A stretch of DNA of 64,000 bases from Kribbella pratensis (GTDB taxonomy: Bacteria > Actinomycetota > Actinomycetes > Propionibacteriales > Kribbellaceae): contig NZ_SODU01000003.1 of NCBI RefSeq assembly GCF_004366075.1, positions 1,178,001 through 1,242,000 of the forward strand, given 5' to 3'. Made by a program: the position numbers and the translations under genes. Shown one piece after another: positions 1 through 64,000 of this stretch. Position 1 is the first letter of the stretch. Every line of letters begins with the position of its first letter. The notes under the pieces were generated by a model that had not been told where the DNA came from, ran no database searches, and worked only from the letters and a program-made list of their open reading frames with translations.

Positions 1-1346
1 CGCGACAACACGCTGTAGATACTCAGCAGCGCGTTGAAGACCGCCAGATCCGCCGAGTACGCCGGATCCGCCCGCCGGAGCAGATCGTTCTCGATGAGTT
101 CGGTGAGGAACCGTTCGAACCCGTCCCGATCCTCGAAGAACCGCCCGGCCAACGGCCGGTCCACCTCGTGCCGGACGAACCAGTCGGCAGGGTCCGGAAC
201 ACCGGCACGAACGGCGGCTTCGAACTCCGCATCCGCCACCGCCCCGGATCCCGCATCGCGCCCCGGGACGGCGTTGAGGCTCGCGCCGGGCAACCAGGCG
301 TCGAGCGTTTCGGCGAACCGCTTCCACGGCCACCTGGTCCTTTCGGGATGCGCTGTGAACAGCTGCTGGTAATGCGCGTAGGCCAGTTCTTTCTCGATCA
401 ACGGCGCCACGTCGCGGTCGAAGTCGAGAACGCCTTCGCCAAGCGCCTTCTTCGTCAGGTAGCGCGTCGGGACCGGCCTCGTTCCCGGGACGGTGTAGCC
501 GAGCTTCGAGTGGTACGGGACGCCGCGGCGCGAACCGACGTACAGGATCGGTTCGTCGCCGGACGGGTGGTAGCTGAGCAGGCCGTCGGACTCGTCGTAC
601 CAGCCGCCGCGGCCCTCGGTGAGCAGCACCATCAGGTCGACGAAGGCCTGCCCGAATCCGCGGACGATGACCGGTGCCTGCGGCCACAGCCCGTCCAGGT
701 CGACATCGGCGGTGTACCCCGGCGGGATGTAGGTGAGTCCGGCGTCGGCGGCCTGTGCGGCCCATGCGGATTCCGATGCCGTGGGCAACCGGTCCAGGTA
801 GCCGAGCGCGAGAACCACCGCGTCGGCCGCGATCTCCCGTCCGGACCCGAGGATCACCCGCTGGTCCGCAGTGAGCTCGACGGCTCGCTCCCGATGGGTG
901 ACGACGGTCGCGGGGAGATCGCGGACGACGCGCTCCCACACCCACGCCAGGTACTCCGCCTGCACCAGACGCGGTGGGAAGGCAAGAGGGCCGGGAGGTT
1001 CGAGCCCGGCCTTCTCGAGGATCACCGCGCCCTCGCCGGCGACCCAGGTGGCGAGGTCCGGCCCCGGCACGATCGGGCCCTCGCAGTCGACCGACTCGTC
1101 GGTGAAGATAGTGACGTCGGACGTCATCGAGTTCATCCACAGCAGCCGCGACTGATCGCGCCGCCAGATCCGCCCGCCTCCGGCCGGAAACGGATCCACC
1201 ACGTGAATCTCGACGCGGCGGCCACCGAGCAACTCGTCGGCACTGGCCGCGAACCGCTCCAGCAACCCGACCGTCCGCGGGCCACCACCCACGAACACCA
1301 CAGTCGCCGGCGCCTCCTTCCACGGATGCAGATCGGACACGGTCAT
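1..1346 (-). CDS. FAD/NAD(P)-binding oxidoreductase, 3' end outside window
   Basis: At least 448 codons are present and the C-terminus lies beyond position 1. The N-terminus has a dinucleotide-binding fold with a VVFVGGGPRT turn near residue 17, which fits the FAD-NAD(P)-binding family (PF13454 type) seen in large putative flavin monooxygenases. A second strand, IHVVDPFPAGGG, follows at about residue 45 as expected for the adenosine-ribose binding acidic residue. The ATG at 1346 overlaps the stop of the upstream monooxygenase gene as ATGA, so it is translationally coupled and is the last gene visible in the sulfur-type operon. It probably supplies an oxidation step on the same imported compound, or reduced flavin. 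The substrate cannot be read from the sequence. Confidence 0.75.
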   Translation of the reverse strand, partial: MTVSDLHPWKEAPATVVFVGGGPRTVGLLERFAASADELLGGRRVEIHVVDPFPAGGGRIWRRDQSRLLWMNSMTSDVTIFTDESVDCEGPIVPGPDLATWVAGEGAVILEKAGLEPPGPLAFPPRLVQAEYLAWVWERVVRDLPATVVTHRERAVELTADQRVILGSGREIAADAVVLALGYLDRLPTASESAWAAQAADAGLTYIPPGYTADVDLDGLWPQAPVIVRGFGQAFVDLMVLLTEGRGGWYDESDGLLSYHPSGDEPILYVGSRRGVPYHSKLGYTVPGTRPVPTRYLTKKALGEGVLDFDRDVAPLIEKELAYAHYQQLFTAHPERTRWPWKRFAETLDAWLPGASLNAVPGRDAGSGAVADAEFEAAVRAGVPDPADWFVRHEVDRPLAGRFFEDRDGFERFLTELIENDLLRRADPAYSADLAVFNALLSIYSVLS

Positions 1347-2659
1347 AGCTGCAGTCCTAGGTGGTCGCGGAGGGTTGTGCCGGTGTATTCCGGGCGGAAG
1401 ACGCCGCGTTCGCGGAGCAGGGGGACGACTCGGTCGACGAAGTCGTCGAGGCCGGACGGGGTGAGGTGCGGAACGAGTACGAAACCGTCGGCGGCGTTTT
1501 CCTGGACGTGCCGGTTGACGGCTTCCGCGACCGAGGTGGGTGAACCGACGAACGTCTGCCGGTTCTGCTGGTTGATGACGGTCTGCCGCAGCGACCAGCC
1601 GTGCGCCTCCGCCTGCGCCCGCCACTCGGAAACGATCGGAAACGGATCGTTGTACCCGACCCGCCCCTGCGTCACCGACGACCCGACGACCGGGTCCTCG
1701 GCCGGCAGCGGACCGTCCGGGTCGTAGGCCGAGAGATCGCGGCCCCAGAGCAGTTCGGCCAACACCAACGCGGTCGGACCGGAAACCTGCTGCTCCCGGA
1801 TGTACGCCGCTTTCTCGATCGCGTCGGCGTCCGTGTCCGCGACCACGACCGTCACCGCGGGCATGATCTTCAGCGACTCGTCGGTCCGCCCGTACTTCGC
1901 CAGCCGCGCCTTCACGTCCTTGTAGAAGGTCTGCCCGCCCTCGAACGTCCCGTGCCGGCTGAAGATCACGTCCGCGCTCGACGCCGCGAACTCGCGCCCC
2001 TCGTCGCTGTCACCGGCCTGGATGATCACCGGCCGGCCCTGCGGCGACGGCGGCAGACCGAACCGCCCGCGGATGGTGAAGTGCGCGCCGTCGTCCGCGA
2101 AGGCCCCAGCGCCTTCGCGGGCGAACGCACCCGCCGCCTGGTCCAGGACGAGGTCGTCCCCGTTCCAGGAGTCCCAGAGTTTCCGCACGATCCGGAGCGA
2201 TTCCTGCGCGCGGACGTACCGGTCGCCCTTGTCGAGGTACCCGCCGCGGCGGAAGTTCTCGCCGGTGAACGCGTCCCACGACGTCACGACGTTCCAGGCC
2301 GCGCGGCCGTTGGAGACGTGGTCGAGGGTCGAGAGTCGTTTCGCCAGTTCGTACGGCTCGTTGAAGGTCGAGTTGACGGTCGCGGCCAGGCCGAGGTGTG
2401 TCGTGACCGCCGCCAGCGCGCTGAGCACGGTCAGCGACTCGGGCCGCCCGACGACATCCAGGTCGTGGATCCTTCCCTTCACCTCACGCAGCCGCAGCCC
2501 CTCGGCCAGGAAGAAGAAGTCGAAGGTCCCACGTTCCGCAGTTTCCGCAAGTTGCCGGAACGATCCGAAATCGATCTGCGACCCGGACGCGGGGTCCGAC
2601 CAGACGGTCGTGTTGTTCACGCCCGGAAAGTGCGCGGCAAGATGGATCTGCTTGGTCAT
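1343..2659 (-). CDS. NtaA/SnaA/DszA-type FMN-dependent monooxygenase
   Basis: This 438-residue luciferase-like protein has the length and pattern of the NtaA/SnaA/DszA family, two-component monooxygenases that use FMNH2 from a separate reductase. Diagnostic stretches are the N-terminal HLAAHFPG strand, the FFFLAEGL strand near residue 49, the STLDHVSNGRAAWNVVTSWD segment near residue 110 and SPQGRPVIIQAGDSDEGREF near residue 207. A good ribosome binding site (GAGGAG) precedes the ATG, which overlaps the preceding gene by ATGA. In family members the reaction is cleavage of a C-N or C-S bond. The operon's sulfur-type leader peptide favours an organosulfur substrate such as an S-alkylated cysteine derivative. 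That is inference from context, not from active-site residues. Confidence 0.88.
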   Translation of the reverse strand: MTKQIHLAAHFPGVNNTTVWSDPASGSQIDFGSFRQLAETAERGTFDFFFLAEGLRLREVKGRIHDLDVVGRPESLTVLSALAAVTTHLGLAATVNSTFNEPYELAKRLSTLDHVSNGRAAWNVVTSWDAFTGENFRRGGYLDKGDRYVRAQESLRIVRKLWDSWNGDDLVLDQAAGAFAREGAGAFADDGAHFTIRGRFGLPPSPQGRPVIIQAGDSDEGREFAASSADVIFSRHGTFEGGQTFYKDVKARLAKYGRTDESLKIMPAVTVVVADTDADAIEKAAYIREQQVSGPTALVLAELLWGRDLSAYDPDGPLPAEDPVVGSSVTQGRVGYNDPFPIVSEWRAQAEAHGWSLRQTVINQQNRQTFVGSPTSVAEAVNRHVQENAADGFVLVPHLTPSGLDDFVDRVVPLLRERGVFRPEYTGTTLRDHLGLQL

Positions 2660-3735
2660 CGCACACTCCTCGCGTACCTGTTCACCGGCCGCCGCAACCC
2701 GAGCCGCCCGCGCAAACTCCCGCCCCGCTGTCCGGACCCGGCCAGGCCGCGTTCCCGCAGCACCGGCAGCAACTGCTCCGCGATCAACGGCACATCGAGC
2801 TCGAGCGACGCGGGCCGAAGCTGTACGCCGTCAACGCCCACCGCCGCCCATTCCTCTATCGACGAGGCGAGCCGCTCGACACCGTCGACGTGCGGCCGAA
2901 CCTCGGCAGACACGAGAACCAGCGGGCCGACCACCTGGTCCGACGTCAAAGTCACACTCGGACCGGCGAGCGTCACACTGCGACGAGCGTTTTCCCGCAG
3001 CTCCAGCACCTGATCCGACAGGACGCCGGAATCCGGCAGGAAGACGAGTTCCGCATCAGCGGCCGCCTCCAGCGCCTCCGGCGTACTGACCCGGATCGCG
3101 GTGATCGGGTGTCCCTGTGGCGGCCGCGGGACGATCGACGGGCCTTTGACACTGAACGTCGGCGACTCGAAGTCGACGTAGTGCAGCTTCTCCCGGTCGA
3201 CGAATCGCCCGGTGGCAGCGTCGCGGATGATCGCGTCGTCCTCCCACGAGTCCCACAGGCGACGCCCGGCGTCGACGACGTACCGCGCCTCCCTCCACGT
3301 CTCGGCAGCCGGCGCCGGCTCGCGCCGCCCGATCACCGCGGCCGCCTCGGCCGACGTCGAGACCTCAGCGATCCAGCCGGCCCGACCACCCGAGATGTGG
3401 TCAAGCGTCGCGACCGAGGCCTGCACATGGAACGGCTCCGTGTGAGTGACGGTGATCGTCGGCAGCAACCCGATCCGTTGTGTCACCGGCGCGACCCGCG
3501 CGGCCAGCCCGAGCGCATCCAGCCGGACACTCACCCGATCGGGTACGTCGTCCGGCGCCTCGAGCGCATCCACGAACGTCGCGAGGTCGACCCCCGCCGC
3601 CTCCGCCCGCTGCGCTGCCCGTACGGCGAGCTCACCGGTCAGAATCGCCCGCGGATCGACCTCCGGACCACGCCACGCCCCGGGATCCCCACCCGCGCCA
3701 TCGATCTCGATCGCCGTGATGAACCCGTGGCTCAT
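2656..3735 (-). CDS. LLM class flavin-dependent oxidoreductase
   Basis: A 359-residue luciferase-like monooxygenase from a different branch from its neighbour. It shows the TIM-barrel N-terminal strand FITAIEIDGAG, the HTEPFHVQASVATLDHISGGRAGW run typical of the family near residue 96, and RRLWDSWEDDAIIRD, a phrase also found in the NtaA-type neighbour. I place the start at the ATG at 3735, which overlaps the upstream reductase-acetyltransferase gene by ATGA; further upstream the frame is a shadow. The C-terminal tail after about residue 335 is arginine-rich and not family-like. Like its neighbour it needs FMNH2, which the gene immediately upstream can supply. Two distinct monooxygenases in one operon suggest either sequential oxidations or a two-subunit enzyme. 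Confidence 0.82.
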   Translation of the reverse strand: MSHGFITAIEIDGAGGDPGAWRGPEVDPRAILTGELAVRAAQRAEAAGVDLATFVDALEAPDDVPDRVSVRLDALGLAARVAPVTQRIGLLPTITVTHTEPFHVQASVATLDHISGGRAGWIAEVSTSAEAAAVIGRREPAPAAETWREARYVVDAGRRLWDSWEDDAIIRDAATGRFVDREKLHYVDFESPTFSVKGPSIVPRPPQGHPITAIRVSTPEALEAAADAELVFLPDSGVLSDQVLELRENARRSVTLAGPSVTLTSDQVVGPLVLVSAEVRPHVDGVERLASSIEEWAAVGVDGVQLRPASLELDVPLIAEQLLPVLRERGLAGSGQRGGSLRGRLGLRRPVNRYARSVR

Positions 3736-4787
3736 GACGCCACCTTCAATGCCACAGGGAGGTCCTTGCTGAACGGCAGCGGACCGATCGACTCGGGATC
3801 GGCCTCGGTGTCGAACTGCGGCTCGAATCCGACCGACAGATACAACCCGGCCGCCTCCGGCTGCCGCGGCCCCGTCGTCAGATACAGCCGCCGGTACCCG
3901 AGATCGAGCGCCGCCGACTCCAGCTCCGCGAGCACACGACGACCCAAGCCCTGCCGGCGATGCAGGTGCGACGTCCACATCCGCTTCACCTCGGCGGTCT
4001 CGTCGTCGTACCGACGGATCGCGCCCCCGGCAACCGTCTGCCCGCCGTACCGCAGCAGCACGAACGCGCCGCCGCGCTCGACGTGAAAGTCCGACGGCGG
4101 TACTTCGGTCAGCTGCGTGTTCTCGTTCGTACGCCCGTACCGCGTGCTGTACTCGACGACCAGATCCGCCAGCAACGGCGCCGCCTCGGGATCCTCCGGC
4201 CGCGCCCGGATCGCCTCCACCGCGGCGATCTGCACCGGCGTACTCTCCACCGGCTGCTCGCCCTCGACGGTCGCGAGGAACGCCTCCGTCACCTGATACA
4301 GCGGCACCGATGCCACCGGATCGAGCAGCAGCCCGCCGCCGTCGTACAGCTGGACGTGCGACGACAGTACGAACCACCCCTGCCCGATCGCACCCGCGCC
4401 GAGGCTGGTGAGCACCGGTCGGAGCGCGTAGTCGATCACCAGCACATGCGCCGGCGTACCGCCCGTTGCCAACGGCAACACCGTCTTGCCCTTCAACGCG
4501 TACTGCGGCAGCAGATCCAGGAACACCTTCAGCAAACCGGAGTACGCCGCCTTGTAGACCGGGGTCGTGACCACGACCGCATCCGCGTTCTCGAGCACCG
4601 AAGCCGCTGCGGAAATCGCTGGATCGTCGGCCTGACCGCGCAACAACGGCTCGGCCGGAAGATCGCGCAAGACGATCGGCGTGACGGTGTGGCCGTGGCT
4701 GATCAGGCGCTTGGTGACATAGTCGAGAACCGCGTCGGTCCGCGACGGGACCGATGGGCTGCTGGAGATCGTTGCAATGGTCGCCAT
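3732..4787 (-). CDS. SsuE-type FMN reductase fused to GNAT acetyltransferase
   Basis: A 351-residue two-domain protein. Residues 1-180 are an NADPH-dependent FMN reductase of the SsuE/flavodoxin-like type, with the TPVYKAAYSG flavin loop at 75-84 and the LPLATGG strand near 104. A linker follows, and residues 205-345 form a GNAT domain with the acetyl-CoA loop RRQGLG at 267-272 and the family's AAGLYLSVGFEP end. The reductase half should feed FMNH2 to the two monooxygenases encoded just downstream. The acetyltransferase half may N-acetylate the imported amine before oxidation, as SnaA (YtmI) does in Bacillus. The ribosome binding site AGGAG is formed over the stop codon of the preceding gene. 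The fusion itself argues that acetylation and flavin-dependent cleavage act on one pathway. Confidence 0.9.
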   Translation of the reverse strand: MATIATISSSPSVPSRTDAVLDYVTKRLISHGHTVTPIVLRDLPAEPLLRGQADDPAISAAASVLENADAVVVTTPVYKAAYSGLLKVFLDLLPQYALKGKTVLPLATGGTPAHVLVIDYALRPVLTSLGAGAIGQGWFVLSSHVQLYDGGGLLLDPVASVPLYQVTEAFLATVEGEQPVESTPVQIAAVEAIRARPEDPEAAPLLADLVVEYSTRYGRTNENTQLTEVPPSDFHVERGGAFVLLRYGGQTVAGGAIRRYDDETAEVKRMWTSHLHRRQGLGRRVLAELESAALDLGYRRLYLTTGPRQPEAAGLYLSVGFEPQFDTEADPESIGPLPFSKDLPVALKVAS

Positions 4788-4796
4788 TGAGTTCTC

Positions 4797-5750
4797 CTAT
4801 TTCTTCGGCAGACCGGGCGGGTTGATCAAGGACTTCGGGACGGCCTCGGCCTGCAGGCCCCACTTGGCCAGCACCTTCGCGTAACTGCCGTCCGCGATCG
4901 CCGCGTTCAGCGCGTCCGCGAGCGGCTTGACGAGCCCGTTGTCCTTCTTCGTCGTGATTCCGACCAGACCCTGCACGGGATAACTGGACGAGACGGTGCC
5001 GACGATCTCGGTCTTGTGCTGGGTCGCGACGTGGTACGACGCGTTCGGGTTCGGGCCGAGGTACAGGTCGATCCGGCCGGACTGCAGCGCGAGGTAGGTG
5101 TCCGCGGCCTGCTGGTAGTACTTGAGGTTCGCGGGTTTCCGGCCGGCCGCGACGTTCTGCTTGTTCCAGTCGACCAGGATCGCTTCCTGAAGCGTTCCGG
5201 AACCGACCGCGACGTTCTTTCCGGAGATGTCCGCCGGGCCGGTGATCTTCAGCCCCGAGCCGACCTTCGCCTCGAACGCGTGCAGCCCGAGCCGGTACGT
5301 CGCGAAGTCGTACTTCTCCTTGCGCAGTTCGGAAACTCCGATGTTCGAGATTCCGACCTGGTATTTCCCGGAGTCCAGCCCGAGGAACAGGTTCTCCCAG
5401 CTCGTCGTGTCGATCTGGGCCTGCAGCCCGAGGACGCTCGCGACCAGGTGGGCGACGTCGATCTCGACCCCGATCGGGGTCTTGTTGTCGTCGGCCGTGA
5501 ACCCGAGCGGCGGCAGTCCGCCACCGGCCGAGCCGTTCCCGACCACCAGTTTCCCGGACTCCCGCACCGAGGCCGGCAACTCGGCCGCGATGCTGTCCAC
5601 CTTCGCCGAGGTGATGTGCTGCTGGTTCGCCGAGGTGTCGAACGAAACCACCGAGGGATCACTGCTCTTGGCGGACTCCGCCTGCGGATCGGCACACGCG
5701 GCCGCCGCCAGCAGAACTACCCCGAGCACCAAGCTCCAACGTTTTCTCAT
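4797..5750 (-). CDS. Amino-acid-type ABC transporter substrate-binding lipoprotein (second copy)
   Basis: This 317-residue protein starts with a lipoprotein signal whose lipobox is LLAAAAC, so it should be anchored to the outer face of the membrane. The rest is a family 3 solute-binding protein with GVEIDVAHLVASVLGL near residue 95, TSWENLFLGLDSGKYQVG near residue 120 and the KYDFATYR phrase near residue 150. It is homologous along its whole length to the product of the gene directly upstream, so the two arose by tandem duplication. Divergence in the ligand region (LGLHAFEAK here, KDDIAFEAK in the other) suggests they recognise different but related ligands. Bacillus TcyJ and TcyK are a comparable pair serving one cystine-type transporter. 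Confidence 0.92.
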   Translation of the reverse strand: MRKRWSLVLGVVLLAAAACADPQAESAKSSDPSVVSFDTSANQQHITSAKVDSIAAELPASVRESGKLVVGNGSAGGGLPPLGFTADDNKTPIGVEIDVAHLVASVLGLQAQIDTTSWENLFLGLDSGKYQVGISNIGVSELRKEKYDFATYRLGLHAFEAKVGSGLKITGPADISGKNVAVGSGTLQEAILVDWNKQNVAAGRKPANLKYYQQAADTYLALQSGRIDLYLGPNPNASYHVATQHKTEIVGTVSSSYPVQGLVGITTKKDNGLVKPLADALNAAIADGSYAKVLAKWGLQAEAVPKSLINPPGLPKK

Positions 5751-5759
5751 CTGTTGTCC

Positions 5760-6692
5760 TCAGCTCGTCAGGGGAAGGCCGGGCGGGTTGATCTCGGACT
5801 TGGCGACCGCCTCGGTCGACACGTTCCAGCGGTCCAGGACCTTCGCGTAGCTGCCGTCCGCGATCACGCCGTCGATCGCCGTCTGGTAGGCCTTCACCAG
5901 GCCGCTGTCCTTCTTGGTGGTGGCCGCGATCAGGCCCTGCAGCGTCGGCCCGGCGCCGGAAAATTTGCCGATCGTCTCTGTCTCGCCGGACGTCTTCACG
6001 TGGTAGGCGATCGACGGGTTCGGCCCGAGGTATCCGTCGATCCGGCCGGAGCTCAGCGCCAGATACGTGTCGGTGTTCTTCTGGAAATACTTGATCGTTG
6101 CCGCCGGCAACCCGGCTTTGACGTTCGCCTCGTTCCAGTCGACCAGGATCTTCTCCTGGTTCGTCCCCGAGCCGACCGCAATCGTTTTCCCGGCGATGTC
6201 CTTCGCACCGGTGACTCGCCAGGTCCCGCCCTTCTTCGCCTCGAACGCGATGTCGTCCTTGCGGTACGTCGCGAAGTCGTACTTCTGCTTGCGCTTCTCC
6301 GTCACGGTGATGTTCGAGAAGCCCACGTCGTACTTGGCCGAGTCGAGGCCGACGAAGAGGTTCTCCCAGCTGGTCACCTCGATCTTCGGCTGCAGCCCGA
6401 GCGCCTGGGCGACCAGGTAGGCGATGTCCACCTCCAGCCCGATCGGCGTCTTGTTGTCGTCGGCGTAGAAGCCGAGCGGCACGCTGCCGCTGCCGAAGCC
6501 GGCGCCGACGACCAACGTGCCGCGGTCGCGGACCTTGGCCGGCAGTAACGCGGCAGCGGCGTCGTTGCGAGTGGTGGTCACCCGGTTCTGCTCGGCGGAG
6601 GTGTTGACCCCGGTATCCGAGGCAGCTGTGGCATCAGCGCCACAGCCGGCCAGCGTGAGCAGCGCAAGGGAGAGGACAAGAAGTCGTTTCAT
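5760..6692 (-). CDS. Amino-acid-type ABC transporter substrate-binding lipoprotein (first copy)
   Basis: Family 3 solute-binding lipoprotein of 310 residues with lipobox LTLAGC. Key phrases are GLEVDIAYLVAQALGL, TSWENLFVGLDSAKYDVG and KYDFATYRKDDIAFEAKKG, all matched by its paralogue downstream. I choose the ATG at 6692, whose A is shared with the stop codon of the ATPase gene, because AAGG lies seven bases upstream. A GTG three bases earlier is the alternative. The gene lies between the ATPase and the second binding-protein gene, only nine bases from the latter, so both are made from the same transcript. The family binds amino acids or small polar molecules. A sulfur amino acid is likely from the leader peptide, but unproven. 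Confidence 0.92.
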   Translation of the reverse strand: MKRLLVLSLALLTLAGCGADATAASDTGVNTSAEQNRVTTTRNDAAAALLPAKVRDRGTLVVGAGFGSGSVPLGFYADDNKTPIGLEVDIAYLVAQALGLQPKIEVTSWENLFVGLDSAKYDVGFSNITVTEKRKQKYDFATYRKDDIAFEAKKGGTWRVTGAKDIAGKTIAVGSGTNQEKILVDWNEANVKAGLPAATIKYFQKNTDTYLALSSGRIDGYLGPNPSIAYHVKTSGETETIGKFSGAGPTLQGLIAATTKKDSGLVKAYQTAIDGVIADGSYAKVLDRWNVSTEAVAKSEINPPGLPLTS

Positions 6693-7444
6693 CACAGCAC
6701 CTTCGAGATGAACGCACGGGTGCGCTCGTGGACGGGGTTGTCGAGCACTTCGCGCGGTGGACCCGATTCGACGATCCGGCCGCCATCGATGAAGACCACC
6801 GTGTCCGCGATCTCCCGGGCGAAGCCGATCTCGTGGGTGACGACGACCATCGTGGAGCCATCGCGCGCGAGCTCCTTGATCACGTCGAGGACCTCGCCGA
6901 CGAGCTCCGGGTCCAGCGCGCTGGTCGGCTCGTCGAACAGCAGGACCTTCGGTTTCAGCGCCAGCGCGCGAGCGATCGCGACACGTTGCTGCTGACCGCC
7001 CGACAGCTGCCGCGGGTAGGCGTCGGCCTTCTCACCGACGCCGACGCGCTCCAGCAGCTCGCGCGCGAACGGCTCGACCTCGCTGCGCTTGCGGCGCTGC
7101 GCGGACACCGGCGCCTCGACGACGTTCTGCAGCGCAGTGAGATGCCCGAAAAGGTTGAAGTTCTGGAACACGAACCCGACCTGCGACCGCTGCCGCAGGA
7201 TGTCGCGCTCCCGCAGCTCGTGCAGCTTGTCGCCGCGGCGTCGGTACCCGATCAGCTCGCCGTCGATCCGGATCAGCCCGCGATCCACCTTCTCCAGATG
7301 GTTGATCGACCGCAGCAGCGTCGACTTCCCCGATCCGGACGGGCCGAGGATCACGGTGACGGCGCCGGCCTGGACCTCAAGGTCGATCCCCTTCAGTACT
7401 TCGAGGTCGCCGAAGTTCTTGTGCACACCCTTCACGTCGATCAT
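6692..7444 (-). CDS. Polar amino acid ABC transporter ATP-binding protein
   Basis: A 250-residue ATPase of the GlnQ/HisP type. Walker A GPSGSGK is at 34-40, the Q-loop lies in VGFVFQNFNLFGHLTAL, the signature is LSGGQQQR, Walker B is VLLFDEPTSALD and the switch histidine sits in VVVTHEIGF. The start ATG at 7444 overlaps the permease stop as ATGA. Together with the single permease and the two lipoproteins it forms a complete importer. One permease gene implies a permease homodimer, unlike the TcyL/TcyM heterodimer in Bacillus. Confidence 0.95.
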   Translation of the reverse strand: MIDVKGVHKNFGDLEVLKGIDLEVQAGAVTVILGPSGSGKSTLLRSINHLEKVDRGLIRIDGELIGYRRRGDKLHELRERDILRQRSQVGFVFQNFNLFGHLTALQNVVEAPVSAQRRKRSEVEPFARELLERVGVGEKADAYPRQLSGGQQQRVAIARALALKPKVLLFDEPTSALDPELVGEVLDVIKELARDGSTMVVVTHEIGFAREIADTVVFIDGGRIVESGPPREVLDNPVHERTRAFISKVL

Positions 7445-8334
7445 CGCGTCGTACCTCGCGCGAAGCGGCGTTCCACGTAGTACTGCACGATCGACAGCAG
7501 TGTGGTCAGGACGATGTACCAGACCGTGGCGACCATCAGCAGCGGTACGACGCGGCTGTTCCGGCCGTAGATCACCTGCACCTGGTAGAAGAGCTCCGGG
7601 ATCGCCATCACCGAGACGATCGAGGTGCCCTTGAACAGGCTGATCACCTCGTTCGCGCCGTTCGGCAGGATCGAGCGCATCGCCTGCGGCAGCACGATCC
7701 GGAAGAACTGCCGCCGTTTCGGAATCCCCAGTGCGGCGGCGGCTTCGGTCTGGCCGGCGTCGACGGAAATGATTCCACCCCGGATGATTTCCGCGGCGTA
7801 CGCCGCCTGATGCAGAGCCAGCCCCAGTACGGCGGCGCCGAGCGGACCGAACAGGTTGTTCGTACTGAAGTGCACGAACTCCGGGCCGAACGGGATGCCC
7901 AGGCTGAGCTCCTGGTAGAGGTAGGCGATGTTGAACCAGAACAGCAGCTGCACGATCAACGGGATCGAGCGGAACGCCCAGATGTAGCCCCAGGCAACTA
8001 CTTGCAGGAACGGGCTGCCGGACAGCCGCATCGACGCGAGGACGGCGCCGAGCACGAACCCGAGCACCGTGCCGTACACCGTCAGCTGCACGGTCACCCA
8101 GAGCGCCGAGAAGACGGTCCTGGTGGCGAAGAACTGGAAGAACGTCGGCCAGTCCCAGCCCGGATTCGTGGCCAGTCCGTGCACGAACATCGCGAGCAGG
8201 ACGAGGACGACCCCGACGCCGACCCAGCGCCACGGATGTCGCCGGGCGACGACGGTCAGATCGGCTTCGAGCGGTACTGCGGTCGCCGGCGGTCCGGTCG
8301 TACCGGACGCAGACGTGACTGAAGTGGTGGACAC
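7441..8334 (-). CDS. Polar amino acid ABC transporter permease
   Basis: A 297-residue HisM/GlnP-type permease. After a roughly 35-residue cytoplasmic start it shows a first membrane segment (VGVGVVLVLLAMFVHGLA), a long periplasmic loop, and the family's core from FSALWVTVQLTVYGTVLGFV onward. The EAA motif that docks the ATPase is EAAAALGIPKRRQFFRIVLP. The start is GTG at 8334 with AGGGAG seven bases upstream. It is the first structural gene after the leader peptide and lies 113 bases from the leader's stop, leaving room for an attenuating structure. Confidence 0.93.
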   Translation of the reverse strand: MSTTSVTSASGTTGPPATAVPLEADLTVVARRHPWRWVGVGVVLVLLAMFVHGLATNPGWDWPTFFQFFATRTVFSALWVTVQLTVYGTVLGFVLGAVLASMRLSGSPFLQVVAWGYIWAFRSIPLIVQLLFWFNIAYLYQELSLGIPFGPEFVHFSTNNLFGPLGAAVLGLALHQAAYAAEIIRGGIISVDAGQTEAAAALGIPKRRQFFRIVLPQAMRSILPNGANEVISLFKGTSIVSVMAIPELFYQVQVIYGRNSRVVPLLMVATVWYIVLTTLLSIVQYYVERRFARGTTR

Positions 8335-8402
8335 GATGACACTCCCTGGCGGTGGGCAGGCTTCGCGGGCCCTGCGACGGCGGAGGGCGGCAGCGGGCAG
8401 CA

Positions 8403-8422
8403 GGCGTCCTGAACCGGACGCC
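8403..8422 (-). promoter_or_regulatory. Hairpin between leader peptide and permease gene
   Basis: The transcript can form a perfect seven-base-pair stem (GGCGTCC with GGACGCC) around a six-base loop, 25 bases after the leader's stop codon and 68 bases before the permease start. No run of U follows, so it is not a standard intrinsic terminator. It may act with leader translation to control readthrough or ribosome access. That mechanism is inference. Confidence 0.5.
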
Positions 8423-8447
8423 TTGACAGGACGTGAGGAGACTCAGG

Positions 8448-8522
8448 TCAGCGCAGACAGAGGGCGCTGGAGACCCGGAGGAGATCGATGTGGAGGCGGT
8501 AGTACGGCGGCTTGCGCGTCAT
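8448..8522 (-). CDS. Sulfur-type regulatory leader peptide (24 aa)
   Basis: This 24-codon gene reads MTRKPPYYRLHIDLLR followed by VSSALCLR and stop. The HIDLLRVSSALC pattern is that of short actinobacterial leader peptides found ahead of sulfur assimilation, cysteine and sulfonate genes. The single cysteine codon near the end is the likely sensing point: when cysteinyl-tRNA is scarce, a ribosome stalled there would change folding or access downstream. AGGAG stands six bases before the ATG. Upstream on the same strand is an AT-rich stretch suited to a promoter. It is the best evidence that the whole operon from 8334 down to 1 is expressed for sulfur nutrition. Confidence 0.85.
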   Translation of the reverse strand: MTRKPPYYRLHIDLLRVSSALCLR

Positions 8523-8859
8523 TCCCGTCTCCTCTCGTCGGTCGTGTCATTTCAGTATGGGACGCGGTTGAAAGATTAGTAAGTCGATCGACAAAGCTCT
8601 CAATATATGGACGGCTTATACCGGTCCAGAGGGCCTGCTCGACGCCGATCGCCAGGTGATTCGCGTCACAGGCGCGGCGACTTTCTTGCCCAGCCGGTTC
8701 ACGCCTGAGCATGCACCGGACGGCAGGATGCCCTCACCGAGCGTGTTCGATTTTGTTGAGCGCTCCGCAATCCGTGTTTGAGGCGCCGTGACCTCCTCGT
8801 TATGGTCATTCAGTCGCCGTACCCCTCAACGGCGAATACCCCTCCCTGGAAGGCTTCTC
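8523..8859. promoter_or_regulatory. Divergent intergenic region with palindrome
   Basis: This 337-base region separates the sulfur operon (leftward) from the M23 peptidase gene (rightward). Bases 8560-8620 are clearly AT-richer than the surroundings, as expected for the leftward promoter. They contain the perfect ten-base palindrome GTCGATCGAC at 8583-8592, a possible regulator site. The right half holds no gene or riboswitch that I can recognise. Confidence 0.35.
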
Positions 8860-9780
8860 GTGCCCACTCACCAAGACGCGCCGCAAACAGAGCGGCAGGC
8901 GTCCAGCCGCCCGGCTGCTCCGCGCCGGGTGGCAAAGCACCGCTCCTCCCGCCGCAACGCGACCCGCCGTACCCAGCTGATCGGCCTGACCGCCGCCTTG
9001 GCCGCCGCGGCCGGGACCACGACCGTCGGGCTCAGCTCGTCCGCGACCGGTCCGGCCACCGCATCCGGAAGCACCGGCCTGAGCCCCTCACAGGCCGACG
9101 CTCTGACTGCCGCCCGGGTCGACCGGCGCGACCTCGGGTCCCGGGACGCGTCCCGGATCGACCTGTCGCTCGCGTCGACCCGGAAGGCGGCGGCCGAGAC
9201 CGCCGCGAAGCAGCGGGCCGCACGCCTGGCCGCGCACGCGGCACTGACGCAGCGCCGGGCGCTTGCGCTGGCAGCCGCGAAGGCAGCCGCCGCGAAGAAG
9301 GCCGAGGCGAACGCCAAGGCCCTCGCCGCCGCGAAGAAGGAAGCCCTCGCCAAGGCAGCGGCGATCAAGGCGGCCGCGACCCCGAAGATCGTGCTGCCGA
9401 CCACCGGCTACCACCTGACCGCCCGCTTCAACCAGGCCGGCGGCCGCTGGGCCCACAACCACACCGGTCTCGACTTCGCGGCCCCGATGGGTACGCCGGT
9501 CCGCTCGGTGATGGCCGGTGAGGTCATCCAGGCCGACTTCGAAGGCGCGTACGGCCGTCAGGTGAAAGTGCGGCACGCCGACGGCACCGTCACGTCGTAC
9601 AGCCACATGTCCGAGTTCGACGTCTCCGTCGGCGACTCGGTCGAGGCAGGCACGATGGTCGGCCGCATCGGCATGACCGGCAACACCACCGGCCCCCACG
9701 TCCACTTCGAGGTCCTCCCCCACGGCGGCGACCCCATCGACCCCGAACCCTGGCTCCGCGACCACGGCCTCACCCCGTAA
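8860..9780 (+). CDS. M23 family murein peptidase
   Basis: A 306-residue exported protein. I take the GTG at 8860 as the start because GGAAGG stands just upstream; an ATG at 8788 in frame has no such site. A basic N-terminus leads into a membrane or signal segment (LIGLTAALAAAAGTTTVGL). Residues from about 110 to 190 are an alanine- and lysine-rich helix likely to form a coiled coil or cell-wall stalk. The C-terminal domain is an LytM-type zinc peptidase with metal ligands in HNHTGLDFAAP and the HVHFE motif. It should cut peptidoglycan cross-bridges outside the cell. The stop is five bases from the end of the facing acetyltransferase gene. Confidence 0.9.
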   Translation: MPTHQDAPQTERQASSRPAAPRRVAKHRSSRRNATRRTQLIGLTAALAAAAGTTTVGLSSSATGPATASGSTGLSPSQADALTAARVDRRDLGSRDASRIDLSLASTRKAAAETAAKQRAARLAAHAALTQRRALALAAAKAAAAKKAEANAKALAAAKKEALAKAAAIKAAATPKIVLPTTGYHLTARFNQAGGRWAHNHTGLDFAAPMGTPVRSVMAGEVIQADFEGAYGRQVKVRHADGTVTSYSHMSEFDVSVGDSVEAGTMVGRIGMTGNTTGPHVHFEVLPHGGDPIDPEPWLRDHGLTP

Positions 9781-9785
9781 GACCC

Positions 9786-10295
9786 CTACAAGGTCTTGGC
9801 CATGTCGAGGGCGGCTATGTAGGTGCCCTCGATGAGGAATTCGTTGGGGTGGGTGCCTTCCAGGACGTAGCCGTGGCGTTCGTACAGGCGGCGGGCGGCG
9901 GTGTTGGTGCTGTGGACGTGCAGGCTGATCTTGCGCGCGCCGCGGCGGCGCCCCTCGGCGGTGGCGGCGTCCAGGAGGGCGGACGCGACGCCCAGGCGGC
10001 GCGCCTCGTGGGCGACCGCGAGGCCGTTGATCGACAGTACGCCGGAACCCTCGGGGAACGGGTACTTGTCCTGCAGGCGCAAGTACCCGACCACGGCGCC
10101 CTCGTGCTCCGCGACCAGATGCGCCTCCGGCCCGCTCCGGCTGAAGAACGTGTCCTGCAGCGTGTCCTGGTAGGACGGGAATCCCGACGACGCGTCCCAC
10201 GCACTCCGCTCGATCGCGAGCAGCGCCGTGTCGTCCTCCTCGACGGCACGTCGTACCGTCACCTGCTGGTCGCCTGATCGGCGGTCGTCACTCAC
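9786..10295 (-). CDS. GNAT family N-acetyltransferase
   Basis: A 169-residue acetyltransferase of the GNAT fold. The substrate-facing strand YLRLQDKY, the motif A segment INGLAVAHEARRLGVASALL with acetyl-CoA loop RRLGVA, and the terminal TAARRLYERHGYV helix-strand are all present. I place the start at GTG 10295, which has GAGGA eight bases upstream; an ATG at 10325 would add ten residues. It stands alone between two cell-wall peptidase genes, facing the first. The acceptor molecule cannot be told from the sequence. Confidence 0.82.
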   Translation of the reverse strand: MSDDRRSGDQQVTVRRAVEEDDTALLAIERSAWDASSGFPSYQDTLQDTFFSRSGPEAHLVAEHEGAVVGYLRLQDKYPFPEGSGVLSINGLAVAHEARRLGVASALLDAATAEGRRRGARKISLHVHSTNTAARRLYERHGYVLEGTHPNEFLIEGTYIAALDMAKTL

Positions 10296-10350
10296 CGCAC
10301 CATCCTCGCCCGCCGGGTGGGCCAACTGCCTGCGGGGTCAGGTTCCGGGA

Positions 10351-10371
10351 CCGATATCGAAAACATATCGG
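10351..10371. promoter_or_regulatory. Inverted repeat upstream of M15 peptidase gene
   Basis: CCGATAT and ATATCGG form perfect seven-base arms around a seven-base AT-rich centre, 45 bases before the ATG of the carboxypeptidase gene. Its position and symmetry fit a dimeric repressor or activator site. No regulator is encoded beside it. Confidence 0.35.
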
Positions 10372-10416
10372 AAATCGCAGACGCTGCCGCAACATCGCCT
10401 TGGATGAACTGTCGGC

Positions 10417-11073
10417 ATGCTGACCAATCACCTGAGGCGCGATCGTCGGCTCGCCGGATCCGGCCGTCTGGCGATCGTTGCCGCCGTCATCAGTCTCGCG
10501 CTGACCTCGTGTACAGCGGTTTCCGCGCAGGACGATTCGTCACCGTCGAGTACCGGGTCGAACACGGGGTCGAGCACGGGGTCGAGCACCGGGTCGACCT
10601 CCGGCCGGCCGTCGAAGTCCGGCTCGACCAAGAGCGGACCGCCCGGCGCGGCGGACGGCGTCCTGCCCGACCACACCTCGGCGTACGACACCAGCCTGCC
10701 CGGGGTCACCAAGCTCGATCCCGCCCTCCGTGAGGCCGTCCAGGAGGCCGAGACCGCGATGAAGGCGGACGGCATCAGGATGCAGGTCACGACGGGCTGG
10801 CGCAGCAAGAAGTACCAGGAAGAGCTGATGGAGAAGGCGATCCGCAAGTACGGCAGCAAGAAGAAGGCCAAGGAGTACGTCGCCGACCCGGACGAATCGC
10901 ACCACGTCACCGGCCACGCCGTCGACATCGGCCCCACCGACGCCGACTACTGGCTGATCCGCCACGGCAACCGCTACGGCCTCTGCCAAACCCTCTCCAA
11001 CGAGATCTGGCACTTCGAGCTGGTCACCACTCCGGGCGGGACCTGCCCACCCATGACCGACCCGAAGGGCTAG
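10417..11073 (+). CDS. VanY-type D-Ala-D-Ala carboxypeptidase lipoprotein
   Basis: A 218-residue M15B peptidase. A lipoprotein signal with box LALTSC near residue 32 anchors it outside the membrane. A low-complexity linker of Ser, Thr and Gly (residues 40-75) follows. The catalytic domain carries the zinc motif in SHHVTGHAVDIG, corresponding to the family's SxHxxGxAxD, and the second ligand in IWHFE. It is expected to remove the terminal D-alanine from peptidoglycan stems. Family members can lower glycopeptide susceptibility, but with no vanHAX-like genes nearby a cell-wall maintenance role is more likely. Confidence 0.9.
   Translation: MLTNHLRRDRRLAGSGRLAIVAAVISLALTSCTAVSAQDDSSPSSTGSNTGSSTGSSTGSTSGRPSKSGSTKSGPPGAADGVLPDHTSAYDTSLPGVTKLDPALREAVQEAETAMKADGIRMQVTTGWRSKKYQEELMEKAIRKYGSKKKAKEYVADPDESHHVTGHAVDIGPTDADYWLIRHGNRYGLCQTLSNEIWHFELVTTPGGTCPPMTDPKG
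10547..10594 (+). repeat. Four 12-bp tandem repeats in lipoprotein linker
   Basis: Four near-identical 12-base units (consensus CGAGCACGGGGT) lie in frame in the carboxypeptidase linker and encode Ser/Thr-Gly-Ser tetrapeptides. Being a multiple of three, gain or loss of copies would lengthen or shorten the stalk without a frameshift. Confidence 0.8.
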
Positions 11074-11591
11074 CGGGGTTCTTCGGGGGGATCGGGGAGT
11101 TTGGCGAGGGGGCGCTGGGACCAGGCGACGTCATGCCAGGCGTCGAGTTTCCAGCCGATTTCGCGATAGGTGCCGATCGGGTCGAAGCCGAGGGACTTGT
11201 GCAGGGCCTCGCTGGCCGGGTTGGGCAGCGTGACACCGGCGACGGCGGTGCGGAAACCGCGTTCTGACAGGCGCTCGAACAGGGCGTTGTAGAGCGTTCG
11301 GCCGGCGCCGGTGCGGTGGTGGCTGGGGGCAACATAAACGCTGACCTCACAGGACCAGCGGTACGCCGGGCGCGGCTTCATCGGGCCGCCGTACGCATAT
11401 CCGACGACCTGGCCGTCGTCTTCGAGAACCAGCCACGCGTGGGTGGACTGGGCCTTGGCAATCCGCTCGGCCATCTCCTCGACCGTCGGCGGATCGAGCT
11501 CGAACGTGATCGACGTACCGGTGACGTAGGGCGCGTAGATCGCCGCGCAGGCCTCGGCGTCGGCAGCCGAGGCGTCTCTGACCTGAACCAT
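11070..11591 (-). CDS. Phosphinothricin-type GNAT acetyltransferase
   Basis: A 173-residue GNAT protein close in pattern to the Pat/Bar and YncA group. Typical stretches are VRDASAADAEACAAIYAPYV at the start, TSITFELDPPTVEEM, the EVSVYVAPSHHRTGAGRTLY strand and acetyl-CoA loop, and LHKSLGFDPIGTYREIGWK near the end. Family enzymes acetylate the amino group of phosphinothricin, methionine sulfoximine or similar compounds; the native substrate here is unknown. The start is ATG at 11591. Its 3' end overlaps the facing carboxypeptidase gene by four bases. It diverges from the XRE-cupin gene, with only about 40 bases between starts. Confidence 0.88.
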   Translation of the reverse strand: MVQVRDASAADAEACAAIYAPYVTGTSITFELDPPTVEEMAERIAKAQSTHAWLVLEDDGQVVGYAYGGPMKPRPAYRWSCEVSVYVAPSHHRTGAGRTLYNALFERLSERGFRTAVAGVTLPNPASEALHKSLGFDPIGTYREIGWKLDAWHDVAWSQRPLAKLPDPPEEPR

Positions 11592-11603
11592 GACACGATA
11601 GTA

Positions 11604-11626
11604 GCCACAACTGCCGCTATAGTGGC
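11604..11626. promoter_or_regulatory. Shared divergent promoter with inverted repeat
   Basis: GCCAC at 11604-11608 and GTGGC at 11622-11626 form an inverted repeat between two divergent starts. TATAGT at 11618-11623 fits a -10 element for the rightward gene. Only seven bases separate it from the GTG at 11631, so that gene's mRNA is probably leaderless. The symmetry suggests a site for the XRE regulator itself. Confidence 0.45.
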
Positions 11627-11633
11627 AAGCGTG

Positions 11634-12194
11634 ATGGATGAACTGTCTCGGTCCTTGGCCGCGACCGTGCAGCAGGCGCGGGTCGCGCAGGACCTGTCCG
11701 TGAACGCGCTCGCCGAGCGGTCGGGGGTTTCGCGCGCGATGATCGGGAAGATCGAGCGGGGCGAGGCGCAGCCCACCGCCGTACTGCTGGGGAAGCTGTC
11801 CGGTGCGCTCGGCATGACATTGTCCGAGCTCGTCGCCCGCGCGGAGAACACCGGTGAGCTGCTCCGTCGAGCACACGACCAGCCGGTCTGGACCGACCCG
11901 GTCACCGGGTACCGCCGACGCGCGGTGTCCCCGGTGACCGATGGGCCATTGGAACTGGTGGAGGTGGAACTGCCTCCCGGGGCGTCGGTCTCGTACCCGG
12001 CCGACGCCTACATCTTCAAGTACCAGCAGTTGTGGATCCTCGACGGACGGCTGCGCTTTCACGAAGGATCACAGGTTCACGAACTACATGCCGGCGACTG
12101 CCTGCAACTCGGCCCACCTCTGCCGACGACCTTCCACAATCCGGGTACGGCGGTGTGCCGTTACCTGGTCGCGCTGGTCAAGGGGCGCGGCTGA
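11634..12194 (+). CDS. XRE family regulator with C-terminal cupin
   Basis: A 186-residue DNA-binding protein. Residues 5-62 are a Cro/C1-type helix-turn-helix (LSVNALAERSGVSRAMIGKIERG). Residues 110-180 form a small cupin barrel (ELVEVELPPGASVSYPADAY, then LRFHEGSQVHELHAGDCLQL). HTH-cupin proteins usually sense a small molecule through the cupin and control adjacent catabolic or resistance genes, so the divergent acetyltransferase gene is the probable target. The start may be the ATG at 11634 or the GTG at 11631; both fit a leaderless message. Its last 34 bases overlap the end of the facing monooxygenase gene. Confidence 0.88.
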   Translation: MDELSRSLAATVQQARVAQDLSVNALAERSGVSRAMIGKIERGEAQPTAVLLGKLSGALGMTLSELVARAENTGELLRRAHDQPVWTDPVTGYRRRAVSPVTDGPLELVEVELPPGASVSYPADAYIFKYQQLWILDGRLRFHEGSQVHELHAGDCLQLGPPLPTTFHNPGTAVCRYLVALVKGRG

Positions 12195-13672
12195 AACCAC
12201 TGCGCCACCGCGTCACGCAGCCCTTCACGTTCCGCGACGCCGTCCTGCTCGGCGGCCCAGGCGACGTAGCCGTCCGGCCTGATCAGCACGGCGATCGGAG
12301 CCTCGCCCCGACCGGTGACCACCTCGATCGGATCCGCCACGAGGTCGGCGAACGAGGCATCGGGGGTGAGGTCGACGAGGAGCGGGCGAGCCGACCTCAT
12401 CAGCTCGGCCAGCCGCTTGGAGCCGATCGTCAGATCGGGCGCCCAGCGGCCGACGAGGGGGTGCGAACCCTCGTGGTACTTGATGTCCGCGCCGGAAATC
12501 AGTTCCGCAACTCGCTGCACGTTTCGCGGATCGGTCAGAAACTCGCCGAACAGTTTCCGCAACGCCGTCACCTGCTCACCTGGTGCGATCAGCGCGGACT
12601 GTGCCTGCGTGTGCATCACGACCCGCTCCCCCACCGGCCGACGCTCGGACTCGTACGTGTCGAGCAGCCCCGGCGGCGCCCAGCCCTGCACCTCCGCCGC
12701 CAGTTTCCACCCGAGGTTGACCGCATCCTGCAACCCGAGGTTCAGCCCCGGACCGCCGATCGCGGAGTGCACGTGCGCGGCGTCGCCGACCAGTAACACC
12801 CGTCCGGAACGGAAACTCGACGCCAGCCGGCTGTTCCCGCCGACCACGCGCCGGAGCTGCCGAACACCCTCACCCGTTGGCTCGACCAACGGCAGGTGAA
12901 CGCCGAGCACCCGATCGGCGCTCTCCTGCAACTCCTGGAAAGTCACCTCACCCTCCGGCGGCGTGTCCCACTCTCCCGTGCTGATCGCGGGCAGCCGATT
13001 CGGAAACGGCGCCCAGACGAACAGGCCACGTTCAGTCCGCTGGTGCAGGAACGGCGGCACTACGCCGTACCCAGGGACCTTCAGCAGCCCGTTCTCGATG
13101 TACTCGGGCGGCACCGCAGCGCTTCCGGTCCGGGACACCATCGAGTCGTTGGTGACGCCAGGAAAGTCGATTCCGGCGAATTTCCGTGTCGGGCTGTGGC
13201 CGCCGTCGGCGCCGACCAGATAGCCGGCCCGCAGTTCGTACTCGCCATCCGGTCCGGATAGCGACACGGTGACGCCGTCCGCGTCCTGTGTGAACCCGGT
13301 CAGCTCGTGACCACGCCGGATCTCGACGCCGAGTTCCAGGGCTCGCTCCTGCAGAACCTCCTCGATGCGCACCTGAGGAACCTGCAGCAGATAGACCGGG
13401 TTCTCCTCGAGTACGTCGAGCGGCAACGGCATCGCGCCGAACACGAATCCAGGAGCCGGCTGCGGCGGACCCGGCGTACCGCTCAAGCGCTCGTAGAGTC
13501 CGCGCCGGTCGAGCATTCTGATGACCTGGCCGACCAGGCCGTTGGCACGCGGTACCGTGCTGCGTTCCGGGAGTTTCTCCAGCACGATCGGCCGGACTCC
13601 GGCCAGCATGAGTTCACTGGCGAGCATGAGGCCGTTCGGTCCGGCTCCGGCGATGACAACTTCTGCGTCCAT
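12161..13672 (-). CDS. FAD-dependent aromatic monooxygenase
   Basis: A 503-residue class A flavoprotein monooxygenase (PF01494 type). The N-terminal FAD fold is EVVIAGAGPNGLMLASEL, the DG motif is YLVGADGGHSPTRK near residue 165, and the second FAD motif is GRVLLVGDAAHVHSAIGGPG near residue 290. The C-terminal thioredoxin-like tail is present, giving the length of the rifampicin or anthracycline hydroxylase branch. It probably hydroxylates an aromatic or polyketide compound, for degradation or detoxification. It follows a TetR gene on the same strand, 64 bases downstream, which suggests ligand-induced control. SD GGAGGGG stands four bases before the ATG. Confidence 0.9.
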   Translation of the reverse strand: MDAEVVIAGAGPNGLMLASELMLAGVRPIVLEKLPERSTVPRANGLVGQVIRMLDRRGLYERLSGTPGPPQPAPGFVFGAMPLPLDVLEENPVYLLQVPQVRIEEVLQERALELGVEIRRGHELTGFTQDADGVTVSLSGPDGEYELRAGYLVGADGGHSPTRKFAGIDFPGVTNDSMVSRTGSAAVPPEYIENGLLKVPGYGVVPPFLHQRTERGLFVWAPFPNRLPAISTGEWDTPPEGEVTFQELQESADRVLGVHLPLVEPTGEGVRQLRRVVGGNSRLASSFRSGRVLLVGDAAHVHSAIGGPGLNLGLQDAVNLGWKLAAEVQGWAPPGLLDTYESERRPVGERVVMHTQAQSALIAPGEQVTALRKLFGEFLTDPRNVQRVAELISGADIKYHEGSHPLVGRWAPDLTIGSKRLAELMRSARPLLVDLTPDASFADLVADPIEVVTGRGEAPIAVLIRPDGYVAWAAEQDGVAEREGLRDAVAQWFQPRPLTSATR

Positions 13673-13702
13673 AATTCCCCTCCACTTGGGCGTGACTGAC
13701 CG

Positions 13703-13721
13703 CCCCGGCGACTCACCGGGG
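13703..13721 (-). terminator. Hairpin between tetR and monooxygenase gene
   Basis: CCCCGG and CCGGGG form a six-base-pair stem around CGACTCA, between the stop of the TetR gene and the start of the monooxygenase gene. On the minus strand no U-run follows; the pyrimidine-rich flank is on the other side. It may partly uncouple the two genes. Weak call. Confidence 0.3.
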
Positions 13722-13736
13722 TCTGTTCTAGGGCTG

Positions 13737-14345
13737 CTATTCGGGGACGGGCAGGCCGGCTTCGACCTGGTCGAGCGCCGACGACAGCAGGTCGGCGATC
13801 GAGCGCGGCGGATCGGCCCGCAGCCACTCCGCCATCACGACCGCGCGGGTCGCGCCGATCACCTCGGCGACGAGTCGCGGGTACATCCCCGAGGTCCCGG
13901 TCCGGTCGGCGACCGCGGCCGCCAGTTCTTCACCGACGCGGGCGTACGCGCGCGCGATCGCGCCCTGCAGAGCCGGCTCGTTCATCATCAAGCGGATGCC
14001 GGTGAGCCACTGCTCGTCCGGCGGCCGCCGTCCGCCGTGGCCTTCCTCGCCGAGGGCGAAGTGCTTCTCGATCGCTGCCCGGATCGCGACCCACAACGGC
14101 TCGTCGGCCGGCCGCGCCCGGAGCTCCTCGGCGATCCGCAGGCTGCGGTCCACCTCGCGCGCGGCGATCGCGTCGGCCTTGCTGTCGAAGTAGTTGCGGA
14201 ACGTCCGCAGCGAGACACCGGCCTCGGCGGCGATGTCCTCGATCCGTACGTTGCCGTACCCGCGCTCGACGGCGAGCCGGACCGCCGCCCAGCTCAACGC
14301 GATCCGCGTCTCCTGCTTCTTCCGCTCCCGCAACCCTCCGGCCAT
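13737..14345 (-). CDS. TetR family regulator
   Basis: A 202-residue TetR protein. The N-terminal helix-turn-helix is IEDIAAEAGVSLRTFRNYF at about 41-59, preceded by the usual LRERKKQETR helix. The C-terminal part resembles the MftR-type ligand domain (GIRLMMNEPALQGAIARAYA). The ATG at 14345 is preceded by a strong AT-rich palindrome, suggesting autoregulation. It heads a short minus operon with the aromatic monooxygenase, its probable target, and faces away from terC. Confidence 0.9.
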   Translation of the reverse strand: MAGGLRERKKQETRIALSWAAVRLAVERGYGNVRIEDIAAEAGVSLRTFRNYFDSKADAIAAREVDRSLRIAEELRARPADEPLWVAIRAAIEKHFALGEEGHGGRRPPDEQWLTGIRLMMNEPALQGAIARAYARVGEELAAAVADRTGTSGMYPRLVAEVIGATRAVVMAEWLRADPPRSIADLLSSALDQVEAGLPVPE

Positions 14346-14364
14346 GCCTCGACCGTAACAGAAC

Positions 14365-14396
14365 TTGCCCAAAGAGCAAAGATGCCTTTTAGGCAA
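14365..14396. promoter_or_regulatory. Candidate TetR operator
   Basis: TTGCC at 14365-14369 and GGCAA at 14392-14396 bracket the region, and a perfect palindrome, TGCCTTTTAGGCA, lies at 14383-14395. It sits about 20-50 bases before the TetR start in the divergent gap to terC, where a TetR dimer or dimer pair would block the promoter. Confidence 0.5.
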
Positions 14397-14441
14397 TTTC
14401 CTCCGACTTGCTGAGACCACGAGCAGGCCATGGTTGGGTAA

Positions 14442-14569
14442 CCCCATGACGGTGCTGATGCCACGCCTCCGGCGCGGCGGGTCATGGGGCCGTAACTCCC
14501 GTCCTTCCCTCGTCGCTCCGGTCGCTTCGCTCCCTCCACTCCTCAGTCCAGGACGGGAGGCCCCATGAC
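14442..14569 (+). promoter_or_regulatory. Structured terC leader RNA with alternative pairings
   Basis: CCCCATGAC (14442-14450) pairs perfectly with GTCATGGGG (14481-14489). The same 3' strand, extended to GTCATGGGGCC (14481-14491), also pairs over eleven bases with GGCCCCATGAC at 14559-14569, which contains the terC start codon. Separately, CTCCCGTCC (14496-14504) pairs with GGACGGGAG (14551-14559), which contains the ribosome binding site. The pairings compete, as in a translational riboswitch. I do not see the conserved GGGGAGUAG core of the yybP-ykoY manganese riboswitch often found before terC. Confidence 0.65.
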
Positions 14570-15773
14570 CGTGTCCCCGCTGGTCTGGGTGTTGACGCTG
14601 CTGGCGATCGTCGGCCTGCTGCTGTTCGACTACTTCTTCCATGTGCGATCGGCGCACGTCCCGACCCTGCGCGAGGCCGCCGTCTGGTCCGCGCTGTACG
14701 TCGGGATCGCGGTGCTGTTCGGACTCGGCACGCTCGTCCTCGGCGGCGGCGACATGGGCTCGGAGTACTTCGCCGGGTACATCACGGAGAAAGCGCTGTC
14801 GGTCGACAACCTCTTCGTGTTCCTGATCATCATGACCGGCTTCCGGGTGCCCCGGGAGAACCAGCAGAAGGTCCTGCTGGTCGGGATCGTGGTCAGCCTG
14901 ATCGCCCGGGCCGGGTTCATCTTCATCGGCTCGGCATTGCTGCACACGTTTTCCTGGGTGTTCTACCTGTTCGGCATCGCGCTCCTGCTGACCGCCGGAA
15001 ACATGCTCAAGCCGGAAACCGAGGAGTCGCACCAGGCGCAGAACCTGGTCGTCCGGCTGAGCCGCCGGCTGTTCCGGACGAGCGAGGAGTACGACGGGGA
15101 CCGGCTGACGACCACCGTCGACGGGCGCCGGATGCTGACGCCGATGCTGCTGGTGATGGTCGCGATCGGCGCCACCGACCTGATGTTCGCGCTCGACTCG
15201 ATCCCGGCGATCTTCGGCCTGACCCAGAACGTGTACGTCGTGTTCACCGCGACCGCCTTCAGCCTGCTCGGGCTGCGGCAACTGTTCTTCCTGCTCGACG
15301 GGCTCCTGGACCGGCTGATCTACCTGTCCTTCGGGCTCGCTGCGATCCTCGCGTTCATCGGCGCCAAGCTGATCCTGCATGCGCTGCACGAGAACAACCT
15401 GCCGTTCGTGAACGGCGGCGACCACGTCGAGGTGGCCGAGATCAGCACCGGTCTCTCGCTGGTCGTGATCCTGGTCGTGCTGGTGATCACGATCCTCGCG
15501 TCCCTGTTCAGCACCCGCGGGCGAACGCAGACCGCGATGGCCCACATCCGCCGGGACGCGACGGCGTACCTCGATCCGGAGTACACCGACGACCCGGCGG
15601 AGCGGGAGCGGGTGTTCCAGCGGTTGCTGCGGGCCCGCGACCACATCACCGAGCTAGGCCCGAAGGCCAAGCAGCAGGTGTGGAACGAGGACGACCTGAT
15701 GGCACTGTGCCGCGAGGTCGGCGAGGCGCACGCCGCCGCCCACGCCGACCACGAGATCCGGCCCAGCCTCTGA
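14565..15773 (+). CDS. TerC family integral membrane protein
   Basis: A 402-residue polytopic membrane protein with about nine hydrophobic segments. It shows the TerC family's two acidic motifs: EYFAGYITEKALSVDNLFVF near residue 65 and AIGATDLMFALDSIPAIFGL near residue 205, whose aspartates and glutamates are thought to bind metal. Related proteins (MeeY/MeeF, Alx) export manganese or metallate exported enzymes; tellurite resistance is a historical name. A charged cytoplasmic loop at about 160-195 and a soluble C-terminal tail of about 80 residues are longer than in the smallest family members. The ATG follows GGGAGG directly in a structured leader. Its stop codon begins a 17-base tandem repeat. 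Confidence 0.9.
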   Translation: MTVSPLVWVLTLLAIVGLLLFDYFFHVRSAHVPTLREAAVWSALYVGIAVLFGLGTLVLGGGDMGSEYFAGYITEKALSVDNLFVFLIIMTGFRVPRENQQKVLLVGIVVSLIARAGFIFIGSALLHTFSWVFYLFGIALLLTAGNMLKPETEESHQAQNLVVRLSRRLFRTSEEYDGDRLTTTVDGRRMLTPMLLVMVAIGATDLMFALDSIPAIFGLTQNVYVVFTATAFSLLGLRQLFFLLDGLLDRLIYLSFGLAAILAFIGAKLILHALHENNLPFVNGGDHVEVAEISTGLSLVVILVVLVITILASLFSTRGRTQTAMAHIRRDATAYLDPEYTDDPAERERVFQRLLRARDHITELGPKAKQQVWNEDDLMALCREVGEAHAAAHADHEIRPSL

Positions 15774-15890
15774 TCCGTCCCAGCCTCTGATCCGGCCCAG
15801 CCTCTGATCCGGCCCAGCCTCTGATCCGGCCCAGCCTCTGATCCGGCCCAGCCTCTGATCCGGCCCAGCCTTTGATCCGGTCTAGCCTTT
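15764..15890. repeat. 17-bp tandem repeat starting in the terC stop
   Basis: Seven head-to-tail units of CAGCCTCTGATCCGGCC plus a decayed eighth run from 15764. The first unit contains the last codons and the TGA of terC (15771-15773), and the last reaches the stop codon of the facing permease gene (15882). The array therefore fills the whole gap between two convergent genes. Units differ by only one or two bases, pointing to recent slippage. Confidence 0.9.
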
Positions 15891-16712
15891 GACGGCTCCC
15901 GACGCGAGACCGCTCACGTAGAACCGCTGCAGGCCCACGTACAGCACTACGCACGGGATCATCGCGATCACCGATCCCGCGACCAGCGAGCCGAAGTTGA
16001 TCTCGCCGTACGCGCCGGCCTGGACGTTCACGAGCGCGACCGGCAGCGTGTAGAGCTCGTCCTTGGTCAGGAAGGTGAGCGCGCCGAGGAACTCCGTCCA
16101 GGCCGCCAGGAACGCATAGAGCGCGACGGTCGCGGCGCCCGGTGTGATCAGCGGACGCAGGACGGAACCGAGCATCCGGAACGTTCCGCATCCGTCGACC
16201 TGCGCCGAGTCCTCCAGCTCCACCGGCACCGAGGCGAACGAGTTCCGCATCACGAACACCCCGAACGGCAGGTTGACCGTCGTGTAGAACAGCACCAGCC
16301 CGAGCAGGCTGTCCGTCAGCCGCAGGACGTTCATCTCCAGGTACAGCGGCGTCAGGATCGCCTGGAACGGGATCATCATCGACACCACCACCAGCGCGAA
16401 CAGCACCGGACCGCTGCGGAACCGGAAACGCGCGAACCCGTACCCGGCGAACGTGGCGAGCAACGCCGTCAGTATCGCGGTGCTGATCGCGACGATCAGA
16501 CTGTTCCCGACCGCCCGGATCAGGTTTCCGGGTCCCTCGATCAACGTCCGGAAGTTGTCCCAGGTCAGGTCGAAGAACGTTTTCCCGTCCGGGGCCGCGA
16601 CCATCACGTCGTTCGGCTGCACCGACCGGAAGAGGGCCCACAGCAACGGTACGGCGAAGACCAGGAACGCGCCGCCACCGCCGATCACGTAAAACGTGTT
16701 CTTGAGTCGCAT
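15882..16712 (-). CDS. Carbohydrate ABC transporter permease (MalG type)
   Basis: A 276-residue inner-membrane permease with six predicted helices. The ATPase-docking EAA loop is ELEDSAQVDGCGTFRMLGSVLRP, in the position and spacing of MalG-type permeases. The start is ATG at 16712, two bases after the stop of its partner permease. It is the last gene of the operon headed by the GH127 enzyme, so the cargo is probably an arabinose-containing or related oligosaccharide. No ATPase gene is present, so a shared MsiK-type ATPase elsewhere is expected. Confidence 0.93.
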   Translation of the reverse strand: MRLKNTFYVIGGGGAFLVFAVPLLWALFRSVQPNDVMVAAPDGKTFFDLTWDNFRTLIEGPGNLIRAVGNSLIVAISTAILTALLATFAGYGFARFRFRSGPVLFALVVVSMMIPFQAILTPLYLEMNVLRLTDSLLGLVLFYTTVNLPFGVFVMRNSFASVPVELEDSAQVDGCGTFRMLGSVLRPLITPGAATVALYAFLAAWTEFLGALTFLTKDELYTLPVALVNVQAGAYGEINFGSLVAGSVIAMIPCVVLYVGLQRFYVSGLASGAVKG

Positions 16713-16714
16713 CG

Positions 16715-17665
16715 TCACTCCTTCTCCCGGAGCAGGCGGAACTGGGCCGCGGTGACGAGACCGATCACGATCACCAGCACGATCGACAGCGCGGTCGCGG
16801 CGCCGAGCTGCAGCTGGACGAACGCCCGGTTGTAGATGTACTGGACCACCGTCGTGGTGTCGGTGCCCGGACCGCCGCGGGTGAGGATGTAGAACTGCGA
16901 GAACGCGAGCAGCGAGCCGATCACCGAGATGATCACCGCCATCGCGATCGTCCGCCGCAGGATCGGGATCGTGATCTCCCACTCCTGTTTCCACCAGCCC
17001 GCCCCGTCCAGCTCGGCCGACTCGTAGAAGTCACGTGGGATCGCCTGCATGCCGGCCATCAGCAGCATCATCGTCAGCCCACTGACCGCCCAGATCACCA
17101 GCACGCAGATCAGCCCGGTGGCGAGCGGCCCGTCCACCAGCCAGGCGGTCGTACCGTCGGTGATACCGAGTTCGCGGAGCACGATGTTGATCACGCCGCT
17201 GTCCGGCTGTGCCTCCAGGACGGTGACGAAGCTGAGCGTGGACAGTCCGACGACGAACGGCAAGAAGAAGACCGTCCGCAGCACCGTGGAGCCACGGCGT
17301 TTCCGGCGTACCAGGACCGCGAGCGCGTAGCCGAGCACCAGGATCGGCCCGGTCACGATGACCGTGTACAGCAGGGTGTACAGGACGGATTTGGCGAACG
17401 CCGCGTCGGAGACGATCGCGGTGTAGTTCTTCAGCCCGCTGAACTTCACCGTGCCGATCAACGGCCAGTTGGTCAGCGAGATCACCAGCGCGAACCCGAG
17501 CGGGATCAAGACGAAGACCCCGACGAACAGTACGGCGGGACTCACGAGGAGCAGCCCGGTCCGCGATGGATGCGTCAGCGAGCCGTGACCGGCGCGCCGC
17601 CGCGCCGCAGCTGCCTTGCGCAGTTCCGGATCCAGCCGGCGAGCACCTCGCACTCTGGTACTCAT
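16715..17665 (-). CDS. Carbohydrate ABC transporter permease (MalF type)
   Basis: A 316-residue permease with a basic cytoplasmic N-terminus and about six membrane helices. The EAA loop FYESAELDGAGWWKQEWEIT is typical of MalF-type partners. The chosen ATG at 17665 overlaps the binding-protein stop as ATGA. It forms a heterodimer with the next gene's product. The frame continues upstream to 17767 but that part is a shadow of the binding-protein gene. Confidence 0.93.
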   Translation of the reverse strand: MSTRVRGARRLDPELRKAAAARRRAGHGSLTHPSRTGLLLVSPAVLFVGVFVLIPLGFALVISLTNWPLIGTVKFSGLKNYTAIVSDAAFAKSVLYTLLYTVIVTGPILVLGYALAVLVRRKRRGSTVLRTVFFLPFVVGLSTLSFVTVLEAQPDSGVINIVLRELGITDGTTAWLVDGPLATGLICVLVIWAVSGLTMMLLMAGMQAIPRDFYESAELDGAGWWKQEWEITIPILRRTIAMAVIISVIGSLLAFSQFYILTRGGPGTDTTTVVQYIYNRAFVQLQLGAATALSIVLVIVIGLVTAAQFRLLREKE

Positions 17666-18972
17666 GCCTGCCCCTGTTTCAGGATGCGGTCGTAGTTCTG
17701 CTGTGCTTCCTTCATGGCGGCCTCCAGCTCGCCGTCGAACACGGCGCGGCGGAACATCTGCAGCCACGGCCCGTCCGGCTGGTTGTAGAGGAGGTTGTAG
17801 GAAAGCGTTGTCGGCGCGTACCCCTCCTGGATTCGCTCCAGCGGCAGCGTCGCCAACGGATACTTCTTCGCGAACTCCTCAGTTCGCGCATCGGACCGCA
17901 CCGGCGTGTACCCGCCGGCCGGCAGATCGATCTGTTGCGGCAGATCCAGCGCGAACCGGACGAACTCCCACGCGCCCGACGCATTGCGCGCGCCGCGTGG
18001 GATACACATGTTGTCGCCGCCGTCGAAGAACGCCGCACCGCCGTCGGGCCCGGACAGCAACCGCGGCGCCACCTTCTGGTGGAACGCCTCGTCGGACGCG
18101 GACACGACCACGCTGTAGTTGGACGGGAAGATGCCGATCTTGCCGGCCCGGAAATCGCTCCCCCACCGGGACGCGTCGTCGGAGAAGTTCGCCCGTGGGA
18201 CCAGGCCGTCCACCCACAACTGCCGGTGCAGCTCGAGCATCTGCCGGACGACGTCGTTTCCGATGATGTGCCCGGACTGGCTGCCGATCGTGCCTTGGAT
18301 CAGGTCCGTGTCCGCAGCCCACACCATCGGCTGGACGACGAAGCCGAGCGCTCCCGGACTGTTCGCCGGGAAACTCCACGCGTAGATGTCGTCGCCGAGT
18401 TTCCGGAATTTCCGCGCTGCATCGAGCAGGTTTCCGAACGACTTCACCGCCTCGTCGGGATCGACGCCGGCCCGGTCACACAGCTCGGTGTTGAACCAGA
18501 ACATCGAGTTGTCCGCGAGGTACGGAACGCCGTACACCCGCTCGTCCTTGGTCGCCAGCCGGAGATGGCCCGGGCTGAGTTTGTCCCGGAAGTCCAGAGC
18601 GGCGAGCGGTTCGGTCAGGTCGGTGAACGCGTCGCGGTAGATGAACAGCATCGAGTTGATGTCGTCGATGTCGACCAGGTCCGGCACCGTCCGGCCGCGG
18701 ATCGCGGTCGCCAGCTTGGTCACGTACTGGGCGTCCAGGACCGGTGTCAGCTCGACGGTGAGCCGGTTCTGGGACGCATTGAACTTCTTCACCAGGTCGG
18801 TCAGACCGCTCTGCGTCGCCGCCCGGCACCACACCTGCACGGTGCCGGTGGCGTCCTGCCCGAAACCCGCCGCCTGGACGTCGGGTTCGGGCAGGACCGA
18901 GCTACAGCCCGGGAGCAGACCTGCCGTGGTCGCCGCGGCGCCAACGCCGAGGAATTTCCGCCGGGTGAGCAT
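17662..18972 (-). CDS. Extracellular sugar-binding lipoprotein, Tat-type signal
   Basis: A 436-residue family 1 solute-binding protein. The N-terminus combines a twin-arginine motif (TRRKFLG) with a lipobox (LLPGC), so it is probably exported folded and then lipid-anchored. Family hallmarks include LVKKFNASQNRLTVELTPV and YGVPYLADNSMFWFNTEL. The ATG at 18972 starts right at the end of the GH127 gene. It captures the sugar delivered to the two permeases encoded downstream. Confidence 0.92.
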   Translation of the reverse strand: MLTRRKFLGVGAAATTAGLLPGCSSVLPEPDVQAAGFGQDATGTVQVWCRAATQSGLTDLVKKFNASQNRLTVELTPVLDAQYVTKLATAIRGRTVPDLVDIDDINSMLFIYRDAFTDLTEPLAALDFRDKLSPGHLRLATKDERVYGVPYLADNSMFWFNTELCDRAGVDPDEAVKSFGNLLDAARKFRKLGDDIYAWSFPANSPGALGFVVQPMVWAADTDLIQGTIGSQSGHIIGNDVVRQMLELHRQLWVDGLVPRANFSDDASRWGSDFRAGKIGIFPSNYSVVVSASDEAFHQKVAPRLLSGPDGGAAFFDGGDNMCIPRGARNASGAWEFVRFALDLPQQIDLPAGGYTPVRSDARTEEFAKKYPLATLPLERIQEGYAPTTLSYNLLYNQPDGPWLQMFRRAVFDGELEAAMKEAQQNYDRILKQGQA

Positions 18973-18974
18973 CG

Positions 18975-20831
18975 TCAGGCCCTGGGCAGCCAGACCCGCA
19001 TGGCACCGATCTCCCGGTTCGCCCACGCGTAGTACGGGATTGCCGTCACCTCGACCTCGTCACCGGTCGAGTCGCCCGCATCGCCGGTGAACGGCCAGCC
19101 CTCGCGGTGACCGGTGCCGGTACGTCCTCGTGCCGACAGGACTGTGACCCCGCCCAGCAGTTCCGAGCTCTGCGCGACAGGGGCCTCAGGCAACAGATGG
19201 AGGTCGTCGACGTTCGCGGTGTTGTCCGCCTGCTCGACGGCGTACACCAGCGGTCCCCGTTCGATGGCGACACACCCCCGCACCGCGTCGATCCGCGGAT
19301 CCGCACCGACCAGACGCGGTGTGAGCGGCAACTGCAGGTCGATGTCGGCGGCCTCGACCCTCGCGTAACCACCTGCCTCGACTGGCTGCCCGTTGACCGT
19401 GGCACCATCCGCCCATCCCGGAATGCGCAGCTCCACCGCCACCGGTGTCGCGCTGGTGATGCGGACCGAGCCGTCCCACGGGTAGTTCGTGTCGACAGTC
19501 AGCTCGACATCGCCGGACTTGATGACGCCGGCGGCGTACTGATGGATCTGGATGGCGTCGTCGGTGGTCGTCGCGAGGTAGCCGTCGAGGCTGGACAGGG
19601 TGCGCATGATGTTCGGCGGACAGCACGCGCAGTCGAACCAGCCGCGCCGTCCGTGCGCCGGACTCCGACCGGTGTCCGGGTACGCCGCCCCGCGCAGCTG
19701 CAACGGGTTGACGTAGAAGTACTCGGTCCCGGCCAGCGAGACGCCGGCAAGGAAACCGTTGTACAGCATCCGCTCGATCGCATCGCCGTACGACGCCTCA
19801 CCGGTCGCGAGCAGCATCCGCCAGGCCCACTGGATTCCGCCGATCGCGGCACACGTTTCCGCGTACGCACGATCCGGCGGCAGCTCGTACTCGTCGCCGA
19901 ACGCCTCGCCCTCCCAGCGCGCGCCCAGCCCGCCGGTGACGTACGTCTTCGTGGACCACATGTGCTCGAACTGCCGCTGCAGGGAATCCAGCAGCTCGGA
20001 GTCGCCGGTCTCCAGCGCGACGTCGGCCGCACCGGCGGCGAGGTAGACCGCGCGAACCGAGTGCCCCTCGACCGTCGTCGCCTCGCGGACCGGGACCCGG
20101 TCGGAGAAGTACGCCGGCGCGTGTCCGTGCCGCTCGATGATCCCGTGCCCACGCGCCTCCACGAACCATTTCGCCAGGTCCAGGTACACCGTCGTACCGG
20201 TTTCTCGATAAAGCTCGACGAGCGCCATCTCGATGACCGGGTGGCCGTCGATGTCGACCGTCTTGCCGTCGCCGAACGTCGCGACCAGATGGTCGGCCAG
20301 CTTGGTCGCGACGTCGAGCAGGGCCCGGTCGCCGGTACAGCGGACCTGGGCGACCGCGGCCTGGATCAGGTGTCCGGCGCAGTAGTGCTCATGGCTCCAG
20401 ACGAGTTGCTGGTAGCGGCCCTCGTCGCCGTACCGGAGCTGGACGACCGAGTCGAGGTACCCGTCGTCGCGTTGAGCGGCGGCGACGACCGCCGTCAAGT
20501 CGCGGATGCGCTGCAGCAGGTCGTCGTCGGGGTTGCGCCCGTACTCCCAGGCCGCGGCCTCGAGCCACTTGTAGACGTCGGAGTCGGCGAACACCGGGCC
20601 GATCGCCTCGCCCTCGCCGATACCGGCCGCGAGGCGGAGGTTCTGCAGGTTTCCGGCCTTCTCGAGCTGGTCCTGGCCGCTCGGAATGGCGTCCGCGCCG
20701 TTGCGGGCCTGCCGCGGCGCCCAGAAGCCGCCGGTGATCGTGACCTGGCCGAGGCCGAGGGGGTGCCGGCGGCCCTTCGTGGTGGCCGCCGGGCTGCGGG
20801 AAGTAGTGACAGTTTCCGGGGAAGCGCTCAT
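18975..20831 (-). CDS. GH127 beta-L-arabinofuranosidase
   Basis: A 618-residue glycoside hydrolase of family 127 (DUF1680), an (alpha/alpha)6 barrel with beta-sandwich domains. The zinc site is intact: E325 and C327 in AYAETCAAIGG, and C403-C404 in CACCPPN; one of these cysteines is the catalytic nucleophile in the characterised bifidobacterial enzyme. No signal peptide is seen, so it acts in the cytoplasm on imported oligosaccharides. It releases beta-L-arabinofuranose, as from hydroxyproline-rich plant glycoproteins, though the family has other specificities. AGGAG precedes the ATG at 20831. It heads the importer operon and faces a LacI gene across a palindromic operator. Confidence 0.9.
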   Translation of the reverse strand: MSASPETVTTSRSPAATTKGRRHPLGLGQVTITGGFWAPRQARNGADAIPSGQDQLEKAGNLQNLRLAAGIGEGEAIGPVFADSDVYKWLEAAAWEYGRNPDDDLLQRIRDLTAVVAAAQRDDGYLDSVVQLRYGDEGRYQQLVWSHEHYCAGHLIQAAVAQVRCTGDRALLDVATKLADHLVATFGDGKTVDIDGHPVIEMALVELYRETGTTVYLDLAKWFVEARGHGIIERHGHAPAYFSDRVPVREATTVEGHSVRAVYLAAGAADVALETGDSELLDSLQRQFEHMWSTKTYVTGGLGARWEGEAFGDEYELPPDRAYAETCAAIGGIQWAWRMLLATGEASYGDAIERMLYNGFLAGVSLAGTEYFYVNPLQLRGAAYPDTGRSPAHGRRGWFDCACCPPNIMRTLSSLDGYLATTTDDAIQIHQYAAGVIKSGDVELTVDTNYPWDGSVRITSATPVAVELRIPGWADGATVNGQPVEAGGYARVEAADIDLQLPLTPRLVGADPRIDAVRGCVAIERGPLVYAVEQADNTANVDDLHLLPEAPVAQSSELLGGVTVLSARGRTGTGHREGWPFTGDAGDSTGDEVEVTAIPYYAWANREIGAMRVWLPRA

Positions 20832-20850
20832 CTGCCGTGACTCCTGAGTT

Positions 20851-20875
20851 AGGAAAATCCGGAACACGTTTTCCT
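20851..20875. promoter_or_regulatory. LacI-type operator between GH127 and lacI genes
   Basis: Perfect seven-base arms AGGAAAA and TTTTCCT are separated by eleven bases, 20-44 bases before the GH127 start. The right arm overlaps one of the window's recurrent ACGTTTTCC words, so part of the match could be due to that word. Confidence 0.5.
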
Positions 20876-20988
20876 GGACGAAGGTAGAGAGCCTGCGGCG
20901 CCAGGTCAACCCCTGCCTGTGGATAAACTCCGAGCCGGTGGCGATTCGTGGGGTACTGTGCCGGAAACCTCAGGAAAGGAGTTGCCGC

Positions 20989-21987
20989 ATGGCGTCACGG
21001 AGCATCCGCACGCCCGGGATCAAGGACGTGGCCGCGCTGGCCGGCGTCTCGGCGAGCACGGCGTCGAAGGCGCTGAACGACACCGGGCAGCTCCGCGCGG
21101 CGACCCGCGAGCGCGTCCGGCAGGCTGCCGAACAGCTCGGTTTCACCCCGGACAGCCGCGGCCGCGCGCTGGCGTCCGGGCGCAGTTTCACGGTCGGTCT
21201 GATCACCACGGACAGCTCCGGCCGGTTCAGCATCCCGATCATGCTCGGCGCCGAGGACGCGCTCAGTGCGGGCGAGATGGCACTGGTCCTCTGCGACACC
21301 CGCGACGACCCGCTCCGCGAGCAGCACTACCTGAGGTCGCTGGTGTCGCGCCGGGTGGACGGCATCATCGTGACCGGCCGGCGGACCGAGGCGCGGGAGC
21401 CGATCGACGTGCCGATCCCGGTCGTCTACGCCTTCAGCCCGTCGACCGATCCGGACGACACGTCGGTGATCGTCGACGACCACGGCGGCGCCGCGTCGGC
21501 CGCGCGGCACCTGCTGTCCCTCGGCCGCGAGCAGATCGCGCACGTCACCGGGCCGGAGTCACACCTCAGCGCACAGATCCGGGCCGCGGCGACCATGGGG
21601 GCCGCGCGGGAGGCGTTCGTCGGCCAGCCGCTGTACGGCGAGTGGAGCGAGCGCTGGGGCCGGCACGCGGTCGACGTACTGCTCCGGGCGCAGCCGACGG
21701 TGGACGCGATCACCTGCGGCAGTGACCAGATCGCCCGCGGCGTCTGCGATCGCCTGCGCGAGCTCGGCCGCTCGGTCCCCGACGACATCGCGGTCACCGG
21801 GTACGACAACTGGTCCGTGATGGCGCTGGCCAGCCGCCCACCACTCACGACCGTCGACATGGAGCTCGAGGAACTCGGCCGCCGGACGGCCAACCTGCTC
21901 CTCGACGTCATCGCCGGTTCGCCCCGCCGCGGCCAGCTGATTCTCCCCACCCGCCTGATCACCCGCGAGTCGACACTCGGCACCTGA
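20989..21987 (+). CDS. LacI family regulator of GH127 operon
   Basis: A 332-residue LacI/GalR protein. The N-terminal helix-turn-helix is IKDVAALAGVSASTASKALN and the hinge helix follows at GRALASG. The periplasmic-binding-like core includes VGLITTDSSGRFSIPIMLGA and the terminal VDMELEELGRRTANLL. The ATG at 20989 has AAGGAG seven bases upstream; an upstream in-frame ATG at 20938 is not supported. It is transcribed away from the GH127 gene and probably represses it until the sugar is present. Confidence 0.92.
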   Translation: MASRSIRTPGIKDVAALAGVSASTASKALNDTGQLRAATRERVRQAAEQLGFTPDSRGRALASGRSFTVGLITTDSSGRFSIPIMLGAEDALSAGEMALVLCDTRDDPLREQHYLRSLVSRRVDGIIVTGRRTEAREPIDVPIPVVYAFSPSTDPDDTSVIVDDHGGAASAARHLLSLGREQIAHVTGPESHLSAQIRAAATMGAAREAFVGQPLYGEWSERWGRHAVDVLLRAQPTVDAITCGSDQIARGVCDRLRELGRSVPDDIAVTGYDNWSVMALASRPPLTTVDMELEELGRRTANLLLDVIAGSPRRGQLILPTRLITRESTLGT

Positions 21988-22071
21988 GCGGGTCGCGCGG
22001 TGGCCGTCCAGTCTTCGGATGGTCACCCGTACGACCGCCGTTGGTTGCCGAAAACCCTCTAGATTGATGCA

Positions 22072-23289
22072 GTGCTGCGCAAGCTGGTGATCGGCGTGGC
22101 GGTCATTGCCACCTTGATGGCGGGGCTGGGGACCGCGCGTCTGGTCCTTCCGTGGACCGATCCCGCCCGTGGCGTGGTGAAACAGCTGGCGTTCCTGCGG
22201 GCCGAGCTCGAAGGCGGCGCGGATGTGGCCGCGCAGAAACAGTTTCCGGAGGGCTATTTCTTTCTGAACGTGCTGTACGGACTGACCTGGGTCCAGGTCG
22301 GCATCGACGATCCCGAGCGATCCGCGGACGCGACCGCGGAGGTGCGGTGGGCGCTCGAGCGGATCGCCTCCACGGACGGAACCGCTCCGTTCGACGAGTC
22401 GCTGCAACCGCAGTACGGCGTTTTCTACGCGGGCTGGACGAACTGGCTGCGCGGCGGGCTGATCGCGCTCGGGCATTCGGATGCCGCCGACCGCGACAGG
22501 TTCACCAGCGAATCGGTGGAGATCGCCACCGCTTTCCGGACCGCGGAAACCCCGTTCCTGGCGGCGTACCCGGGGCAGGCCTGGCCGGTCGACTCGGTCG
22601 TCGCGATCGCCTCGCTGCGCCTGTACGACGCTTTGGTCGCACCGCGCTTCGAGCAGATCGCGCAGAACTGGGTGACCACGGCGACGACGAAACTGGATCC
22701 GGCGACCAGGCTGCTCCCGCACCAGGCCGTTCCGCAGGTTTCCGGCGCGCGCGGTTCGTCGCAGGCGATGATCCAGCGGTTTCTGATCGACGTCGATCCG
22801 GCGTTCGCGCGAACGCAGTACGAGATCTTCAAGGACAAGTTCGTCACCGGGCTCGGCGTTCGCGAGTACCCGAAGGGCACGACCGGCCAGGGCGATGTCG
22901 ATTCCGGGCCGTTGGTGTTCGGGAGGAGTTTGTCCGCGACCGTCGTCGCGATGGGCGCGGCGCGGGTGCACCACGATCCGCTCGCGGATCGGCTGGCGCG
23001 CGAGGGTGAGCTGGTCGGCCTGCCGTTCAGCGGCTTGAAGACGAAGCGATACCTGTTCGGCGCGATGCCGATCGGGGATGCGTTCCTGGCCTGGTCGACG
23101 TCGGCCCGGCCCCTGGTCTCCACCGAAGAGGCCGCCGGTGGCCAGGGAAGTCGCGGCCAGCCGGAGCTCGACGGCGGGTCCGGCTGGTGGCGGCTTCCCT
23201 GGCTGGTGCTGCTCTGGCTACCAGCGTTGATCCTCTGGGGCGCGCTCCGCCTCAGGCATCGCGGCCGAAGGCGGAAGCGAGCGCACTGA
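22072..23289 (+). CDS. Membrane-anchored helical protein of unknown function
   Basis: A 405-residue protein with GTG start. One membrane helix lies at residues 5-22 and a second near 375-395, followed by an arginine-rich cytoplasmic tail (RHRGRRRKRAH), so the 340 residues between should face outside. That region is mostly helical with repeated pairs and aromatic loops (EGYFFLNVLYGLTWVQVG, GVFYAGWTNWLRGGLIALG, PGQAWPVDSVVAIASLRLYD), resembling the (alpha/alpha)6 toroids of linalool dehydratase-like or glycosidase-like proteins. I cannot assign a family. It lies between a LacI gene and the polysaccharide operon and overlaps the end of the facing acetyl esterase by 38 bases. Confidence 0.75.
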   Translation: MLRKLVIGVAVIATLMAGLGTARLVLPWTDPARGVVKQLAFLRAELEGGADVAAQKQFPEGYFFLNVLYGLTWVQVGIDDPERSADATAEVRWALERIASTDGTAPFDESLQPQYGVFYAGWTNWLRGGLIALGHSDAADRDRFTSESVEIATAFRTAETPFLAAYPGQAWPVDSVVAIASLRLYDALVAPRFEQIAQNWVTTATTKLDPATRLLPHQAVPQVSGARGSSQAMIQRFLIDVDPAFARTQYEIFKDKFVTGLGVREYPKGTTGQGDVDSGPLVFGRSLSATVVAMGAARVHHDPLADRLAREGELVGLPFSGLKTKRYLFGAMPIGDAFLAWSTSARPLVSTEEAAGGQGSRGQPELDGGSGWWRLPWLVLLWLPALILWGALRLRHRGRRRKRAH

Positions 23290-24232
23290 GCTTGCGCGGC
23301 AGGTCGTACTCCGCGCCGCCTTCGTGCCCGTTGTAGGTGAACACCTCGATCTCCGCGGGACCGGCGTACCGATGGTAGGCCGCGAACACCGTCGACGGTG
23401 GGCAGATGTTGTCCATCAGCGCGACCGAGAACCACGCCGGGCAGGTCGCCCGGGCGGCGAAGTTCACCGCGTCGAAGTAGGACAGCGTGCCGATCGCGGT
23501 CTCGGTCTCGAACCGGTGACCCTTGAGCCAGCGTGCGATCTCGGCGTACGGGCCGTTGTCGGTGATCTGTGACGCGCGCCGGTAGTGCGACAGGAACGGT
23601 ACGTCGGCGATGGCGGCGGACAGGTCGGCGCGCAGACCCGCGACTGCGATCGCCAGCCCACCGCCCTGGCTGCCACCGACCACGGCGACCCGATCGCTGT
23701 CGACGTCCGGGCTGCTCTTCGCGGCGTCGACCGCACGGACCGCGTCGGTGATCAGCCGGCGGTAGTAGTGCTTGGCCGGATCCTCGATTCCCCGGGTCAG
23801 GAAACCAGGTGCCGACGATCCGTGTCCTTCCGGCGCGATGTCCGGAGTTTCCGAAACGGTTTTTCCGCCACCGCCCTGGCCGCGGTTGTCCATGATCAGG
23901 TGCGCGTACCCGGCCGCGCTCCAGGTCAGCCACTCGTACGGGATTCCGCGGCCACCGTTGTAGCCGATGTACTGCACAACCGCGGGCAGCGGTCCGGTGC
24001 GATGGCGCGGCAGGAGCAGCCACGCCTTCACCGGCTGACCACCCCACCCGCTGAACGTGACGTCCTGGACCTCGACGGTCGCAAGACGTGCGTCGTACGG
24101 CGTGAACCGGGTATCGATCGGGCGGCCGGCCGCGTCATCGAGCGTCTGCTTCCAGAACGCGTCGAAGTCCGCGGGCTCCTCCGGCTCCGGCCGGTACTCA
24201 CGCAACCGGTCCAGGGGCATGTCGACCAGCAT
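23252..24232 (-). CDS. Acetylxylan esterase / cephalosporin-C deacetylase family
   Basis: A 326-residue carbohydrate esterase family 7 protein (AXE1). The nucleophile elbow is GGSQGGG with Ser188; the acid and base are probably in MDNICPP and YNGHEGG near the C-terminus. Length and the RGQGGG signature match Bacillus CAH. There is no signal peptide, so it removes acetyl groups from imported oligosaccharides in the cytoplasm. The ATG at 24232 is the last start in the eleven-gene operon, 27 bases after the lyase gene. Confidence 0.92.
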   Translation of the reverse strand: MLVDMPLDRLREYRPEPEEPADFDAFWKQTLDDAAGRPIDTRFTPYDARLATVEVQDVTFSGWGGQPVKAWLLLPRHRTGPLPAVVQYIGYNGGRGIPYEWLTWSAAGYAHLIMDNRGQGGGGKTVSETPDIAPEGHGSSAPGFLTRGIEDPAKHYYRRLITDAVRAVDAAKSSPDVDSDRVAVVGGSQGGGLAIAVAGLRADLSAAIADVPFLSHYRRASQITDNGPYAEIARWLKGHRFETETAIGTLSYFDAVNFAARATCPAWFSVALMDNICPPSTVFAAYHRYAGPAEIEVFTYNGHEGGAEYDLPRKLSALASAFGRDA

Positions 24233-24258
24233 CAGTTTTCCTTTCGGTAGCGGTCGTC

Positions 24259-26568
24259 TCAGTGGAAGCAGACCGTGGCGGCGTTGCCGTGGCGGTCGGT
24301 CGTGTCGACGACGATGCGCCAGCCGCGGCCACGGCGGGTGACCGTGACGCCGGCATCGGCCTTCGTCAGCAACAGGTCGGGCTTGTCCAGGTCGACGGTG
24401 ACCGAGGTGCGGGTCTGCGTCGGATCCGAGATCGCGACCGTTCCGCCGGCGACCACGATCGAGGCCGGGCCGTCCGCGGTGAGTTCGGCGACGGTGCCGG
24501 CAGTCCAGAAGTTGGCTGCCAGGACGTCGCGCAGCCGGACCGCGTGCGCCGTACTGTCTGCCTGTAGTTTCTGGACCGGGAGCTTGCCGGCGAACGACTT
24601 CGTCTCCGCGAGGGTTGCGGTCGGCAGCTGCACGTAGAAGTAGCCCTCTCCGACCGGCGCCGTACCGTGCGCGAACCACACCGTTTGGTAGGGCCGGGTC
24701 ACCGGGGTGTCCGTTCCGTACTTGAGGTTGATCTCCCGCCAGGTCGCGGTCCGGTTCTCGCGCAGCGTCTGCACCGGAGTGCGATCGGGGAACACGTAGC
24801 CGCCGGTTCCCTCGAGATGACACCAGCCCGGCGCGGCGGTGAAGGTCTCGGTGCCGGTGCGCAGTTTGCGGTTCTCGACGACCGTCTCGACCGTGCCGTC
24901 GCCGGTGATGTCCGACCCCAGGCACACCATCACGTCGTCGATCAGGAACCAGCTCTTCAACGCCCGCAGGTTCGTCCCGTACCCACGCAGATCCATGCCG
25001 TAGGCACCGATCGTCCGCCGTGGAACCGCTGCACCCCCGACCCAGTCGGCTTCGCTGGTACTGCGGAAACCGTAGGAGTCGGCCAGCCGCCGGGTGTCGA
25101 TCGTTGTCCCCGGCAACCGGTACGGATCGACTGTCGGCCAGTAGTCGCCCGAGTAGTGACCGAGGTCGTCGTCGTACAGCAGCACCATCCCGTCCGACAG
25201 GTGCCAGCCGTGCAGGTTCTCGGTCTGGATCGACTCGTAGTTGTAGATCCGCGACGAGTACGCGCTCAGTCCGATCGTGAACGACGGACGGTGGTGCGCG
25301 ACCTTGTCCATCCGGGGGTACTGCTTGTGCACGACGAGCGGACCGCGGGCCGTTGCCGACGACGAGAGGACGTTCCGGGCCGCCACCAGCGAGGCCGGAT
25401 CGGTCACCGTCAGGAAATCCCGGAAAGTATCTTCGGTGATCCACTGCTTGACCAGCGCGGTCAGTTGCGCGGCCCGTTCCGCCGGGGCGGCCGGGATCAG
25501 CCGCAGCGTGCCCTCGATGATCGTCTGCGTCGGCGCGTGGTTCTGCTTGCTGGGACGGGCGATCTCACGGCCGCAGACCGAACCCATCAGGTCACCGCGC
25601 ACCATCAGCGGATCGAAGGCGTCGTTGATCCAGCCGTAGATGTTCTCGAGCTCCGGATCGGTGACGGTCCACTCGGTCCCGCCGAGCAGGTAGAGCAGAG
25701 AGGAAAGCGTTCCGAGCAGTTCCTTGCCGTAGCCGCCGTTGTACGGATGCTTGTAGTGCTGCAGGAACGATCCGTCGCTGTAGAACCCCTCGCCGGTTCC
25801 GTCGATCCGGCCGGGCGCATCGTTGAAGGCGAGCACGCTGTTCGCGCCACTGCCCTCGACGTCACTGATCGCGTCGCGGACGCGGACGAGCGCCGCGGCG
25901 TCGCCGTCGAGGACAGCGCGGACTGCCACCACGGTGGCGATCCAGACCCGGTTGGCGCCGGTCGCGATCTGGCGGTCGGCGCGCCACAGGTTCGGGTCAG
26001 GCGTGTAGTAGTTGATGGCCTGCGTGTACGTCGTACGCACGTCCGCCGGAATCACGTCGTACAGCAGGACCAGCGTGTCCGCGAAGGCGGAGGCGCCGCC
26101 GATCTCCCAGTCGTAGTCGTTGTCGTACCGCGGCAGTGTGGGGCTGTAGCGGTTCGCGTGCATCCATTCGAGGGCGCCGCGGATATCGTCGGCAACGGAG
26201 ACGTTTCCTTGGTAGGCCGATCCGTTCGTGGCCCAGGCGACCGCGATCTGCTTGATCCGGCGGAAGTTCGAGGCGACGTGGTTGGAAAGCGTTGTACTCG
26301 CGAGATCCGGCCAGAGGGTGGTGCGGTTCGCCGAGCGGTCGAGGGTGGCGAGCGCGGACTGGGCCAGGCGGTCGACGCGGGCGATCGCGACGGCGAGATC
26401 CGGGTCGGCGGGGTCGACGGTCGGGCCGCCGGTGAGCAGCGTCTGCCAGCGGAGGCGGAGCTCGTCGGTGGACGTGGCAGCCCAGGTAGGTGTCGGGAGG
26501 GCGAGGAGTGCGGCCCCGCCGATCATTCCGCCGAGAACACTCCGGCGGCGGAGGGTGAGGTCAGGCAT
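24259..26568 (-). CDS. Family 8 polysaccharide lyase, Tat-exported
   Basis: A 769-residue lyase. Tat signal LRRRSVLGG at 6-14 leads to cleavage after about residue 31. The alpha/alpha toroid carries the family's catalytic Asn-His-Tyr set: N206 in ATGANRV, H271 in FLQHYK and Y280 in NGGYG, with the His-Tyr spacing of nine found in pneumococcal hyaluronate lyase. NDYDWEIGGA near 150-159 is also typical. The C-terminal half is the beta supersandwich. PL8 enzymes cut hyaluronan, chondroitin, xanthan or alginate by beta-elimination; which one cannot be told here. GAGAGGA precedes the ATG. It is likely the main extracellular depolymerase of the operon. Confidence 0.92.
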   Translation of the reverse strand: MPDLTLRRRSVLGGMIGGAALLALPTPTWAATSTDELRLRWQTLLTGGPTVDPADPDLAVAIARVDRLAQSALATLDRSANRTTLWPDLASTTLSNHVASNFRRIKQIAVAWATNGSAYQGNVSVADDIRGALEWMHANRYSPTLPRYDNDYDWEIGGASAFADTLVLLYDVIPADVRTTYTQAINYYTPDPNLWRADRQIATGANRVWIATVVAVRAVLDGDAAALVRVRDAISDVEGSGANSVLAFNDAPGRIDGTGEGFYSDGSFLQHYKHPYNGGYGKELLGTLSSLLYLLGGTEWTVTDPELENIYGWINDAFDPLMVRGDLMGSVCGREIARPSKQNHAPTQTIIEGTLRLIPAAPAERAAQLTALVKQWITEDTFRDFLTVTDPASLVAARNVLSSSATARGPLVVHKQYPRMDKVAHHRPSFTIGLSAYSSRIYNYESIQTENLHGWHLSDGMVLLYDDDLGHYSGDYWPTVDPYRLPGTTIDTRRLADSYGFRSTSEADWVGGAAVPRRTIGAYGMDLRGYGTNLRALKSWFLIDDVMVCLGSDITGDGTVETVVENRKLRTGTETFTAAPGWCHLEGTGGYVFPDRTPVQTLRENRTATWREINLKYGTDTPVTRPYQTVWFAHGTAPVGEGYFYVQLPTATLAETKSFAGKLPVQKLQADSTAHAVRLRDVLAANFWTAGTVAELTADGPASIVVAGGTVAISDPTQTRTSVTVDLDKPDLLLTKADAGVTVTRRGRGWRIVVDTTDRHGNAATVCFH

Positions 26569-26578
26569 GTGGGTCCTC

Positions 26579-27865
26579 TCAAAGAGCTAGGGCGATCGCC
26601 CTTGCGCCGGCTGAGTTGGGGTGTAGGCCGTCACCGCTGTTGAACTCGGGGCGGAGCCGGGCGGGATCCGCTGGGTCGCGGAGCGCGGCGTCGACGTCGA
26701 AGAGTCGGTCGAAGAGGCGTCCTTGCCGGAGTACGGCGTCGACGTGGTTACGGACCTGGTCGAGTGCGTCGGTATAGCGGATCCAGCCCTTGAACGGGCC
26801 GATGGTCGCGCCGATCACCTCGAGGTCGTGGTCGTGCGCGCGGCGTACCAACTGCTCGTAGGCCTGGAGGATCCGGGCCGGGTCGGTCTGGCTGGGCGGT
26901 TGCTGGATGTCGTTGATGCCCAGGAACATCACCAGCGTCGCGACGTTCGGCAGGCCGAGTACGTCGCGATCGAACCGGGACTGACCGCCGGGTCCGAAGC
27001 GGGCGTCGTCGAGCAGAACACGGTTTCCGCTGATCCCGAGGTTGGCGATCGCGGGGCGCCGGCGGAAGCGCGCGGCGTACTGGTCGGGCCAGCGGAGGTT
27101 GGCATTGTCCGGTGTGCCGACGCCCTCGGTGATCGAGTCGCCGAGGACCGCGACCACCTGACGTCCGGCCGCCGGTACATCGACGCCAGTGAGCAGGAAC
27201 ACCGAGTTCGTGGCGCGATCCCCGATGGAGCCGGTCGCATGCACGTTCCGGTGGAAGCTCAGCGGACCGGTCGGACCGGGCAGGTACATGCTCACCACCA
27301 GATCCCCGCCATCCGGCAGGACCAGAGCGACCGGATCGCTCACCACGGTCGCCCCTGCGGCCAGCACTACGTCCTTCTCGCCGCCGAACAACACCGGCTC
27401 GGCATTAGCCGTCACCGGCCCCACGACGACAGGCCCAGAACCAAACGGATTCGCAAACCGCAACCGAACCGCAGGACCGGCGCCGGCCACACCACCAACC
27501 GCCGGAACACCCTCGCCCGCCTGAGACGTGGTGCCGGCGGAGAGCCGGAGTTTGTATCGGAGGGTGGTATCGGTGAAGCCGCTCGTTGCATCGGCGTCCG
27601 CGGCGGTGGGAGCGGTCTGCGCAGTCGCCCAACTCGCAGCCCACCGGCGTTCGCGCGAGTTCGTGGGCGCCGGGGTGCCGGCGATGGCTGCAGCGGCCGA
27701 CGTTGCGCCTACCGCAGTGCCAAGGATCCCGACCGCCCCGCCGCCGAGGACTCTGCGACGCGACACACCGCCGTCTGCGCTGCCTGCGCCTGGGCGGCGC
27801 GCAACACCGCCCACGGAGGGACGCCCATCCGATGGGTCGCCCGTTCGGTCGGTGGGCCTACTCAT
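26579..27865 (-). CDS. SGNH/GDSL-type esterase, Tat-exported
   Basis: A 428-residue secreted hydrolase. The Tat motif SRRRVLGG lies at 35-42 after a long polar start. Residues 75-225 look like a beta-sandwich accessory domain. The catalytic GDSITEG has Ser244, the oxyanion Asn lies in LGINDIQQP and the Asp-His pair in SGDGLHPNS near the end. Such proteins remove acetyl groups from polysaccharides, so it may deacetylate the polymer outside before or during lyase action. The ATG at 27865 overlaps the stop of the beta-helix gene by one base (TGATG). Confidence 0.9.
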   Translation of the reverse strand: MSRPTDRTGDPSDGRPSVGGVARRPGAGSADGGVSRRRVLGGGAVGILGTAVGATSAAAAIAGTPAPTNSRERRWAASWATAQTAPTAADADATSGFTDTTLRYKLRLSAGTTSQAGEGVPAVGGVAGAGPAVRLRFANPFGSGPVVVGPVTANAEPVLFGGEKDVVLAAGATVVSDPVALVLPDGGDLVVSMYLPGPTGPLSFHRNVHATGSIGDRATNSVFLLTGVDVPAAGRQVVAVLGDSITEGVGTPDNANLRWPDQYAARFRRRPAIANLGISGNRVLLDDARFGPGGQSRFDRDVLGLPNVATLVMFLGINDIQQPPSQTDPARILQAYEQLVRRAHDHDLEVIGATIGPFKGWIRYTDALDQVRNHVDAVLRQGRLFDRLFDVDAALRDPADPARLRPEFNSGDGLHPNSAGARAIALAL

Positions 27866-28917
27866 CAGCAGGCCGCCGTGGGGGTGAAGTTGGCGGCGTA
27901 GGTGCCGACGGAATCTCCGCCGGTGTTTCCTGACATGGTGTTTCCGCAGACCTGCCCCTGCGGCGTCCGCATGAACTTCACGCCGCCCGACGCGTTGTTC
28001 GTGATCGTGTTTCCGTAGACGTGGTTGTCGACGCCATCGGTTTCCGTGTCGCCGCCGAGGCGGACGCCGGCGCCGGTGTTGTCGTGGATCGTGTTGTAGC
28101 GGAACGTGTTTCCGTTGCCGCGGGCGTCCAGTCCGCCCGAGCTCGAGTCCTTCTGCTGACTGCAGTCGTTGTGCTCGATCACGTTCGCGGTGGAGTTCTC
28201 CTTCACGTCGACACATTCGTTGCCGTACGTCGCGATTGTGTTGTCATGGATGTGGTTGTTCCGGCTGCGATCGGCCTGGGCGTCCGGTGCGCCGTTCTGA
28301 CCCTGCTGCTCCGGCGCGGTGCCGAGGTAGATCCCCTCGCCGTTCTTCCCGCCGTCGTTGAACTTGAAGTCGTACACCCCGCACGGGCCGACGGTGTTGT
28401 CGTGGACGTCGGCGTTCGTGATCAGGTACCGCAGCCGCAGGCACTCGCCGCCCGCGTTCTTCAACCGCATGTTCCGGATCGTCAGCGTGCCCACGCCGTC
28501 ACCAGGCGACGTGCTCATCACGTACACGAGCTTGTCCCGGTACCCGTCCTTGCTGGACGACGACCCGAACAGCCCGTCGATCGTGAACCCGTCCAGCGTG
28601 ACGCTGTCGTGCTGGATCTGGAAGATGCGCGAGTTTCCGGCGCCTTTCACGACCGCGGTCGACGGGCCGGTGATCGTGACGCCGGACCTGATCGTCACCG
28701 CGTCCTGGAGATAGGTGCCGGAGGCAAGATGTACGGTCGCTCCGCGGGGCGCGGTATCAAGCGCTTTCTGGATGGTCGCGAACGGCGTACCGGTCGACGT
28801 ACCGGAGTTCGCGTCGCTGCCGGTGGTGGCGACGTAGTAGTCGGTCGCCGCGTGCGCGGGGACCGCGGGCAGCGCCAGCGCGGCGCCGAGAAGCAGGATC
28901 GGGACAGCTCGGGACAT
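27865..28917 (-). CDS. Secreted right-handed parallel beta-helix protein
   Basis: A 350-residue protein with a Sec signal ending AHAATDYYV. The body has the DUF1565-like start (YYVATTGSDANSGTSTGTPF) and then repeated short turns such as HDNTVGP, HDNTIAT, YNTIHDNTG and YGNTITNN, the asparagine ladders of a right-handed beta-helix. This fold includes pectate lyases, mannuronan epimerases and polysaccharide deacetylases; no family-defining catalytic triad is evident to me. In this operon it is probably a second lyase, an epimerase or a binding protein for the same polymer. Confidence 0.85.
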   Translation of the reverse strand: MSRAVPILLLGAALALPAVPAHAATDYYVATTGSDANSGTSTGTPFATIQKALDTAPRGATVHLASGTYLQDAVTIRSGVTITGPSTAVVKGAGNSRIFQIQHDSVTLDGFTIDGLFGSSSSKDGYRDKLVYVMSTSPGDGVGTLTIRNMRLKNAGGECLRLRYLITNADVHDNTVGPCGVYDFKFNDGGKNGEGIYLGTAPEQQGQNGAPDAQADRSRNNHIHDNTIATYGNECVDVKENSTANVIEHNDCSQQKDSSSGGLDARGNGNTFRYNTIHDNTGAGVRLGGDTETDGVDNHVYGNTITNNASGGVKFMRTPQGQVCGNTMSGNTGGDSVGTYAANFTPTAAC

Positions 28918-28964
28918 GGTGGTCCTCCTGGTTGGGCGGTTTGCTGCCTATGAGTGCTGTCTGG

Positions 28965-29618
28965 CTAGGAGTGGTCGGCGACGAGCAGGCCGACCAGAAC
29001 CGGAACTGTGGTGCCGAGGAGCAGGGGACCTGCTGGTACGACGAGCGAGAAGACAGGCGCGGCGACGGCGGCACCGAGGAGTGCGGTGCCGCGCGGTACG
29101 GAGGTGAAGGCGAGCCGGAACGCCGTACGGCGCCAGTCGGCGGATGATCCGGATGGGTCGCGGCCCGCGGCGACGGCGAGCGCGAGGTGGTAGGTGACCG
29201 CGGCGGCGATCAGACCGACGTGGATCATGAACAGCGTCAGGACGAGCGGCCCCGATCGGCCGGACAGGAACGATAGGTTGCTGGCGGCAATCACTGCGGC
29301 GATCGTCATCAGGACGGAGTGCGGGAGCAGCGGACGCCAGTACTTGCGCCAGCCGACGAACACGCCGGTGAAACACCGCGCGTCACCGTCGGTCCGCCAC
29401 CGGTTGAGCGCGAACCCAACCGCAGCCAACGCCGGCAACCACGTCACGATCCCCAAACACAACACCGTGAACGCCGCCCCCGCCGCCGCCGGATTGGCAA
29501 CCCACCCCAACCACTCCAACGCCCGCCGACCGACCCCACCCCCTCCCCGCCGACCCACACCCGCGGCGGCTCCCTGGGCTGTGGTGCGGGGTGGGTGCTG
29601 GGCGGCGGGGCGGGTCAT
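28965..29618 (-). CDS. YesL-like (DUF624) membrane protein
   Basis: A 217-residue protein with four to five hydrophobic helices and the family's ALNRWRTDGDARCFTGVFVGW stretch near residue 70. In Bacillus, yesL lies in the rhamnogalacturonan utilisation operon beside sugar importer genes, and DUF624 proteins generally travel with such importers. The role is unknown. The ATG overlaps the heparinase-like gene's stop as ATGA. The GC-rich beginning, with long Gly/Arg/Pro runs, is unusual and may mean the true start is further in. Confidence 0.75.
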   Translation of the reverse strand: MTRPAAQHPPRTTAQGAAAGVGRRGGGGVGRRALEWLGWVANPAAAGAAFTVLCLGIVTWLPALAAVGFALNRWRTDGDARCFTGVFVGWRKYWRPLLPHSVLMTIAAVIAASNLSFLSGRSGPLVLTLFMIHVGLIAAAVTYHLALAVAAGRDPSGSSADWRRTAFRLAFTSVPRGTALLGAAVAAPVFSLVVPAGPLLLGTTVPVLVGLLVADHS

Positions 29619-31594
29619 AGGGTGACCGTCCTGTCTGCGGTGCGGATGATGGCGCGGACCGCCACGCCATCACGATCGGCGTGCCGCAGGTGGCCGCCCG
29701 CTCCGACGGCCGCATCGGCGGCAATTGTGATGGCCTGGGCGTCCAGTGCTCCCTCGTCGTCGGCGAGCAGGACGGTCTCGTCGTCGAAGGCGATGCCGAA
29801 GCCGTGGCTGAGGTCGAGCCGGCGAGCGGTCGGCGGGGTCGGGTGGAGGGCGGACGTTGGCTCGATCGTGGTGAGGAGAGTGGCGGTCGTCGACTGACGG
29901 GCGGTGGCGCGGAGCGTGTGCATCGTGCGGGTCAGGCGAAGGCTGGGAGTGCTGGACGTCGGGTTGGCCTCGACGTCCGTCACCGCAGACTCGACGGTCA
30001 GCGGCGTGTGGAATCGGACCCACGCCTGCGCGGACCCGGATCGCAGCGCGATCTCGTCGGCGTACTCGATCGGCCAGTCGGCGTGCAGCAGGAGAGTCCA
30101 GTCACGCGGGGAGTCGGCCGCACAGCGATCCAGCAGTACGAGCCGTCCCGCCGGGGTGAAGACCAGCGTCCGATCGAGCCGCGTGATGCCCAGTTCGGGC
30201 GGGTACATCGCAGCGATCTGCGCGGTGGCATGCGCCATCCCGTCGACCGCGTATACGTCGACCATCCGCGCCTGACGTTCGTACGGGATCCCCTTGTAGA
30301 CGTGATACCTGTCCTCGTCGGCGTACCCGAGGCCGTCGACCAGGATCAGGTTGTGGTCGCCCGCCCGCTTGCGGTTGCTGTATCCCTCGTCCACGGCCAG
30401 GAACGCGCCCCGCGACGTCAGCACGAACGATCCCGAGTCGGGATGATGATGCCCGGCGCTCAACGTGTCCCATCCGCGCTCGCGGTCCAGCCGGTGGGAC
30501 ATCTCCCAGGCTTGGTGACCGCCGCCCGGCGCCGCCTTGAACGACACCATCGTTGCCTCGTCGTCCCATCCGGTCCGCGCCGTGACGAGGCCGAGGTCCG
30601 GAAAGTACGCGGAAAGCGGCGCGGTCTTCGCGGGATCGACCGGCGGCAGCGAGTCGTCGTACCAGAGCAGCTCGAGGTACGCCTCCGGCATGACGCCCGG
30701 CTTCACGCCGCTCGCGTACGCCTCCCGCCAGAAGAAGCGTTCGGACACGAGATCCGCCAGCCACTGCGCCTCACCGATCCGGTACGCGGACGCCAGTTTC
30801 CGGTACAGCGCAACACTGTGTCCGCTCCGCCGGTCGTGACAGTCGCCGTGATCGATGTTTTCCTCGAACCCGGGCGCGCACTGCTGCAACCGGTAGGAAA
30901 ACGTGTTCGCCAGGAACCGGCAGCGCTCCCACCAGTCGAGTCCTTCCTGGTCCTGCAGCAGATCGAGGTACGTCGCCAGCCACGGAACGCCGTACCGCCA
31001 GTAGACGACGCCCTCCATGTCCGACCCGTCCGCCGGCAGCAACTCGATGACTGTCTCGAAGTTCCGCCGGGCGCGTTCGGTCCACTCGGTGCGACCCAGC
31101 GCGTACCCGGCAGCAGCGAGCCCGGTGTAACAGATCCAGTTGTGGTTCTGCCAGTACGACGAACTCCACCACGAGCCCTCGGACTCGACGGCGAACTCGT
31201 ACAACCGCGAACCCTGCAACTCCAGTTTGGCGCGCAACTCGTCGGCCAACTCGAAGTCGTCGCCGAGCCAGGTGGAGGCGAGGGACAAGCCATGGAGCAA
31301 CCACCCCGCGTCGAGATCGTGGTCCGGCAGGTGCGCCTTGCCCCAATGGGGGAAACCGATTGCGGCCGAGATCCAGCGGGCTGCCTCAGACCGGTAGCCC
31401 TCGTTGCCGGTCAGCCGGTAGGCGAGCGCGAGGTTCGCGGCGGCCGGGCCGAAGTAGGTGATGCTCGCGGACGGGTGCTCGGTCGGCGGGGTCTGCGTTC
31501 GGTACCAGTCGCACTGCTCCCGCAACCGCCGCCACTGCGCGGCATACCGCCCGTCGAGCCCGTCACGCACCTCCGCGATCCGATCGTCGAACAT
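29615..31594 (-). CDS. Heparinase II/III-like protein (second)
   Basis: A 659-residue polysaccharide lyase-like protein without signal peptide. The N-terminal half is an (alpha/alpha) toroid (YWQNHNWICYTGLAAAGYAL near residue 150). The C-terminal half is the heparinase II/III-like beta domain, including AGHHHPDSGSFVLTSRG and GDHNLILVDGLGY. I prefer the ATG at 31594, set five bases after GGAGGG, over the GTG at 31597. It should act inside the cell on imported unsaturated oligosaccharides or alditol-like ends, as exolytic lyases of families 15 and 17 do. Confidence 0.85.
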   Translation of the reverse strand: MFDDRIAEVRDGLDGRYAAQWRRLREQCDWYRTQTPPTEHPSASITYFGPAAANLALAYRLTGNEGYRSEAARWISAAIGFPHWGKAHLPDHDLDAGWLLHGLSLASTWLGDDFELADELRAKLELQGSRLYEFAVESEGSWWSSSYWQNHNWICYTGLAAAGYALGRTEWTERARRNFETVIELLPADGSDMEGVVYWRYGVPWLATYLDLLQDQEGLDWWERCRFLANTFSYRLQQCAPGFEENIDHGDCHDRRSGHSVALYRKLASAYRIGEAQWLADLVSERFFWREAYASGVKPGVMPEAYLELLWYDDSLPPVDPAKTAPLSAYFPDLGLVTARTGWDDEATMVSFKAAPGGGHQAWEMSHRLDRERGWDTLSAGHHHPDSGSFVLTSRGAFLAVDEGYSNRKRAGDHNLILVDGLGYADEDRYHVYKGIPYERQARMVDVYAVDGMAHATAQIAAMYPPELGITRLDRTLVFTPAGRLVLLDRCAADSPRDWTLLLHADWPIEYADEIALRSGSAQAWVRFHTPLTVESAVTDVEANPTSSTPSLRLTRTMHTLRATARQSTTATLLTTIEPTSALHPTPPTARRLDLSHGFGIAFDDETVLLADDEGALDAQAITIAADAAVGAGGHLRHADRDGVAVRAIIRTADRTVTL

Positions 31595-33354
31595 CACAGC
31601 CCTCCGATCGGATGCTCATGCCCGTCGACGGCGAGCACGTCCCCGAGCAGCCGCACGTCCACAGGCTCGGTCGAGTAGACAGAGCAGTACGTCGCGTCCG
31701 CACCGACCACCGTCCAGTCGACCCACGTCCGCACCCGCTGCGGATCATCAGCCGGCCCAGGCCCCGGCCGAACCACCGGCACAGCGCCACCCAGTACGAC
31801 GTCGCCCGCCGCAGCGTCAACGGGAACACCGCCGACGTGGTATCCGTACAGCGTCTCGTCGCCGACCCAAGTTGTCCGGATCGCGTCCGGTCCAACCTCC
31901 ACGGTCAGCTCGACATCGGGCCGGAACTGCAGGACGATCTCGCGCTCGCGATCCGCTGTCACCCGGACGACATCCACCAGGTAGTTGTCTCCAGCAATCA
32001 ACTTCCGCATCGCACGTACACCGTCGTACCAACCGTCGATCGTGGCCGTCACCGAGTCCTCGACGTGCGTCAACTCGCCCGTTGCCTCGGCGGGTTCGAG
32101 GTTGTCGATGCGGATCGTCGGATGCGCGGCGACGGACTTGTAGTGGGCGCGCCATTGGGCATGCCCGTACGGGACCTGACCGGGATCGGGTTGCCACGGC
32201 GTAGTCGCGCCGTACAGGTAGAGCGCGAGCTTGTCGTGGTGCCCGTGAGAGCCACCGTGCGGCCCGTGGTCGAGGATCGCGTGAATCCCGGGCACGCGAA
32301 TCACCAGATAGGACGAGCTCAGGTGTGTGCCCTGGAACGAGGTTGGCTCCGCGGCGCGAGGCGGGCCGCCGAACCATCCGGTGAGCTTGTCCTCCAGGCC
32401 GTCGTACTCCGAGCCGACCTCTGCCAGAGCCCGAGCAGCGACGGCGTCCAGAGCATGAGCTGTTGTGAACTGACGGGCCAGCGCGACGATCTCCAGCCAC
32501 TCAAGTGCCAGCGGGACCCGCAGATATGGGCCGTCGTGGAGTGCCGGGAGAATGCCTCCATCGGTGGCGATCGAGGCGAGGGCCGTGATCATCTTCTCCA
32601 GGCGGTCGGGCACCAGCGACGGGTCGAAGCCACGCAGGCTCAGCAGATAAGCGCGCAGTACGAAGCCGTGGTAGTACGTGCTGGCCTCCCACTCCCAGCC
32701 GTCCGCGCCGGTCGCCACATCCAAGTGCGCGAACTGCCCATGCTCGCCGGTCAGCCACTGCTTCTCCCCGGACCACACCTCACCGCGAACGGCCGCGGCC
32801 GCCTGGCTTGCCGTCGTACCGAGCGCGTTGAACCACGCCGTGTAGTTGGACGAGAATTTGTCCTGGGCAACCATCGCCTCACGCGCCCGGTGCGCCCCTG
32901 CAACCATGTCATCGAGCATCGGCAACGTCTCACGCAGTTCGGCCCGCCCAGCCAGGTTCAGGATCGAGTGTGCGATCGGCACACCCCACACCGCATCGGT
33001 GAGCGCTTGATGAAAGAGCCGCCCGCGCTGCATCCACCCTTGCGCCTGCTCGTGCTCCCCCGCCTTCGTGAGGTCCGAATACAACCGCGCGTACGACGCG
33101 AGCAGCTCAGCCCCACCGCCGTCGTACGAGAGCAAGCGGATCCGCCGCGCCCAGAAGTGATGTGCCAGCACGGTCCACGCGCCGCGCACCGCGGGCGTGT
33201 CGACCCGGCAACCGTAGGAACACGGCACCCCACCGGCCGGAAAGTTTCCGGAATCGAATCCGACGTGCGCCAACTCGAGGCCATGGGCCGGGCACACGTA
33301 CTCGTGCCACCAGCCACCGCGTTCCGTCGGCGGATTTCCGTTCAGCGCGGCCAC
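31594..33354 (-). CDS. Heparinase II/III-like protein (first)
   Basis: A 586-residue relative of the next gene's product. The N-terminus has a cysteine- and histidine-containing segment (CPAHGLELAHVGF, then CSYGCRVD) that may bind a metal. The toroid includes KFSSNYTAWFNALG and EWEASTYYHGFVLRAYL; the beta domain carries HGPHGGSHGHHDKLALYLYG, the family's conserved histidine cluster. No signal peptide. The GTG at 33354 lies 13 bases inside the SDR gene and has only a weak ribosome binding site, so coupling is likely. Two paralogues in series suggest attack on different linkages or chain lengths. Confidence 0.85.
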   Translation of the reverse strand: MAALNGNPPTERGGWWHEYVCPAHGLELAHVGFDSGNFPAGGVPCSYGCRVDTPAVRGAWTVLAHHFWARRIRLLSYDGGGAELLASYARLYSDLTKAGEHEQAQGWMQRGRLFHQALTDAVWGVPIAHSILNLAGRAELRETLPMLDDMVAGAHRAREAMVAQDKFSSNYTAWFNALGTTASQAAAAVRGEVWSGEKQWLTGEHGQFAHLDVATGADGWEWEASTYYHGFVLRAYLLSLRGFDPSLVPDRLEKMITALASIATDGGILPALHDGPYLRVPLALEWLEIVALARQFTTAHALDAVAARALAEVGSEYDGLEDKLTGWFGGPPRAAEPTSFQGTHLSSSYLVIRVPGIHAILDHGPHGGSHGHHDKLALYLYGATTPWQPDPGQVPYGHAQWRAHYKSVAAHPTIRIDNLEPAEATGELTHVEDSVTATIDGWYDGVRAMRKLIAGDNYLVDVVRVTADREREIVLQFRPDVELTVEVGPDAIRTTWVGDETLYGYHVGGVPVDAAAGDVVLGGAVPVVRPGPGPADDPQRVRTWVDWTVVGADATYCSVYSTEPVDVRLLGDVLAVDGHEHPIGGL

Positions 33355-34106
33355 GTGCCACCGTCGATGTCGATGGTGATCCCGGTCAGGTACCCGGACG
33401 CCGGCAACGCCAGGAACCGTACCGCGTTCGCCACGTCCTCGACCTGCCCGGCGCGGCCGATCGGCGTGCCCGCGACCATGTTCGCCTGCGCCGCCTCGGT
33501 GGAAAACGTTTGATGGAACGCCGTCTCGGCGATGTACCCCGGCGCGACCGCGTTGACCGTGATCCCCTGCGGCCCGAGCTCCTTCGCCAGGCCCTTGGTG
33601 AACCCGCGGATCCCGGCCTTCGCCGCCGCATAGATGACCGACCCGGGACCGCCGCCGTTGTGCGCGGCGAGCGAGGCCATCGTGATGATCCGCGGGTTCG
33701 CCGACTGCGCGAGGTGCGGAATCGCGGCCCGGGTGGTCCGGAACGTCGCGCCCAGGTTCACGTCCACGACCTGCTGGAAGTGCTCGTCGGTCATGTCCTC
33801 CACCTTGACCCGCCCGATCAGGTGACCGGCGTTGCAGACCAGGACGTCGAGACCGCCGAGGAAACCGGCCGTTTCGTCGAGCAGCCGGTCGACGTCCGCC
33901 GTGCTCGTCACGTCGGCGCCGACCGCGATCGCTTTCCGGCCGAGCTCCTCGATGTCGGAAACGGTCTGCGCGGCCGCATCGGCGGACTTTCCGTAATGCA
34001 CCACCACGTCCGCGCCGGCCGCCGCCAGGCCGAGCGCGATCCCGCGGCCGATGCCGTGCCCGGCACCGGTCACCAGCGCGCGCGTCCCCTGCAGTTCCCC
34101 GGTCAT
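33342..34106 (-). CDS. SDR family oxidoreductase, possible uronate reductase
   Basis: A 254-residue classical short-chain dehydrogenase. The cofactor motif is TGAGHGIG, the NAG motif is VCNAGH, the catalytic Ser is probably in TMASLAA and the Tyr-Lys pair is in YAAAKAG. The PG motif and the DIDGGTW end are also standard. Cytoplasmic. In operons for eliminative breakdown of uronic-acid polymers an SDR of this kind (KduD or DehR type) reduces the keto-uronate to 2-keto-3-deoxygluconate; that role is inferred from position only. Confidence 0.9.
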   Translation of the reverse strand: MTGELQGTRALVTGAGHGIGRGIALGLAAAGADVVVHYGKSADAAAQTVSDIEELGRKAIAVGADVTSTADVDRLLDETAGFLGGLDVLVCNAGHLIGRVKVEDMTDEHFQQVVDVNLGATFRTTRAAIPHLAQSANPRIITMASLAAHNGGGPGSVIYAAAKAGIRGFTKGLAKELGPQGITVNAVAPGYIAETAFHQTFSTEAAQANMVAGTPIGRAGQVEDVANAVRFLALPASGYLTGITIDIDGGTWPR

Positions 34107-34141
34107 AGAAAACAGTCCTTTCAGTCAGTATCAGCTGAGTG

Positions 34142-35023
34142 TCATTTGATGCCCGCGGTCGCGAAACCTTGGACGAAGTAGCGCTGCCCGATCAGGAACA
34201 GCACCACCATCGGCACAGTGGCCAGCGTGGTCCCGGCCATCAGGAACGCCCACTGGGTGTCGTTCTCGGTGCGGAAAACGGAAAGTCCGACCTGGATCAC
34301 TCGCAGACTGTCGCTCTTGGTCACCAGCAGCGGCCAGAGGAAGTTGTTCCACGACCCCTCGAACGTGAGCAGCGCGACCGTGATGAACGCCGGCTTCACC
34401 AGCGGCGTCATGATCCGCGCGTAGATGCCCAGCTCACCGAGTCCGTCCAGCCGGGCCGCCTCCTCCAGTTCCACCGGCAGGTCCAGGTAGAACTGCCGGA
34501 ACAGGAACACCGAGAACGGGCTGACCGCGCCCGGGATGATCAGCGCCCACCAGGTGTCCAGCCACCCGGTGCCGCCCTGCCCGGTGATGTCGTTCCCGCC
34601 GAACAGCGGCATGAACCGCACGATCAGGAACTCCGGCAGGATCTTCGTGTACGTCGGGATCATCAGCGCCCCGACGAACGCGAGGAAGATCAGCGAACTG
34701 CCCCGGAACCGCAGCCGCGCCAGCGCGTACCCCGCCATCGAGGCGATCAGCACGTTCAGCACGGTGTGGCTCGCGGCGATCACGAAGCTGTTCCGCGCGT
34801 ACGTCGCGAACGGCGCGGCGTGCAACGCGTCCACATAGTTGCCGAAGGCCCACTTCGTCGGGAACAACCGCGGTGGGACCGCGGCGATGTCGCCGGGGCT
34901 CTTCACCGAGGTGAGCAGCATCCAGACGAACGGCACGATCATCACCACAGAGATCGCGGTCAGGGTCAGGTAGAGGACGATCCGGCCGGTCCGGGCCCGG
35001 CCGGAGGTCTCAACGGGTGGCAC
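34142..35023 (-). CDS. Carbohydrate ABC transporter permease (MalG type)
   Basis: A 293-residue permease with six membrane helices and the EAA loop ELEEAARLDGLGELGIYARI. I choose the GTG at 35023 because GGAGG stands five bases upstream; the GTG at 35029 lies inside that site. It overlaps the partner permease gene by 14 bases. It belongs to the importer of the eleven-gene polysaccharide operon and, like the first importer in the window, has no ATPase gene beside it. Confidence 0.92.
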   Translation of the reverse strand: MPPVETSGRARTGRIVLYLTLTAISVVMIVPFVWMLLTSVKSPGDIAAVPPRLFPTKWAFGNYVDALHAAPFATYARNSFVIAASHTVLNVLIASMAGYALARLRFRGSSLIFLAFVGALMIPTYTKILPEFLIVRFMPLFGGNDITGQGGTGWLDTWWALIIPGAVSPFSVFLFRQFYLDLPVELEEAARLDGLGELGIYARIMTPLVKPAFITVALLTFEGSWNNFLWPLLVTKSDSLRVIQVGLSVFRTENDTQWAFLMAGTTLATVPMVVLFLIGQRYFVQGFATAGIK

Positions 35024-35951
35024 GGTCACCTCCGGTGATCCGCCGGTTCAGCAACGTCAGGAACAGCAGCAGTGCGAACAACACCAGGCTCTGCGCGCAC
35101 GCGTATCCCATCCGGAACTCCCGGAAAGCGGATTTGTAGATTTCGTAGGTCATCATCGTCGTGCTGTTGGCCGGCCCGCCGTCGGTCAGGATGTACACCT
35201 GGTCGAACGACTGGAACGCGCCGATCACCGACGTGACGAAGACGAAGAACGTCGCCGGCCGGAGCAACGGCAGGGTCAGGCTGAAGAACTGCCGGAACTT
35301 CGACGCGCCGTCCACCGACGCCGCCTCGTAGAGATCGGTCGGCAGACTTTGCAGCGCAGCCAAGTAGATCAGCATCTTCAGGCCGATCCCCTGCCAGATC
35401 CCGACCACGATCACCGCCGGCATCGCCCAGTCCGTCGACGACAGCCACGCCGGGCCGTCGAGGCCGAGAAACGACAGGACAGCGTTGGCCAGACCGCTCC
35501 GCGGGTCGTAGATCCACAGCCACACCAGGGCCACCGCGATCGTCGCGGTCACCTGCGGAATGAAGATCGCAGTCCGGAAGATCGCCCGTCCGGCCAGCCG
35601 CGTGTTCAGCATCAGCGCGATCAGCAGCGCGATGCCCATCGCCACCGGAACCGTGAAGAACGTGTAGATGCTGGTGTTCAGTACGGCGCGCCGGAAAACG
35701 TTGTCGGAAAGCAGATCACGGAAATTTTCCAGGCCGATGAAACGCGGCGGCGTGAGCACGTCGTACGACGTGAAACTCAGCACGACCGCGGCGACCAGCG
35801 GGATGCCGATCCAGATCAGGGCGTGCAGCACGGCCGGCGCGACCATCAGCAGACCGGCCCGGCGGCGGGCACGCTGCAGCCCCCGGCCCCGGGGCGGAGC
35901 AGCGGAGGGCCCGGATGCGGTCGCGCGCACCCGGTCCCGCGTCGGCGCCAT
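35010..35951 (-). CDS. Carbohydrate ABC transporter permease (MalF type)
   Basis: A 313-residue permease. After a basic start it has six helices, with the EAA loop LYEAASVDGASKFRQFFSLT. The start could be ATG 35951, used here, or GTG 35963, which overlaps the binding-protein stop as GTGA; neither has a strong ribosome binding site. Partner of the permease encoded next. Confidence 0.92.
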   Translation of the reverse strand: MAPTRDRVRATASGPSAAPPRGRGLQRARRRAGLLMVAPAVLHALIWIGIPLVAAVVLSFTSYDVLTPPRFIGLENFRDLLSDNVFRRAVLNTSIYTFFTVPVAMGIALLIALMLNTRLAGRAIFRTAIFIPQVTATIAVALVWLWIYDPRSGLANAVLSFLGLDGPAWLSSTDWAMPAVIVVGIWQGIGLKMLIYLAALQSLPTDLYEAASVDGASKFRQFFSLTLPLLRPATFFVFVTSVIGAFQSFDQVYILTDGGPANSTTMMTYEIYKSAFREFRMGYACAQSLVLFALLLFLTLLNRRITGGDRATR

Positions 35952-35959
35952 CGTTCCGC

Positions 35960-37246
35960 TCACAGTCGCGAAATCGCTTCCTTGCTCAGGTTCGCGAGCT
36001 CGTCGATCGCTTCCTTGGCGGTCCGCTTGCCGACCACAGCGGTCTCGAGGGTGGTCTTGATCTTCTCCCGGATCTCCATCCAGGCCGCCGTACCGCCCTC
36101 GGACCGGGCCTTGCTCATGTTGTCCAGGGCAAGCTTCACGAAACCGTTTTCCTTGACGTAGTCCGAGGTCCGCAGGTCCTGGACACCGGGCACGGAACCG
36201 CGTTGTTCCGCGGTCGGCAGGATGGATTCCGGCGTACCCATGAACTCCACCAGCGCCTGGGCCGCGGCGGCGTGCTTGGACGAGGCCGAGCGGGCCACCA
36301 TGGTGCCGCCCTGCAGCATCGCGGGCACCTTGTTGGCCAGGATGAACGCCCCGACCTTGTCCTCCTTGAGCAGCTCCGGGTTCTGTTTCTTGAGCTGCAC
36401 CCAGAGCGAGTTGTTCGACATCATCATCGCGGAGCGACCCTGCTGCAGGGTGGTCGGCTGACCGGCGGCCGACTTGAACGAGTAGTCGGCGGACTTGTCC
36501 TTGATGACGTCGAGGAACAGCTGCAACGCCTCGACGCCACGGTCGTCGTTGAACTTGACCTGCTGCCCGCTCTCGTCGAACAGGTTGCCGTCGTTGGCGA
36601 ACAGGAACGTCTCCCAGCACTGCCGGAGATCGATCGAGAACGGGTCGAAGCCCACCCGGCTGAGCTTGCCGGAGCTGTCGCTACGGGCCAGTTCCTTGGA
36701 CATCTCCCGCAGTTCGGCCCAGTCCTTCGGCGGTGCCTTGATCCCGGCCTCGGCGAACAGGTCCTTGCGGTAGGTGACGATGCGGGTGTCGAGGACCATC
36801 GGCAACGCGTACAGCTTGCCGTCGTACCGGGACGGCTCGAGGACGCGGTCCTCGTACTCGTACCGCTTGGCCAGGTCGTCGGGCAGCGGCGCGAGCACCT
36901 TCTTGTGCGCGAACGGCGGGATCCAGCCGACGCCGAGCATCACCACGTCCGGCATCAGGCCCCCGGCCAGGCTGGTGGTGATCTTCTCGTTCAGGGCGGC
37001 GTACGTCGTGTAGTCGACCTTGACCGTGACGTTCGGGTTCTTCTGCTTGAACGCCGGCAGCAGCTTGCCCTCCAGCAGGTCCTTGCCGGTGCTGCCCTCG
37101 AACAGCGGGGTGAGCAGGCTGATCTCGCCTTCGACGGGTCCGTCGGCGGTCGCCTGGCTGTTGCCGGACGACGCGGAGCACCCGGTGGCGGCGGCGACCG
37201 CGCCGAGCCCGAGGGCCGTCAGGACTGATCTGCGGGTGTACTCCAT
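35960..37246 (-). CDS. Extracellular sugar-binding lipoprotein
   Basis: A 428-residue family 1 solute-binding protein with TRRSVLTAL near the N-terminus, a possible Tat motif, and a lipobox AAATGC. Recognisable segments include LLPAFKQKNPNVTVKVDYTT and RYDGKLYALPMVLDTRI. First gene of the long minus operon; the ATG at 37246 has AAAGG six bases upstream. Three copies of an operator lie in the 220 bases before it. It should bind oligosaccharides released by the lyase and esterases encoded downstream. Confidence 0.92.
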   Translation of the reverse strand: MEYTRRSVLTALGLGAVAAATGCSASSGNSQATADGPVEGEISLLTPLFEGSTGKDLLEGKLLPAFKQKNPNVTVKVDYTTYAALNEKITTSLAGGLMPDVVMLGVGWIPPFAHKKVLAPLPDDLAKRYEYEDRVLEPSRYDGKLYALPMVLDTRIVTYRKDLFAEAGIKAPPKDWAELREMSKELARSDSSGKLSRVGFDPFSIDLRQCWETFLFANDGNLFDESGQQVKFNDDRGVEALQLFLDVIKDKSADYSFKSAAGQPTTLQQGRSAMMMSNNSLWVQLKKQNPELLKEDKVGAFILANKVPAMLQGGTMVARSASSKHAAAAQALVEFMGTPESILPTAEQRGSVPGVQDLRTSDYVKENGFVKLALDNMSKARSEGGTAAWMEIREKIKTTLETAVVGKRTAKEAIDELANLSKEAISRL

Positions 37247-37278
37247 GGCGCGCCTTTCGTGGTGCTGCGGAAGGGAGT

Positions 37279-37294
37279 GGTGCAACGATCTACC
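37279..37294. promoter_or_regulatory. LacI operator copy 1 (partial symmetry)
   Basis: GGTGCAACGATCTACC carries the left half and centre of the palindrome seen complete at 37323; the right half is degenerate. It lies 33 bases before the binding-protein start, where it could act as a roadblock or a promoter-distal site. Confidence 0.55.
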
Positions 37295-37322
37295 AGCCGG
37301 AGCGGCGCAGTTATGCGAGGCT

Positions 37323-37338
37323 GGTGCAACGATGCACC
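37323..37338. promoter_or_regulatory. LacI operator copy 2 (perfect)
   Basis: GGTGCA and TGCACC flank ACGA, a perfect palindrome with four-base centre in the divergent region between the importer operon and the LacI gene. It is the best-formed of three copies. Confidence 0.7.
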
Positions 37339-37414
37339 GCATGCTAGGAACGGATTTCATGGCACGTCAAGAGGTCGGCGCCATCAACTTCACGCTGGAC
37401 TTTCGACGCCACCT

Positions 37415-37430
37415 GATGCATCGTTGCACT
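37415..37430. promoter_or_regulatory. LacI operator copy 3 (inverted)
   Basis: Read on the minus strand this site is AGTGCAACGATGCATC, matching copy 2 at 13 of 16 positions. It lies 39 bases before the LacI start. Copies 2 and 3 are about 92 bases centre to centre, close to nine helical turns, which would permit looping. Confidence 0.65.
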
Positions 37431-37468
37431 GCGACACGGCAGCACCGACGGGGTGACAGAATGCGCGG

Positions 37469-38536
37469 GTGGGCGGTGAATTGAGAACTGGCGAGGTGAC
37501 GATCCAGCAGGTCGCGACCGAGGCCGGCGTCTCGCCGAGCACGGTGTCGAACCTGCTCAACGGGCGCAACCACCGGATGCTGCCGGAGACCCGGCAGCGG
37601 ATCGAGCGCGCCATCGACAAGCTCGGCTACCGGCCGAACCGGGCCGCCCGGCAACTGCGCACCGGCCGGAACACCACGATCGGGCTCGTCGTCCCCTCGG
37701 TGGGCAACCCGTTCTGGGGCGCGCTTGCGCGGCACCTGGAGTCCGCGGCGCTGGCCGAGGGGTACCACGTGCTGCTCTGCAACTCCGAGCGCGATCCCCG
37801 GCGCGAGCGCGATTACGTCGACGAGTTGTGGGCCGACGGCGTCCACGGCGTCGTACTGTGCTCGTCGCTGCCGTCGCTCGACCATGTGATGCCGCTGGTC
37901 GAGCGCGGGCTGCAACTGGTCGCCTTCGACCGTACGTCGCAGGCCGGCGACCCCGCGTCGCTCGTCAGCATCAGCGTCGACAACGCGATCGGCAGTCAGC
38001 TCGCCACCCAGCACCTCACGGATCTCGGGCATCGTCGGCTGGCGTTCGTGTCCGGCGCGTTGGCGAGCGTCAACCGCAAGGAGCGGTACCGCGGGTTCAC
38101 GGCCGGTCTCGAACAGGCGGGCATTGATCCGGCGACTTCGGTCCGGGCGCCGGTCAAGGGCGATGCGGACGACTTCGGCGATGTCGAGGCGTCCGAGTTG
38201 GGTCGCGCGGCCGCGGCGGAGCTGCTCGCGCTGGAGGAGCCGCCGACCGGGATCGTCGCGATCAACGACATGTGCGCGCTCGGGGTCTGCCGCGGGCTGC
38301 GGGACGGCGGTCTCGAGGTGGGCAAGGACGTGTCGGTGGTCGGGTTCGACGACATCGTGCTCGCGGATCTGTACGCGCCGACGCTCACCACGGTGCGGCA
38401 GCCGATGAAGGAGATGGCGGCGGCCGCGTTCACCCAACTCCGATCCCGCCTGGACGACTCCGGACCGACCCAGGGCCAGTCCCTGCTGTTCCGCCCCGAA
38501 CTCATCGTCCGCGAATCAACCGCACCACCGACCTGA
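37469..38536 (+). CDS. LacI family regulator of polysaccharide operon
   Basis: A 355-residue LacI/GalR protein. The helix-turn-helix is IQQVATEAGVSPSTVSNLLN, followed by the hinge NRAARQLRTG. The ligand core has VGLVVPSVGNPFWGALARHL at about 72, the effector-pocket phrase VAFDRTSQAG and VVGFDDIVLADLYAPTLTTV. The start is GTG at 37469; a GTG at 37496 is possible. It is divergent from the eleven-gene operon and the three shared operators suggest it represses that operon and itself. Confidence 0.92.
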   Translation: MGGELRTGEVTIQQVATEAGVSPSTVSNLLNGRNHRMLPETRQRIERAIDKLGYRPNRAARQLRTGRNTTIGLVVPSVGNPFWGALARHLESAALAEGYHVLLCNSERDPRRERDYVDELWADGVHGVVLCSSLPSLDHVMPLVERGLQLVAFDRTSQAGDPASLVSISVDNAIGSQLATQHLTDLGHRRLAFVSGALASVNRKERYRGFTAGLEQAGIDPATSVRAPVKGDADDFGDVEASELGRAAAAELLALEEPPTGIVAINDMCALGVCRGLRDGGLEVGKDVSVVGFDDIVLADLYAPTLTTVRQPMKEMAAAAFTQLRSRLDDSGPTQGQSLLFRPELIVRESTAPPT

Positions 38537-38550
38537 CACTCCGCCCCGGA

Positions 38551-38574
38551 ACCCCGGGCGCGAGGTCCCGGGGT
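38551..38574. terminator. Hairpin after lacI gene
   Basis: ACCCCGGG and CCCGGGGT form an eight-base-pair stem with an eight-base loop, 14 bases after the LacI stop. No U-run follows, as is common in high-GC actinobacteria. Probable terminator. Confidence 0.5.
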
Positions 38575-38660
38575 GAGGTGCCGGCTCTGCCGCCGCGGCC
38601 TGCGGCCCCGAGGCGCGGCAGCCGGGTGTCGCGGGCGCGTCGTCGTCGTAGGGTGGGGCG

Positions 38661-39467
38661 GTGCAACGGATCTCCTCGCGGAACGCTCGGTTCCAGGTGT
38701 GGCAGGCGTCGCTGACCAATCGCACCAAACGGCAGCGGTCCGGCGAGTTCCTGGTGCAGGGCGTGCGCCCGATTTCGGTTGCCGTGGACAACGGTTGGCC
38801 GGTGCGCACCGTCATCACCGACGCATCCCGCCCCTTGTCCCGCTGGGCTTCCGACCTGCTGCAGCGGCTGCCGGACGTCGAGCGGGTCGCGATGGTGCCG
38901 GAGCTGCTGGCCGAGCTCGGCGAGAAGGAGGAGCCCGAGCTGATCGCCGTACTGGAGCTGCCTGCGGACGATCTCGATCGGATCCCGGTCGGACCGGAGT
39001 TCCTGGGCGTCGTCTTCGACCGGCCGACCGGGCCGGGGAACATCGGGTCGATCATCCGCTCCGCCGACGCGTTCGGCGCCGACGGGGTGATCGTGACCGG
39101 GCATGCCGCCGACGTCTACGACCCGAAGGCAGTCCGCGCGACGACGGGATCGCTGTTCGCGGTTCCCGCCGTACGCGCGCCCTCTCATCGCGAAGTCCTC
39201 GATTGGGTACGCCGGTCCACGCAGCCGGTCGTCGTGGTCGGCACCGACGAGCACGGGTCGACCGACGTCTACGACTTCGACTTCACCCAGCCTGTCCTGC
39301 TGCTGATCGGCAACGAGACCGCAGGCCTGAGTACGGCGTGGAAGGAAGCCGCCGACCACCTGGTCCGGATCCCGATCACCGGATCGGCCAGCTCCCTCAA
39401 CGCCGCCAACGCCGCAACCGCGGTCCTCTACGAAATCTCCCGCCAGCGCTCACACTCTCCCCACTGA
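38661..39467 (+). CDS. TrmH/SpoU family RNA 2'-O-methyltransferase
   Basis: A 268-residue SPOUT methyltransferase. Motif 1 is GPGNIGSIIRSADAFGADGV at about 128, motif 2 is LLIGNETAGLS and motif 3 is IPITGSASSLNAANAATAVL, which together form the AdoMet-binding knot. The N-terminal 100 residues are a substrate-binding domain (GEFLVQGVRPISVAV). It should methylate a ribose in tRNA or 23S rRNA; the actual target, and whether it confers resistance, cannot be read off. Start GTG at 38661. It stands alone. Confidence 0.92.
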   Translation: MQRISSRNARFQVWQASLTNRTKRQRSGEFLVQGVRPISVAVDNGWPVRTVITDASRPLSRWASDLLQRLPDVERVAMVPELLAELGEKEEPELIAVLELPADDLDRIPVGPEFLGVVFDRPTGPGNIGSIIRSADAFGADGVIVTGHAADVYDPKAVRATTGSLFAVPAVRAPSHREVLDWVRRSTQPVVVVGTDEHGSTDVYDFDFTQPVLLLIGNETAGLSTAWKEAADHLVRIPITGSASSLNAANAATAVLYEISRQRSHSPH

Positions 39468-39500
39468 CCACATCCCCCACCGCCCGTAACCGTCGTCCAC

Positions 39501-39630
39501 ATTTGCTGGGTCAACCAGCGAATTTGATGGGTCAGCCAGCGAAATGCGGGGTTCCACACCCTGAGTTTCGGTCACGAAGCCCCAGTTTGGCTGGCCAACC
39601 CAGCAAATTGCCTGGTCAACCCAGCAAATG
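39501..39630. repeat. Inverted pair of 21-bp direct repeats
   Basis: Two 21-base direct repeats (39501-39521 and 39522-39542) face two more at 39589-39609 and 39610-39630 in the opposite orientation. The left units begin ATTTG and carry GGGTCAACCAGC; the right units end CCCAGCAAAT. The whole folds into a 130-base imperfect hairpin between the convergent TrmH and methyltransferase genes. It is AT-richer than its surroundings and shows no coding signal. It could be a REP/BIME-like element or serve as a terminator for both genes. Confidence 0.8.
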
Positions 39631-39675
39631 GCGCCGGGCTGGTCGAGCGACGGTCGGCGAGGAGATGGGGTGTGC

Positions 39676-40470
39676 TCACGCGGTGCAGAGTAGTTCGCCG
39701 TGGAGGATGGAGATGCAGGCGTCGGGGGTGTCGGCCCAGGTCCGCCACGCCTGGGAGATCGCCTCGAGTTGCTGCTCCGGTACGCCGGATGCGCGCGCCT
39801 GATCCGCCAGAGCCGACTCGAGGATGCGGTCCGCCCACATGCCGCCCCAGAAGGCACGATCTTCCGGGTTGGCGAACGCCCAGGTCGACGTGGTCGCTTC
39901 CGCCTGCTCGAAGCCGGCCGCGAGCGCCCACGACAGCAGGCGCCGGCCCGCGTCCGGTTCACCCCTGTTCGCGCGCGCCATCCGCTGGTAGAGCGCCATC
40001 CATTCGTCCAGTTCGGGAAGCTCCGGGTACCAGACGAAGCCGTGATAGTCCGAGTCGCGGACCGCGACAATGCCACCGGGCTTGCACACGCGCCGCATCT
40101 CCCGCAGCGCCTGCACGGGATCCGCGACGTGCTGCAGAACCTGATGCGCGTGCACGACGTCGTACGTGTCGTCCGGCAGATCCAGTGCGTGAACGTCGCC
40201 GACGACGAACTGCACGTCGAGCTCCCGGTTTTCGAACGCCGCCTTGGTGATGTCGAGTGCGGCGGCGTTCGCCTCCAGCGCGGTCGTCCGGCCCGGTTCG
40301 ACCAGGCGAGCCAGGTCAGCGGTGATCGTGCCGGGACCGGCGCCGACATCGAGCAACGACATCCCGGGCCGCAGGTGCGGAAGCAGGTATCCGGCCGAGT
40401 TCTCGGCGGTCCGCCAGCTGTGCGACCGCAGGACTGACTCGTGATGGCCGTGCGTGTACACGTTGTTCAT
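39676..40470 (-). CDS. Class I SAM-dependent methyltransferase
   Basis: A 264-residue UbiE/COQ5-type methyltransferase. AdoMet motif I is LLDVGAGPGTITADLARLV, the acidic residue of motif II lies in TALEANAAALD, and post-I motifs include FVVGDVHALDLPDDTYDVVH. The HGHHESVLRSHSWRTAENSA start is common in actinobacterial members. Substrate unknown. The ATG at 40470 has GGAG upstream. It diverges from the ABM gene over an AT-rich gap of 169 bases, which probably holds both promoters. Confidence 0.9.
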   Translation of the reverse strand: MNNVYTHGHHESVLRSHSWRTAENSAGYLLPHLRPGMSLLDVGAGPGTITADLARLVEPGRTTALEANAAALDITKAAFENRELDVQFVVGDVHALDLPDDTYDVVHAHQVLQHVADPVQALREMRRVCKPGGIVAVRDSDYHGFVWYPELPELDEWMALYQRMARANRGEPDAGRRLLSWALAAGFEQAEATTSTWAFANPEDRAFWGGMWADRILESALADQARASGVPEQQLEAISQAWRTWADTPDACISILHGELLCTA

Positions 40471-40639
40471 CCCAGGCTCCTTTGCCTTGCTCGATGGTCC
40501 TCACGCTAGCCCAGGATCTTACTGAATGAGACATATCATCTTGCAATACGAGACGACGTACGTGACCGAATATGGCCAGACCGGGCCTGTGTCCGCGGGT
40601 GAACCTTGAGGGACTCGAACAGAACCCAGGAGGATTCCG

Positions 40640-40936
40640 ATGCTGGCAAAGGTGTTTCCGATCAAGCTGAAGGACGGCAACCAGGCCGCTGCCGAGGCGA
40701 TCGTGCAGGAGTTCGCGCCGAAGGGACCGGGTGCCGAGGAGGGCACGTTGTCCTTCCGTGTGTACCGCGACCCGTCGAACCCGGACTACCTGTTGTTCGT
40801 CGAGCATTTCGCGGACCAGGCGGCGTACGACGCGCACACCGGGTCGGCGGCGTACAAGGAATTGATCGCCGGCCGGTTCGCCGACCTGATCGTCGAGTTC
40901 GTCGAGGTCGATCACCACCTGCTGGTCAGCCTGTGA
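40640..40936 (+). CDS. Antibiotic biosynthesis monooxygenase (ABM) domain protein
   Basis: A 98-residue dimeric ferredoxin-like-fold protein. ABM features are the first strand AKVFPIKLKDGN, CLSF-like strand EGTLSFRVYRDP and LLFVEHFADQAAYDAHTGS. These small proteins act as cofactor-free oxygenases, heme-degrading enzymes or simply quinol/aldehyde scavengers. The ribosome binding site AGGAGG is near-perfect. The gene overlaps the next by GTGA, so the two are co-translated and probably work together. Confidence 0.88.
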   Translation: MLAKVFPIKLKDGNQAAAEAIVQEFAPKGPGAEEGTLSFRVYRDPSNPDYLLFVEHFADQAAYDAHTGSAAYKELIAGRFADLIVEFVEVDHHLLVSL

Positions 40937-41673
40937 ACGACCTGGCGCGACGGCTGCGCGAACTGCACGGACAGCCGCCACTCGTCCTGCCGAACGCGTG
41001 GGACGCCGGCTCAGCGCGGGCGATCGAGGCCGCGGGGGCGACGGCGATCGCGACGACGAGCGCGGGTGTCGCCTGGGCCGCCGGTGTGGACGACGCCGGC
41101 GGACTGAACCAGGAATCCGCGATCGCTGCACTACGCGCGATCTGCGCGGCAGTTTCCGTCCCGGTCACGGCCGACATCGAGGCCGGGTACGGCGATGTCG
41201 CGGGGACGGTGACCGCTGTCGTCCAGGCGGGTGCGGTCGGCATCAACCTCGAGGACAGCACGGCCCGGGTCCTCGACGATCCGTTGGTGCAGGCCGAGCG
41301 GATCAAGACGGCACGCGCTGCAGCTGTTGCCGCTGGCATCGATCTGGTGATCAACGCGCGGACCGACACGCACTTGTTCGGTGACCGGACCGGCACGATC
41401 GAACGCGCGAAGATCTACGCCGACGCGGGCGCGGACGTGCTGTTCGTCCCTGGCGTGGTCGACCTTCCGACGATCGCCGAACTCGTGCTGGAGTCGCCGC
41501 TGCCGCTCAACGTGATGGTCGGCCCAGGTGCGCCGACGGTCGCTGAGCTCGCGGAGGTCGGCGTGGCGCGGATCAGCGTCGGGCCGGCGATCACGAGCGC
41601 GGCGTACGCGCTGGCTCAATCGGCCGCCAAGGAACTGCTGACCAGCGGCACCTACGCGGGATTGACCAGTTGA
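40933..41673 (+). CDS. Isocitrate lyase/PEP mutase family protein
   Basis: A 246-residue (beta/alpha)8 protein of the PEP mutase/ICL superfamily. LVLPNAWDAGSARAIEAAGA opens the barrel, ATTSAGVAWAAGV gives the substrate loop, TADIEAGYG carries the metal-binding Asp-Glu, and INLEDS and INARTDTHL follow in the expected order. It lacks the KKCGH-type loop of true isocitrate lyase, so a lyase or phosphonomutase-like role on another 2-oxo acid is more likely. GTG start at 40933 overlaps the ABM gene stop. Confidence 0.88.
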   Translation: MNDLARRLRELHGQPPLVLPNAWDAGSARAIEAAGATAIATTSAGVAWAAGVDDAGGLNQESAIAALRAICAAVSVPVTADIEAGYGDVAGTVTAVVQAGAVGINLEDSTARVLDDPLVQAERIKTARAAAVAAGIDLVINARTDTHLFGDRTGTIERAKIYADAGADVLFVPGVVDLPTIAELVLESPLPLNVMVGPGAPTVAELAEVGVARISVGPAITSAAYALAQSAAKELLTSGTYAGLTS

Positions 41674-41677
41674 GTGC

Positions 41678-42940
41678 CTACGAGGCGTCGACCAGTTGAT
41701 AGACGGCGGCGAGCGAGCGCCACGGGCGCAGGTGCTCGGCCTCGCCGCCGAACGGCCAGGCGTCGCGAGCTCCGAGGCGCAAGGCGATTTCCTGCGCGGC
41801 GCGCGGGCTCGTGACGGTCTCAAGCGATCGGAGCTCCACGCCTGCCTGAAGTGTAATGTTGCCGTCAGCAACTTCGCGCGCGAGTGGGCCGATCAGCTCC
41901 GCTCCGGTCAACGCCTCCGGTCCCGGGAACGCGTGCGTCAATCCGTGCCCGAGCCCGGGGACCGGCACGCCGTACACCTCGACGAGTTTCCGCAGCGCCT
42001 CGGTCGCGTCGTCCGGAGCGAGCCGGTCCCGGACGACTGCCTGGACCGCAACCTCGAACGGACCCCACGCGCCAGGAACACGTATTCCGGGACGCGCGGC
42101 AACGAGCGGCCCGAGGTCGGCGTCCGCGGCCAGATGCTCCCTGGCGCGGATCGGCTCATGATCGAGCCCGACGAGCTGGGTGGCCCGGTCGACGACATGG
42201 ATGACGCCCTCCCAGAACGGGAGATGCGCGCGCAGAATCAGGTGATCGTCCCCACCCGCGCCGATCTCCAGCAGGCCGGGCTCACCGTCCAGCGAGATCG
42301 TCCGCCGATAGACGCCGTCCTCGACCGACTCGACGCCGGGGACCGCGTGCGCCTCGAGGTACGTGCTCATCGCTTCCCAGTCGTACGGCGGGGTGAACGG
42401 CAACCGCAGCACCAGACCACCATCCGCAGCGAGACGATCGCCGCGGCGCCGGCGATCGCGCAGCGCACGCGGTGACGCGCGGAAAATCTCGCGCATCGCC
42501 CGGTTGAACTGGCGCAGGCTGCCGAAACCGGACGCGAACGCGATTTCCGCGACGCCGAGATCGGTGTCGTCCAGCAGACGTCGCGCGAAGTGCGCCCGCC
42601 GGGAGCGGGCGAACTGATCCGGCGTGACGCCCAGGTGCTCGTGGAACATCCGCCGCAGGTGCCGCGCCGACACCCCGAGTCGCGCACCCAAGGCCTCCTC
42701 ACCCGACTCGTCGAGCAGGCCCGCGATGATCAGTTGCACCGCACGGCAGACCAGCTCGGGCGCCTCGTCGGCCACAGTCCCGGCGATCCGGTACGGCCGG
42801 CAGCGCAGGCAAGCGCGATACCCGGCGGCCTCCGCGGCGGCGGGCAACTCGAACGTGCTCACGTTTTCCGCGAGCGGCTTGGCCCCGCACCCGGGCCGGC
42901 AGTAGATCCCCGTCGTACGGACCGCGGAATAGGTGGTCAC
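41678..42940 (-). CDS. Ada-AlkA-like fusion with degenerate glycosylase end
   Basis: A 420-residue protein with three parts. Residues 1-55 are the Ada zinc-finger methyl acceptor with all four cysteines (GIYCRPGC and CLRC). Residues 60-165 are an AraC-type helix-turn-helix (LGVAEIAFASGFGSLRQFNR). Residues 170-420 are AlkA-like (LPFTPPYDWEAMSTYLEAHA, RAREHLAADADLGPLVAARP, GPFEVAVQAVV). Where other AlkA proteins have the helix-hairpin-helix LPGIGPWTA, this one reads ETVTSPRAA, and about 25 residues are missing before PWRSLAAVYQL. It may have weak or no glycosylase activity and act as an alkylation sensor. GTG start; the finger begins unusually close to the N-terminus. Confidence 0.82.
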   Translation of the reverse strand: MTTYSAVRTTGIYCRPGCGAKPLAENVSTFELPAAAEAAGYRACLRCRPYRIAGTVADEAPELVCRAVQLIIAGLLDESGEEALGARLGVSARHLRRMFHEHLGVTPDQFARSRRAHFARRLLDDTDLGVAEIAFASGFGSLRQFNRAMREIFRASPRALRDRRRRGDRLAADGGLVLRLPFTPPYDWEAMSTYLEAHAVPGVESVEDGVYRRTISLDGEPGLLEIGAGGDDHLILRAHLPFWEGVIHVVDRATQLVGLDHEPIRAREHLAADADLGPLVAARPGIRVPGAWGPFEVAVQAVVRDRLAPDDATEALRKLVEVYGVPVPGLGHGLTHAFPGPEALTGAELIGPLAREVADGNITLQAGVELRSLETVTSPRAAQEIALRLGARDAWPFGGEAEHLRPWRSLAAVYQLVDAS

Positions 42941-43001
42941 GAGAACACGCTAGGCGGGGCCACCGACAGTTCTGACACGCGTTTTACACCGAGCGCCCAC
43001 C

Positions 43002-43562
43002 GTGACGGCTAAGGTACGGCGGGTGCAGTCGAAACCGATGCTGGTCGTGGTGAGTGGTCCGCCCGGGACCGGGAAGACGACGCTGGCGCACCGGATCGCG
43101 GCCGCGATCGGCTGCCCGGCGATCTGCCGGGACGAGATCAAGGAAGGCATGGCGCATGCGACCCCGGGCTTCGTGCCAGGCCCCGGCGACCCACTGACGA
43201 TGCGGACGCTGTCGACGTTCTTCGACGTACTCGGCCTGCTGATCGGCCGCGGTACGACGGTGGTCGCGGAAGCGGCGTTCCAGGACCGGCTGTGGAACCC
43301 GGGCCTGACCCCGCTCCTCGGCCGCGCCGACGTCCGGATCGTGCACTGCACGGTCCCGGCCGAGGTTGCGCTCGAGCGGATCACCGCCCGGACCAGCTCG
43401 GACCCACGCCGTTCTGCTCACGAGGATGCGCAGATCAGCCCGGATGCCCGGCTCCGCACCCACAACTCCTTCCAGCCCGTCGATCTGCCGGTTCCTTCCA
43501 TCACCATCGATACGACTGCCGAGCCATCGATCGAGGAAGTGCTGGCGTTCTTGTCGCGCTAA
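43002..43562 (+). CDS. P-loop kinase-like ATP-binding protein
   Basis: A 186-residue AAA/zeta-toxin-like or small-molecule kinase fold. Walker A is GPPGTGKTT at about 19-27; CRDEIKEGMAH forms the next conserved acidic position; VVAEAAFQDRLWN is a Walker B-like strand. The length and lid arginines (ERITARTSSDPRR) fit kinases such as chloramphenicol phosphotransferase-like or gluconate kinase-like proteins. The phosphate acceptor is unknown. GTG start at 43002; a downstream ATG at 43038 would also keep the P-loop. It is divergent from the Ada-like gene by 61 bases. Confidence 0.82.
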   Translation: MTAKVRRVQSKPMLVVVSGPPGTGKTTLAHRIAAAIGCPAICRDEIKEGMAHATPGFVPGPGDPLTMRTLSTFFDVLGLLIGRGTTVVAEAAFQDRLWNPGLTPLLGRADVRIVHCTVPAEVALERITARTSSDPRRSAHEDAQISPDARLRTHNSFQPVDLPVPSITIDTTAEPSIEEVLAFLSR

Positions 43563-43650
43563 CGACAGGAGGTAGTCGCGCCAGAGCGGCCGAGTTCGGG
43601 GCGCGCACGCGAGGAGTCGACGGGCGTGGTGGACTACCTCCTGTCGTTAG
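43559..43650. repeat. 92-bp element with perfect 19-bp inverted ends
   Basis: CTAACGACAGGAGGTAGTC at 43559-43577 recurs exactly inverted at 43632-43650. The left arm contains the stop codon of the kinase gene. The 54-base centre also has short internal pairing (GCGCC with GGCGC). It may be a miniature inverted-repeat element or a large terminator; clear target-site duplications are not visible. Confidence 0.8.
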
Positions 43651-43670
43651 CGGTTCGCGGAGGGGGCCAC

Positions 43671-44354
43671 ATGCTTGAGCGGTTTGCCGGGTTGACCACT
43701 GCACATGTTGCGGATGCTTGTGTCAGGGCCGGGGTTCCGGTGCGGACGGTGTCGTTGACAGCCGTCGCCGGCGGTCGAGTCGCGGGGCGGGTGTTGCCGG
43801 CGCAGCATGTCGGCAGTGTCGACGTTTTCCTGGAGGCGTTCGAGTCCGCCGCCGAGGGCGACGTACTCGTCGTGGACAACGGTGGCCGGCGGGACGAGGC
43901 CTGCGTCGGCGACCTGGCCGCGCTGGAGGCTGCTGCCGCCGGTGTCGCCGGGATCGTGATCTGGGGTCTGCACCGGGACACGGTCGACATCGCCGCGATC
44001 GGGTTGCCGGTCTTCAGCCTCGGTGCATTGCCGACCGGGCCGTTGCGGCTCGACCCGCAGCCGGCCGATGCGTTGTCCAGAGCAACGATCGGCGAGTGGA
44101 CGGTGACCCGGGACGACGTCGTACTCGCGGACGAGGACGGGGCGGTCTTCCTGCCGGCGGATCGCCTGGAGGAACTGTTCGACCTGGCGGAGTCGATCCG
44201 GGACACCGAGCACCGGCAGGCGGACGAGATCCGGGCCGGGCGGTCGTTGCGTGAGCAGGTGAGCTTCAAGCAGTACCTCGAGCGCCGGGCCGCCGATCCG
44301 TCGCTGACCTTCCGCCAGCATCTGCGCGAGGTGCGGGCAGCGATCGAGGAATGA
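43671..44354 (+). CDS. RraA-like / HMG aldolase family protein
   Basis: A 227-residue protein of the RraA/demethylmenaquinone methyltransferase-like fold. It matches the family in the N-terminal helix (LTTAHVADACVRAGVP), in GDVLVVDNGGRRDEACVGDL and in LHRDTVDIAAIGLPVFSLG, where the arginine and aspartate of HMG/CHA aldolases lie. The usual GxxxDGxxRD segment is altered to VIWGLHRD. It may be a 4-hydroxy-4-methyl-2-oxoglutarate aldolase-like lyase rather than an RNase E regulator. The ATG at 43671 follows GGAGG and sits 20 bases after a 19-base inverted repeat arm. Confidence 0.85.
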   Translation: MLERFAGLTTAHVADACVRAGVPVRTVSLTAVAGGRVAGRVLPAQHVGSVDVFLEAFESAAEGDVLVVDNGGRRDEACVGDLAALEAAAAGVAGIVIWGLHRDTVDIAAIGLPVFSLGALPTGPLRLDPQPADALSRATIGEWTVTRDDVVLADEDGAVFLPADRLEELFDLAESIRDTEHRQADEIRAGRSLREQVSFKQYLERRAADPSLTFRQHLREVRAAIEE

Positions 44355-44480
44355 CCACGTGTCAGCTGGGTGAGGTCGCCGCCGAGCGGACCTGAGCCAC
44401 TCACCAAGCCGGCGCCGCGGGTCAGCTGCGCGCTGAGCCGACCTACCCGTGACGCGTTTGGCGAGTGGCGCACGTCCGCC

Positions 44481-45365
44481 TCAACTGATCGCCGCTCGAA
44501 TGGCGGGCACGACCTCCTGGGACCAGCGGGAGAGTTGGACTTCGAACGGGTCGGAGCCGCGTGGGAAGAGCGTGAAGCCGGCGGCGTCGTGGTTGAGGAT
44601 CGCGTCGGTGAGTTCCTCGACCCATTGCTTTGCCGAGCCGCCGACCCAGCGGCCTTCCTCGTCGCGGGTACGGCGCAGCGGGGTCGCGGTGATCGCACCG
44701 GGAAAGTTGTAGATCGTCGCGACGTCCGACGGTTTCCGGCCGACCGAGAGTGCCGCTTCGTCGATGATCGGGCGGGACCAACGGAAACGGTCGCTGAGCC
44801 AGTCGGCGGCGTGACCGGGGATCCAGCCGTCGGCGTTCCGGCCGGTCGCGGCCAGCGATTTCGGGCCGTTCGAGCCGGTCCAGATCAGCGGCGCGGGTAC
44901 GGCGGCGGGGCGGAGGGCACCGATCGGGTAGTGCTTGGTCGGCGCCGGGGTACCGCCGTCGGACATCGAGTGGACGAGCTGCATCGCCTCCTCGAACGCC
45001 TCGACCGCCTCGGCCGGACGCAGTTCCGGCACGCCCATCATCGTGATGCGGTCCCAGGCCCCGCCGGCGCCGAGCCCGAGGACGAAGCGGCCGTCGGACA
45101 GTGCCGACAACGAGGTCGCCGTACGGGCGAGGACCGGTGCGGGCCGCAGCGGCAGGTTGGTCACGTTGACGAACGCCGACAGTCGCTCCGTTCGCCCCAG
45201 GATGAAGGCGATCGCGGCGTAGCCGTCGAGCATGTCCGGGACGTACGGGTGATCGGCGAGGCTGACGTGATCGAGACCGTCCCGATCGGCCTGCTGCGCG
45301 AGCCGGACGATCCCGGCCGCTTCCCGCACCGCGTCCGGCGATCCATATCCGAACCGCACGTTCAT
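44481..45365 (-). CDS. LLM class flavin-dependent oxidoreductase
   Basis: A 294-residue luciferase-like protein of the F420- or FMN-dependent type. Conserved runs are RLAQQADRDGLDHVSLADHP, LPLRPAPVLARTATSLSALS, RFVLGLGAGGAWDRI and PLIWTGSNGPKSLAATGRNA. Its length and pattern resemble actinobacterial F420-dependent reductases, but I cannot separate that from FMN use here. GAGGAG precedes the ATG. It is divergent from a MarR gene across 92 bases that are AT-rich and palindromic, so it is probably repressed by that regulator. Confidence 0.88.
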   Translation of the reverse strand: MNVRFGYGSPDAVREAAGIVRLAQQADRDGLDHVSLADHPYVPDMLDGYAAIAFILGRTERLSAFVNVTNLPLRPAPVLARTATSLSALSDGRFVLGLGAGGAWDRITMMGVPELRPAEAVEAFEEAMQLVHSMSDGGTPAPTKHYPIGALRPAAVPAPLIWTGSNGPKSLAATGRNADGWIPGHAADWLSDRFRWSRPIIDEAALSVGRKPSDVATIYNFPGAITATPLRRTRDEEGRWVGGSAKQWVEELTDAILNHDAAGFTLFPRGSDPFEVQLSRWSQEVVPAIRAAIS

Positions 45366-45393
45366 ATCGACTCCTCAGATAGTTCGTTGTTCT

Positions 45394-45401
45394 AACTAGT
45401 T
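45394..45401. promoter_or_regulatory. Possible MarR site in divergent promoter
   Basis: AACTAGTT is a perfect eight-base palindrome in the AT-rich gap between the LLM gene and the MarR gene. GATAGTT and AACTATT words lie on either side. Such symmetric AT-rich sites are usual for MarR dimers. Exact borders are uncertain. Confidence 0.4.
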
Positions 45402-45457
45402 GTAGCACGAAATGTTAGCAGTGCAAACTATTAGGCCAACGGACTATCATTGGGGAC

Positions 45458-45883
45458 ATGGTGACGACGACGGCTGCCCGGGACACCGATCTCGCGAGCG
45501 CGCTGGTGCAGACGATGCACCGGTTGCAGGACCTCCACGCCGAGACCAGCCGCCCGCTCGGCCTGACCCCGCAGCAGGCACATCTCCTGTGCGTGCTGCT
45601 CAGCGGTCCCCTCGGCATGACCGAACTCAGCCGCATCCTGAGCATCGAACGCTCCAGCCTCACCAGCATGGTCGACCGCCTGGAACGCCGTACCTTGGTC
45701 GCCCGCACCCCCAACCCCACAGACCGCCGCGCCAGCCAGATCGAGCTGACCCCTGACGGCCTGGCCCTCGCGCACGAGGCCCACGACGCGGTGGTCAACC
45801 GCATCAACGCGATGACTGCCGACCTCCCCCGCGCCACGCGCGCGACCATCACCACAGCACTGCAGTCGATCCTGACCCGATGA
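45458..45883 (+). CDS. MarR family regulator
   Basis: A 141-residue winged helix protein. The recognition helix region is MTELSRILSIERSSLTSMVDRL and the wing is RTPNPTDRRASQIELT, both typical of MarR. It is transcribed divergently from the LLM oxidoreductase and overlaps the following hydrolase gene as ATGA, so it likely controls both in response to a small lipophilic ligand. Confidence 0.92.
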   Translation: MVTTTAARDTDLASALVQTMHRLQDLHAETSRPLGLTPQQAHLLCVLLSGPLGMTELSRILSIERSSLTSMVDRLERRTLVARTPNPTDRRASQIELTPDGLALAHEAHDAVVNRINAMTADLPRATRATITTALQSILTR

Positions 45884-46566
45884 GCTACCAGTACGTCGCT
45901 GTGGCCGGCGCCCGCATCGCCTACCGGGCAAGCGGTTCCGGGCCCGCGCTCGTACTGATGAAGAACAACCGCCGCCCGCTGGACTACCCGGTCGCATCCG
46001 TGCTCTCCCAGCGATTTCGGGTCCTGCAGATCCATCCCGTCGGGTTCGGCGCCGGCGACCGGCCCGCGGAATACGATTTCGGCAGCATCGGTCGGCAGGT
46101 GCTCGCCGTACTCGATCACGAACGCATCGATCGGTTCGCCGTCTGGGGATTCTCACAGCCGGCTTGTATGTCGGCGATCGTCGCCCGGTCGACGGATCGG
46201 GCGGCCGCACTGGTGATGGGCGGCGTACCGCCGATCGGTTTTCCGACCGACGCCACGATGCGCCGGATGGAGCGGGAGCCGCGGCTGCCCAAGGCTGCGC
46301 TGGAGTTCTGGCGGAGCTATCGCTCGTACGACTGGCACCACGAGCTCAGGTGCTATGCGGGGACCAAGGTGGCGTACATCGGCACCGCTGACCCGGCGAT
46401 CCGGCGGCTCCGGAAACTCCGGCCGGTGCTGGAAGGTATCGGCTTCCGCTATCTGGAGTTCGATGGGTTGAGCCATACCGCGTGCGGGCTCGGCGACGAG
46501 TCAGCCGATGGTCTGCGCGTTGCGCAGACAGTGGCGGATCGGCTGCTCGGCCACGGCGCAGAGTGA
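45880..46566 (+). CDS. Alpha/beta hydrolase with altered nucleophile elbow
   Basis: A 228-residue alpha/beta-hydrolase fold protein. It has the strand and oxyanion start GSGPALVLMKN, the FGAGDRP turn and GLSHTAC near the end with the catalytic His. The nucleophile elbow reads GFSQPA, where the family's last glycine is proline. The fold tolerates small residues there, so proline is unusual and activity is uncertain. It is co-translated with the MarR gene upstream. Confidence 0.85.
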   Translation: MSYQYVAVAGARIAYRASGSGPALVLMKNNRRPLDYPVASVLSQRFRVLQIHPVGFGAGDRPAEYDFGSIGRQVLAVLDHERIDRFAVWGFSQPACMSAIVARSTDRAAALVMGGVPPIGFPTDATMRRMEREPRLPKAALEFWRSYRSYDWHHELRCYAGTKVAYIGTADPAIRRLRKLRPVLEGIGFRYLEFDGLSHTACGLGDESADGLRVAQTVADRLLGHGAE

Positions 46567-46573
46567 AGTCGCG

Positions 46574-47092
46574 CTAGCGCCTGCCGCCGAACTCCCACGG
46601 GTGTACTTCGGCGCTGTCGGCCTGGATGAGGTTTGCGGCGGCCTCTGGGTTCGGCGCTTCCAGCAAGGCGGCCCGTCCTACGTGGCTGTTGTTGGTCAGG
46701 AGGTCGCCGTACATGATCAGATGGTCCGACGTGAGCGGGCGTGCGGCGTCCTTGGTGAGGACGAGGTAGCGGTTGTAGCCCTCGACGGCAGTCGCGAAGT
46801 CCCACATCGTGCGGCCCGGGTTGTGGTTGTGAAAACGCTGGATTTCCACGGTCTCGAAGGCGCCGGCGCGGTAGTACGGCTCGTCATACGCGAACCTGCC
46901 GGCCGCCTCGTCGTCCGGCAGTACGACGATGTGCAGGCTGCCCGTCGTTCGCTCGCGGTCGTCGGTCAGCGTCGGGCCACGGGCGATCAGACGGTCGGCG
47001 TACTCGTCCATGAACGCCCAGTGTTCTTCCTTCAGCGCGACCTTGATCTCGAATCCATCCGGCTTGTCACGCCCGTAGACGAAGTACTCCAT
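46574..47092 (-). CDS. YciI-related protein
   Basis: A 172-residue protein. Residues 1-100 match the YCII ferredoxin-like domain (LKEEHWAFMDEYADRLIARG, GSLHIVVLPDDEAAGRFAYD and ETVEIQRFHNHNPG). The remaining 70 residues are an extension not found in the short members; it contains YLVLTKDAARPLTSDHLIMY. YCII proteins form dimers with a putative His-Asp site and are proposed to be small hydrolases or isomerases. AGGAG precedes the ATG. It ends seven bases from the facing hydrolase gene. Confidence 0.85.
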   Translation of the reverse strand: MEYFVYGRDKPDGFEIKVALKEEHWAFMDEYADRLIARGPTLTDDRERTTGSLHIVVLPDDEAAGRFAYDEPYYRAGAFETVEIQRFHNHNPGRTMWDFATAVEGYNRYLVLTKDAARPLTSDHLIMYGDLLTNNSHVGRAALLEAPNPEAAANLIQADSAEVHPWEFGGRR

Positions 47093-47127
47093 GCTCAGCT
47101 CCTCCGGACCCGTGAAAACCGTAGACA

Positions 47128-47160
47128 GTAGTGCGTACGGCGGGTCGCCGTACGCACTAC
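47128..47160 (-). terminator. Strong 15-bp stem terminator
   Basis: GTAGTGCGTACGGCG pairs perfectly with CGCCGTACGCACTAC around a GGT loop, 14 bases after the stop of the Shedu-like gene. On the minus strand the stem is followed by TGTCTACGGTTTT, which has a weak U-run. This is the clearest intrinsic terminator in the window. Confidence 0.8.
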
Positions 47161-47173
47161 GCGTGGCGCGGGG

Positions 47174-48265
47174 TCAGGCTGTGGCGGCCAGGTGGATGCG
47201 CAGGATCGTGTCGTAGTCGACGACCTCGACGCCGGCCGCGGGGGTCACGGTTCCCTGGGAGGGGACGATCACCAGTTGGCGCAGGTCGCTGACGTCGACG
47301 TCGTACTTCGACTTCACCTGGGAACGGTTCTCCGCGTTGCCGAGGTACTCCGCGTACTGCGCAAGCTCGGTCGCGCTGTCCTGCACCGAGGTACGGAAAA
47401 CGCGGCGGCGCTTCTTTCCGTTGACCGTGTCGACGACCGGGAGCTCGAGCCGGCCGACGACGTGGCTGCCGTCCGCGCGCTCGAGGATGAAGTCCGGGTG
47501 CAGATCGCCGAGCGCCGGCTGCCGGATCAGCTTGGTCGCGTCGAACGCCGACAGCAGGATGCTCTCGTGCTTGTCCAGGAACTCGTCGACGGTCGAATCC
47601 TGCAGACCGTGCGCGAGATAGGTGCTCTCGAACGCGTCCGCCTTCAGCACGGCCGGGTCGACCGGCAGGCTGACCGTGCCGATCGGGTCGAGGTGCGGGC
47701 TGGCGTTGGAGTAGTTCCGGAGGAAATCGAGGTACTTGTCGGCCGGCTCGGAGCGGTGGATCGCGAGCGCGAAGAACACCCAGTGCGCGCGGAGCGAGTC
47801 GCCCGCGGTGTGCACGAGCAGCGCGCGGTCGAAGGTCGAGTAGTTTCCCGGCCCGAACCGCAACAGCTCGTCCGCCGGGCCGACGACCTCGTTTCCGAGC
47901 ATGTTCCCGGTGCCCGGAAAACGTTTTTCGAGGGCGCTCTTGCCGGCCTCGGTCGTGATGGTCGCGTCCTTGAACCAGTTCTGTCCCTTGAGGTTCGCAA
48001 CCACGGTGCGGCCGTCGCCGATCCCGAAGTACTCCTCGACCGTGGCGGCCTTCTGCCGCCGGACTTCGAGCGTCCGGTACTCACGGCTCAGCCCGACGAG
48101 CTCGAGGATGTTCCAGTCCGGCGTCTCGGTCAGCACCATCATCCGCGGCAACAGCATCGGCCCGGGCAGCTCGGTCCGGTGACTCACCGGGAGATGCCCG
48201 GCGGCCTCCTTCAGGTGCTCCCCCCAGAACTGGCTGTTCACCTTCACGAACTCGGTGGGTTTCAT
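47174..48265 (-). CDS. Shedu-like (DUF4263) protein with altered active site
   Basis: A 363-residue protein. Residues 225-310 resemble the Shedu/DUF4263 PD-(D/E)XK nuclease core: EFLDKHESILLSAFD, then HPDFILERADGSHVVGRLEL and SATELAQYAEYLGN. In Shedu nucleases the core reads DF...ElK; here D258 and E274 are kept but the lysine position is P276. The N-terminal 200 residues are not recognised. Shedu proteins are single-gene antiphage systems, so this may be a catalytically changed relative. It has GAGGAG before the ATG and its own strong terminator, so it is a single-gene unit. The assignment rests on pattern reading and is moderate. Confidence 0.55.
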   Translation of the reverse strand: MKPTEFVKVNSQFWGEHLKEAAGHLPVSHRTELPGPMLLPRMMVLTETPDWNILELVGLSREYRTLEVRRQKAATVEEYFGIGDGRTVVANLKGQNWFKDATITTEAGKSALEKRFPGTGNMLGNEVVGPADELLRFGPGNYSTFDRALLVHTAGDSLRAHWVFFALAIHRSEPADKYLDFLRNYSNASPHLDPIGTVSLPVDPAVLKADAFESTYLAHGLQDSTVDEFLDKHESILLSAFDATKLIRQPALGDLHPDFILERADGSHVVGRLELPVVDTVNGKKRRRVFRTSVQDSATELAQYAEYLGNAENRSQVKSKYDVDVSDLRQLVIVPSQGTVTPAAGVEVVDYDTILRIHLAATA

Positions 48266-48330
48266 CGTTCTCCTCGCTCAGACACTCGGACTCAACCTTC
48301 AACTCCCGCCCGAGCTGACCCTATTCCCCA

Positions 48331-50523
48331 CTATCTCAGCGCGATCAGGCTGTCCCTGCCGCTGACCAGGATCAGCTCGCCGGCGGCAACGACACCGGCC
48401 CGGCAGTTGACCTCCGGATCCAGCGGGACGTACTCGACAGGTGCGCCCGCGACGACCTTCGCGATTCGGCAAGCGTTTTCGTTACCCATCAGGAACACCC
48501 GTCCGCTGGGCGTCACGGCGTACCGGATGCCCGACGGAATGCTCGGCTGCGCAGTAGAGACGACCTGACCGTTCGCGGCGTCGACGAACCGTACGACGGT
48601 CTGCGTGGTGCGCTCCGCGGCACCCAGGCAGCTGAGCAGTACGACGCGGTTGGTAGCCGGCTCGATCTGGACCGGGCAGGACCAGTCCTGCGGAATCTCG
48701 GACTGCCAGCGCACTTCCCCGGAATGCGGGTCGAGGGCAGTCAGCTGCCTCGGATGCTGGACGCTGCCCTCGATGCCGACGACCAGGCCGCCGACCGTCG
48801 TCAGGTCGCTGAGCGAGCCGTCGCGCATCCAGCGTTTTCCGCCGCGCTTCAGGTCCAGGCCGACGAGTTGGTCGGGGAGGTTGCCGCAGCTGTGCCCCAG
48901 GTGGACTACCACCATGTCGGTGGTGGCCTCGGCGCTGATGCTGGTGCAGCGGCCGGGTTCGTACGTCCAGCGGTTGGAGCCGTCGAGCTTCGTCCCGTAC
49001 AGCTTGTCGGAGCCTTTGCTGACCGACTTTCCGGTGATGAGCGGGTCGTTGTCGTCGATGTCGTAGTCGCGGGTGCGTTCGTGCCAGCCCGCCGTACGTT
49101 TTCCGGTGTCGGCGTCGAGGACGAGGTACCCGAAGTCGTCGTACCGGACGAGCAGCTTCTGACCGCCGTCCACGACAAACAGGTCGGGTTTGTCGTTCGT
49201 GTTCGCGCGGAGGTAGCGCCAGCGGGATTTGCCGGTCGCGGGGTCGAGCATCTCGACAGTGCCGCGTCCCCGCGCGACCGCGATGCCGTGCGCGGTCGCG
49301 ACGGTCTCACCGAAGTCGAGCCGGCCGGTGTTCGTCCACATCCGGTCGCTGCCGTACACGACAGATGCCGCGTCGACGTTCGCCGGAGGATGGTCGCCCT
49401 CGACGTGCTCGTTCGCGCTGAACATGTAGGCGCGCTGGAGCGGGTCGATGACGTAGAGGGTCACGAGGACCACTGCCACGACGGCCGCGAACGCGGCGAG
49501 CATCTGGCCGCGATTCCTCGTGACGCCGGGCGGGAACCTGGTCGCGGCGAAGGCGGCCGCGCTGGCCAGGATCAATAGGACGGACACAGTCACCAGGAGC
49601 GGAACACGTTGTCCGACCCCTGAGGCTCCGGTGGTCGGCGGGACGGTGAGCAGGACGATCGCCAGGCAGACGAGCCCGATCGCTGCGGGTACGGCGGTGA
49701 GAATGCGGGCCTTGCGGTCGGCACGACGTACCGCCCACCAGAGGCCGGCGACCGCTGCCGCCGCGAGGACCGCCATGACGATCGCTTGCCGCTTCGGATC
49801 GCTCTTGAACGCGGGGATCCGCCACGGCTGCCCGATCGCCGCGGCACCCGCCACGAAGGCCAGGAACGCGGTCAACACAGCCAGCACCGACAGCCCGGTC
49901 CGCTGCCAACCGCGCCATACGGGCGGAGTCAGTTGGTCCAGCAGCTCAAGCTCGGCAGTGAGATTGGCCCGGGCCGCTTCGTCGTACCGCTCGTGAGCGA
50001 GCTGCGTCCGATAGATCCGCTCGGACGCCAGCATGGTCTGGAGCTGTTCCCGGCGTGCCTTCGCGTCGAAACGGGTGTCACGGCGTACTTCGGACGCATA
50101 CGTCGAGTACTGCGAATCCGCGAGTACGGCGTCGACCGCATCAAGCAGCACGTCCGCGTTGGCACCGTCGCCTTGAGTGGGGTCGCCGCCGGTGAGCCGG
50201 ACCAGTCGGGCAACCTCAGCAGTCCGCACGGGAGTCACGCCGTACGTCGGCAGCAGCTCCTCCGCCAACTGCGCCGACGCCTCAGCATCCTCCCGCGCCG
50301 TATTCGTCTTGGCATGCTCCGCCCGGTGGAACCAGGCCGCCAACCGCACCGCGACCGGATCCGTACACAACTGCTCCAACGACTCCAGCGCAGTCAGCAC
50401 ATCGGCGAGATACCGCTCCCGATAGGCAACCCGCCCCTTCTCCGAGTACCGCCCCACCAACTCATCCGCCAGCGCCCCCGCACCAGGAACCACGTCATCC
50501 CACAATCCCCGCAATCCAGCCAC
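48331..50523 (-). CDS. HD-like domain, five-helix membrane region and PQQ-type propeller fusion
   Basis: A 730-residue protein with three parts. Residues 1-200 follow the layout of COG4339 predicted HD phosphohydrolases (LWDDVVPGAGALADELVGRY, LAAWFHRAEH, ASAQLAEELLPTYG, YSTYASEVRRD), but the metal-binding YHN..H and FHD residues are replaced (RVAYRERYL and WFHRA). Five membrane helices lie at about 211-230, 246-264, 273-293, 308-328 and 341-359. Residues 385-730 form a PQQ-like beta-propeller with repeats such as LDPATGKSRWRYL and LDPHSGEVRWQSEI. Six propeller cysteines suggest disulfides, so that part is outside. The inner domain may bind a nucleotide or act as a scaffold. GTG start. Confidence 0.75.
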   Translation of the reverse strand: MAGLRGLWDDVVPGAGALADELVGRYSEKGRVAYRERYLADVLTALESLEQLCTDPVAVRLAAWFHRAEHAKTNTAREDAEASAQLAEELLPTYGVTPVRTAEVARLVRLTGGDPTQGDGANADVLLDAVDAVLADSQYSTYASEVRRDTRFDAKARREQLQTMLASERIYRTQLAHERYDEAARANLTAELELLDQLTPPVWRGWQRTGLSVLAVLTAFLAFVAGAAAIGQPWRIPAFKSDPKRQAIVMAVLAAAAVAGLWWAVRRADRKARILTAVPAAIGLVCLAIVLLTVPPTTGASGVGQRVPLLVTVSVLLILASAAAFAATRFPPGVTRNRGQMLAAFAAVVAVVLVTLYVIDPLQRAYMFSANEHVEGDHPPANVDAASVVYGSDRMWTNTGRLDFGETVATAHGIAVARGRGTVEMLDPATGKSRWRYLRANTNDKPDLFVVDGGQKLLVRYDDFGYLVLDADTGKRTAGWHERTRDYDIDDNDPLITGKSVSKGSDKLYGTKLDGSNRWTYEPGRCTSISAEATTDMVVVHLGHSCGNLPDQLVGLDLKRGGKRWMRDGSLSDLTTVGGLVVGIEGSVQHPRQLTALDPHSGEVRWQSEIPQDWSCPVQIEPATNRVVLLSCLGAAERTTQTVVRFVDAANGQVVSTAQPSIPSGIRYAVTPSGRVFLMGNENACRIAKVVAGAPVEYVPLDPEVNCRAGVVAAGELILVSGRDSLIALR

Positions 50524-50576
50524 CCGCCGATACTGACAGATCCCTGGTCCGGCCCGTTGTCAGGAAATGCAGGCGA

Positions 50577-51344
50577 TCAAGCAGTCGGGCCGATCCCCGA
50601 ACCCGGCTCCTGCTGCGCCAACTCACTCGGCGTACGGCGCAATTCAACGCGCAACGCCCGAACCTCCTCCACGAGAGCGGATACCTGCACTCTCAGATCC
50701 GCCTCCTCACGTTCCTGCCGTGAGACGTGCTCGACGAACCAAGAAGCCAGCGCAGCAGTCACCACACCAAGCAGCGCGATCCCGCCGAGCATCAGCCCGA
50801 CACCCGCAACGCGGCCCGCACCCGTGATCGGATAGCGATCCCCGTACCCCACCGTGGTGATGGTCGTCACAGCCCACCACGCGGCATCGCCGAAGTTCTT
50901 GATACTCGCCGACGGCTCAGAACGCTCCGCATCCAGGACCGCAACCGCCGCGGTGAACCCCAAGAGGCCGACACCACCGACCACATAAACCATCGCGCGA
51001 CCACGCAACGAGGTCGCCGCCCGCCGGTTCAGCCGGCCCAACGCAGTCACAACCCGCAACGCCCGCAACGGCCGAAGGAGCGGCAACGCCAGCACCAACA
51101 GATCAACAACATGCTCCCGAAGGAACCGCATCCGCCGCCGGGCAAGCCCCAACCGCAGCAGAAAGTCGCCGGCAAACACCGCCCAGATCACAACCGTCGC
51201 CACAGAGCAGGCTCGCCGCAGCGACCCCGCCATCCCAGGCTCAAGAACCGGCCAAGAGTAGGCCCCCAAGAACAAGACGGCGATCCCCGTCAACGGCCAC
51301 TCAACAACCCTCTGATACCCCTCCGCGAACGCGTCCCGCCGCAT
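50577..51344 (-). CDS. Voltage-gated-type potassium channel
   Basis: A 255-residue ion channel. Helices S1-S3 are followed by an S4-like segment with spaced arginines (RPLRALRVVTALGRLNRR, 91-108), the pore helix and the potassium filter TVGYGD at 164-169, then S6. A short coiled coil (LRVQVSALVEEVRALRVELR) at about 216-235 could tetramerise the channel. No RCK domain. It lies 53 bases upstream of the propeller protein gene on the same strand, so the two may be co-transcribed. Confidence 0.92.
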   Translation of the reverse strand: MRRDAFAEGYQRVVEWPLTGIAVLFLGAYSWPVLEPGMAGSLRRACSVATVVIWAVFAGDFLLRLGLARRRMRFLREHVVDLLVLALPLLRPLRALRVVTALGRLNRRAATSLRGRAMVYVVGGVGLLGFTAAVAVLDAERSEPSASIKNFGDAAWWAVTTITTVGYGDRYPITGAGRVAGVGLMLGGIALLGVVTAALASWFVEHVSRQEREEADLRVQVSALVEEVRALRVELRRTPSELAQQEPGSGIGPTA

Positions 51345-51557
51345 AACTCCCCCTCACAACCACCGCTCCCCAAGCACAGTGTGTTACGAAAGTCGCACCT
51401 CTCCTACACACCGCCCCCACCCCGCGAGCCACGCGCTTAAGCCGACCTCGCGGCCAAGCCTCCCCCCGGCCAGCCCCCCGCGGAGCTTCCCGCCCAAGCC
51501 AACCCCTGCACCCGAGCTCCCTGTCCAGGCCAGCCACCGCGCCCAAGCCTCCCGCCC

Positions 51558-51690
51558 GACCCACCCCCCGCACCCGAGCCGGCCCACCCAACCCAGCCAC
51601 CGCACCCGAGCCGCCCCGCCAAACCCAGCCACCGCACCCGAGCCGGCCCGCCAAACCCAGCCACCGCACTCGAGCTTCCCGCCCAGGCCA
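51558..51690. repeat. 32-bp minisatellite
   Basis: Units starting AACCCAGCCACCGCAC recur at 51590, 51622 and 51654 with exact 32-base spacing, with a degraded unit on each side. It lies in the roughly 490-base gap between the channel gene and tRNA-Tyr. The rest of that gap is C-rich on the plus strand and low-complexity, with long open frames in several frames but no ribosome binding sites or recognisable protein. Confidence 0.75.
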
Positions 51691-51837
51691 GCCACCGGAG
51701 CCGAGCGAAGCGAAGGCGCAAAGGGGGTGCGGGTGGCGGAGCCCCCGCCGGCGGCAAGCGGAGCGCAGCCGCACAACACGACGAAGGCGAGGCGGTCAGC
51801 GCAAGAATTGCGCGACACACCTCGCCCATCGCTTTCG

Positions 51838-51920
51838 TGGCGGGTGCAGGGTTCGAACCTGCGTAGGCATACGCCGACAGATTTACAGTCTGCTCCCTTT
51901 GGCCGCTCGGGCAACCCGCC
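51838..51920 (-). tRNA. tRNA-Tyr (GTA anticodon)
   Basis: An 83-base class II tRNA on the minus strand. The seven-base acceptor stem GGCGGGT/ACCCGCC has discriminator A at 51838. The anticodon loop reads CTGTAAA, giving GTA for tyrosine; a long variable arm follows, as expected for bacterial tRNA-Tyr, and the T arm contains GGTTCGAACC. CCA is not encoded. Confidence 0.95.
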
Positions 51921-52002
51921 AGGGTGCTGCCGGTTCGTGAACCGGCGTGGGAGACGATACAACAGGTAGTGGCCCTGACAGCAAATCGGAAAGGAAGTGC
52001 CC

Positions 52003-52494
52003 ATGGCTTCGGAGTCCTCCTTCGACATCGTGAACAAGGTGGACCGTCAGGAGGTGGACAACGCCGTGAACCAGGCGGCGAAGGAGATCAGCCAGCGGTT
52101 CGACTTCAAGAACGTGGATGCCGGGATCAAGTGGTCCGGTGAGTCGATCGACCTGCAGGCGAGCACCGAGGAGCGGGTGAACGCCGTTCTCGACGTGTTC
52201 AAGGACAAGCTGGTCAAGCGGCAGATCTCGCTGAAGGGTCTGCAGGCGGACGAGCCGAAGCTGTCCGGGAAGATCTACAAGATCAACGCCACGATCGACG
52301 CCGGTATCACCCAGGAGAACGCGAAGAAGCTGTCGAAGCTGATCCGCGACGAGGGCCCGAAGGGTGTCAAGGCCCAGATCCAGGGTGAGGAGCTGCGTGT
52401 CTCCAGCAAGAGCCGTGACGACCTGCAGGCGGTTCAGGCGCTGATCAAGGGCCAGGACCTCGACTTCGCGGTGCAGTTCGTCAACTACCGCTGA
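52003..52494 (+). CDS. yajQ: YajQ family nucleotide-binding protein
   Basis: A 163-residue protein that matches YajQ along its whole length. It has [20 protein letters not shown] at the start, ISQRFDFKN near 30, [13 protein letters not shown] near 65, [20 protein letters not shown] near 113 and the end FAVQFVNYR. It is two ferredoxin-like repeats. Some members bind cyclic di-GMP and alter transcription; others bind nucleotides or RNA. The ATG at 52003 gives the family's standard length; a GTG at 51997 is the alternative. Confidence 0.95.
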
Positions 52495-52939
52495 GGTCGT
52501 GGAGCAGGAAGTGCAGCTGGATGTCGCCGGCCTGGTCGGTCCACAGGCCGGCGGCGTCCAGTACGGCGGCTGACACCACCCTGGCCTCCCGTACGAGCGC
52601 CGGATGATGGTCGAACGACTCCCACGGCAGGACCGGGAACCCGTGGAGTTCGCCGTACTGGCGCACCGCATCCATGTCTCCGACCGCGCTGCGCGGTAGG
52701 GAGTCGTTGGCCCACGACCAGAGCCAGCTCGACTCGGCCAGGCTCACCGTGCCGATCAGGGTGAGCCGCGCCCTGCAGAACTCGGCGCCCGCCCGCGACC
52801 AGGTGATCGCGGCCTGTTCGAGGTCCCAGGAGTACTGCGCGTCCTCGCCGAGTCTCCCGATCAGGCGCTCCTGACGCTCGGCGGCACGGTGATGGGCCGC
52901 CTGTACGACGGCCTCCCAGTCAGCATGATCGTGTTCCAT
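52481..52939 (-). CDS. DUF6882-like protein
   Basis: A 152-residue soluble protein rich in Trp and His. The [36 protein letters not shown] and [13 protein letters not shown] segments resemble a family of unknown function with alternating strands and a conserved tryptophan cluster (DUF6882 group). No catalytic residues can be named. The ATG at 52939 is chosen because homology-like content begins there. Its end overlaps the facing yajQ gene by 14 bases. Confidence 0.65.
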
Positions 52940-53008
52940 CCGAGCGATCGTTCCAGCCCACGAGGGCAACGGCGGGTAATCGGTTCGCGGGTGGGGTAGT
53001 TGCCGGGC

Positions 53009-53956
53009 ATGCTGGCGGGTGTGGGCGAGACGTTGATGCGGAAGTGGTTGCTGGAGGACTTCGGGCTCGAAGTGGTGGAACTCACACCGGTCATGCACGG
53101 CGCGGACATCGCCGCTCAGGTGTGGCGGGCGACCACGGCGACCACGGCGTACGCCGTGAAGTGGAGCGGCGCGGGTACCAACACGGGCCATCAGGTCGCG
53201 GCGTACCTCGCCGACAGCGGGCTGCCCGGCGTACCGGAGTTGATCCGGACGTCCGAGGGCGGACTGTGGAGTGTGCACGCGAAGAAGCGGTTGACGATCA
53301 CGCCGTGGATCGACGGTCCCCGGGCGGCAGAGTCGGGGCTGACGGACGAGCAGTGGTCGGAGTACGGCGTACTGCTGCGTCGGGTGCACGACGCGGAGCT
53401 ACCGCCTCGGCTGCGGGACGCGTTGCCGAAGCACAGTCACATCGATGCGCGTACGCCGGCGCTCGCGGAGGACGTCCGTACGCGACTCGAGACCCCTGAG
53501 TGCGAGGTCGAGGAGGAGTTGGCGGCGGTGTGGAAGCAGTACGACGACGTCATCACGGACCTGCTCACCAACCGCCCGCCCGCGCCGCACGGCCCGCGGG
53601 TCGTCTGCCACGGCGACCCGCATCTCGGCAACGTCCTGGTCGATGACGGGCTGCACCTGATCGACTGGGACGACGTCATCTACGCACCGCGTGAGCAGGA
53701 TCTGATGTTCATGCTCGGCGGCATGGGCGACGTGGGCCCGACGACGTCCGCGCAGCAGGATGCGTTCCTGGCCGGCTACGGTCCGCACACGCTCGACCAG
53801 GACGCGGTCCACTACTACCGCCACGTCCGCGCGTACGAGGACGTCGTCGGCTGGTCCCATCAGGCCATCACCGGCCCGGACGAGCCGTACGCCCTCCAAG
53901 TGGTCGAAGGCATCCTGGCCGAGGGCCTCGCGGCCCTGGCAGTTCAGTCCAGTTGA
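53009..53956 (+). CDS. Aminoglycoside phosphotransferase family kinase
   Basis: A 315-residue protein-kinase-like small-molecule kinase (APH family). The nucleotide lysine is in AYAVKW near residue 50. The Brenner catalytic loop is VCHGDPHLGNVLVDDG with the HxD...N residues, and the metal-binding motif is LIDWDD. Substrates in this family range from antibiotics to choline and sugars, so resistance should not be assumed. I choose the ATG at 53009; ATG 53036 is also possible. Confidence 0.88.
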   Translation: MLAGVGETLMRKWLLEDFGLEVVELTPVMHGADIAAQVWRATTATTAYAVKWSGAGTNTGHQVAAYLADSGLPGVPELIRTSEGGLWSVHAKKRLTITPWIDGPRAAESGLTDEQWSEYGVLLRRVHDAELPPRLRDALPKHSHIDARTPALAEDVRTRLETPECEVEEELAAVWKQYDDVITDLLTNRPPAPHGPRVVCHGDPHLGNVLVDDGLHLIDWDDVIYAPREQDLMFMLGGMGDVGPTTSAQQDAFLAGYGPHTLDQDAVHYYRHVRAYEDVVGWSHQAITGPDEPYALQVVEGILAEGLAALAVQSS

Positions 53957-53958
53957 AG

Positions 53959-53975
53959 CCGGCCTGGAGGGCCGG
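53959..53975. terminator. Bidirectional hairpin between convergent genes
   Basis: CCGGCC and GGCCGG form a six-base-pair stem with a five-base loop in the 24-base gap between the kinase gene and the facing acetyltransferase gene. Likely shared terminator. Confidence 0.45.
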
Positions 53976-53980
53976 GGCAT

Positions 53981-54715
53981 TCAGGCGTGGCGGAGCCAGA
54001 TGTTGGGTTCGATGTAGGTGCCGGTGTTGGCTTCGCGGTCGATCTGCAAGGTGGTCAGGCCGTCGGGGATGGTGTAGGTGCCGGTGGAGGGGAAGGGCAT
54101 GTTGGTCCACTTCTCCCAGTCCTCGACGGTGCCGGTCATGGTTTGGGAGGCGGGGGCGGGCGCGAGGAGGGTGGCGCCCAGGCGGACGTGGGTGCGCAGC
54201 CACGGGTCGAGAGGCAAGCCGTCGGGACGGGTCCAGGTCATGAAGGTCTCGATCGGCGTCAGCGGATAGCGCGACTTGAGGGTCGGGCGGACCGGGGCGA
54301 TCACCTGACCGAGGCCACGGGCGACCGCGCGGTCGCGGACGGCGGTGATGACACGGCCGGCATGGCCCTGGCCCTGTTCGTCGGAGCGTACGGCGGCCGC
54401 CATCAGCACGAATGTGTTCGGTACGACGTTTTCCTCGTACGAGTTCACCGACCGCGCCAGCGAATCGGTGAACCCGCCAGGAAGATCCGCCACCGTGCCG
54501 TCCCAGGCGATCGGTACGCCCCAGCAGCCCGCGATCAGCCGCCTGTCCTCGGCGACGAGGTAGAACTCCCAGTCGGGGAAGTACTCCACCCGCCGCTCGC
54601 GGTACGGCGTCACGCCTTCGTCGTGGAAGATGAACTCCGGCCACTCCTCACGGAAGCGTTCGCCCGCTTCCGCATCCAGTTCGGGCGCGTCGGCGACCGG
54701 GATCAGTTCATACAT
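53981..54715 (-). CDS. GNAT-like acetyltransferase (large)
   Basis: A 244-residue protein with a GNAT-type core: EFYLVAEDRRLIAGCWGVPI, then VLMAAAVRSDEQGQGHAGRV with the acetyl-CoA loop EQGQGHA, and YPLTPIETFMTWTRPDG. It is longer than ordinary GNATs, with about 80 residues after the core that contain many prolines and threonines. Substrate unknown. The ATG at 54715 is chosen over an upstream start without ribosome binding site. Confidence 0.75.
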   Translation of the reverse strand: MYELIPVADAPELDAEAGERFREEWPEFIFHDEGVTPYRERRVEYFPDWEFYLVAEDRRLIAGCWGVPIAWDGTVADLPGGFTDSLARSVNSYEENVVPNTFVLMAAAVRSDEQGQGHAGRVITAVRDRAVARGLGQVIAPVRPTLKSRYPLTPIETFMTWTRPDGLPLDPWLRTHVRLGATLLAPAPASQTMTGTVEDWEKWTNMPFPSTGTYTIPDGLTTLQIDREANTGTYIEPNIWLRHA

Positions 54716-54756
54716 GGCCGGAACGCTAATCCTGCGGCCGCGCCCCGGCCAGCGCA

Positions 54757-54843
54757 TTACGACAGGTCCGGATGCGGATTCGTCGTCAGGTCGACGTACT
54801 CGTCGTGGACCATACGGTTCTCGTCGTCGAACTCCCTGATCAC
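54757..54843 (-). CDS. Possible 28-aa acidic peptide
   Basis: A GTG at 54843 opens a 28-codon frame with a strongly acidic product (VIREFDDENRMVHDEYVDLT then a short proline-containing tail and TAA). It lies 22 bases after the AraC gene stop and 41 bases before the acetyltransferase start. Codon choice looks gene-like but the ribosome binding site is poor. It could be a remnant of a larger gene. Confidence 0.3.
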   Translation of the reverse strand: MIREFDDENRMVHDEYVDLTTNPHPDLS

Positions 54844-54865
54844 TCCCGGCGAAGGCTTCCGGTAT

Positions 54866-55621
54866 TCAGGCCGCGCGGACCGCGCGGGGGGAGGCGCCCA
54901 ACTCTCGGTGGCAGGTCTTGTTGAAGGCTTGAAGGTCGGGGATGCCCACTGAGGCGGCGATGGCGGGGATGGAGAGGGTGGAGGAGACGAGGAGATGGCG
55001 GGCTCGGGTCATGCGGCGGCGGCGGATGTACGCGATGACGGTGGAGCCCGTGTCGGACTGGAAGAGGCGGGTCAGGTGGTTGTGGGAGACGCCGGCGACG
55101 CGGGCCAGGCCGGGGACGGTGAGCGGCTGGGCGAGGTTGGCTTCGATGTGTGCGATCGCGGTGGCGACGGCCGGGTGACGGGTTTCGGTGGTAACGGGCG
55201 TGAGATCCGCGATCCGCCAGAGCGCGCTCCAGACATCCGCGGCGGTGCGGGCCGAACCGGAAGGAGACGACTCGATCGCGGAGCGCAGCAGAGCGGACAG
55301 CAGCGGTGCGGCCTCACCGGCGTCCTGTACGACGGGGACGTACGACGGATCGCCCGCGACGACCGGCCGGAAATGCGCGTAAAGGTGCTCGGAACGTCCG
55401 CGGTAGTCGAACTGCACCTGGGTCCCGGCCGGCGTCAGCGAGACGTAGCCGGGCGCCACGGAATACGTCGTACCGAGCAGCGTCAGCTCGGCCGAGTAGT
55501 TGAAGAGATGCAGCTGCCAGAGGTCCGGCAACCGGAACCTGTCCCGCAGGCCGCGGACGCCGTGGACGCCCGCGCCGGCGTTCACCACCTCCGGCGGTTG
55601 CGCGAGATGCAACTCGATCAT
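54866..55621 (-). CDS. AraC family regulator
   Basis: A 251-residue AraC/XylS protein. The N-terminal half is a cupin-like sensor (LWQLHLFNYSAELTLLGTTY and YVSLTPAGTQVQFDYRG). The C-terminal half carries two helix-turn-helix units: LARVAGVSHNHLTRLFQ and IPAIAASVGIPDLQAFNKTC, the second with the AraC family ending. It diverges from the phytanoyl-CoA dioxygenase gene over about 100 bases and is the likely regulator of it. Confidence 0.92.
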   Translation of the reverse strand: MIELHLAQPPEVVNAGAGVHGVRGLRDRFRLPDLWQLHLFNYSAELTLLGTTYSVAPGYVSLTPAGTQVQFDYRGRSEHLYAHFRPVVAGDPSYVPVVQDAGEAAPLLSALLRSAIESSPSGSARTAADVWSALWRIADLTPVTTETRHPAVATAIAHIEANLAQPLTVPGLARVAGVSHNHLTRLFQSDTGSTVIAYIRRRRMTRARHLLVSSTLSIPAIAASVGIPDLQAFNKTCHRELGASPRAVRAA

Positions 55622-55722
55622 GGTGAGAAATTACCAGTAGTGGTGAACACAACCCACGCGAGCGCACGGCCTCTTTGCCTAGCCTGGTGGAGTAGCAACC
55701 ACTACCCACCATGGGAGTCTCC

Positions 55723-56589
55723 ATGCCCCATCCGCATCGCAAGCACCTGCTCTCCTCGGTACAGATGGCACATTTCGTGGCCACCGGCGCGCTCCGGATG
55801 GACGCCGTCGTACCGGACGACATGAACCGGCAGGCGATCGAGGTCCTGAAAGCCGGCATTCCGGGCGTTCCGTACGGCACCCCGCTGTCGGAGGCGTTCG
55901 TGGACAGCGAGTTCGTCGAGCGGCTGGTGCAGCTGCCCGAGGTGGCCGGCGCGATCCACAGCCTGGTCGGCCCGGAGCCGACCGTCGACCACCACGCGGT
56001 CCACATCCGCAAGGCCCACGAGGGCGAGGCGCAGAACCTGCACGGTGACGCGATCATCGACGTCCGCACGGACGCCTTCGACGTACAGCTCATGTACTAC
56101 CCGCAGGACGTGACGCTCGAGATGGGCGGCACGCTCAGCGTTCCCGGCAGCCACCTGCGCCGGACCAACGAGTCCGACACCGGCCGCTACCAGAACCTGC
56201 GCGGTCAGACCCGCCTGGTCTGCCCGGCCGGCACCGTCCAGTTCCTGCACCACGGCATCTGGCACGGCGGCCGCAAGAACGACAGCGACCTCGACCGCTA
56301 CATGTTCAAGATCCGGTTCAACCCGACCGTCCGCCAGGTGCGGCTCTGGAACACCGACGACCTGTACGACGAGCAGGTCGCGGCCGAACTCGAGCAGAAC
56401 TTCCCCTGGTACGAGAACGCCACCGGCCGGCTGGAGAAGTACAACCGGATCAAGCTGTGGCAGGCGATCACCGGTGACGACACCTACGACCCGAACTACT
56501 GGGTCACCCGCGTCTCGAACCGCCCGCAGCGCGTGGTGACCGACCGCGCCAACAACCCGCACGCCTCCGCGAAAAAGGAGATGGCATGA
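55723..56589 (+). CDS. Phytanoyl-CoA dioxygenase family protein
   Basis: A 288-residue Fe(II)/2-oxoglutarate-dependent dioxygenase. The iron triad is H107 and D109 in NLHGDA and most likely H181 in GIWHGG, with R184 close by for 2-oxoglutarate. QLMYYPQDV and GGTLSVPGSHLRR fill the double-stranded helix between them. I take the second ATG (55723), five bases after GGGAG, rather than 55711. Substrate unknown; the divergent AraC sensor suggests a sugar-like or plant-derived inducer. It overlaps the next gene as ATGA. Confidence 0.88.
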   Translation: MPHPHRKHLLSSVQMAHFVATGALRMDAVVPDDMNRQAIEVLKAGIPGVPYGTPLSEAFVDSEFVERLVQLPEVAGAIHSLVGPEPTVDHHAVHIRKAHEGEAQNLHGDAIIDVRTDAFDVQLMYYPQDVTLEMGGTLSVPGSHLRRTNESDTGRYQNLRGQTRLVCPAGTVQFLHHGIWHGGRKNDSDLDRYMFKIRFNPTVRQVRLWNTDDLYDEQVAAELEQNFPWYENATGRLEKYNRIKLWQAITGDDTYDPNYWVTRVSNRPQRVVTDRANNPHASAKKEMA

Positions 56590-56882
56590 CCTCCACCGCC
56601 GAGACCCCGCTGCAGACCGGCCTTCGTCAGCAGGTGCTGGTGCTCTACCTGGCCTCCTCCGCGCTGGACGCGCGCGTGGTCGGCTGGTCGACGTATGACG
56701 GCACGGGCGAGACGCACCCCACGACGGGTGACAGTGACGTACCGCCGTACGAGACCGGGCTGGACGCGCTCAAGGACGGGTGGCGCCTCTTCCAGGCGTC
56801 CCAGCTGAACCCGCCGTACCCGGGTCACGAGTACGACGTGTCCTTCCTCAAGCACGAGTTCTTCTTCGAGAAGCTCGTCTAG
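56586..56882 (+). CDS. Small conserved-looking protein coupled to dioxygenase
   Basis: A 98-residue soluble protein that I cannot place in a named family. The core LVLYLASSALDARVVGWSTY and the end PGHEYDVSFLKHEFFFEKLV are compact and look folded; ALKDGWRLFQASQL lies between. The ATGA overlap with the dioxygenase gene means equal expression, so it is probably a partner or accessory subunit. No membrane segment, signal or metal motif. Confidence 0.75.
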   Translation: MTSTAETPLQTGLRQQVLVLYLASSALDARVVGWSTYDGTGETHPTTGDSDVPPYETGLDALKDGWRLFQASQLNPPYPGHEYDVSFLKHEFFFEKLV

Positions 56883-56885
56883 GTC

Positions 56886-57899
56886 CTACACAGGCACGAC
56901 GCACACCGGCTTCGGCCAGACGGCCGGCTCGCCCACCTGGGTGAGCCGGCCGTCGGCGATGGTGAACGTGGCGATCTGGTCGGAGCGCTCGTTCGCGGCG
57001 TACAGCGTTTTCCCGTCGTTGCCGAAGGCAAGGTGCCGCGGCCAGTCCCCGCCGGAGGAGATGGTCTGCACCAGTTCGACCGACTGCCCGTCGGCGGCGG
57101 TCTCGAACACCGCGATGGTGTTGTCGCCCCGGTTCGACCCGTACAGGAACTGGCCATCGGCGGAGATCAGCAGCTCGGCCGGGAAGTTCTCGCCCGGCGA
57201 GTCGGCCGGCCGGGTCGAGGCGGTCTGCACGACCTGCAGCTTCCCGTCGGAGTAGCTGCAGACGGTCAGCGTCGAGTCGAGCTCGTTGATCACGTACGCC
57301 GCGTCCGCGGTCGGGTGGAACACCATGTGCCGCGGGCCGGCGCCGGGGTGGACACGCAACTGGTCGACCTCGTGCAGCACGCCGTCCTCGCCCAGCGTCG
57401 ACGAGTAGACCGTGTCGGAACCGAGGTCGATGTCGAACACATACGCACCGGCTGGGTCGAACGCGATCTGGTGCGCGTGCGGTCCCTCCTGGCGCTCGGC
57501 GTTCGGTCCGGTCCCGGAGCGCTGGACGAAGTACACGCGCTCGCCGAGCGAGCCGTCCTCGTTCCGAGGGTGGACGGCAACGGAGCCCGACGTGTAGTTC
57601 GCCGACAGCACGAACCGGCCCGACGGGTCGATGTCCAGGTGGCACGGGTGCACGCCACCGGTCGGCTGCTGGTTGAGCAGCTCGAGCCCGCCGTCCGGCT
57701 GGATCGCGAACGCCGCGACCCGGCCGTTGTCCTCCTCGTCGCATGCGTAGAGGAACCGCCCGTCCGCGGAAATGACCAGGAACGACGGGTCGGCGACGGT
57801 CGCGACCGTTTCGATCCCGTCCAGCGGACCGAACGCGATCCCGTCCCCGCCGCCGGCCTGACTGGTATAGCTCCCGACATAGATCCGCTCAGAAGTCAT
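56886..57899 (-). CDS. Lactonase family seven-bladed propeller protein
   Basis: A 337-residue protein of the YbhE/6-phosphogluconolactonase beta-propeller family. Repeats such as ISADGRFLYACDEEDNGRVA, DIDPSGRFVLSANYTSGSVA and FGNDGKTLYAANERSDQIAT give about seven blades. No signal peptide. It may open 6-phosphogluconolactone or another sugar lactone in the cytoplasm. It ends four bases from the 98-residue protein gene it faces. Confidence 0.9.
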   Translation of the reverse strand: MTSERIYVGSYTSQAGGGDGIAFGPLDGIETVATVADPSFLVISADGRFLYACDEEDNGRVAAFAIQPDGGLELLNQQPTGGVHPCHLDIDPSGRFVLSANYTSGSVAVHPRNEDGSLGERVYFVQRSGTGPNAERQEGPHAHQIAFDPAGAYVFDIDLGSDTVYSSTLGEDGVLHEVDQLRVHPGAGPRHMVFHPTADAAYVINELDSTLTVCSYSDGKLQVVQTASTRPADSPGENFPAELLISADGQFLYGSNRGDNTIAVFETAADGQSVELVQTISSGGDWPRHLAFGNDGKTLYAANERSDQIATFTIADGRLTQVGEPAVWPKPVCVVPV

Positions 57900-57926
57900 G
57901 CCCCATACCCTGCCAGGTCGTGGGAC

Positions 57927-58430
57927 CTAGGGCACGCCCCTGTCCAGACCGTAGAGTGCGGAGCCCCAGCCGAGGTCGGGGACGAGGAGCTGCCATCCCA
58001 ACCGTCGGTACAGGCGGGGTGCCGGACGGTCGTCGGCGTACGTCGTGAGCAACGCGCGCGGGTTCGGCAGGTCGCGCATCAGCTCCTGCATCAGCTCGGT
58101 CCCGATGCCCTGCCGCCGGGCCTCCGGGAGTACGGCGAGCTCGACGACCTCGAAGTGCCCGCCGATCCACTCCGCCGTGAGCTCCGGGCCGATCGCCTCG
58201 GCGACCCGGTCGGACCACCACTGTCCACGTTTTCCGGTGAATCCGTATGCGAACCCGACAACGTTTTCCTTCCACGCCGCGACCAGCTTGAAGTCGTCGC
58301 GATCCGCGTGCGTGGGGAGCTGGTCGGTCGCGAAGTGCTCGGCATCTCCATCATCGAACGAGGCGGCGAACACGTGCCCGAGCTCGTCGGCGATGGCAAG
58401 AGCGGCAACTCGGTCGAGGACGCTGATCAC
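57927..58430 (-). CDS. GNAT family N-acetyltransferase
   Basis: A 167-residue GNAT protein: FKLVAAWKENVVGFAYGFTG, the motif A stretch VVELAVLPEARRQGIGTELM with loop RRQGIG, and RLYRRLGWQLL near the end. The ATG at 58451 in this frame overlaps the ATG of the divergent gene, so I prefer the GTG at 58430. Start uncertain. Acceptor unknown. Confidence 0.8.
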   Translation of the reverse strand: MISVLDRVAALAIADELGHVFAASFDDGDAEHFATDQLPTHADRDDFKLVAAWKENVVGFAYGFTGKRGQWWSDRVAEAIGPELTAEWIGGHFEVVELAVLPEARRQGIGTELMQELMRDLPNPRALLTTYADDRPAPRLYRRLGWQLLVPDLGWGSALYGLDRGVP

Positions 58431-58449
58431 CTCGCTTAGCCTAAGGCGC

Positions 58450-59301
58450 ATGGACACCAAGGCGCTGCTGCAGCGAATCGGAATCGACCGGTACGACGGC
58501 CCGCCGCGGCTGGAGGCGCTGTCGCAGTTGCACGCCGCGTACGTGGACCAGGTGCCGTACGAGACGGTGCAGTACCAACTCACGCCGGGCGGTCCGCTCG
58601 AGCCGGAGGACGTGGCGAAGCGGATCATCGCGCGGGAGACCGGCGGCTACTGCTTCCAGCTGAACGGCACGTTCGCGCTACTGCTGACCGAGCTCGGGTA
58701 CCGCGTCCAGATGCACCGTGGCGGCGTACAGACCGCCAACCGCCCCGGCGATATCGACGGCAGCCACATGGTGCTGACTGTCAGCGGGCTGGTCGAGGAC
58801 CCCGAGCGCCAGTGGCTCGTCGACGCCGGCCTCGGCGACGGGCTGCGTTACCCGATGCCGCTGGAGACCGGCGAGGTGGAGCAGTACCCGTTCACGTTGC
58901 GGCTCCGCCCTTCCGAGAAGACCGACGGCTGGCGGCTCGACCACGATCCGCGTGCGAACTTGATCGGAATGGACTTCGAGTCGGCCCCGGTCACCCTCGA
59001 CGCGTTCGCGGCCCAGCATGCAGCGCTTTCCGCCGACCCCGCGTCCTCGTTCGTACGGTTGGCATCCGCCTTCCGCCGTACGCCGGAATCCGTCGTCGTA
59101 CTGCGTTCCGTCGGTCTGAGCGAAACCTTTTCCGACCGCGTCGACAGCACGCTGCTCGAGAACCCCACGGACTACTTCGCGGCACTCGCAGACGTTTTCC
59201 GGCTGCCGCTCCCGCACTACTCCGCCGCCGACCGCGAGATCCTGTGGCGCCGCGTCTGGGCCCAGTACGAGGACTTCCAGGCGCGGGCTACTTCGTCGTA
59301 A
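58450..59301 (+). CDS. Arylamine N-acetyltransferase
   Basis: A 283-residue NAT. The catalytic triad is complete: C68 in ETGGYCFQLN, H106 in GSHMVL and D125 in WLVDAGLGD. It transfers acetyl from acetyl-CoA to arylamines, hydrazines or aromatic intermediates; in related bacteria NATs also serve polyketide or lipid pathways. The start ATG at 58450 lies only 20 bases from the divergent GNAT gene, with TTAGCCTAA between, so both messages may be leaderless. Its end overlaps the facing lipoprotein gene by 14 bases. Confidence 0.93.
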   Translation: MDTKALLQRIGIDRYDGPPRLEALSQLHAAYVDQVPYETVQYQLTPGGPLEPEDVAKRIIARETGGYCFQLNGTFALLLTELGYRVQMHRGGVQTANRPGDIDGSHMVLTVSGLVEDPERQWLVDAGLGDGLRYPMPLETGEVEQYPFTLRLRPSEKTDGWRLDHDPRANLIGMDFESAPVTLDAFAAQHAALSADPASSFVRLASAFRRTPESVVVLRSVGLSETFSDRVDSTLLENPTDYFAALADVFRLPLPHYSAADREILWRRVWAQYEDFQARATSS

Positions 59302-59737
59302 AGCTCACGATGACGGCGTCGCCTTCGGCGTATGTCAGGGTGGCGATGTGAAGTGGTCCGCCCTGGTCGCTCCAACTGACTGCGGCGAGACCGCCGGCCA
59401 CGCCTCCGGCACTGCCGCCGCCACTGCGGCTGACGTCGCTGCCGCTCCTGCTCAACGAGATGTAGCCCTTCGAGTCGGTCAGCTTGAGCGTCCCGTCCGC
59501 CACCGTCGCCGTGAACTTAGCCCCCTTGAGGTTGATGACGGCCTTCTTGCGAATCATCACCTCACAGACGCCGTCGACACAGGCCTGGTAGTTCTGCCCG
59601 TCCTCGGCCGCTGGCACCGCTGCGCTGGTCGGCGTACCGGCGGGCGTACCCGACGGCGGTGTCTCGCTCTTGCCGGACCCGCCGCAGGCGACCAGCGCGA
59701 ACATCAGAACCAGCCCGGCGATTCCTCGTGTGATCAC
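59288..59737 (-). CDS. Small lipoprotein of unknown function
   Basis: A 149-residue protein with signal and lipobox ALVACG. A proline/threonine-rich linker (residues 25-45) leads to a small beta domain with one Cys pair (ACVDGVCEV) and the phrase IRKKAVINLKGAKFTATVAD. A glycine/serine stretch (SRSGGGSAGGVAGG) lies near residue 105. Expected on the outer face of the membrane. No family recognised. Confidence 0.75.
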   Translation of the reverse strand: MITRGIAGLVLMFALVACGGSGKSETPPSGTPAGTPTSAAVPAAEDGQNYQACVDGVCEVMIRKKAVINLKGAKFTATVADGTLKLTDSKGYISLSRSGSDVSRSGGGSAGGVAGGLAAVSWSDQGGPLHIATLTYAEGDAVIVSFTTK

Positions 59738-59791
59738 CCGCCAGAGGCTATCGAGCGAAGCGACGGTCGACCCGGCTGTGACCGGAACCTG

Positions 59792-61243
59792 TCAGGTCGC
59801 GAGCGCGAACATGATGCTCGGCAGGACCGAGAGTACGGCGGCTACCGCGGTGCAGAGGGAGATCATCGTGACGGCTGGAGTTTCGATGTCCACCGAGAAG
59901 GGGGCGTCGGCGGGGAGGCGGAAGAGTTCCGCGATCCAGCGGAGGTAGACGGCGAGGCCGATCATGACGTTGAGGGCCATGACGATCGCGAGCCAGCCGA
60001 GGTGGCCGTCGATGACGGCCTGGAACGCGGCGAACTTGGTGAACAGGCCCGCGAGACCCGGCGGGAGACCGGCCAGCACGACGAGGAAGAAGATGAGTGA
60101 CGCAGCCAGACCGGGCTCGGAACGGACCATGCCGCGGTAGTCGGTCAGCAGACCAGCGGGGCGATGACGCTGGACGACGGCGACCGCCCCGAAGGCGCCG
60201 AGCGTGACCACGACGTACGCCGCGAGGTACCCGACGACGGCCTGCGCGTTGTCCACGGCCAACGGCGCCAGCAGGAAGCCGACCTGGCCGATCGAGGACC
60301 AGGCCAGCAGCCGGACCGCCTCGACCTGACGCAGCGCCGCCAGGTTGCCGACCGTCATCGTGACCGCTGCCAGGATCGCGATCACCGTCCGCAGTTGCGA
60401 GCCGTCCGGCGCGATCCCGGACGTCACCAGCACGAGCAGCCCGGCCACGCCGGCCGACTTCGACACGACCGCGAGGAAGGTGGTCACCTCGATGGGCGCG
60501 CCGACGTACGTGTCCGGCAACCACGCGTGGAACGGCACCGCCGCGATCTTGAACCCGAAGCCGACGATCACGAACAGCCCGGCCGCGAACGCGACCCGTG
60601 CGAGGTCCGGATCCAGCCCGTTCAGCCGGTTCGCGATCGTGGACAGGTACAGCGACCCGGTCACGCCGTACAGGTAGGAAATCCCGAACAGCATCACGGC
60701 CGTGGACAGCACCGACACCAGGAACGCCTTCATCGCGCCCTCGGAGCCACGCCGGTCCCGCCGCAGCGCGACCATCGCGAAGCTCGGCAGCGACACCACC
60801 TCGAGCGCGATCACGAGTGTCGCCAAATCCCGCGCACCCGCCAGCACCGTCGCACCGGTCAACGCGCTCAGCAGCAGGAAGTGGTACTCCCCGATCGGCA
60901 CGTCCGCTGCCAGCAAGCGGTACGCCGACAGTCCGACGACGCCGAGTCCACCGATCAGCAGCACTGCCCACAACCCGGCCGTCAACGGTTCGAAGACCAG
61001 GCTGCACTGCGCGGGCCCCTCGACCGCGGGCCGGCAGAACGCGGGCATGAAGTCGTCCCGACGCGCCCACACGAACACGAGCCCGAACAGGATGACCACG
61101 CTGGTCAGTAGCGTGACCACGGTGTGCCGGAGCTCGGCCGAGGCACTCTTCCAGAAGCTGTCGACCAGAAGTACGGCGACCGCACCGAGCGCCAGCACCA
61201 GCGGTACGGCGATCGCCTGCCAATCAGTCCAGGTGAGAGTCAC
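59792..61243 (-). CDS. nuoN: NADH-quinone oxidoreductase subunit N
   Basis: A 483-residue antiporter-like subunit of complex I with about 14 membrane helices. The family's discontinuous helices contain VIALEVVSLPSFAMVAL with the key glutamate, FKIAAVPFHAWLPDTYVGAP with the proton-path lysine and LLAWSSIGQVGFLL. GTG start at 61243 overlaps nuoM as GTGA. It is the last gene of the nuo operon, as in most bacteria. Confidence 0.96.
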   Translation of the reverse strand: MTLTWTDWQAIAVPLVLALGAVAVLLVDSFWKSASAELRHTVVTLLTSVVILFGLVFVWARRDDFMPAFCRPAVEGPAQCSLVFEPLTAGLWAVLLIGGLGVVGLSAYRLLAADVPIGEYHFLLLSALTGATVLAGARDLATLVIALEVVSLPSFAMVALRRDRRGSEGAMKAFLVSVLSTAVMLFGISYLYGVTGSLYLSTIANRLNGLDPDLARVAFAAGLFVIVGFGFKIAAVPFHAWLPDTYVGAPIEVTTFLAVVSKSAGVAGLLVLVTSGIAPDGSQLRTVIAILAAVTMTVGNLAALRQVEAVRLLAWSSIGQVGFLLAPLAVDNAQAVVGYLAAYVVVTLGAFGAVAVVQRHRPAGLLTDYRGMVRSEPGLAASLIFFLVVLAGLPPGLAGLFTKFAAFQAVIDGHLGWLAIVMALNVMIGLAVYLRWIAELFRLPADAPFSVDIETPAVTMISLCTAVAAVLSVLPSIMFALAT

Positions 61244-62742
61244 AGGGCCACCCATTGCTGCAGGAGGAGGCCGGGCCAGAGGCCGAGCAGCACGGTCAGC
61301 GTGATCAGCGGGGCCCAGGTGACCAGCTCGATGCGGCTGAGGTCGACCGCGAACGCGGCCGGCGGGTTCTCGGCCGGATCGCCCTGGCACAGGTTGCGGA
61401 CCAGGCGCAGGAAATACGCGGCAGTGAGCACCGTTCCGAGTCCGGCGATCACCATGAACACGAGGAAGGTTGTCCGCGGCAACCACGGCGCCGGGTTGTA
61501 CGCACCGAGCAGGACCAGCATCTCCCCCCAGAACCCGGCCAGCCCCGGCAGACCGAGCGACGCGAGACACGCGAACGTCAGCAGCGCGGCGATCCGTGGC
61601 AACCGTGCGTACAGCGCCCGCCCGATCGTCCGCAGGTCGCTCGTGTCGTGGCGATCCTTGATCGCACCGGCCAGGAAGAACAGCAGCCCGGTGATCAGCC
61701 CGTGCGCGATGTTCGCGAACAACGCGCCGCGCAGACCGGCCGGCGACAGCGTCGAGATCCCGAGTCCGATGAATCCCATGTGCCCGACGCTCGAGTATGC
61801 GATCAGCCGCTTGACGTCGGTCTGCGCCAGGCAGGCCAGTGAACCCGCGACGATCGCGACCGTCGAGAACGCCCCGAGGTACGGCGCGATGGTCGCCGTC
61901 GCGTCCGGCAGCACCGGCACGAGGATCCGGATCATGCCGTACGTCCCCAGCTTCAGCAGTACGCCGGCCAGCAGCACCGAGCCGACCGTCGGCGCCTTCG
62001 CGTGCGCGTCCGGCAGCCAGATGTGCAGCGGCCAGAGCGGCACCTTCACCGCCAGCCCGATCGCGATCAGCAGCGCCGCGACCAACGGGATCCCGTGCCC
62101 GCCGGCGACCGGCGAGCTGGTCAGCTCGACGATGTCCAATGTCCCCGCCACCCGCTGCACGAGCAGGAAACCGAGCAGCATCAGCGCGGAACCGAACACG
62201 GTCATCAGTACGAAAGTGTTCGCGGCGCGTTTCCGTCCGGCCGCGTCGTGGTGGTCGCCCCAGATGTCGATGACCAGCCACATCGGGATCAGCACGATCT
62301 CGAAGCAGACGAAGAACAGCACCAGGTCCAGCGCGGAAAACGTTCCGATCACGCCGGTCTCGATCACCAGCAGCAGCGCGATCAGGGAACGGGTCCGGCC
62401 GATCCGTGGCGTGATCTTCAGCGAGTACAGGCAGCACAGGAAGGTCAGCAGCGCGGTGAGCACGATCAACGGCACCGAGATCGAGTCGACCCCGAGGTGG
62501 AACCGGACCCCGAGCGACGGGATCCACGCGACGTCGATCTGGGTTTCCGGCAGATCCTGCGGCCCGTACGCGAACCAACCGCCGTTCTGCGGCCAGAGCA
62601 GCACCGACCCGATCAGCACCAGCCCGGAAATCACCGATCCGTACGCCGCCGCCAACCGGTCCCCGATCGCCGCCGGGATCGACCACAGCGCACCCGCAGC
62701 CAGGAGCGGCAGCACGAGGATCGCCAGCAGGACAGCGTTCAC
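61240..62742 (-). CDS. nuoM: NADH-quinone oxidoreductase subunit M
   Basis: A 500-residue complex I antiporter-like subunit. The glutamate of helix 5 is in FFVCFEIVLIPMWLVI; the lysine-histidine region is AVKVPLWPLHIWLPDAHAKA; DVKRLIAYSSVGHMGFI is also typical. GTG start at 62742 overlaps nuoL as GTGA. It pumps protons with NuoL and NuoN. Confidence 0.96.
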   Translation of the reverse strand: MNAVLLAILVLPLLAAGALWSIPAAIGDRLAAAYGSVISGLVLIGSVLLWPQNGGWFAYGPQDLPETQIDVAWIPSLGVRFHLGVDSISVPLIVLTALLTFLCCLYSLKITPRIGRTRSLIALLLVIETGVIGTFSALDLVLFFVCFEIVLIPMWLVIDIWGDHHDAAGRKRAANTFVLMTVFGSALMLLGFLLVQRVAGTLDIVELTSSPVAGGHGIPLVAALLIAIGLAVKVPLWPLHIWLPDAHAKAPTVGSVLLAGVLLKLGTYGMIRILVPVLPDATATIAPYLGAFSTVAIVAGSLACLAQTDVKRLIAYSSVGHMGFIGLGISTLSPAGLRGALFANIAHGLITGLLFFLAGAIKDRHDTSDLRTIGRALYARLPRIAALLTFACLASLGLPGLAGFWGEMLVLLGAYNPAPWLPRTTFLVFMVIAGLGTVLTAAYFLRLVRNLCQGDPAENPPAAFAVDLSRIELVTWAPLITLTVLLGLWPGLLLQQWVAL

Positions 62743-64000
62743 GAGCCGATCACCCCCGCCAGCACGGCCAGCGCAACGACGCCGATGACAGCCGCGGTGA
62801 GATAGGTCTGTACGTTCCCGGTCTGCAGCCGCCGGAACCCTTGTGACGCCAGCGTCCCCGTCCGGCCGACCGCCCGGACATAGGCCCCGATGACATCGCG
62901 ATCCCCCGCGACGGTCAGCTTCGCCAGCCACCGCACGGGTACGACGACCAGACCGTGGTACGCCGGATCGGCGCCGAACTCACGCTCCAGCAGGAGCGGC
63001 CGCGGATCCGCCCCACGCCGCCACAGCGAGTACGCCGGGAGTGCGCCGAGGAGCACGAGCGCGGTCGAGATCAGCCCGATCATCCAGTTGAGATGCACGC
63101 CGTCGGCGTACCCGAGCGCGATCGCGGCGACCGCGAGGAGAACGAGCGGCGCCAGCATCACCCAGGGCGCATCGCGCAGCTTGGAGCTGTCGGGCTCGTC
63201 GAGATCGGCCGCCGCGTCGCCGTCCTCGAACGCGCCGATGCCGCCGGCGAGCGCCGGCGTACGGAAGAAGGTCCACAGCCACAAGCGCAGGCAGTAGAAC
63301 GTAGTCAACGCGGCCGTCAGGCAGACCGAGACCAGGACGAGCCAGCCGAGGCCCGACCCGTCGCGCGCCTTCTCCCAGGCCGCTTCGATCACCGTGTCCT
63401 TGGAGAAGAACCCGGCGAACCCCGGAACGCCGGCCAGCGCCGCGAGACCGACCGTCATCGTCAGGAACGTGACCTGCAGCGCTTTCCGCAACTTTCCGCG
63501 GCGCGTGTACCGGCGCAGGACGACGAGGGCCGCGCTGCCGACCTGGTGCAGGAGCACGCCGGCGCAGAGGAACAGCAGGCCCTTGAACGCGGCATGCGTG
63601 GCCAGGTGGAAGAGCGCCGCGTGCCGGCCGTCCGCCGTACCGAGGGACAACGCCGAGAACATGATCGCCAGCTGGCTCACCGTCGACCAGGCCAGGACCC
63701 GCTTCACCTCGACCGCCGCGGATGCGCAGAGGGCGGCGAACAGCATCGTCACGCAGGCGACGATCGCCAGCACCGTCAGCGTCGTCCCCGAGGCGGAGAA
63801 CACGGTGTAGAGACGGGCGATCAGGAACACGCCGGCGGCAACCATCGTGGCCGCGTGGATCAGGGCGCTGACCGGGCTCGGGCCCGGCATCGCGTCCGGG
63901 AGCCAGGTCTGCAGCGGGACCTGTGCCGATTTCCCGACCACACCGACCAGGAGCAGCAGCGTCCCGGTCGTGAGCACCCCGGGGGAAATCCGCGCCGGAT
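62739..64000 (-). CDS. nuoL: NADH-quinone oxidoreductase subunit L, 5' end outside window
   Basis: The last 420 or so codons of nuoL; the start lies beyond the window. GKSAQVPLQTWLPDAMPGPS with the proton-path lysine, ALIHAATMVAAGVF and AAFKGLLFLCAGVLLH identify it. The C-terminal part contains the amphipathic lateral helix region followed by a final membrane helix (TAAVIGVVALAVLAGVIG). Gene order L-M-N is standard. Confidence 0.96.
   Translation of the reverse strand, partial: PARISPGVLTTGTLLLLVGVVGKSAQVPLQTWLPDAMPGPSPVSALIHAATMVAAGVFLIARLYTVFSASGTTLTVLAIVACVTMLFAALCASAAVEVKRVLAWSTVSQLAIMFSALSLGTADGRHAALFHLATHAAFKGLLFLCAGVLLHQVGSAALVVLRRYTRRGKLRKALQVTFLTMTVGLAALAGVPGFAGFFSKDTVIEAAWEKARDGSGLGWLVLVSVCLTAALTTFYCLRLWLWTFFRTPALAGGIGAFEDGDAAADLDEPDSSKLRDAPWVMLAPLVLLAVAAIALGYADGVHLNWMIGLISTALVLLGALPAYSLWRRGADPRPLLLEREFGADPAYHGLVVVPVRWLAKLTVAGDRDVIGAYVRAVGRTGTLASQGFRRLQTGNVQTYLTAAVIGVVALAVLAGVIGS

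Follow-up and report, generated by a model that had tools for sequence, protein, structure and literature searches.

The window, that is, the whole stretch of 64,000 nucleotides of Kribbella pratensis DNA that was analysed, begins inside an operon of 11 minus-strand genes, which lies downstream of a cysteine-type leader peptide and extends 3.5 kb beyond window position 1. The features within the window are as follows:

8448..8522, minus strand: 24-aa leader peptide MTRKPPYYRLHIDLLRVSSALCLR, with a single Cys codon near its end; NF042934 ('putative leader peptide') 30.7 bits, cut-off 27
8403..8422, minus strand: 7-bp stem-loop GGCGTCC-GGTTCA-GGACGCC, between leader and first gene; no U-tract seen
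7441..8334, minus strand: PAAT-type ABC permease (PF00528); best NCBIfam match cystine permease, 141 bits, under the cut-off of 300
6692..7444, minus strand: PAAT-type ABC ATPase, TcyN-like; best NCBIfam match TcyN, 315 bits, under the cut-off of 406; ATG start at 7444
5760..6695, minus strand: binding lipoprotein 1 (PF00497); alternative ATG start possible at 6692
4797..5750, minus strand: binding lipoprotein 2 (PF00497)
3732..4787, minus strand: SsuE-type FMN reductase-GNAT fusion; TIGR03567 190.7 bits (cut-off 164), PF00583 51 bits (cut-off 20.7)
2656..3735, minus strand: LLM monooxygenase B, NtaA-like, short (PF00296); TIGR03860 190 bits, under the cut-off of 279.7; ATG start at 3735
1343..2659, minus strand: LLM monooxygenase A, NtaA/DmoA family, CmoJ-like; TIGR03860 401 bits, above cut-off
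1..1346, plus 591 nt left of the window, minus strand: FzmM-like class B flavin monooxygenase (PF13454), 645 aa

The window edge truncates the operon: the PF13454 gene runs on, and is followed by an SsuD-like LLM, a DUF1684 protein and a CE1758-like LLM. All elements named in the original prediction (leader, importer with two lipoproteins, FMN reductase-GNAT protein, two LLM proteins and an FAD/NAD(P) protein) were found on the minus strand, and the host is indeed an actinobacterium, a soil one. Its description of the genes as linked mostly by ATGA overlaps was slightly generous, since these account for 5 of the 10 junctions of the eleven-gene operon, while the other 5 differ (one TGATG overlap of 1 nt, one overlap of 11 nt and three gaps of 7-9 nt). 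For comparison, 80 of the 93 loci found were sampled, picked by similarity to the SsuE-GNAT fusion protein, and gene presence was scored by identity thresholds of our own choosing; 37 of these 80, K. antiqua included, fall outside the importer group. As for the synteny comparison proposed at the outset, the operon is not a chance arrangement: Kribbella-type loci carry the leader and most of the genes as well.

The proposal of a sulfur-type leader is supported by the NF042934 match above cut-off, by the genes that follow its best matches in the genome, and by its presence in all 15 Kribbella-type loci. In the genome search, for which 150 of 376 first-look candidates were scored, sulfur genes were found downstream of all five best-scoring matches, two of them reaching the model cut-off and three lying under it. 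One of these loci holds a sulfite/nitrite-reductase-type gene with cysH-cysD-cysN, another an SsuA-type importer, a third a flavin reductase together with an SsuA-like and NtaA-LLM set, and a fourth a mercaptopyruvate-sulfurtransferase-like gene; the fifth match is the present operon's own leader. Matches under the cut-off occur also in 10 of 14 control genomes. Outside the Kribbella-type loci, the leader motif, whose expression was devised after seeing the present leader and was counted anywhere within a locus, appears in 19 of the 24 further actinobacterial loci that have an importer, against 4 of the 36 further non-Kribbella loci that lack one. Actinobacterial Cys-rich leader peptides, which are cysteine-responsive attenuators, share with the present one the NF042934 match and the position ahead of sulfur genes; the present leader differs in having one Cys codon near its end and no run of Cys codons. 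Of the 14 loci aligned, 12 to 14 preserve each of the seven stem-loop pairs, and two-sided changes occur in only one pair. RNAalifold found almost no covariation term in the 14 leader regions, where 1 of 23 pairs changed on both sides, and an Rfam search of the window for riboswitches and terminators at gathering thresholds matched a tRNA-Tyr alone. Overall, sulfur control of the operon is well supported by the leader matches.

We then considered what the importer may carry. Its PF00528 and PF00497 domains and TcyN-like ATPase scores place it in the PAAT superfamily and bear out the predicted amino-acid type, although the ATPase, at 315 bits, stays under the TcyN equivalog cut-off of 406, and the permease, at 141 bits, under the cystine permease cut-off of 300. 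Both binding lipoproteins keep the Arg for the alpha-carboxylate and have Pro at the position of the Asp that, in GlnH and HisJ, binds the ammonium group. Among binding proteins of related loci, the carboxylate Arg is present in 83 of 83 and the Asp in 0 of 82 that could be read at this position, and those of the M20-bearing clusters show the same pattern; of four relatives in the own genome, two have Asp, one has Pro and one did not align. Solved relatives include opine and deoxyfructosyl-amino-acid binders, and YtmK (2o1m) was matched too. As the ammonium-binding Asp is absent from all 82 readable proteins, the imported ligand is suggested to have no free alpha-amino group, and acetylation inside the cell as a first step fits awkwardly with this absence. 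An explanation built on blocked nitrogen would have N-acetyl-S-conjugates (mercapturates) or betaines such as ergothioneine imported, leaving the GNAT for re-acetylation or another branch. Actinobacteria export mercapturates derived from mycothiol conjugates, and the residue counts, set against the two own-genome relatives with Asp, the nature of the solved relatives and the optional GNAT among the loci all speak for it. However, the role of the Asp is taken from GlnH/HisJ, while YtmK would be the best comparator; among the own-genome relatives, Pro is found once at this position too and one protein did not align, and the same pattern occurs in M20-bearing clusters, where a GNAT implies free amines. 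We regard this explanation as unlikely.

The GNAT domain of the operon, recognized by PF00583 within the SsuE-GNAT fusion, is 51% identical to the GNAT of the R. etli cluster and 58% identical to that of the S. clavuligerus cluster. In support of the original prediction, the importer/GNAT module is found elsewhere too: in Aureimonas, Sphingomonas, Rhizobium and Mesorhizobium it adjoins LLM monooxygenases and an M20 hydrolase, the latter being next to the GNAT in 5 of 5 Aureimonas/Sphingomonas loci and also on annotated Rhizobium and Mesorhizobium plasmids, with an 'amidohydrolase' in that place in Pantoea. This neighbourhood, together with sulfur control and the importer, makes the predicted salvage of S-modified cysteines a reasonable idea, but parts of it found no support. 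Firstly, independent assembly is unsupported for the importer and the GNAT, because the ATPase is 66-69% and the GNAT 45-53% identical to Aureimonas/Sphingomonas proteins; it is the oxygenase set that differs. Secondly, the deacetylase suspected beyond position 1 did not appear: no M20 deacetylase was found among the operon proteins scanned, nor in ten minus-strand ORFs left of the window, which are part of the ORFs of the 12 kb flank and include the completed PF13454 gene. A search of the own genome, in which part of the first-look candidates were scored, gave three distant M20 homologues at other loci, 34-36% identical to the cluster M20. Thirdly, among 10 further loci bearing the FzmM-like gene, fetched by place, the GNAT is absent from 6, so acetylation would be no fixed step of the pathway; in 5 of these 6 the FzmM-like enzyme adjoins the importer.

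The ytmI/ytn operon of B. subtilis encodes CmoO, which we take to be a sulfoxidising LLM of the MsnO8 family, along with CmoJ, a GNAT, the M20 protein YtnL and a Tcy importer. An amino-acid-type importer, a GNAT, an NtaA-family LLM with YtnJ (CmoJ) as its best solved match, and sulfur regulation are common to this operon and that of Kribbella. In the latter, however, neither an M20 protein nor an LLM reaching the MsnO8 cut-off was found, SsuE is fused to the GNAT, a Cys leader is present, and the FzmM-like enzyme, the SsuD-like LLM, LLM B, the CE1758-like LLM and the DUF1684 protein are added. A homologous GNAT, an importer with two binding proteins and LLM proteins are likewise shared by plasmid clusters of rhizobia and Pantoea (L147, L149 and L163), but these differ in carrying an M20 aminoacylase (L147, L149) or an amidohydrolase (L163); L149 and L163 have an annotated MsnO8-family LLM, whereas none in the Kribbella operon reaches the cut-off, and, unlike that operon, the three stretches show no annotated FAD/NAD(P)-binding protein. 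The S-(2-succino)cysteine role originally ascribed to ytmI has to be moved, as the available part of PMC12757645 assigns this compound to the scm (yxe) cluster, and S-methyl- and S-benzylcysteine to ytn and yha. The scm operon has a GNAT, an LLM and a binding-protein importer in common with that of Kribbella, and includes, according to the available parts of both accounts, the N-acetylcysteine deacetylase ScmP, for which no counterpart was found in the Kribbella operon (PMC12757645, PMC9706529).

Among solved structures, LLM A, placed by bit scores alone, is nearly tied between YtnJ (260 bits, the best), 3sdo (257 bits) and BdsA (237 bits); the Aureimonas LLM, with 514 bits to YtnJ, is clearly CmoJ-type. 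None of the operon LLM proteins reaches the cut-off of the MsnO8 family (TIGR03558; best score 82 bits, cut-off 167). The SsuD-like LLM scores 184 bits against MsuD and, in one pairwise alignment, has Ala228 and Gly301 in place of Arg225 and Arg296, described in the available part of PMC8234197 as sulfonate-binding; it thus appears to be without the MsuD Arg pair. These residues bear on a second alternative, in which alkanesulfonates, sulfones or sulfonate esters would be scavenged by LLM proteins working in the manner of SsuD, DszA or SfnG, with sulfite set free, and the importer would carry sulfonated amino acids. The scores to MsuD and BdsA, the SsuE-type reductase and a binding protein above the SsuA-family cut-off at another leader-linked locus are in its favour, yet the importer is of amino-acid rather than SsuABC type, the Arg pair is replaced, and the GNAT and the FzmM-like enzyme would be left without a role; we consider it decidedly improbable.

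The protein that the original prediction had labelled simply 'FAD/NAD(P)' is the most distinctive part of the operon, and the records examined likewise annotate its family solely as 'FAD/NAD(P)-binding protein'. It matches 8cp2 with 280 bits (phmmer), and the predicted model of the ortholog at locus L058 aligns with 8cp2 over 576 residues (Z 35.8, 37% identity). A structure search identified 8cp2 as FzmM, an aspartate N-hydroxylase from antibiotic biosynthesis, and the idea that 8cp2 was an ergothioneine-degrading enzyme was withdrawn. Arg577 and the catalytic Asn62 are kept in 26 of 26 FzmM-like family members and Arg13 in 20 of 26, while the aspartate-binding cluster (Arg276, Arg409, Arg412, Asn413 and Arg416) is absent in 26 of 26; two closer FzmM relatives taken as controls (58% and 51% identical to FzmM) retain Asn62, Arg577 and the cluster. 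The alignment is ungapped in the 409-416 block and less certain near Arg266/Arg276, which borders a gap (276 faces Tyr in one alignment and mostly Pro in another); one alignment of the PF13454 protein drew on 19 of the 39 loci with a match. The operon enzyme shares full-length homology and, going by the model of the ortholog, the fold with the FzmM/CreE aspartate N-hydroxylases, from which it differs in lacking the aspartate-binding cluster and in sitting in a sulfur operon, where no lyase gene was seen. Its gene is present in 15 of 15 Kribbella-type loci and 20 of 24 other actinobacterial importer loci, being absent from the remaining 4, and in 0 of 5 M20-bearing loci; a sample of the class showed it no more than 10 kb away at 9 of 15 places with an importer. 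Actinobacterial versions, by these counts, usually carry a full-length FzmM relative instead of an M20 protein.

FzmM acts in several steps as an N-hydroxylase on its known substrate, aspartate, as far as the available text goes (PMC10404684). By analogy, the operon enzyme could oxidise an imported beta-thio amino acid at its alpha-amino group, up to the nitroso or nitro stage, whereupon the acidified alpha-proton would permit beta-elimination of the sulfur group, the GNAT being accessory. The closest solved relative being such an enzyme, the retained Asn62, and its place beside the importer in most GNAT-less loci favour this third alternative. Nevertheless, no nitrosuccinate-lyase-type gene was found among the operon proteins scanned, whereas in S. 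camelliae a gene of the lyase family, annotated as pcaB, neighbours an FzmM-type relative; N-acetylation would block the route where a GNAT is present, and the binding proteins suggest a ligand without free ammonium. N-oxygenation is, in our view, very improbable.

Given its gene content, leader, conservation, family membership and lost aspartate-binding residues, the operon is best explained, with about an even chance of being right, as one induced by cysteine shortage that scavenges sulfur-containing amino-acid derivatives through FzmM-like oxygenation followed by FMN-dependent C-S cleavage. The substrates would most likely be S-modified cysteines, thioethers that remain when conjugates are degraded, or N-acetylated versions of these. 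A shortage of cysteine would slow translation of the leader and so allow expression of the operon; the PAAT importer would take the compound into the cell, where its amino group may be acetylated if a GNAT is present. The FzmM-like monooxygenase would then oxygenate the substrate, with sulfur as the simplest site, and so take on a step for which some proteobacterial clusters may use an MsnO8-family LLM; the FMN-dependent LLM proteins, with FMNH2 supplied by the SsuE domain, would cut the C-S bond. Any deacetylation would fall to a general M20 enzyme encoded elsewhere in the genome. The pathway does not account for the DUF1684 protein and LLM B. Counting against cysteine-controlled scavenging by this route are the N-hydroxylation by FzmM of its known substrate, as described in the available part of PMC10404684, the near-tie of LLM A, the missing ammonium-binding Asp of the binding proteins, the low identity of the own-genome M20 homologues, the three leader matches under the cut-off, and the absence of the GNAT and of the FzmM-like gene each from some loci.

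More broadly, we put forward as a tentative proposal, rather doubtful as it stands, that a biosynthetic aspartate N-hydroxylase family has been recruited to sulfur nutrition, its rebuilt aspartate chamber serving to oxygenate imported sulfur amino acids, on N or on S, and so enabling C-S cleavage. Actinobacterial use of S-substituted amino acids as a sulfur source seems little described, and no published account of the present gene set was found in the literature searched, most subscription papers lying outside its scope. If true, the recruitment would represent an actinobacterial organic-sulfur route that works whether or not a GNAT is present and is distinct from the acetylate-oxidise-cleave-deacetylate scheme seen in Bacillus and proteobacteria. 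It would point to a cysteine-controlled system in relatives among Kribbella, Streptomyces, Kitasatospora and Geodermatophilus and to a new role for FzmM-like flavoenzymes, and would also serve as a warning that homology to FzmM need not mean nitrosuccinate production.

Every gene of the original prediction is present on the minus strand, from position 8522 down to the window edge: a 24-aa leader ORF, the permease, ATPase and two binding lipoproteins of a PAAT-type importer, an SsuE-type FMN reductase fused to a GNAT acetyltransferase, two luciferase-like monooxygenases (LLM A and LLM B) and a PF13454 protein. In its genome the window occupies G000:C3:1178001-1242000, and the operon continues into the left flank (L028), ending 3.5 kb beyond position 1, with the following genes:

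Crossing the window edge, minus strand: PF13454 protein, complete, 645 aa
Left of the window, minus strand, after the PF13454 gene: SsuD-like LLM, 366 aa
L028 9547-10323, minus strand, left of the window, after the SsuD-like LLM: DUF1684 protein, 258 aa
Left of the window, minus strand, last gene, after DUF1684: CE1758-like LLM, 347 aa

The junctions comprise five ATGA overlaps, one TGATG, one overlap of 11 nt and three gaps of 7-9 nt; the operon is real and conserved. The DUF1684 protein matched solved structures only weakly (32 bits), all uncharacterised entries; it occurs again alongside such LLM genes in Kribbella, Geodermatophilus relatives and several further genomes. The deacetylase suggested to lie past position 1 was not found among the ten minus-strand ORFs scanned leftward of it.

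One contig scan with the fusion protein found 93 relatives, of which 80 loci were kept. By thresholds that we set ourselves, importer ATPase and binding protein occurred together in 43 of the 80 (14 Kribbella-type, 24 other actinobacterial, 5 from Aureimonas or Sphingomonas). All five Aureimonas/Sphingomonas loci carry an M20-type (deacetylase-type) gene between the NtaA-type LLM and the GNAT; both M20-type proteins scanned matched PF01546, and the Aureimonas LLM matched YtnJ with 514 bits. Searching all 80 loci with one M20 protein recovered these five genes, and the remaining 75 loci gave no match. The annotated order on R. etli p42c and a Mesorhizobium plasmid is LLM-LLM-M20-GNAT-importer-two binding proteins-LLM, and on a Pantoea plasmid MsnO8-LLM, amidohydrolase, LLM, binding protein, GNAT, permease, ATPase and binding protein. 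These M20/GNAT/LLM clusters resemble the logic of the known S-alkylcysteine scheme as outlined in PMC10863075 (acetylation, CmoO sulfoxidation, CmoJ cleavage, deacetylation). Because the Kribbella operon carries homologues of their GNAT and importer, reading it as cysteine salvage is reasonable, and the general idea holds; independent assembly, as originally proposed, is unsupported, since the GNAT/importer module is shared with the Aureimonas/Sphingomonas, rhizobial and Pantoea clusters. The genome itself encodes three M20 homologues (34-36% identical), and deacetylation in trans is plausible because B. subtilis is described as having three redundant N-acetylcysteine deacetylases (PMC12757645).

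Regarding possible substrates, 83 binding proteins were compared: the operon's own two and 81 ORFs homologous to them, some of which are too long or carry frameshifts. The Arg at the alpha-carboxylate position of PAAT proteins is retained in all 83, and the ammonium-Asp position holds Pro in 67, Thr in 15 and Asp in none, one protein being truncated there; both roles are assumed from GlnH/HisJ. In four own-genome relatives, this position is Asp in two, Pro in one and unaligned in one. The pattern, found also in the M20-bearing loci, hints at imported ligands with a blocked alpha-nitrogen. Furthermore, at the positions of the sulfonate-binding Arg225 and Arg296 of MsuD (PMC8234197), the SsuD-like LLM carries Ala and Gly, which speaks against plain sulfonates. 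LLM A, of the NtaA/DmoA family, matched YtnJ (260 bits), 3sdo (257) and BdsA (237) among solved structures and appears CmoJ-like, though not provably CmoJ. S-methyl- and S-benzylcysteine are given as substrates of the B. subtilis ytn and yha clusters (PMC12757645); S-(2-succino)cysteine, named in the original prediction, is not favoured.

The importer is more tightly accompanied by the PF13454 enzyme than by the GNAT, as judged from presence counts and GNAT-less loci. The enzyme occurs in 15/15 Kribbella-type loci, 20/24 other actinobacterial importer loci and 0/5 M20-bearing loci. Across 246 genomes sampled from the whole class (E up to 1e-110 for the importer ATPase, 1e-100 for PF13454 relatives, 1e-20 for the GNAT), the ATPase was found at 15 places; coordinate comparison placed a PF13454 relative within 10 kb of nine, and five have the GNAT. 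Thirteen loci, chosen from hits and not at random, were then fetched by place from these genomes: ten contain a PF13454 relative, four of them with a GNAT (L155, L157, L158, L159), and an M20 search of the 13 gave no match. Five genomes that share another genus (L150-L154) have this gene next to importer genes, and no GNAT was seen there. L156 combines a PF13454 relative with LLM genes, neither importer nor GNAT being matched; its single run (8529-16949) comprises the PF13454 relative, an SsuD-like LLM, a class V aminotransferase, a GST-C protein, LLM B and LLM A.

With phmmer, the PF13454 protein had one strong match among solved structures, 8cp2/8cp5 (280 bits), the aspartate N-hydroxylase FzmM, to which it is 37% identical. 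A model of the L058 ortholog, built from 19 sequences (mean pLDDT 85.4, pTM 0.84), superposed on 8cp2 over 576 residues with Z 35.8, an rmsd of 3.2 and 37% identity; the second-best structure reached Z 16.4, and Foldseek concurred. According to PMC10404684, FzmM Asn62 is critical for catalysis in related monooxygenases, aspartate is contacted by Arg13, Arg276, Asn413, Arg416 and Arg577, and a sulfate is held by Arg266, Arg409, Arg412, Asn413 and Arg416. Among 26 sequences (the 19 of the alignment, the window's own and six fetched), none has lost Asn62 or Arg577, and 20 retain Arg13; in all 26, Leu replaces Arg409, and Arg412, Asn413 and Arg416 are missing. Arg266 is likewise replaced by Lys and Arg276 lost in 26/26, both positions bordering an alignment gap. 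All these positions are intact in two controls 58% and 51% identical to FzmM (S. camelliae, Parageobacillus). The protein thus belongs to a coherent subfamily that has class B flavin machinery and, by this test, a substrate other than that of FzmM. The S. camelliae relative adjoins a pcaB-annotated gene; the Parageobacillus plasmid enzyme, aspartate-binding residues intact, lies by nitronate monooxygenase and MFS genes (L164 5989-10237), with transposase genes on either side. Sequence cannot tell S- from N-oxygenation; S-oxygenation is favoured, because class B monooxygenases often oxygenate sulfur and no operon LLM attains the cut-off of the MsnO8 family (best 82 vs 167 bits), with which CmoO is presumably linked.

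The SsuE-GNAT fusion has its closest named relatives in Kribbella sp. VKM Ac-2569 (99%) and K. soli (98%), and on these grounds the host is taken to be a Kribbella. Of 38 genomes of this genus, the host's among them, 24 have the fusion (E up to 1e-40). Of 59 genomes from elsewhere in the order, one gave a match, limited to residues 38-134, in the reductase part. On the S. clavuligerus megaplasmid, the GNAT (58% identical to that of the Kribbella operon) and ssuE are separate neighbouring genes, and the fusion therefore looks like a Kribbella feature. This plasmid-borne relative (pSCL4, L148 8995-16017) further holds three LLM genes, a GST-C domain protein and a peptide annotated 'putative leader peptide'; the annotation shows no importer gene in the vicinity. 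Operon decay is possible in the loci L072 and L056: the NtaA-type LLM was unmatched in the K. catacumbae locus, and the fusion gene of G026, one of the 24, has two internal TGA stops and matches over residues 1-300 only. In K. antiqua (L060 9762-17543), a leader lies upstream of SsuE-GNAT, the importer gene being unmatched in the locus.

The operon is very probably under sulfur control. Its leader exceeds the NF042934 cut-off (30.7 vs 27 bits). With 150 of 376 first-look candidates scored, a scan of the entire genome yielded 19 matches (E up to 10): five below 0.005, in short frames (29-45 aa; two above the cut-off, three below), and 14 from 0.09 up, in frames above 140 aa except one of 100 aa. 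Of 14 control genomes, 10 had matches below the cut-off, and none had a match above it. One of the best five stands before the operon itself; the other four stand before a gene of sulfite/nitrite-reductase type accompanied by cysH, cysD and cysN; an importer whose binding protein is of SsuA type; a set of flavin reductase, SsuA-like binding protein (below cut-off), ATPase and NtaA-type LLM; and a 148-aa protein without NCBIfam match plus a 3-mercaptopyruvate-sulfurtransferase-like gene (below cut-off). The third of these (L029 2890-7422; G000:C2:642889-647421) has an HpaC/RutF-type flavin reductase, and its NtaA-family LLM is 36-38% identical to LLM A. By regular expression, the leader motif was found in 15/15 Kribbella-type loci, 19/24 other actinobacterial importer loci, 4/36 non-Kribbella loci without importer and 0/5 proteobacterial loci. 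L097, L098 and L130 (Geodermatophilus, Blastococcus) have two leaders, one on the plus strand and one that immediately precedes the PF13454 gene, which is divergent there. Mycobacterial cys operons are described as preceded by leaders with Cys runs and no terminators (PMC1262725), and short ORFs with contiguous Cys codons in M. smegmatis as cysteine-responsive attenuators (reviewed in PMC9031893). The Kribbella leader, in contrast, has one Cys codon only, so that we infer solely by analogy that it may act as such an attenuator.

A description of this gene set was not found in the literature searched, most subscription papers being outside its reach. What sets it apart is the pairing of an FzmM-like monooxygenase with an importer of amino-acid type behind a cysteine leader.
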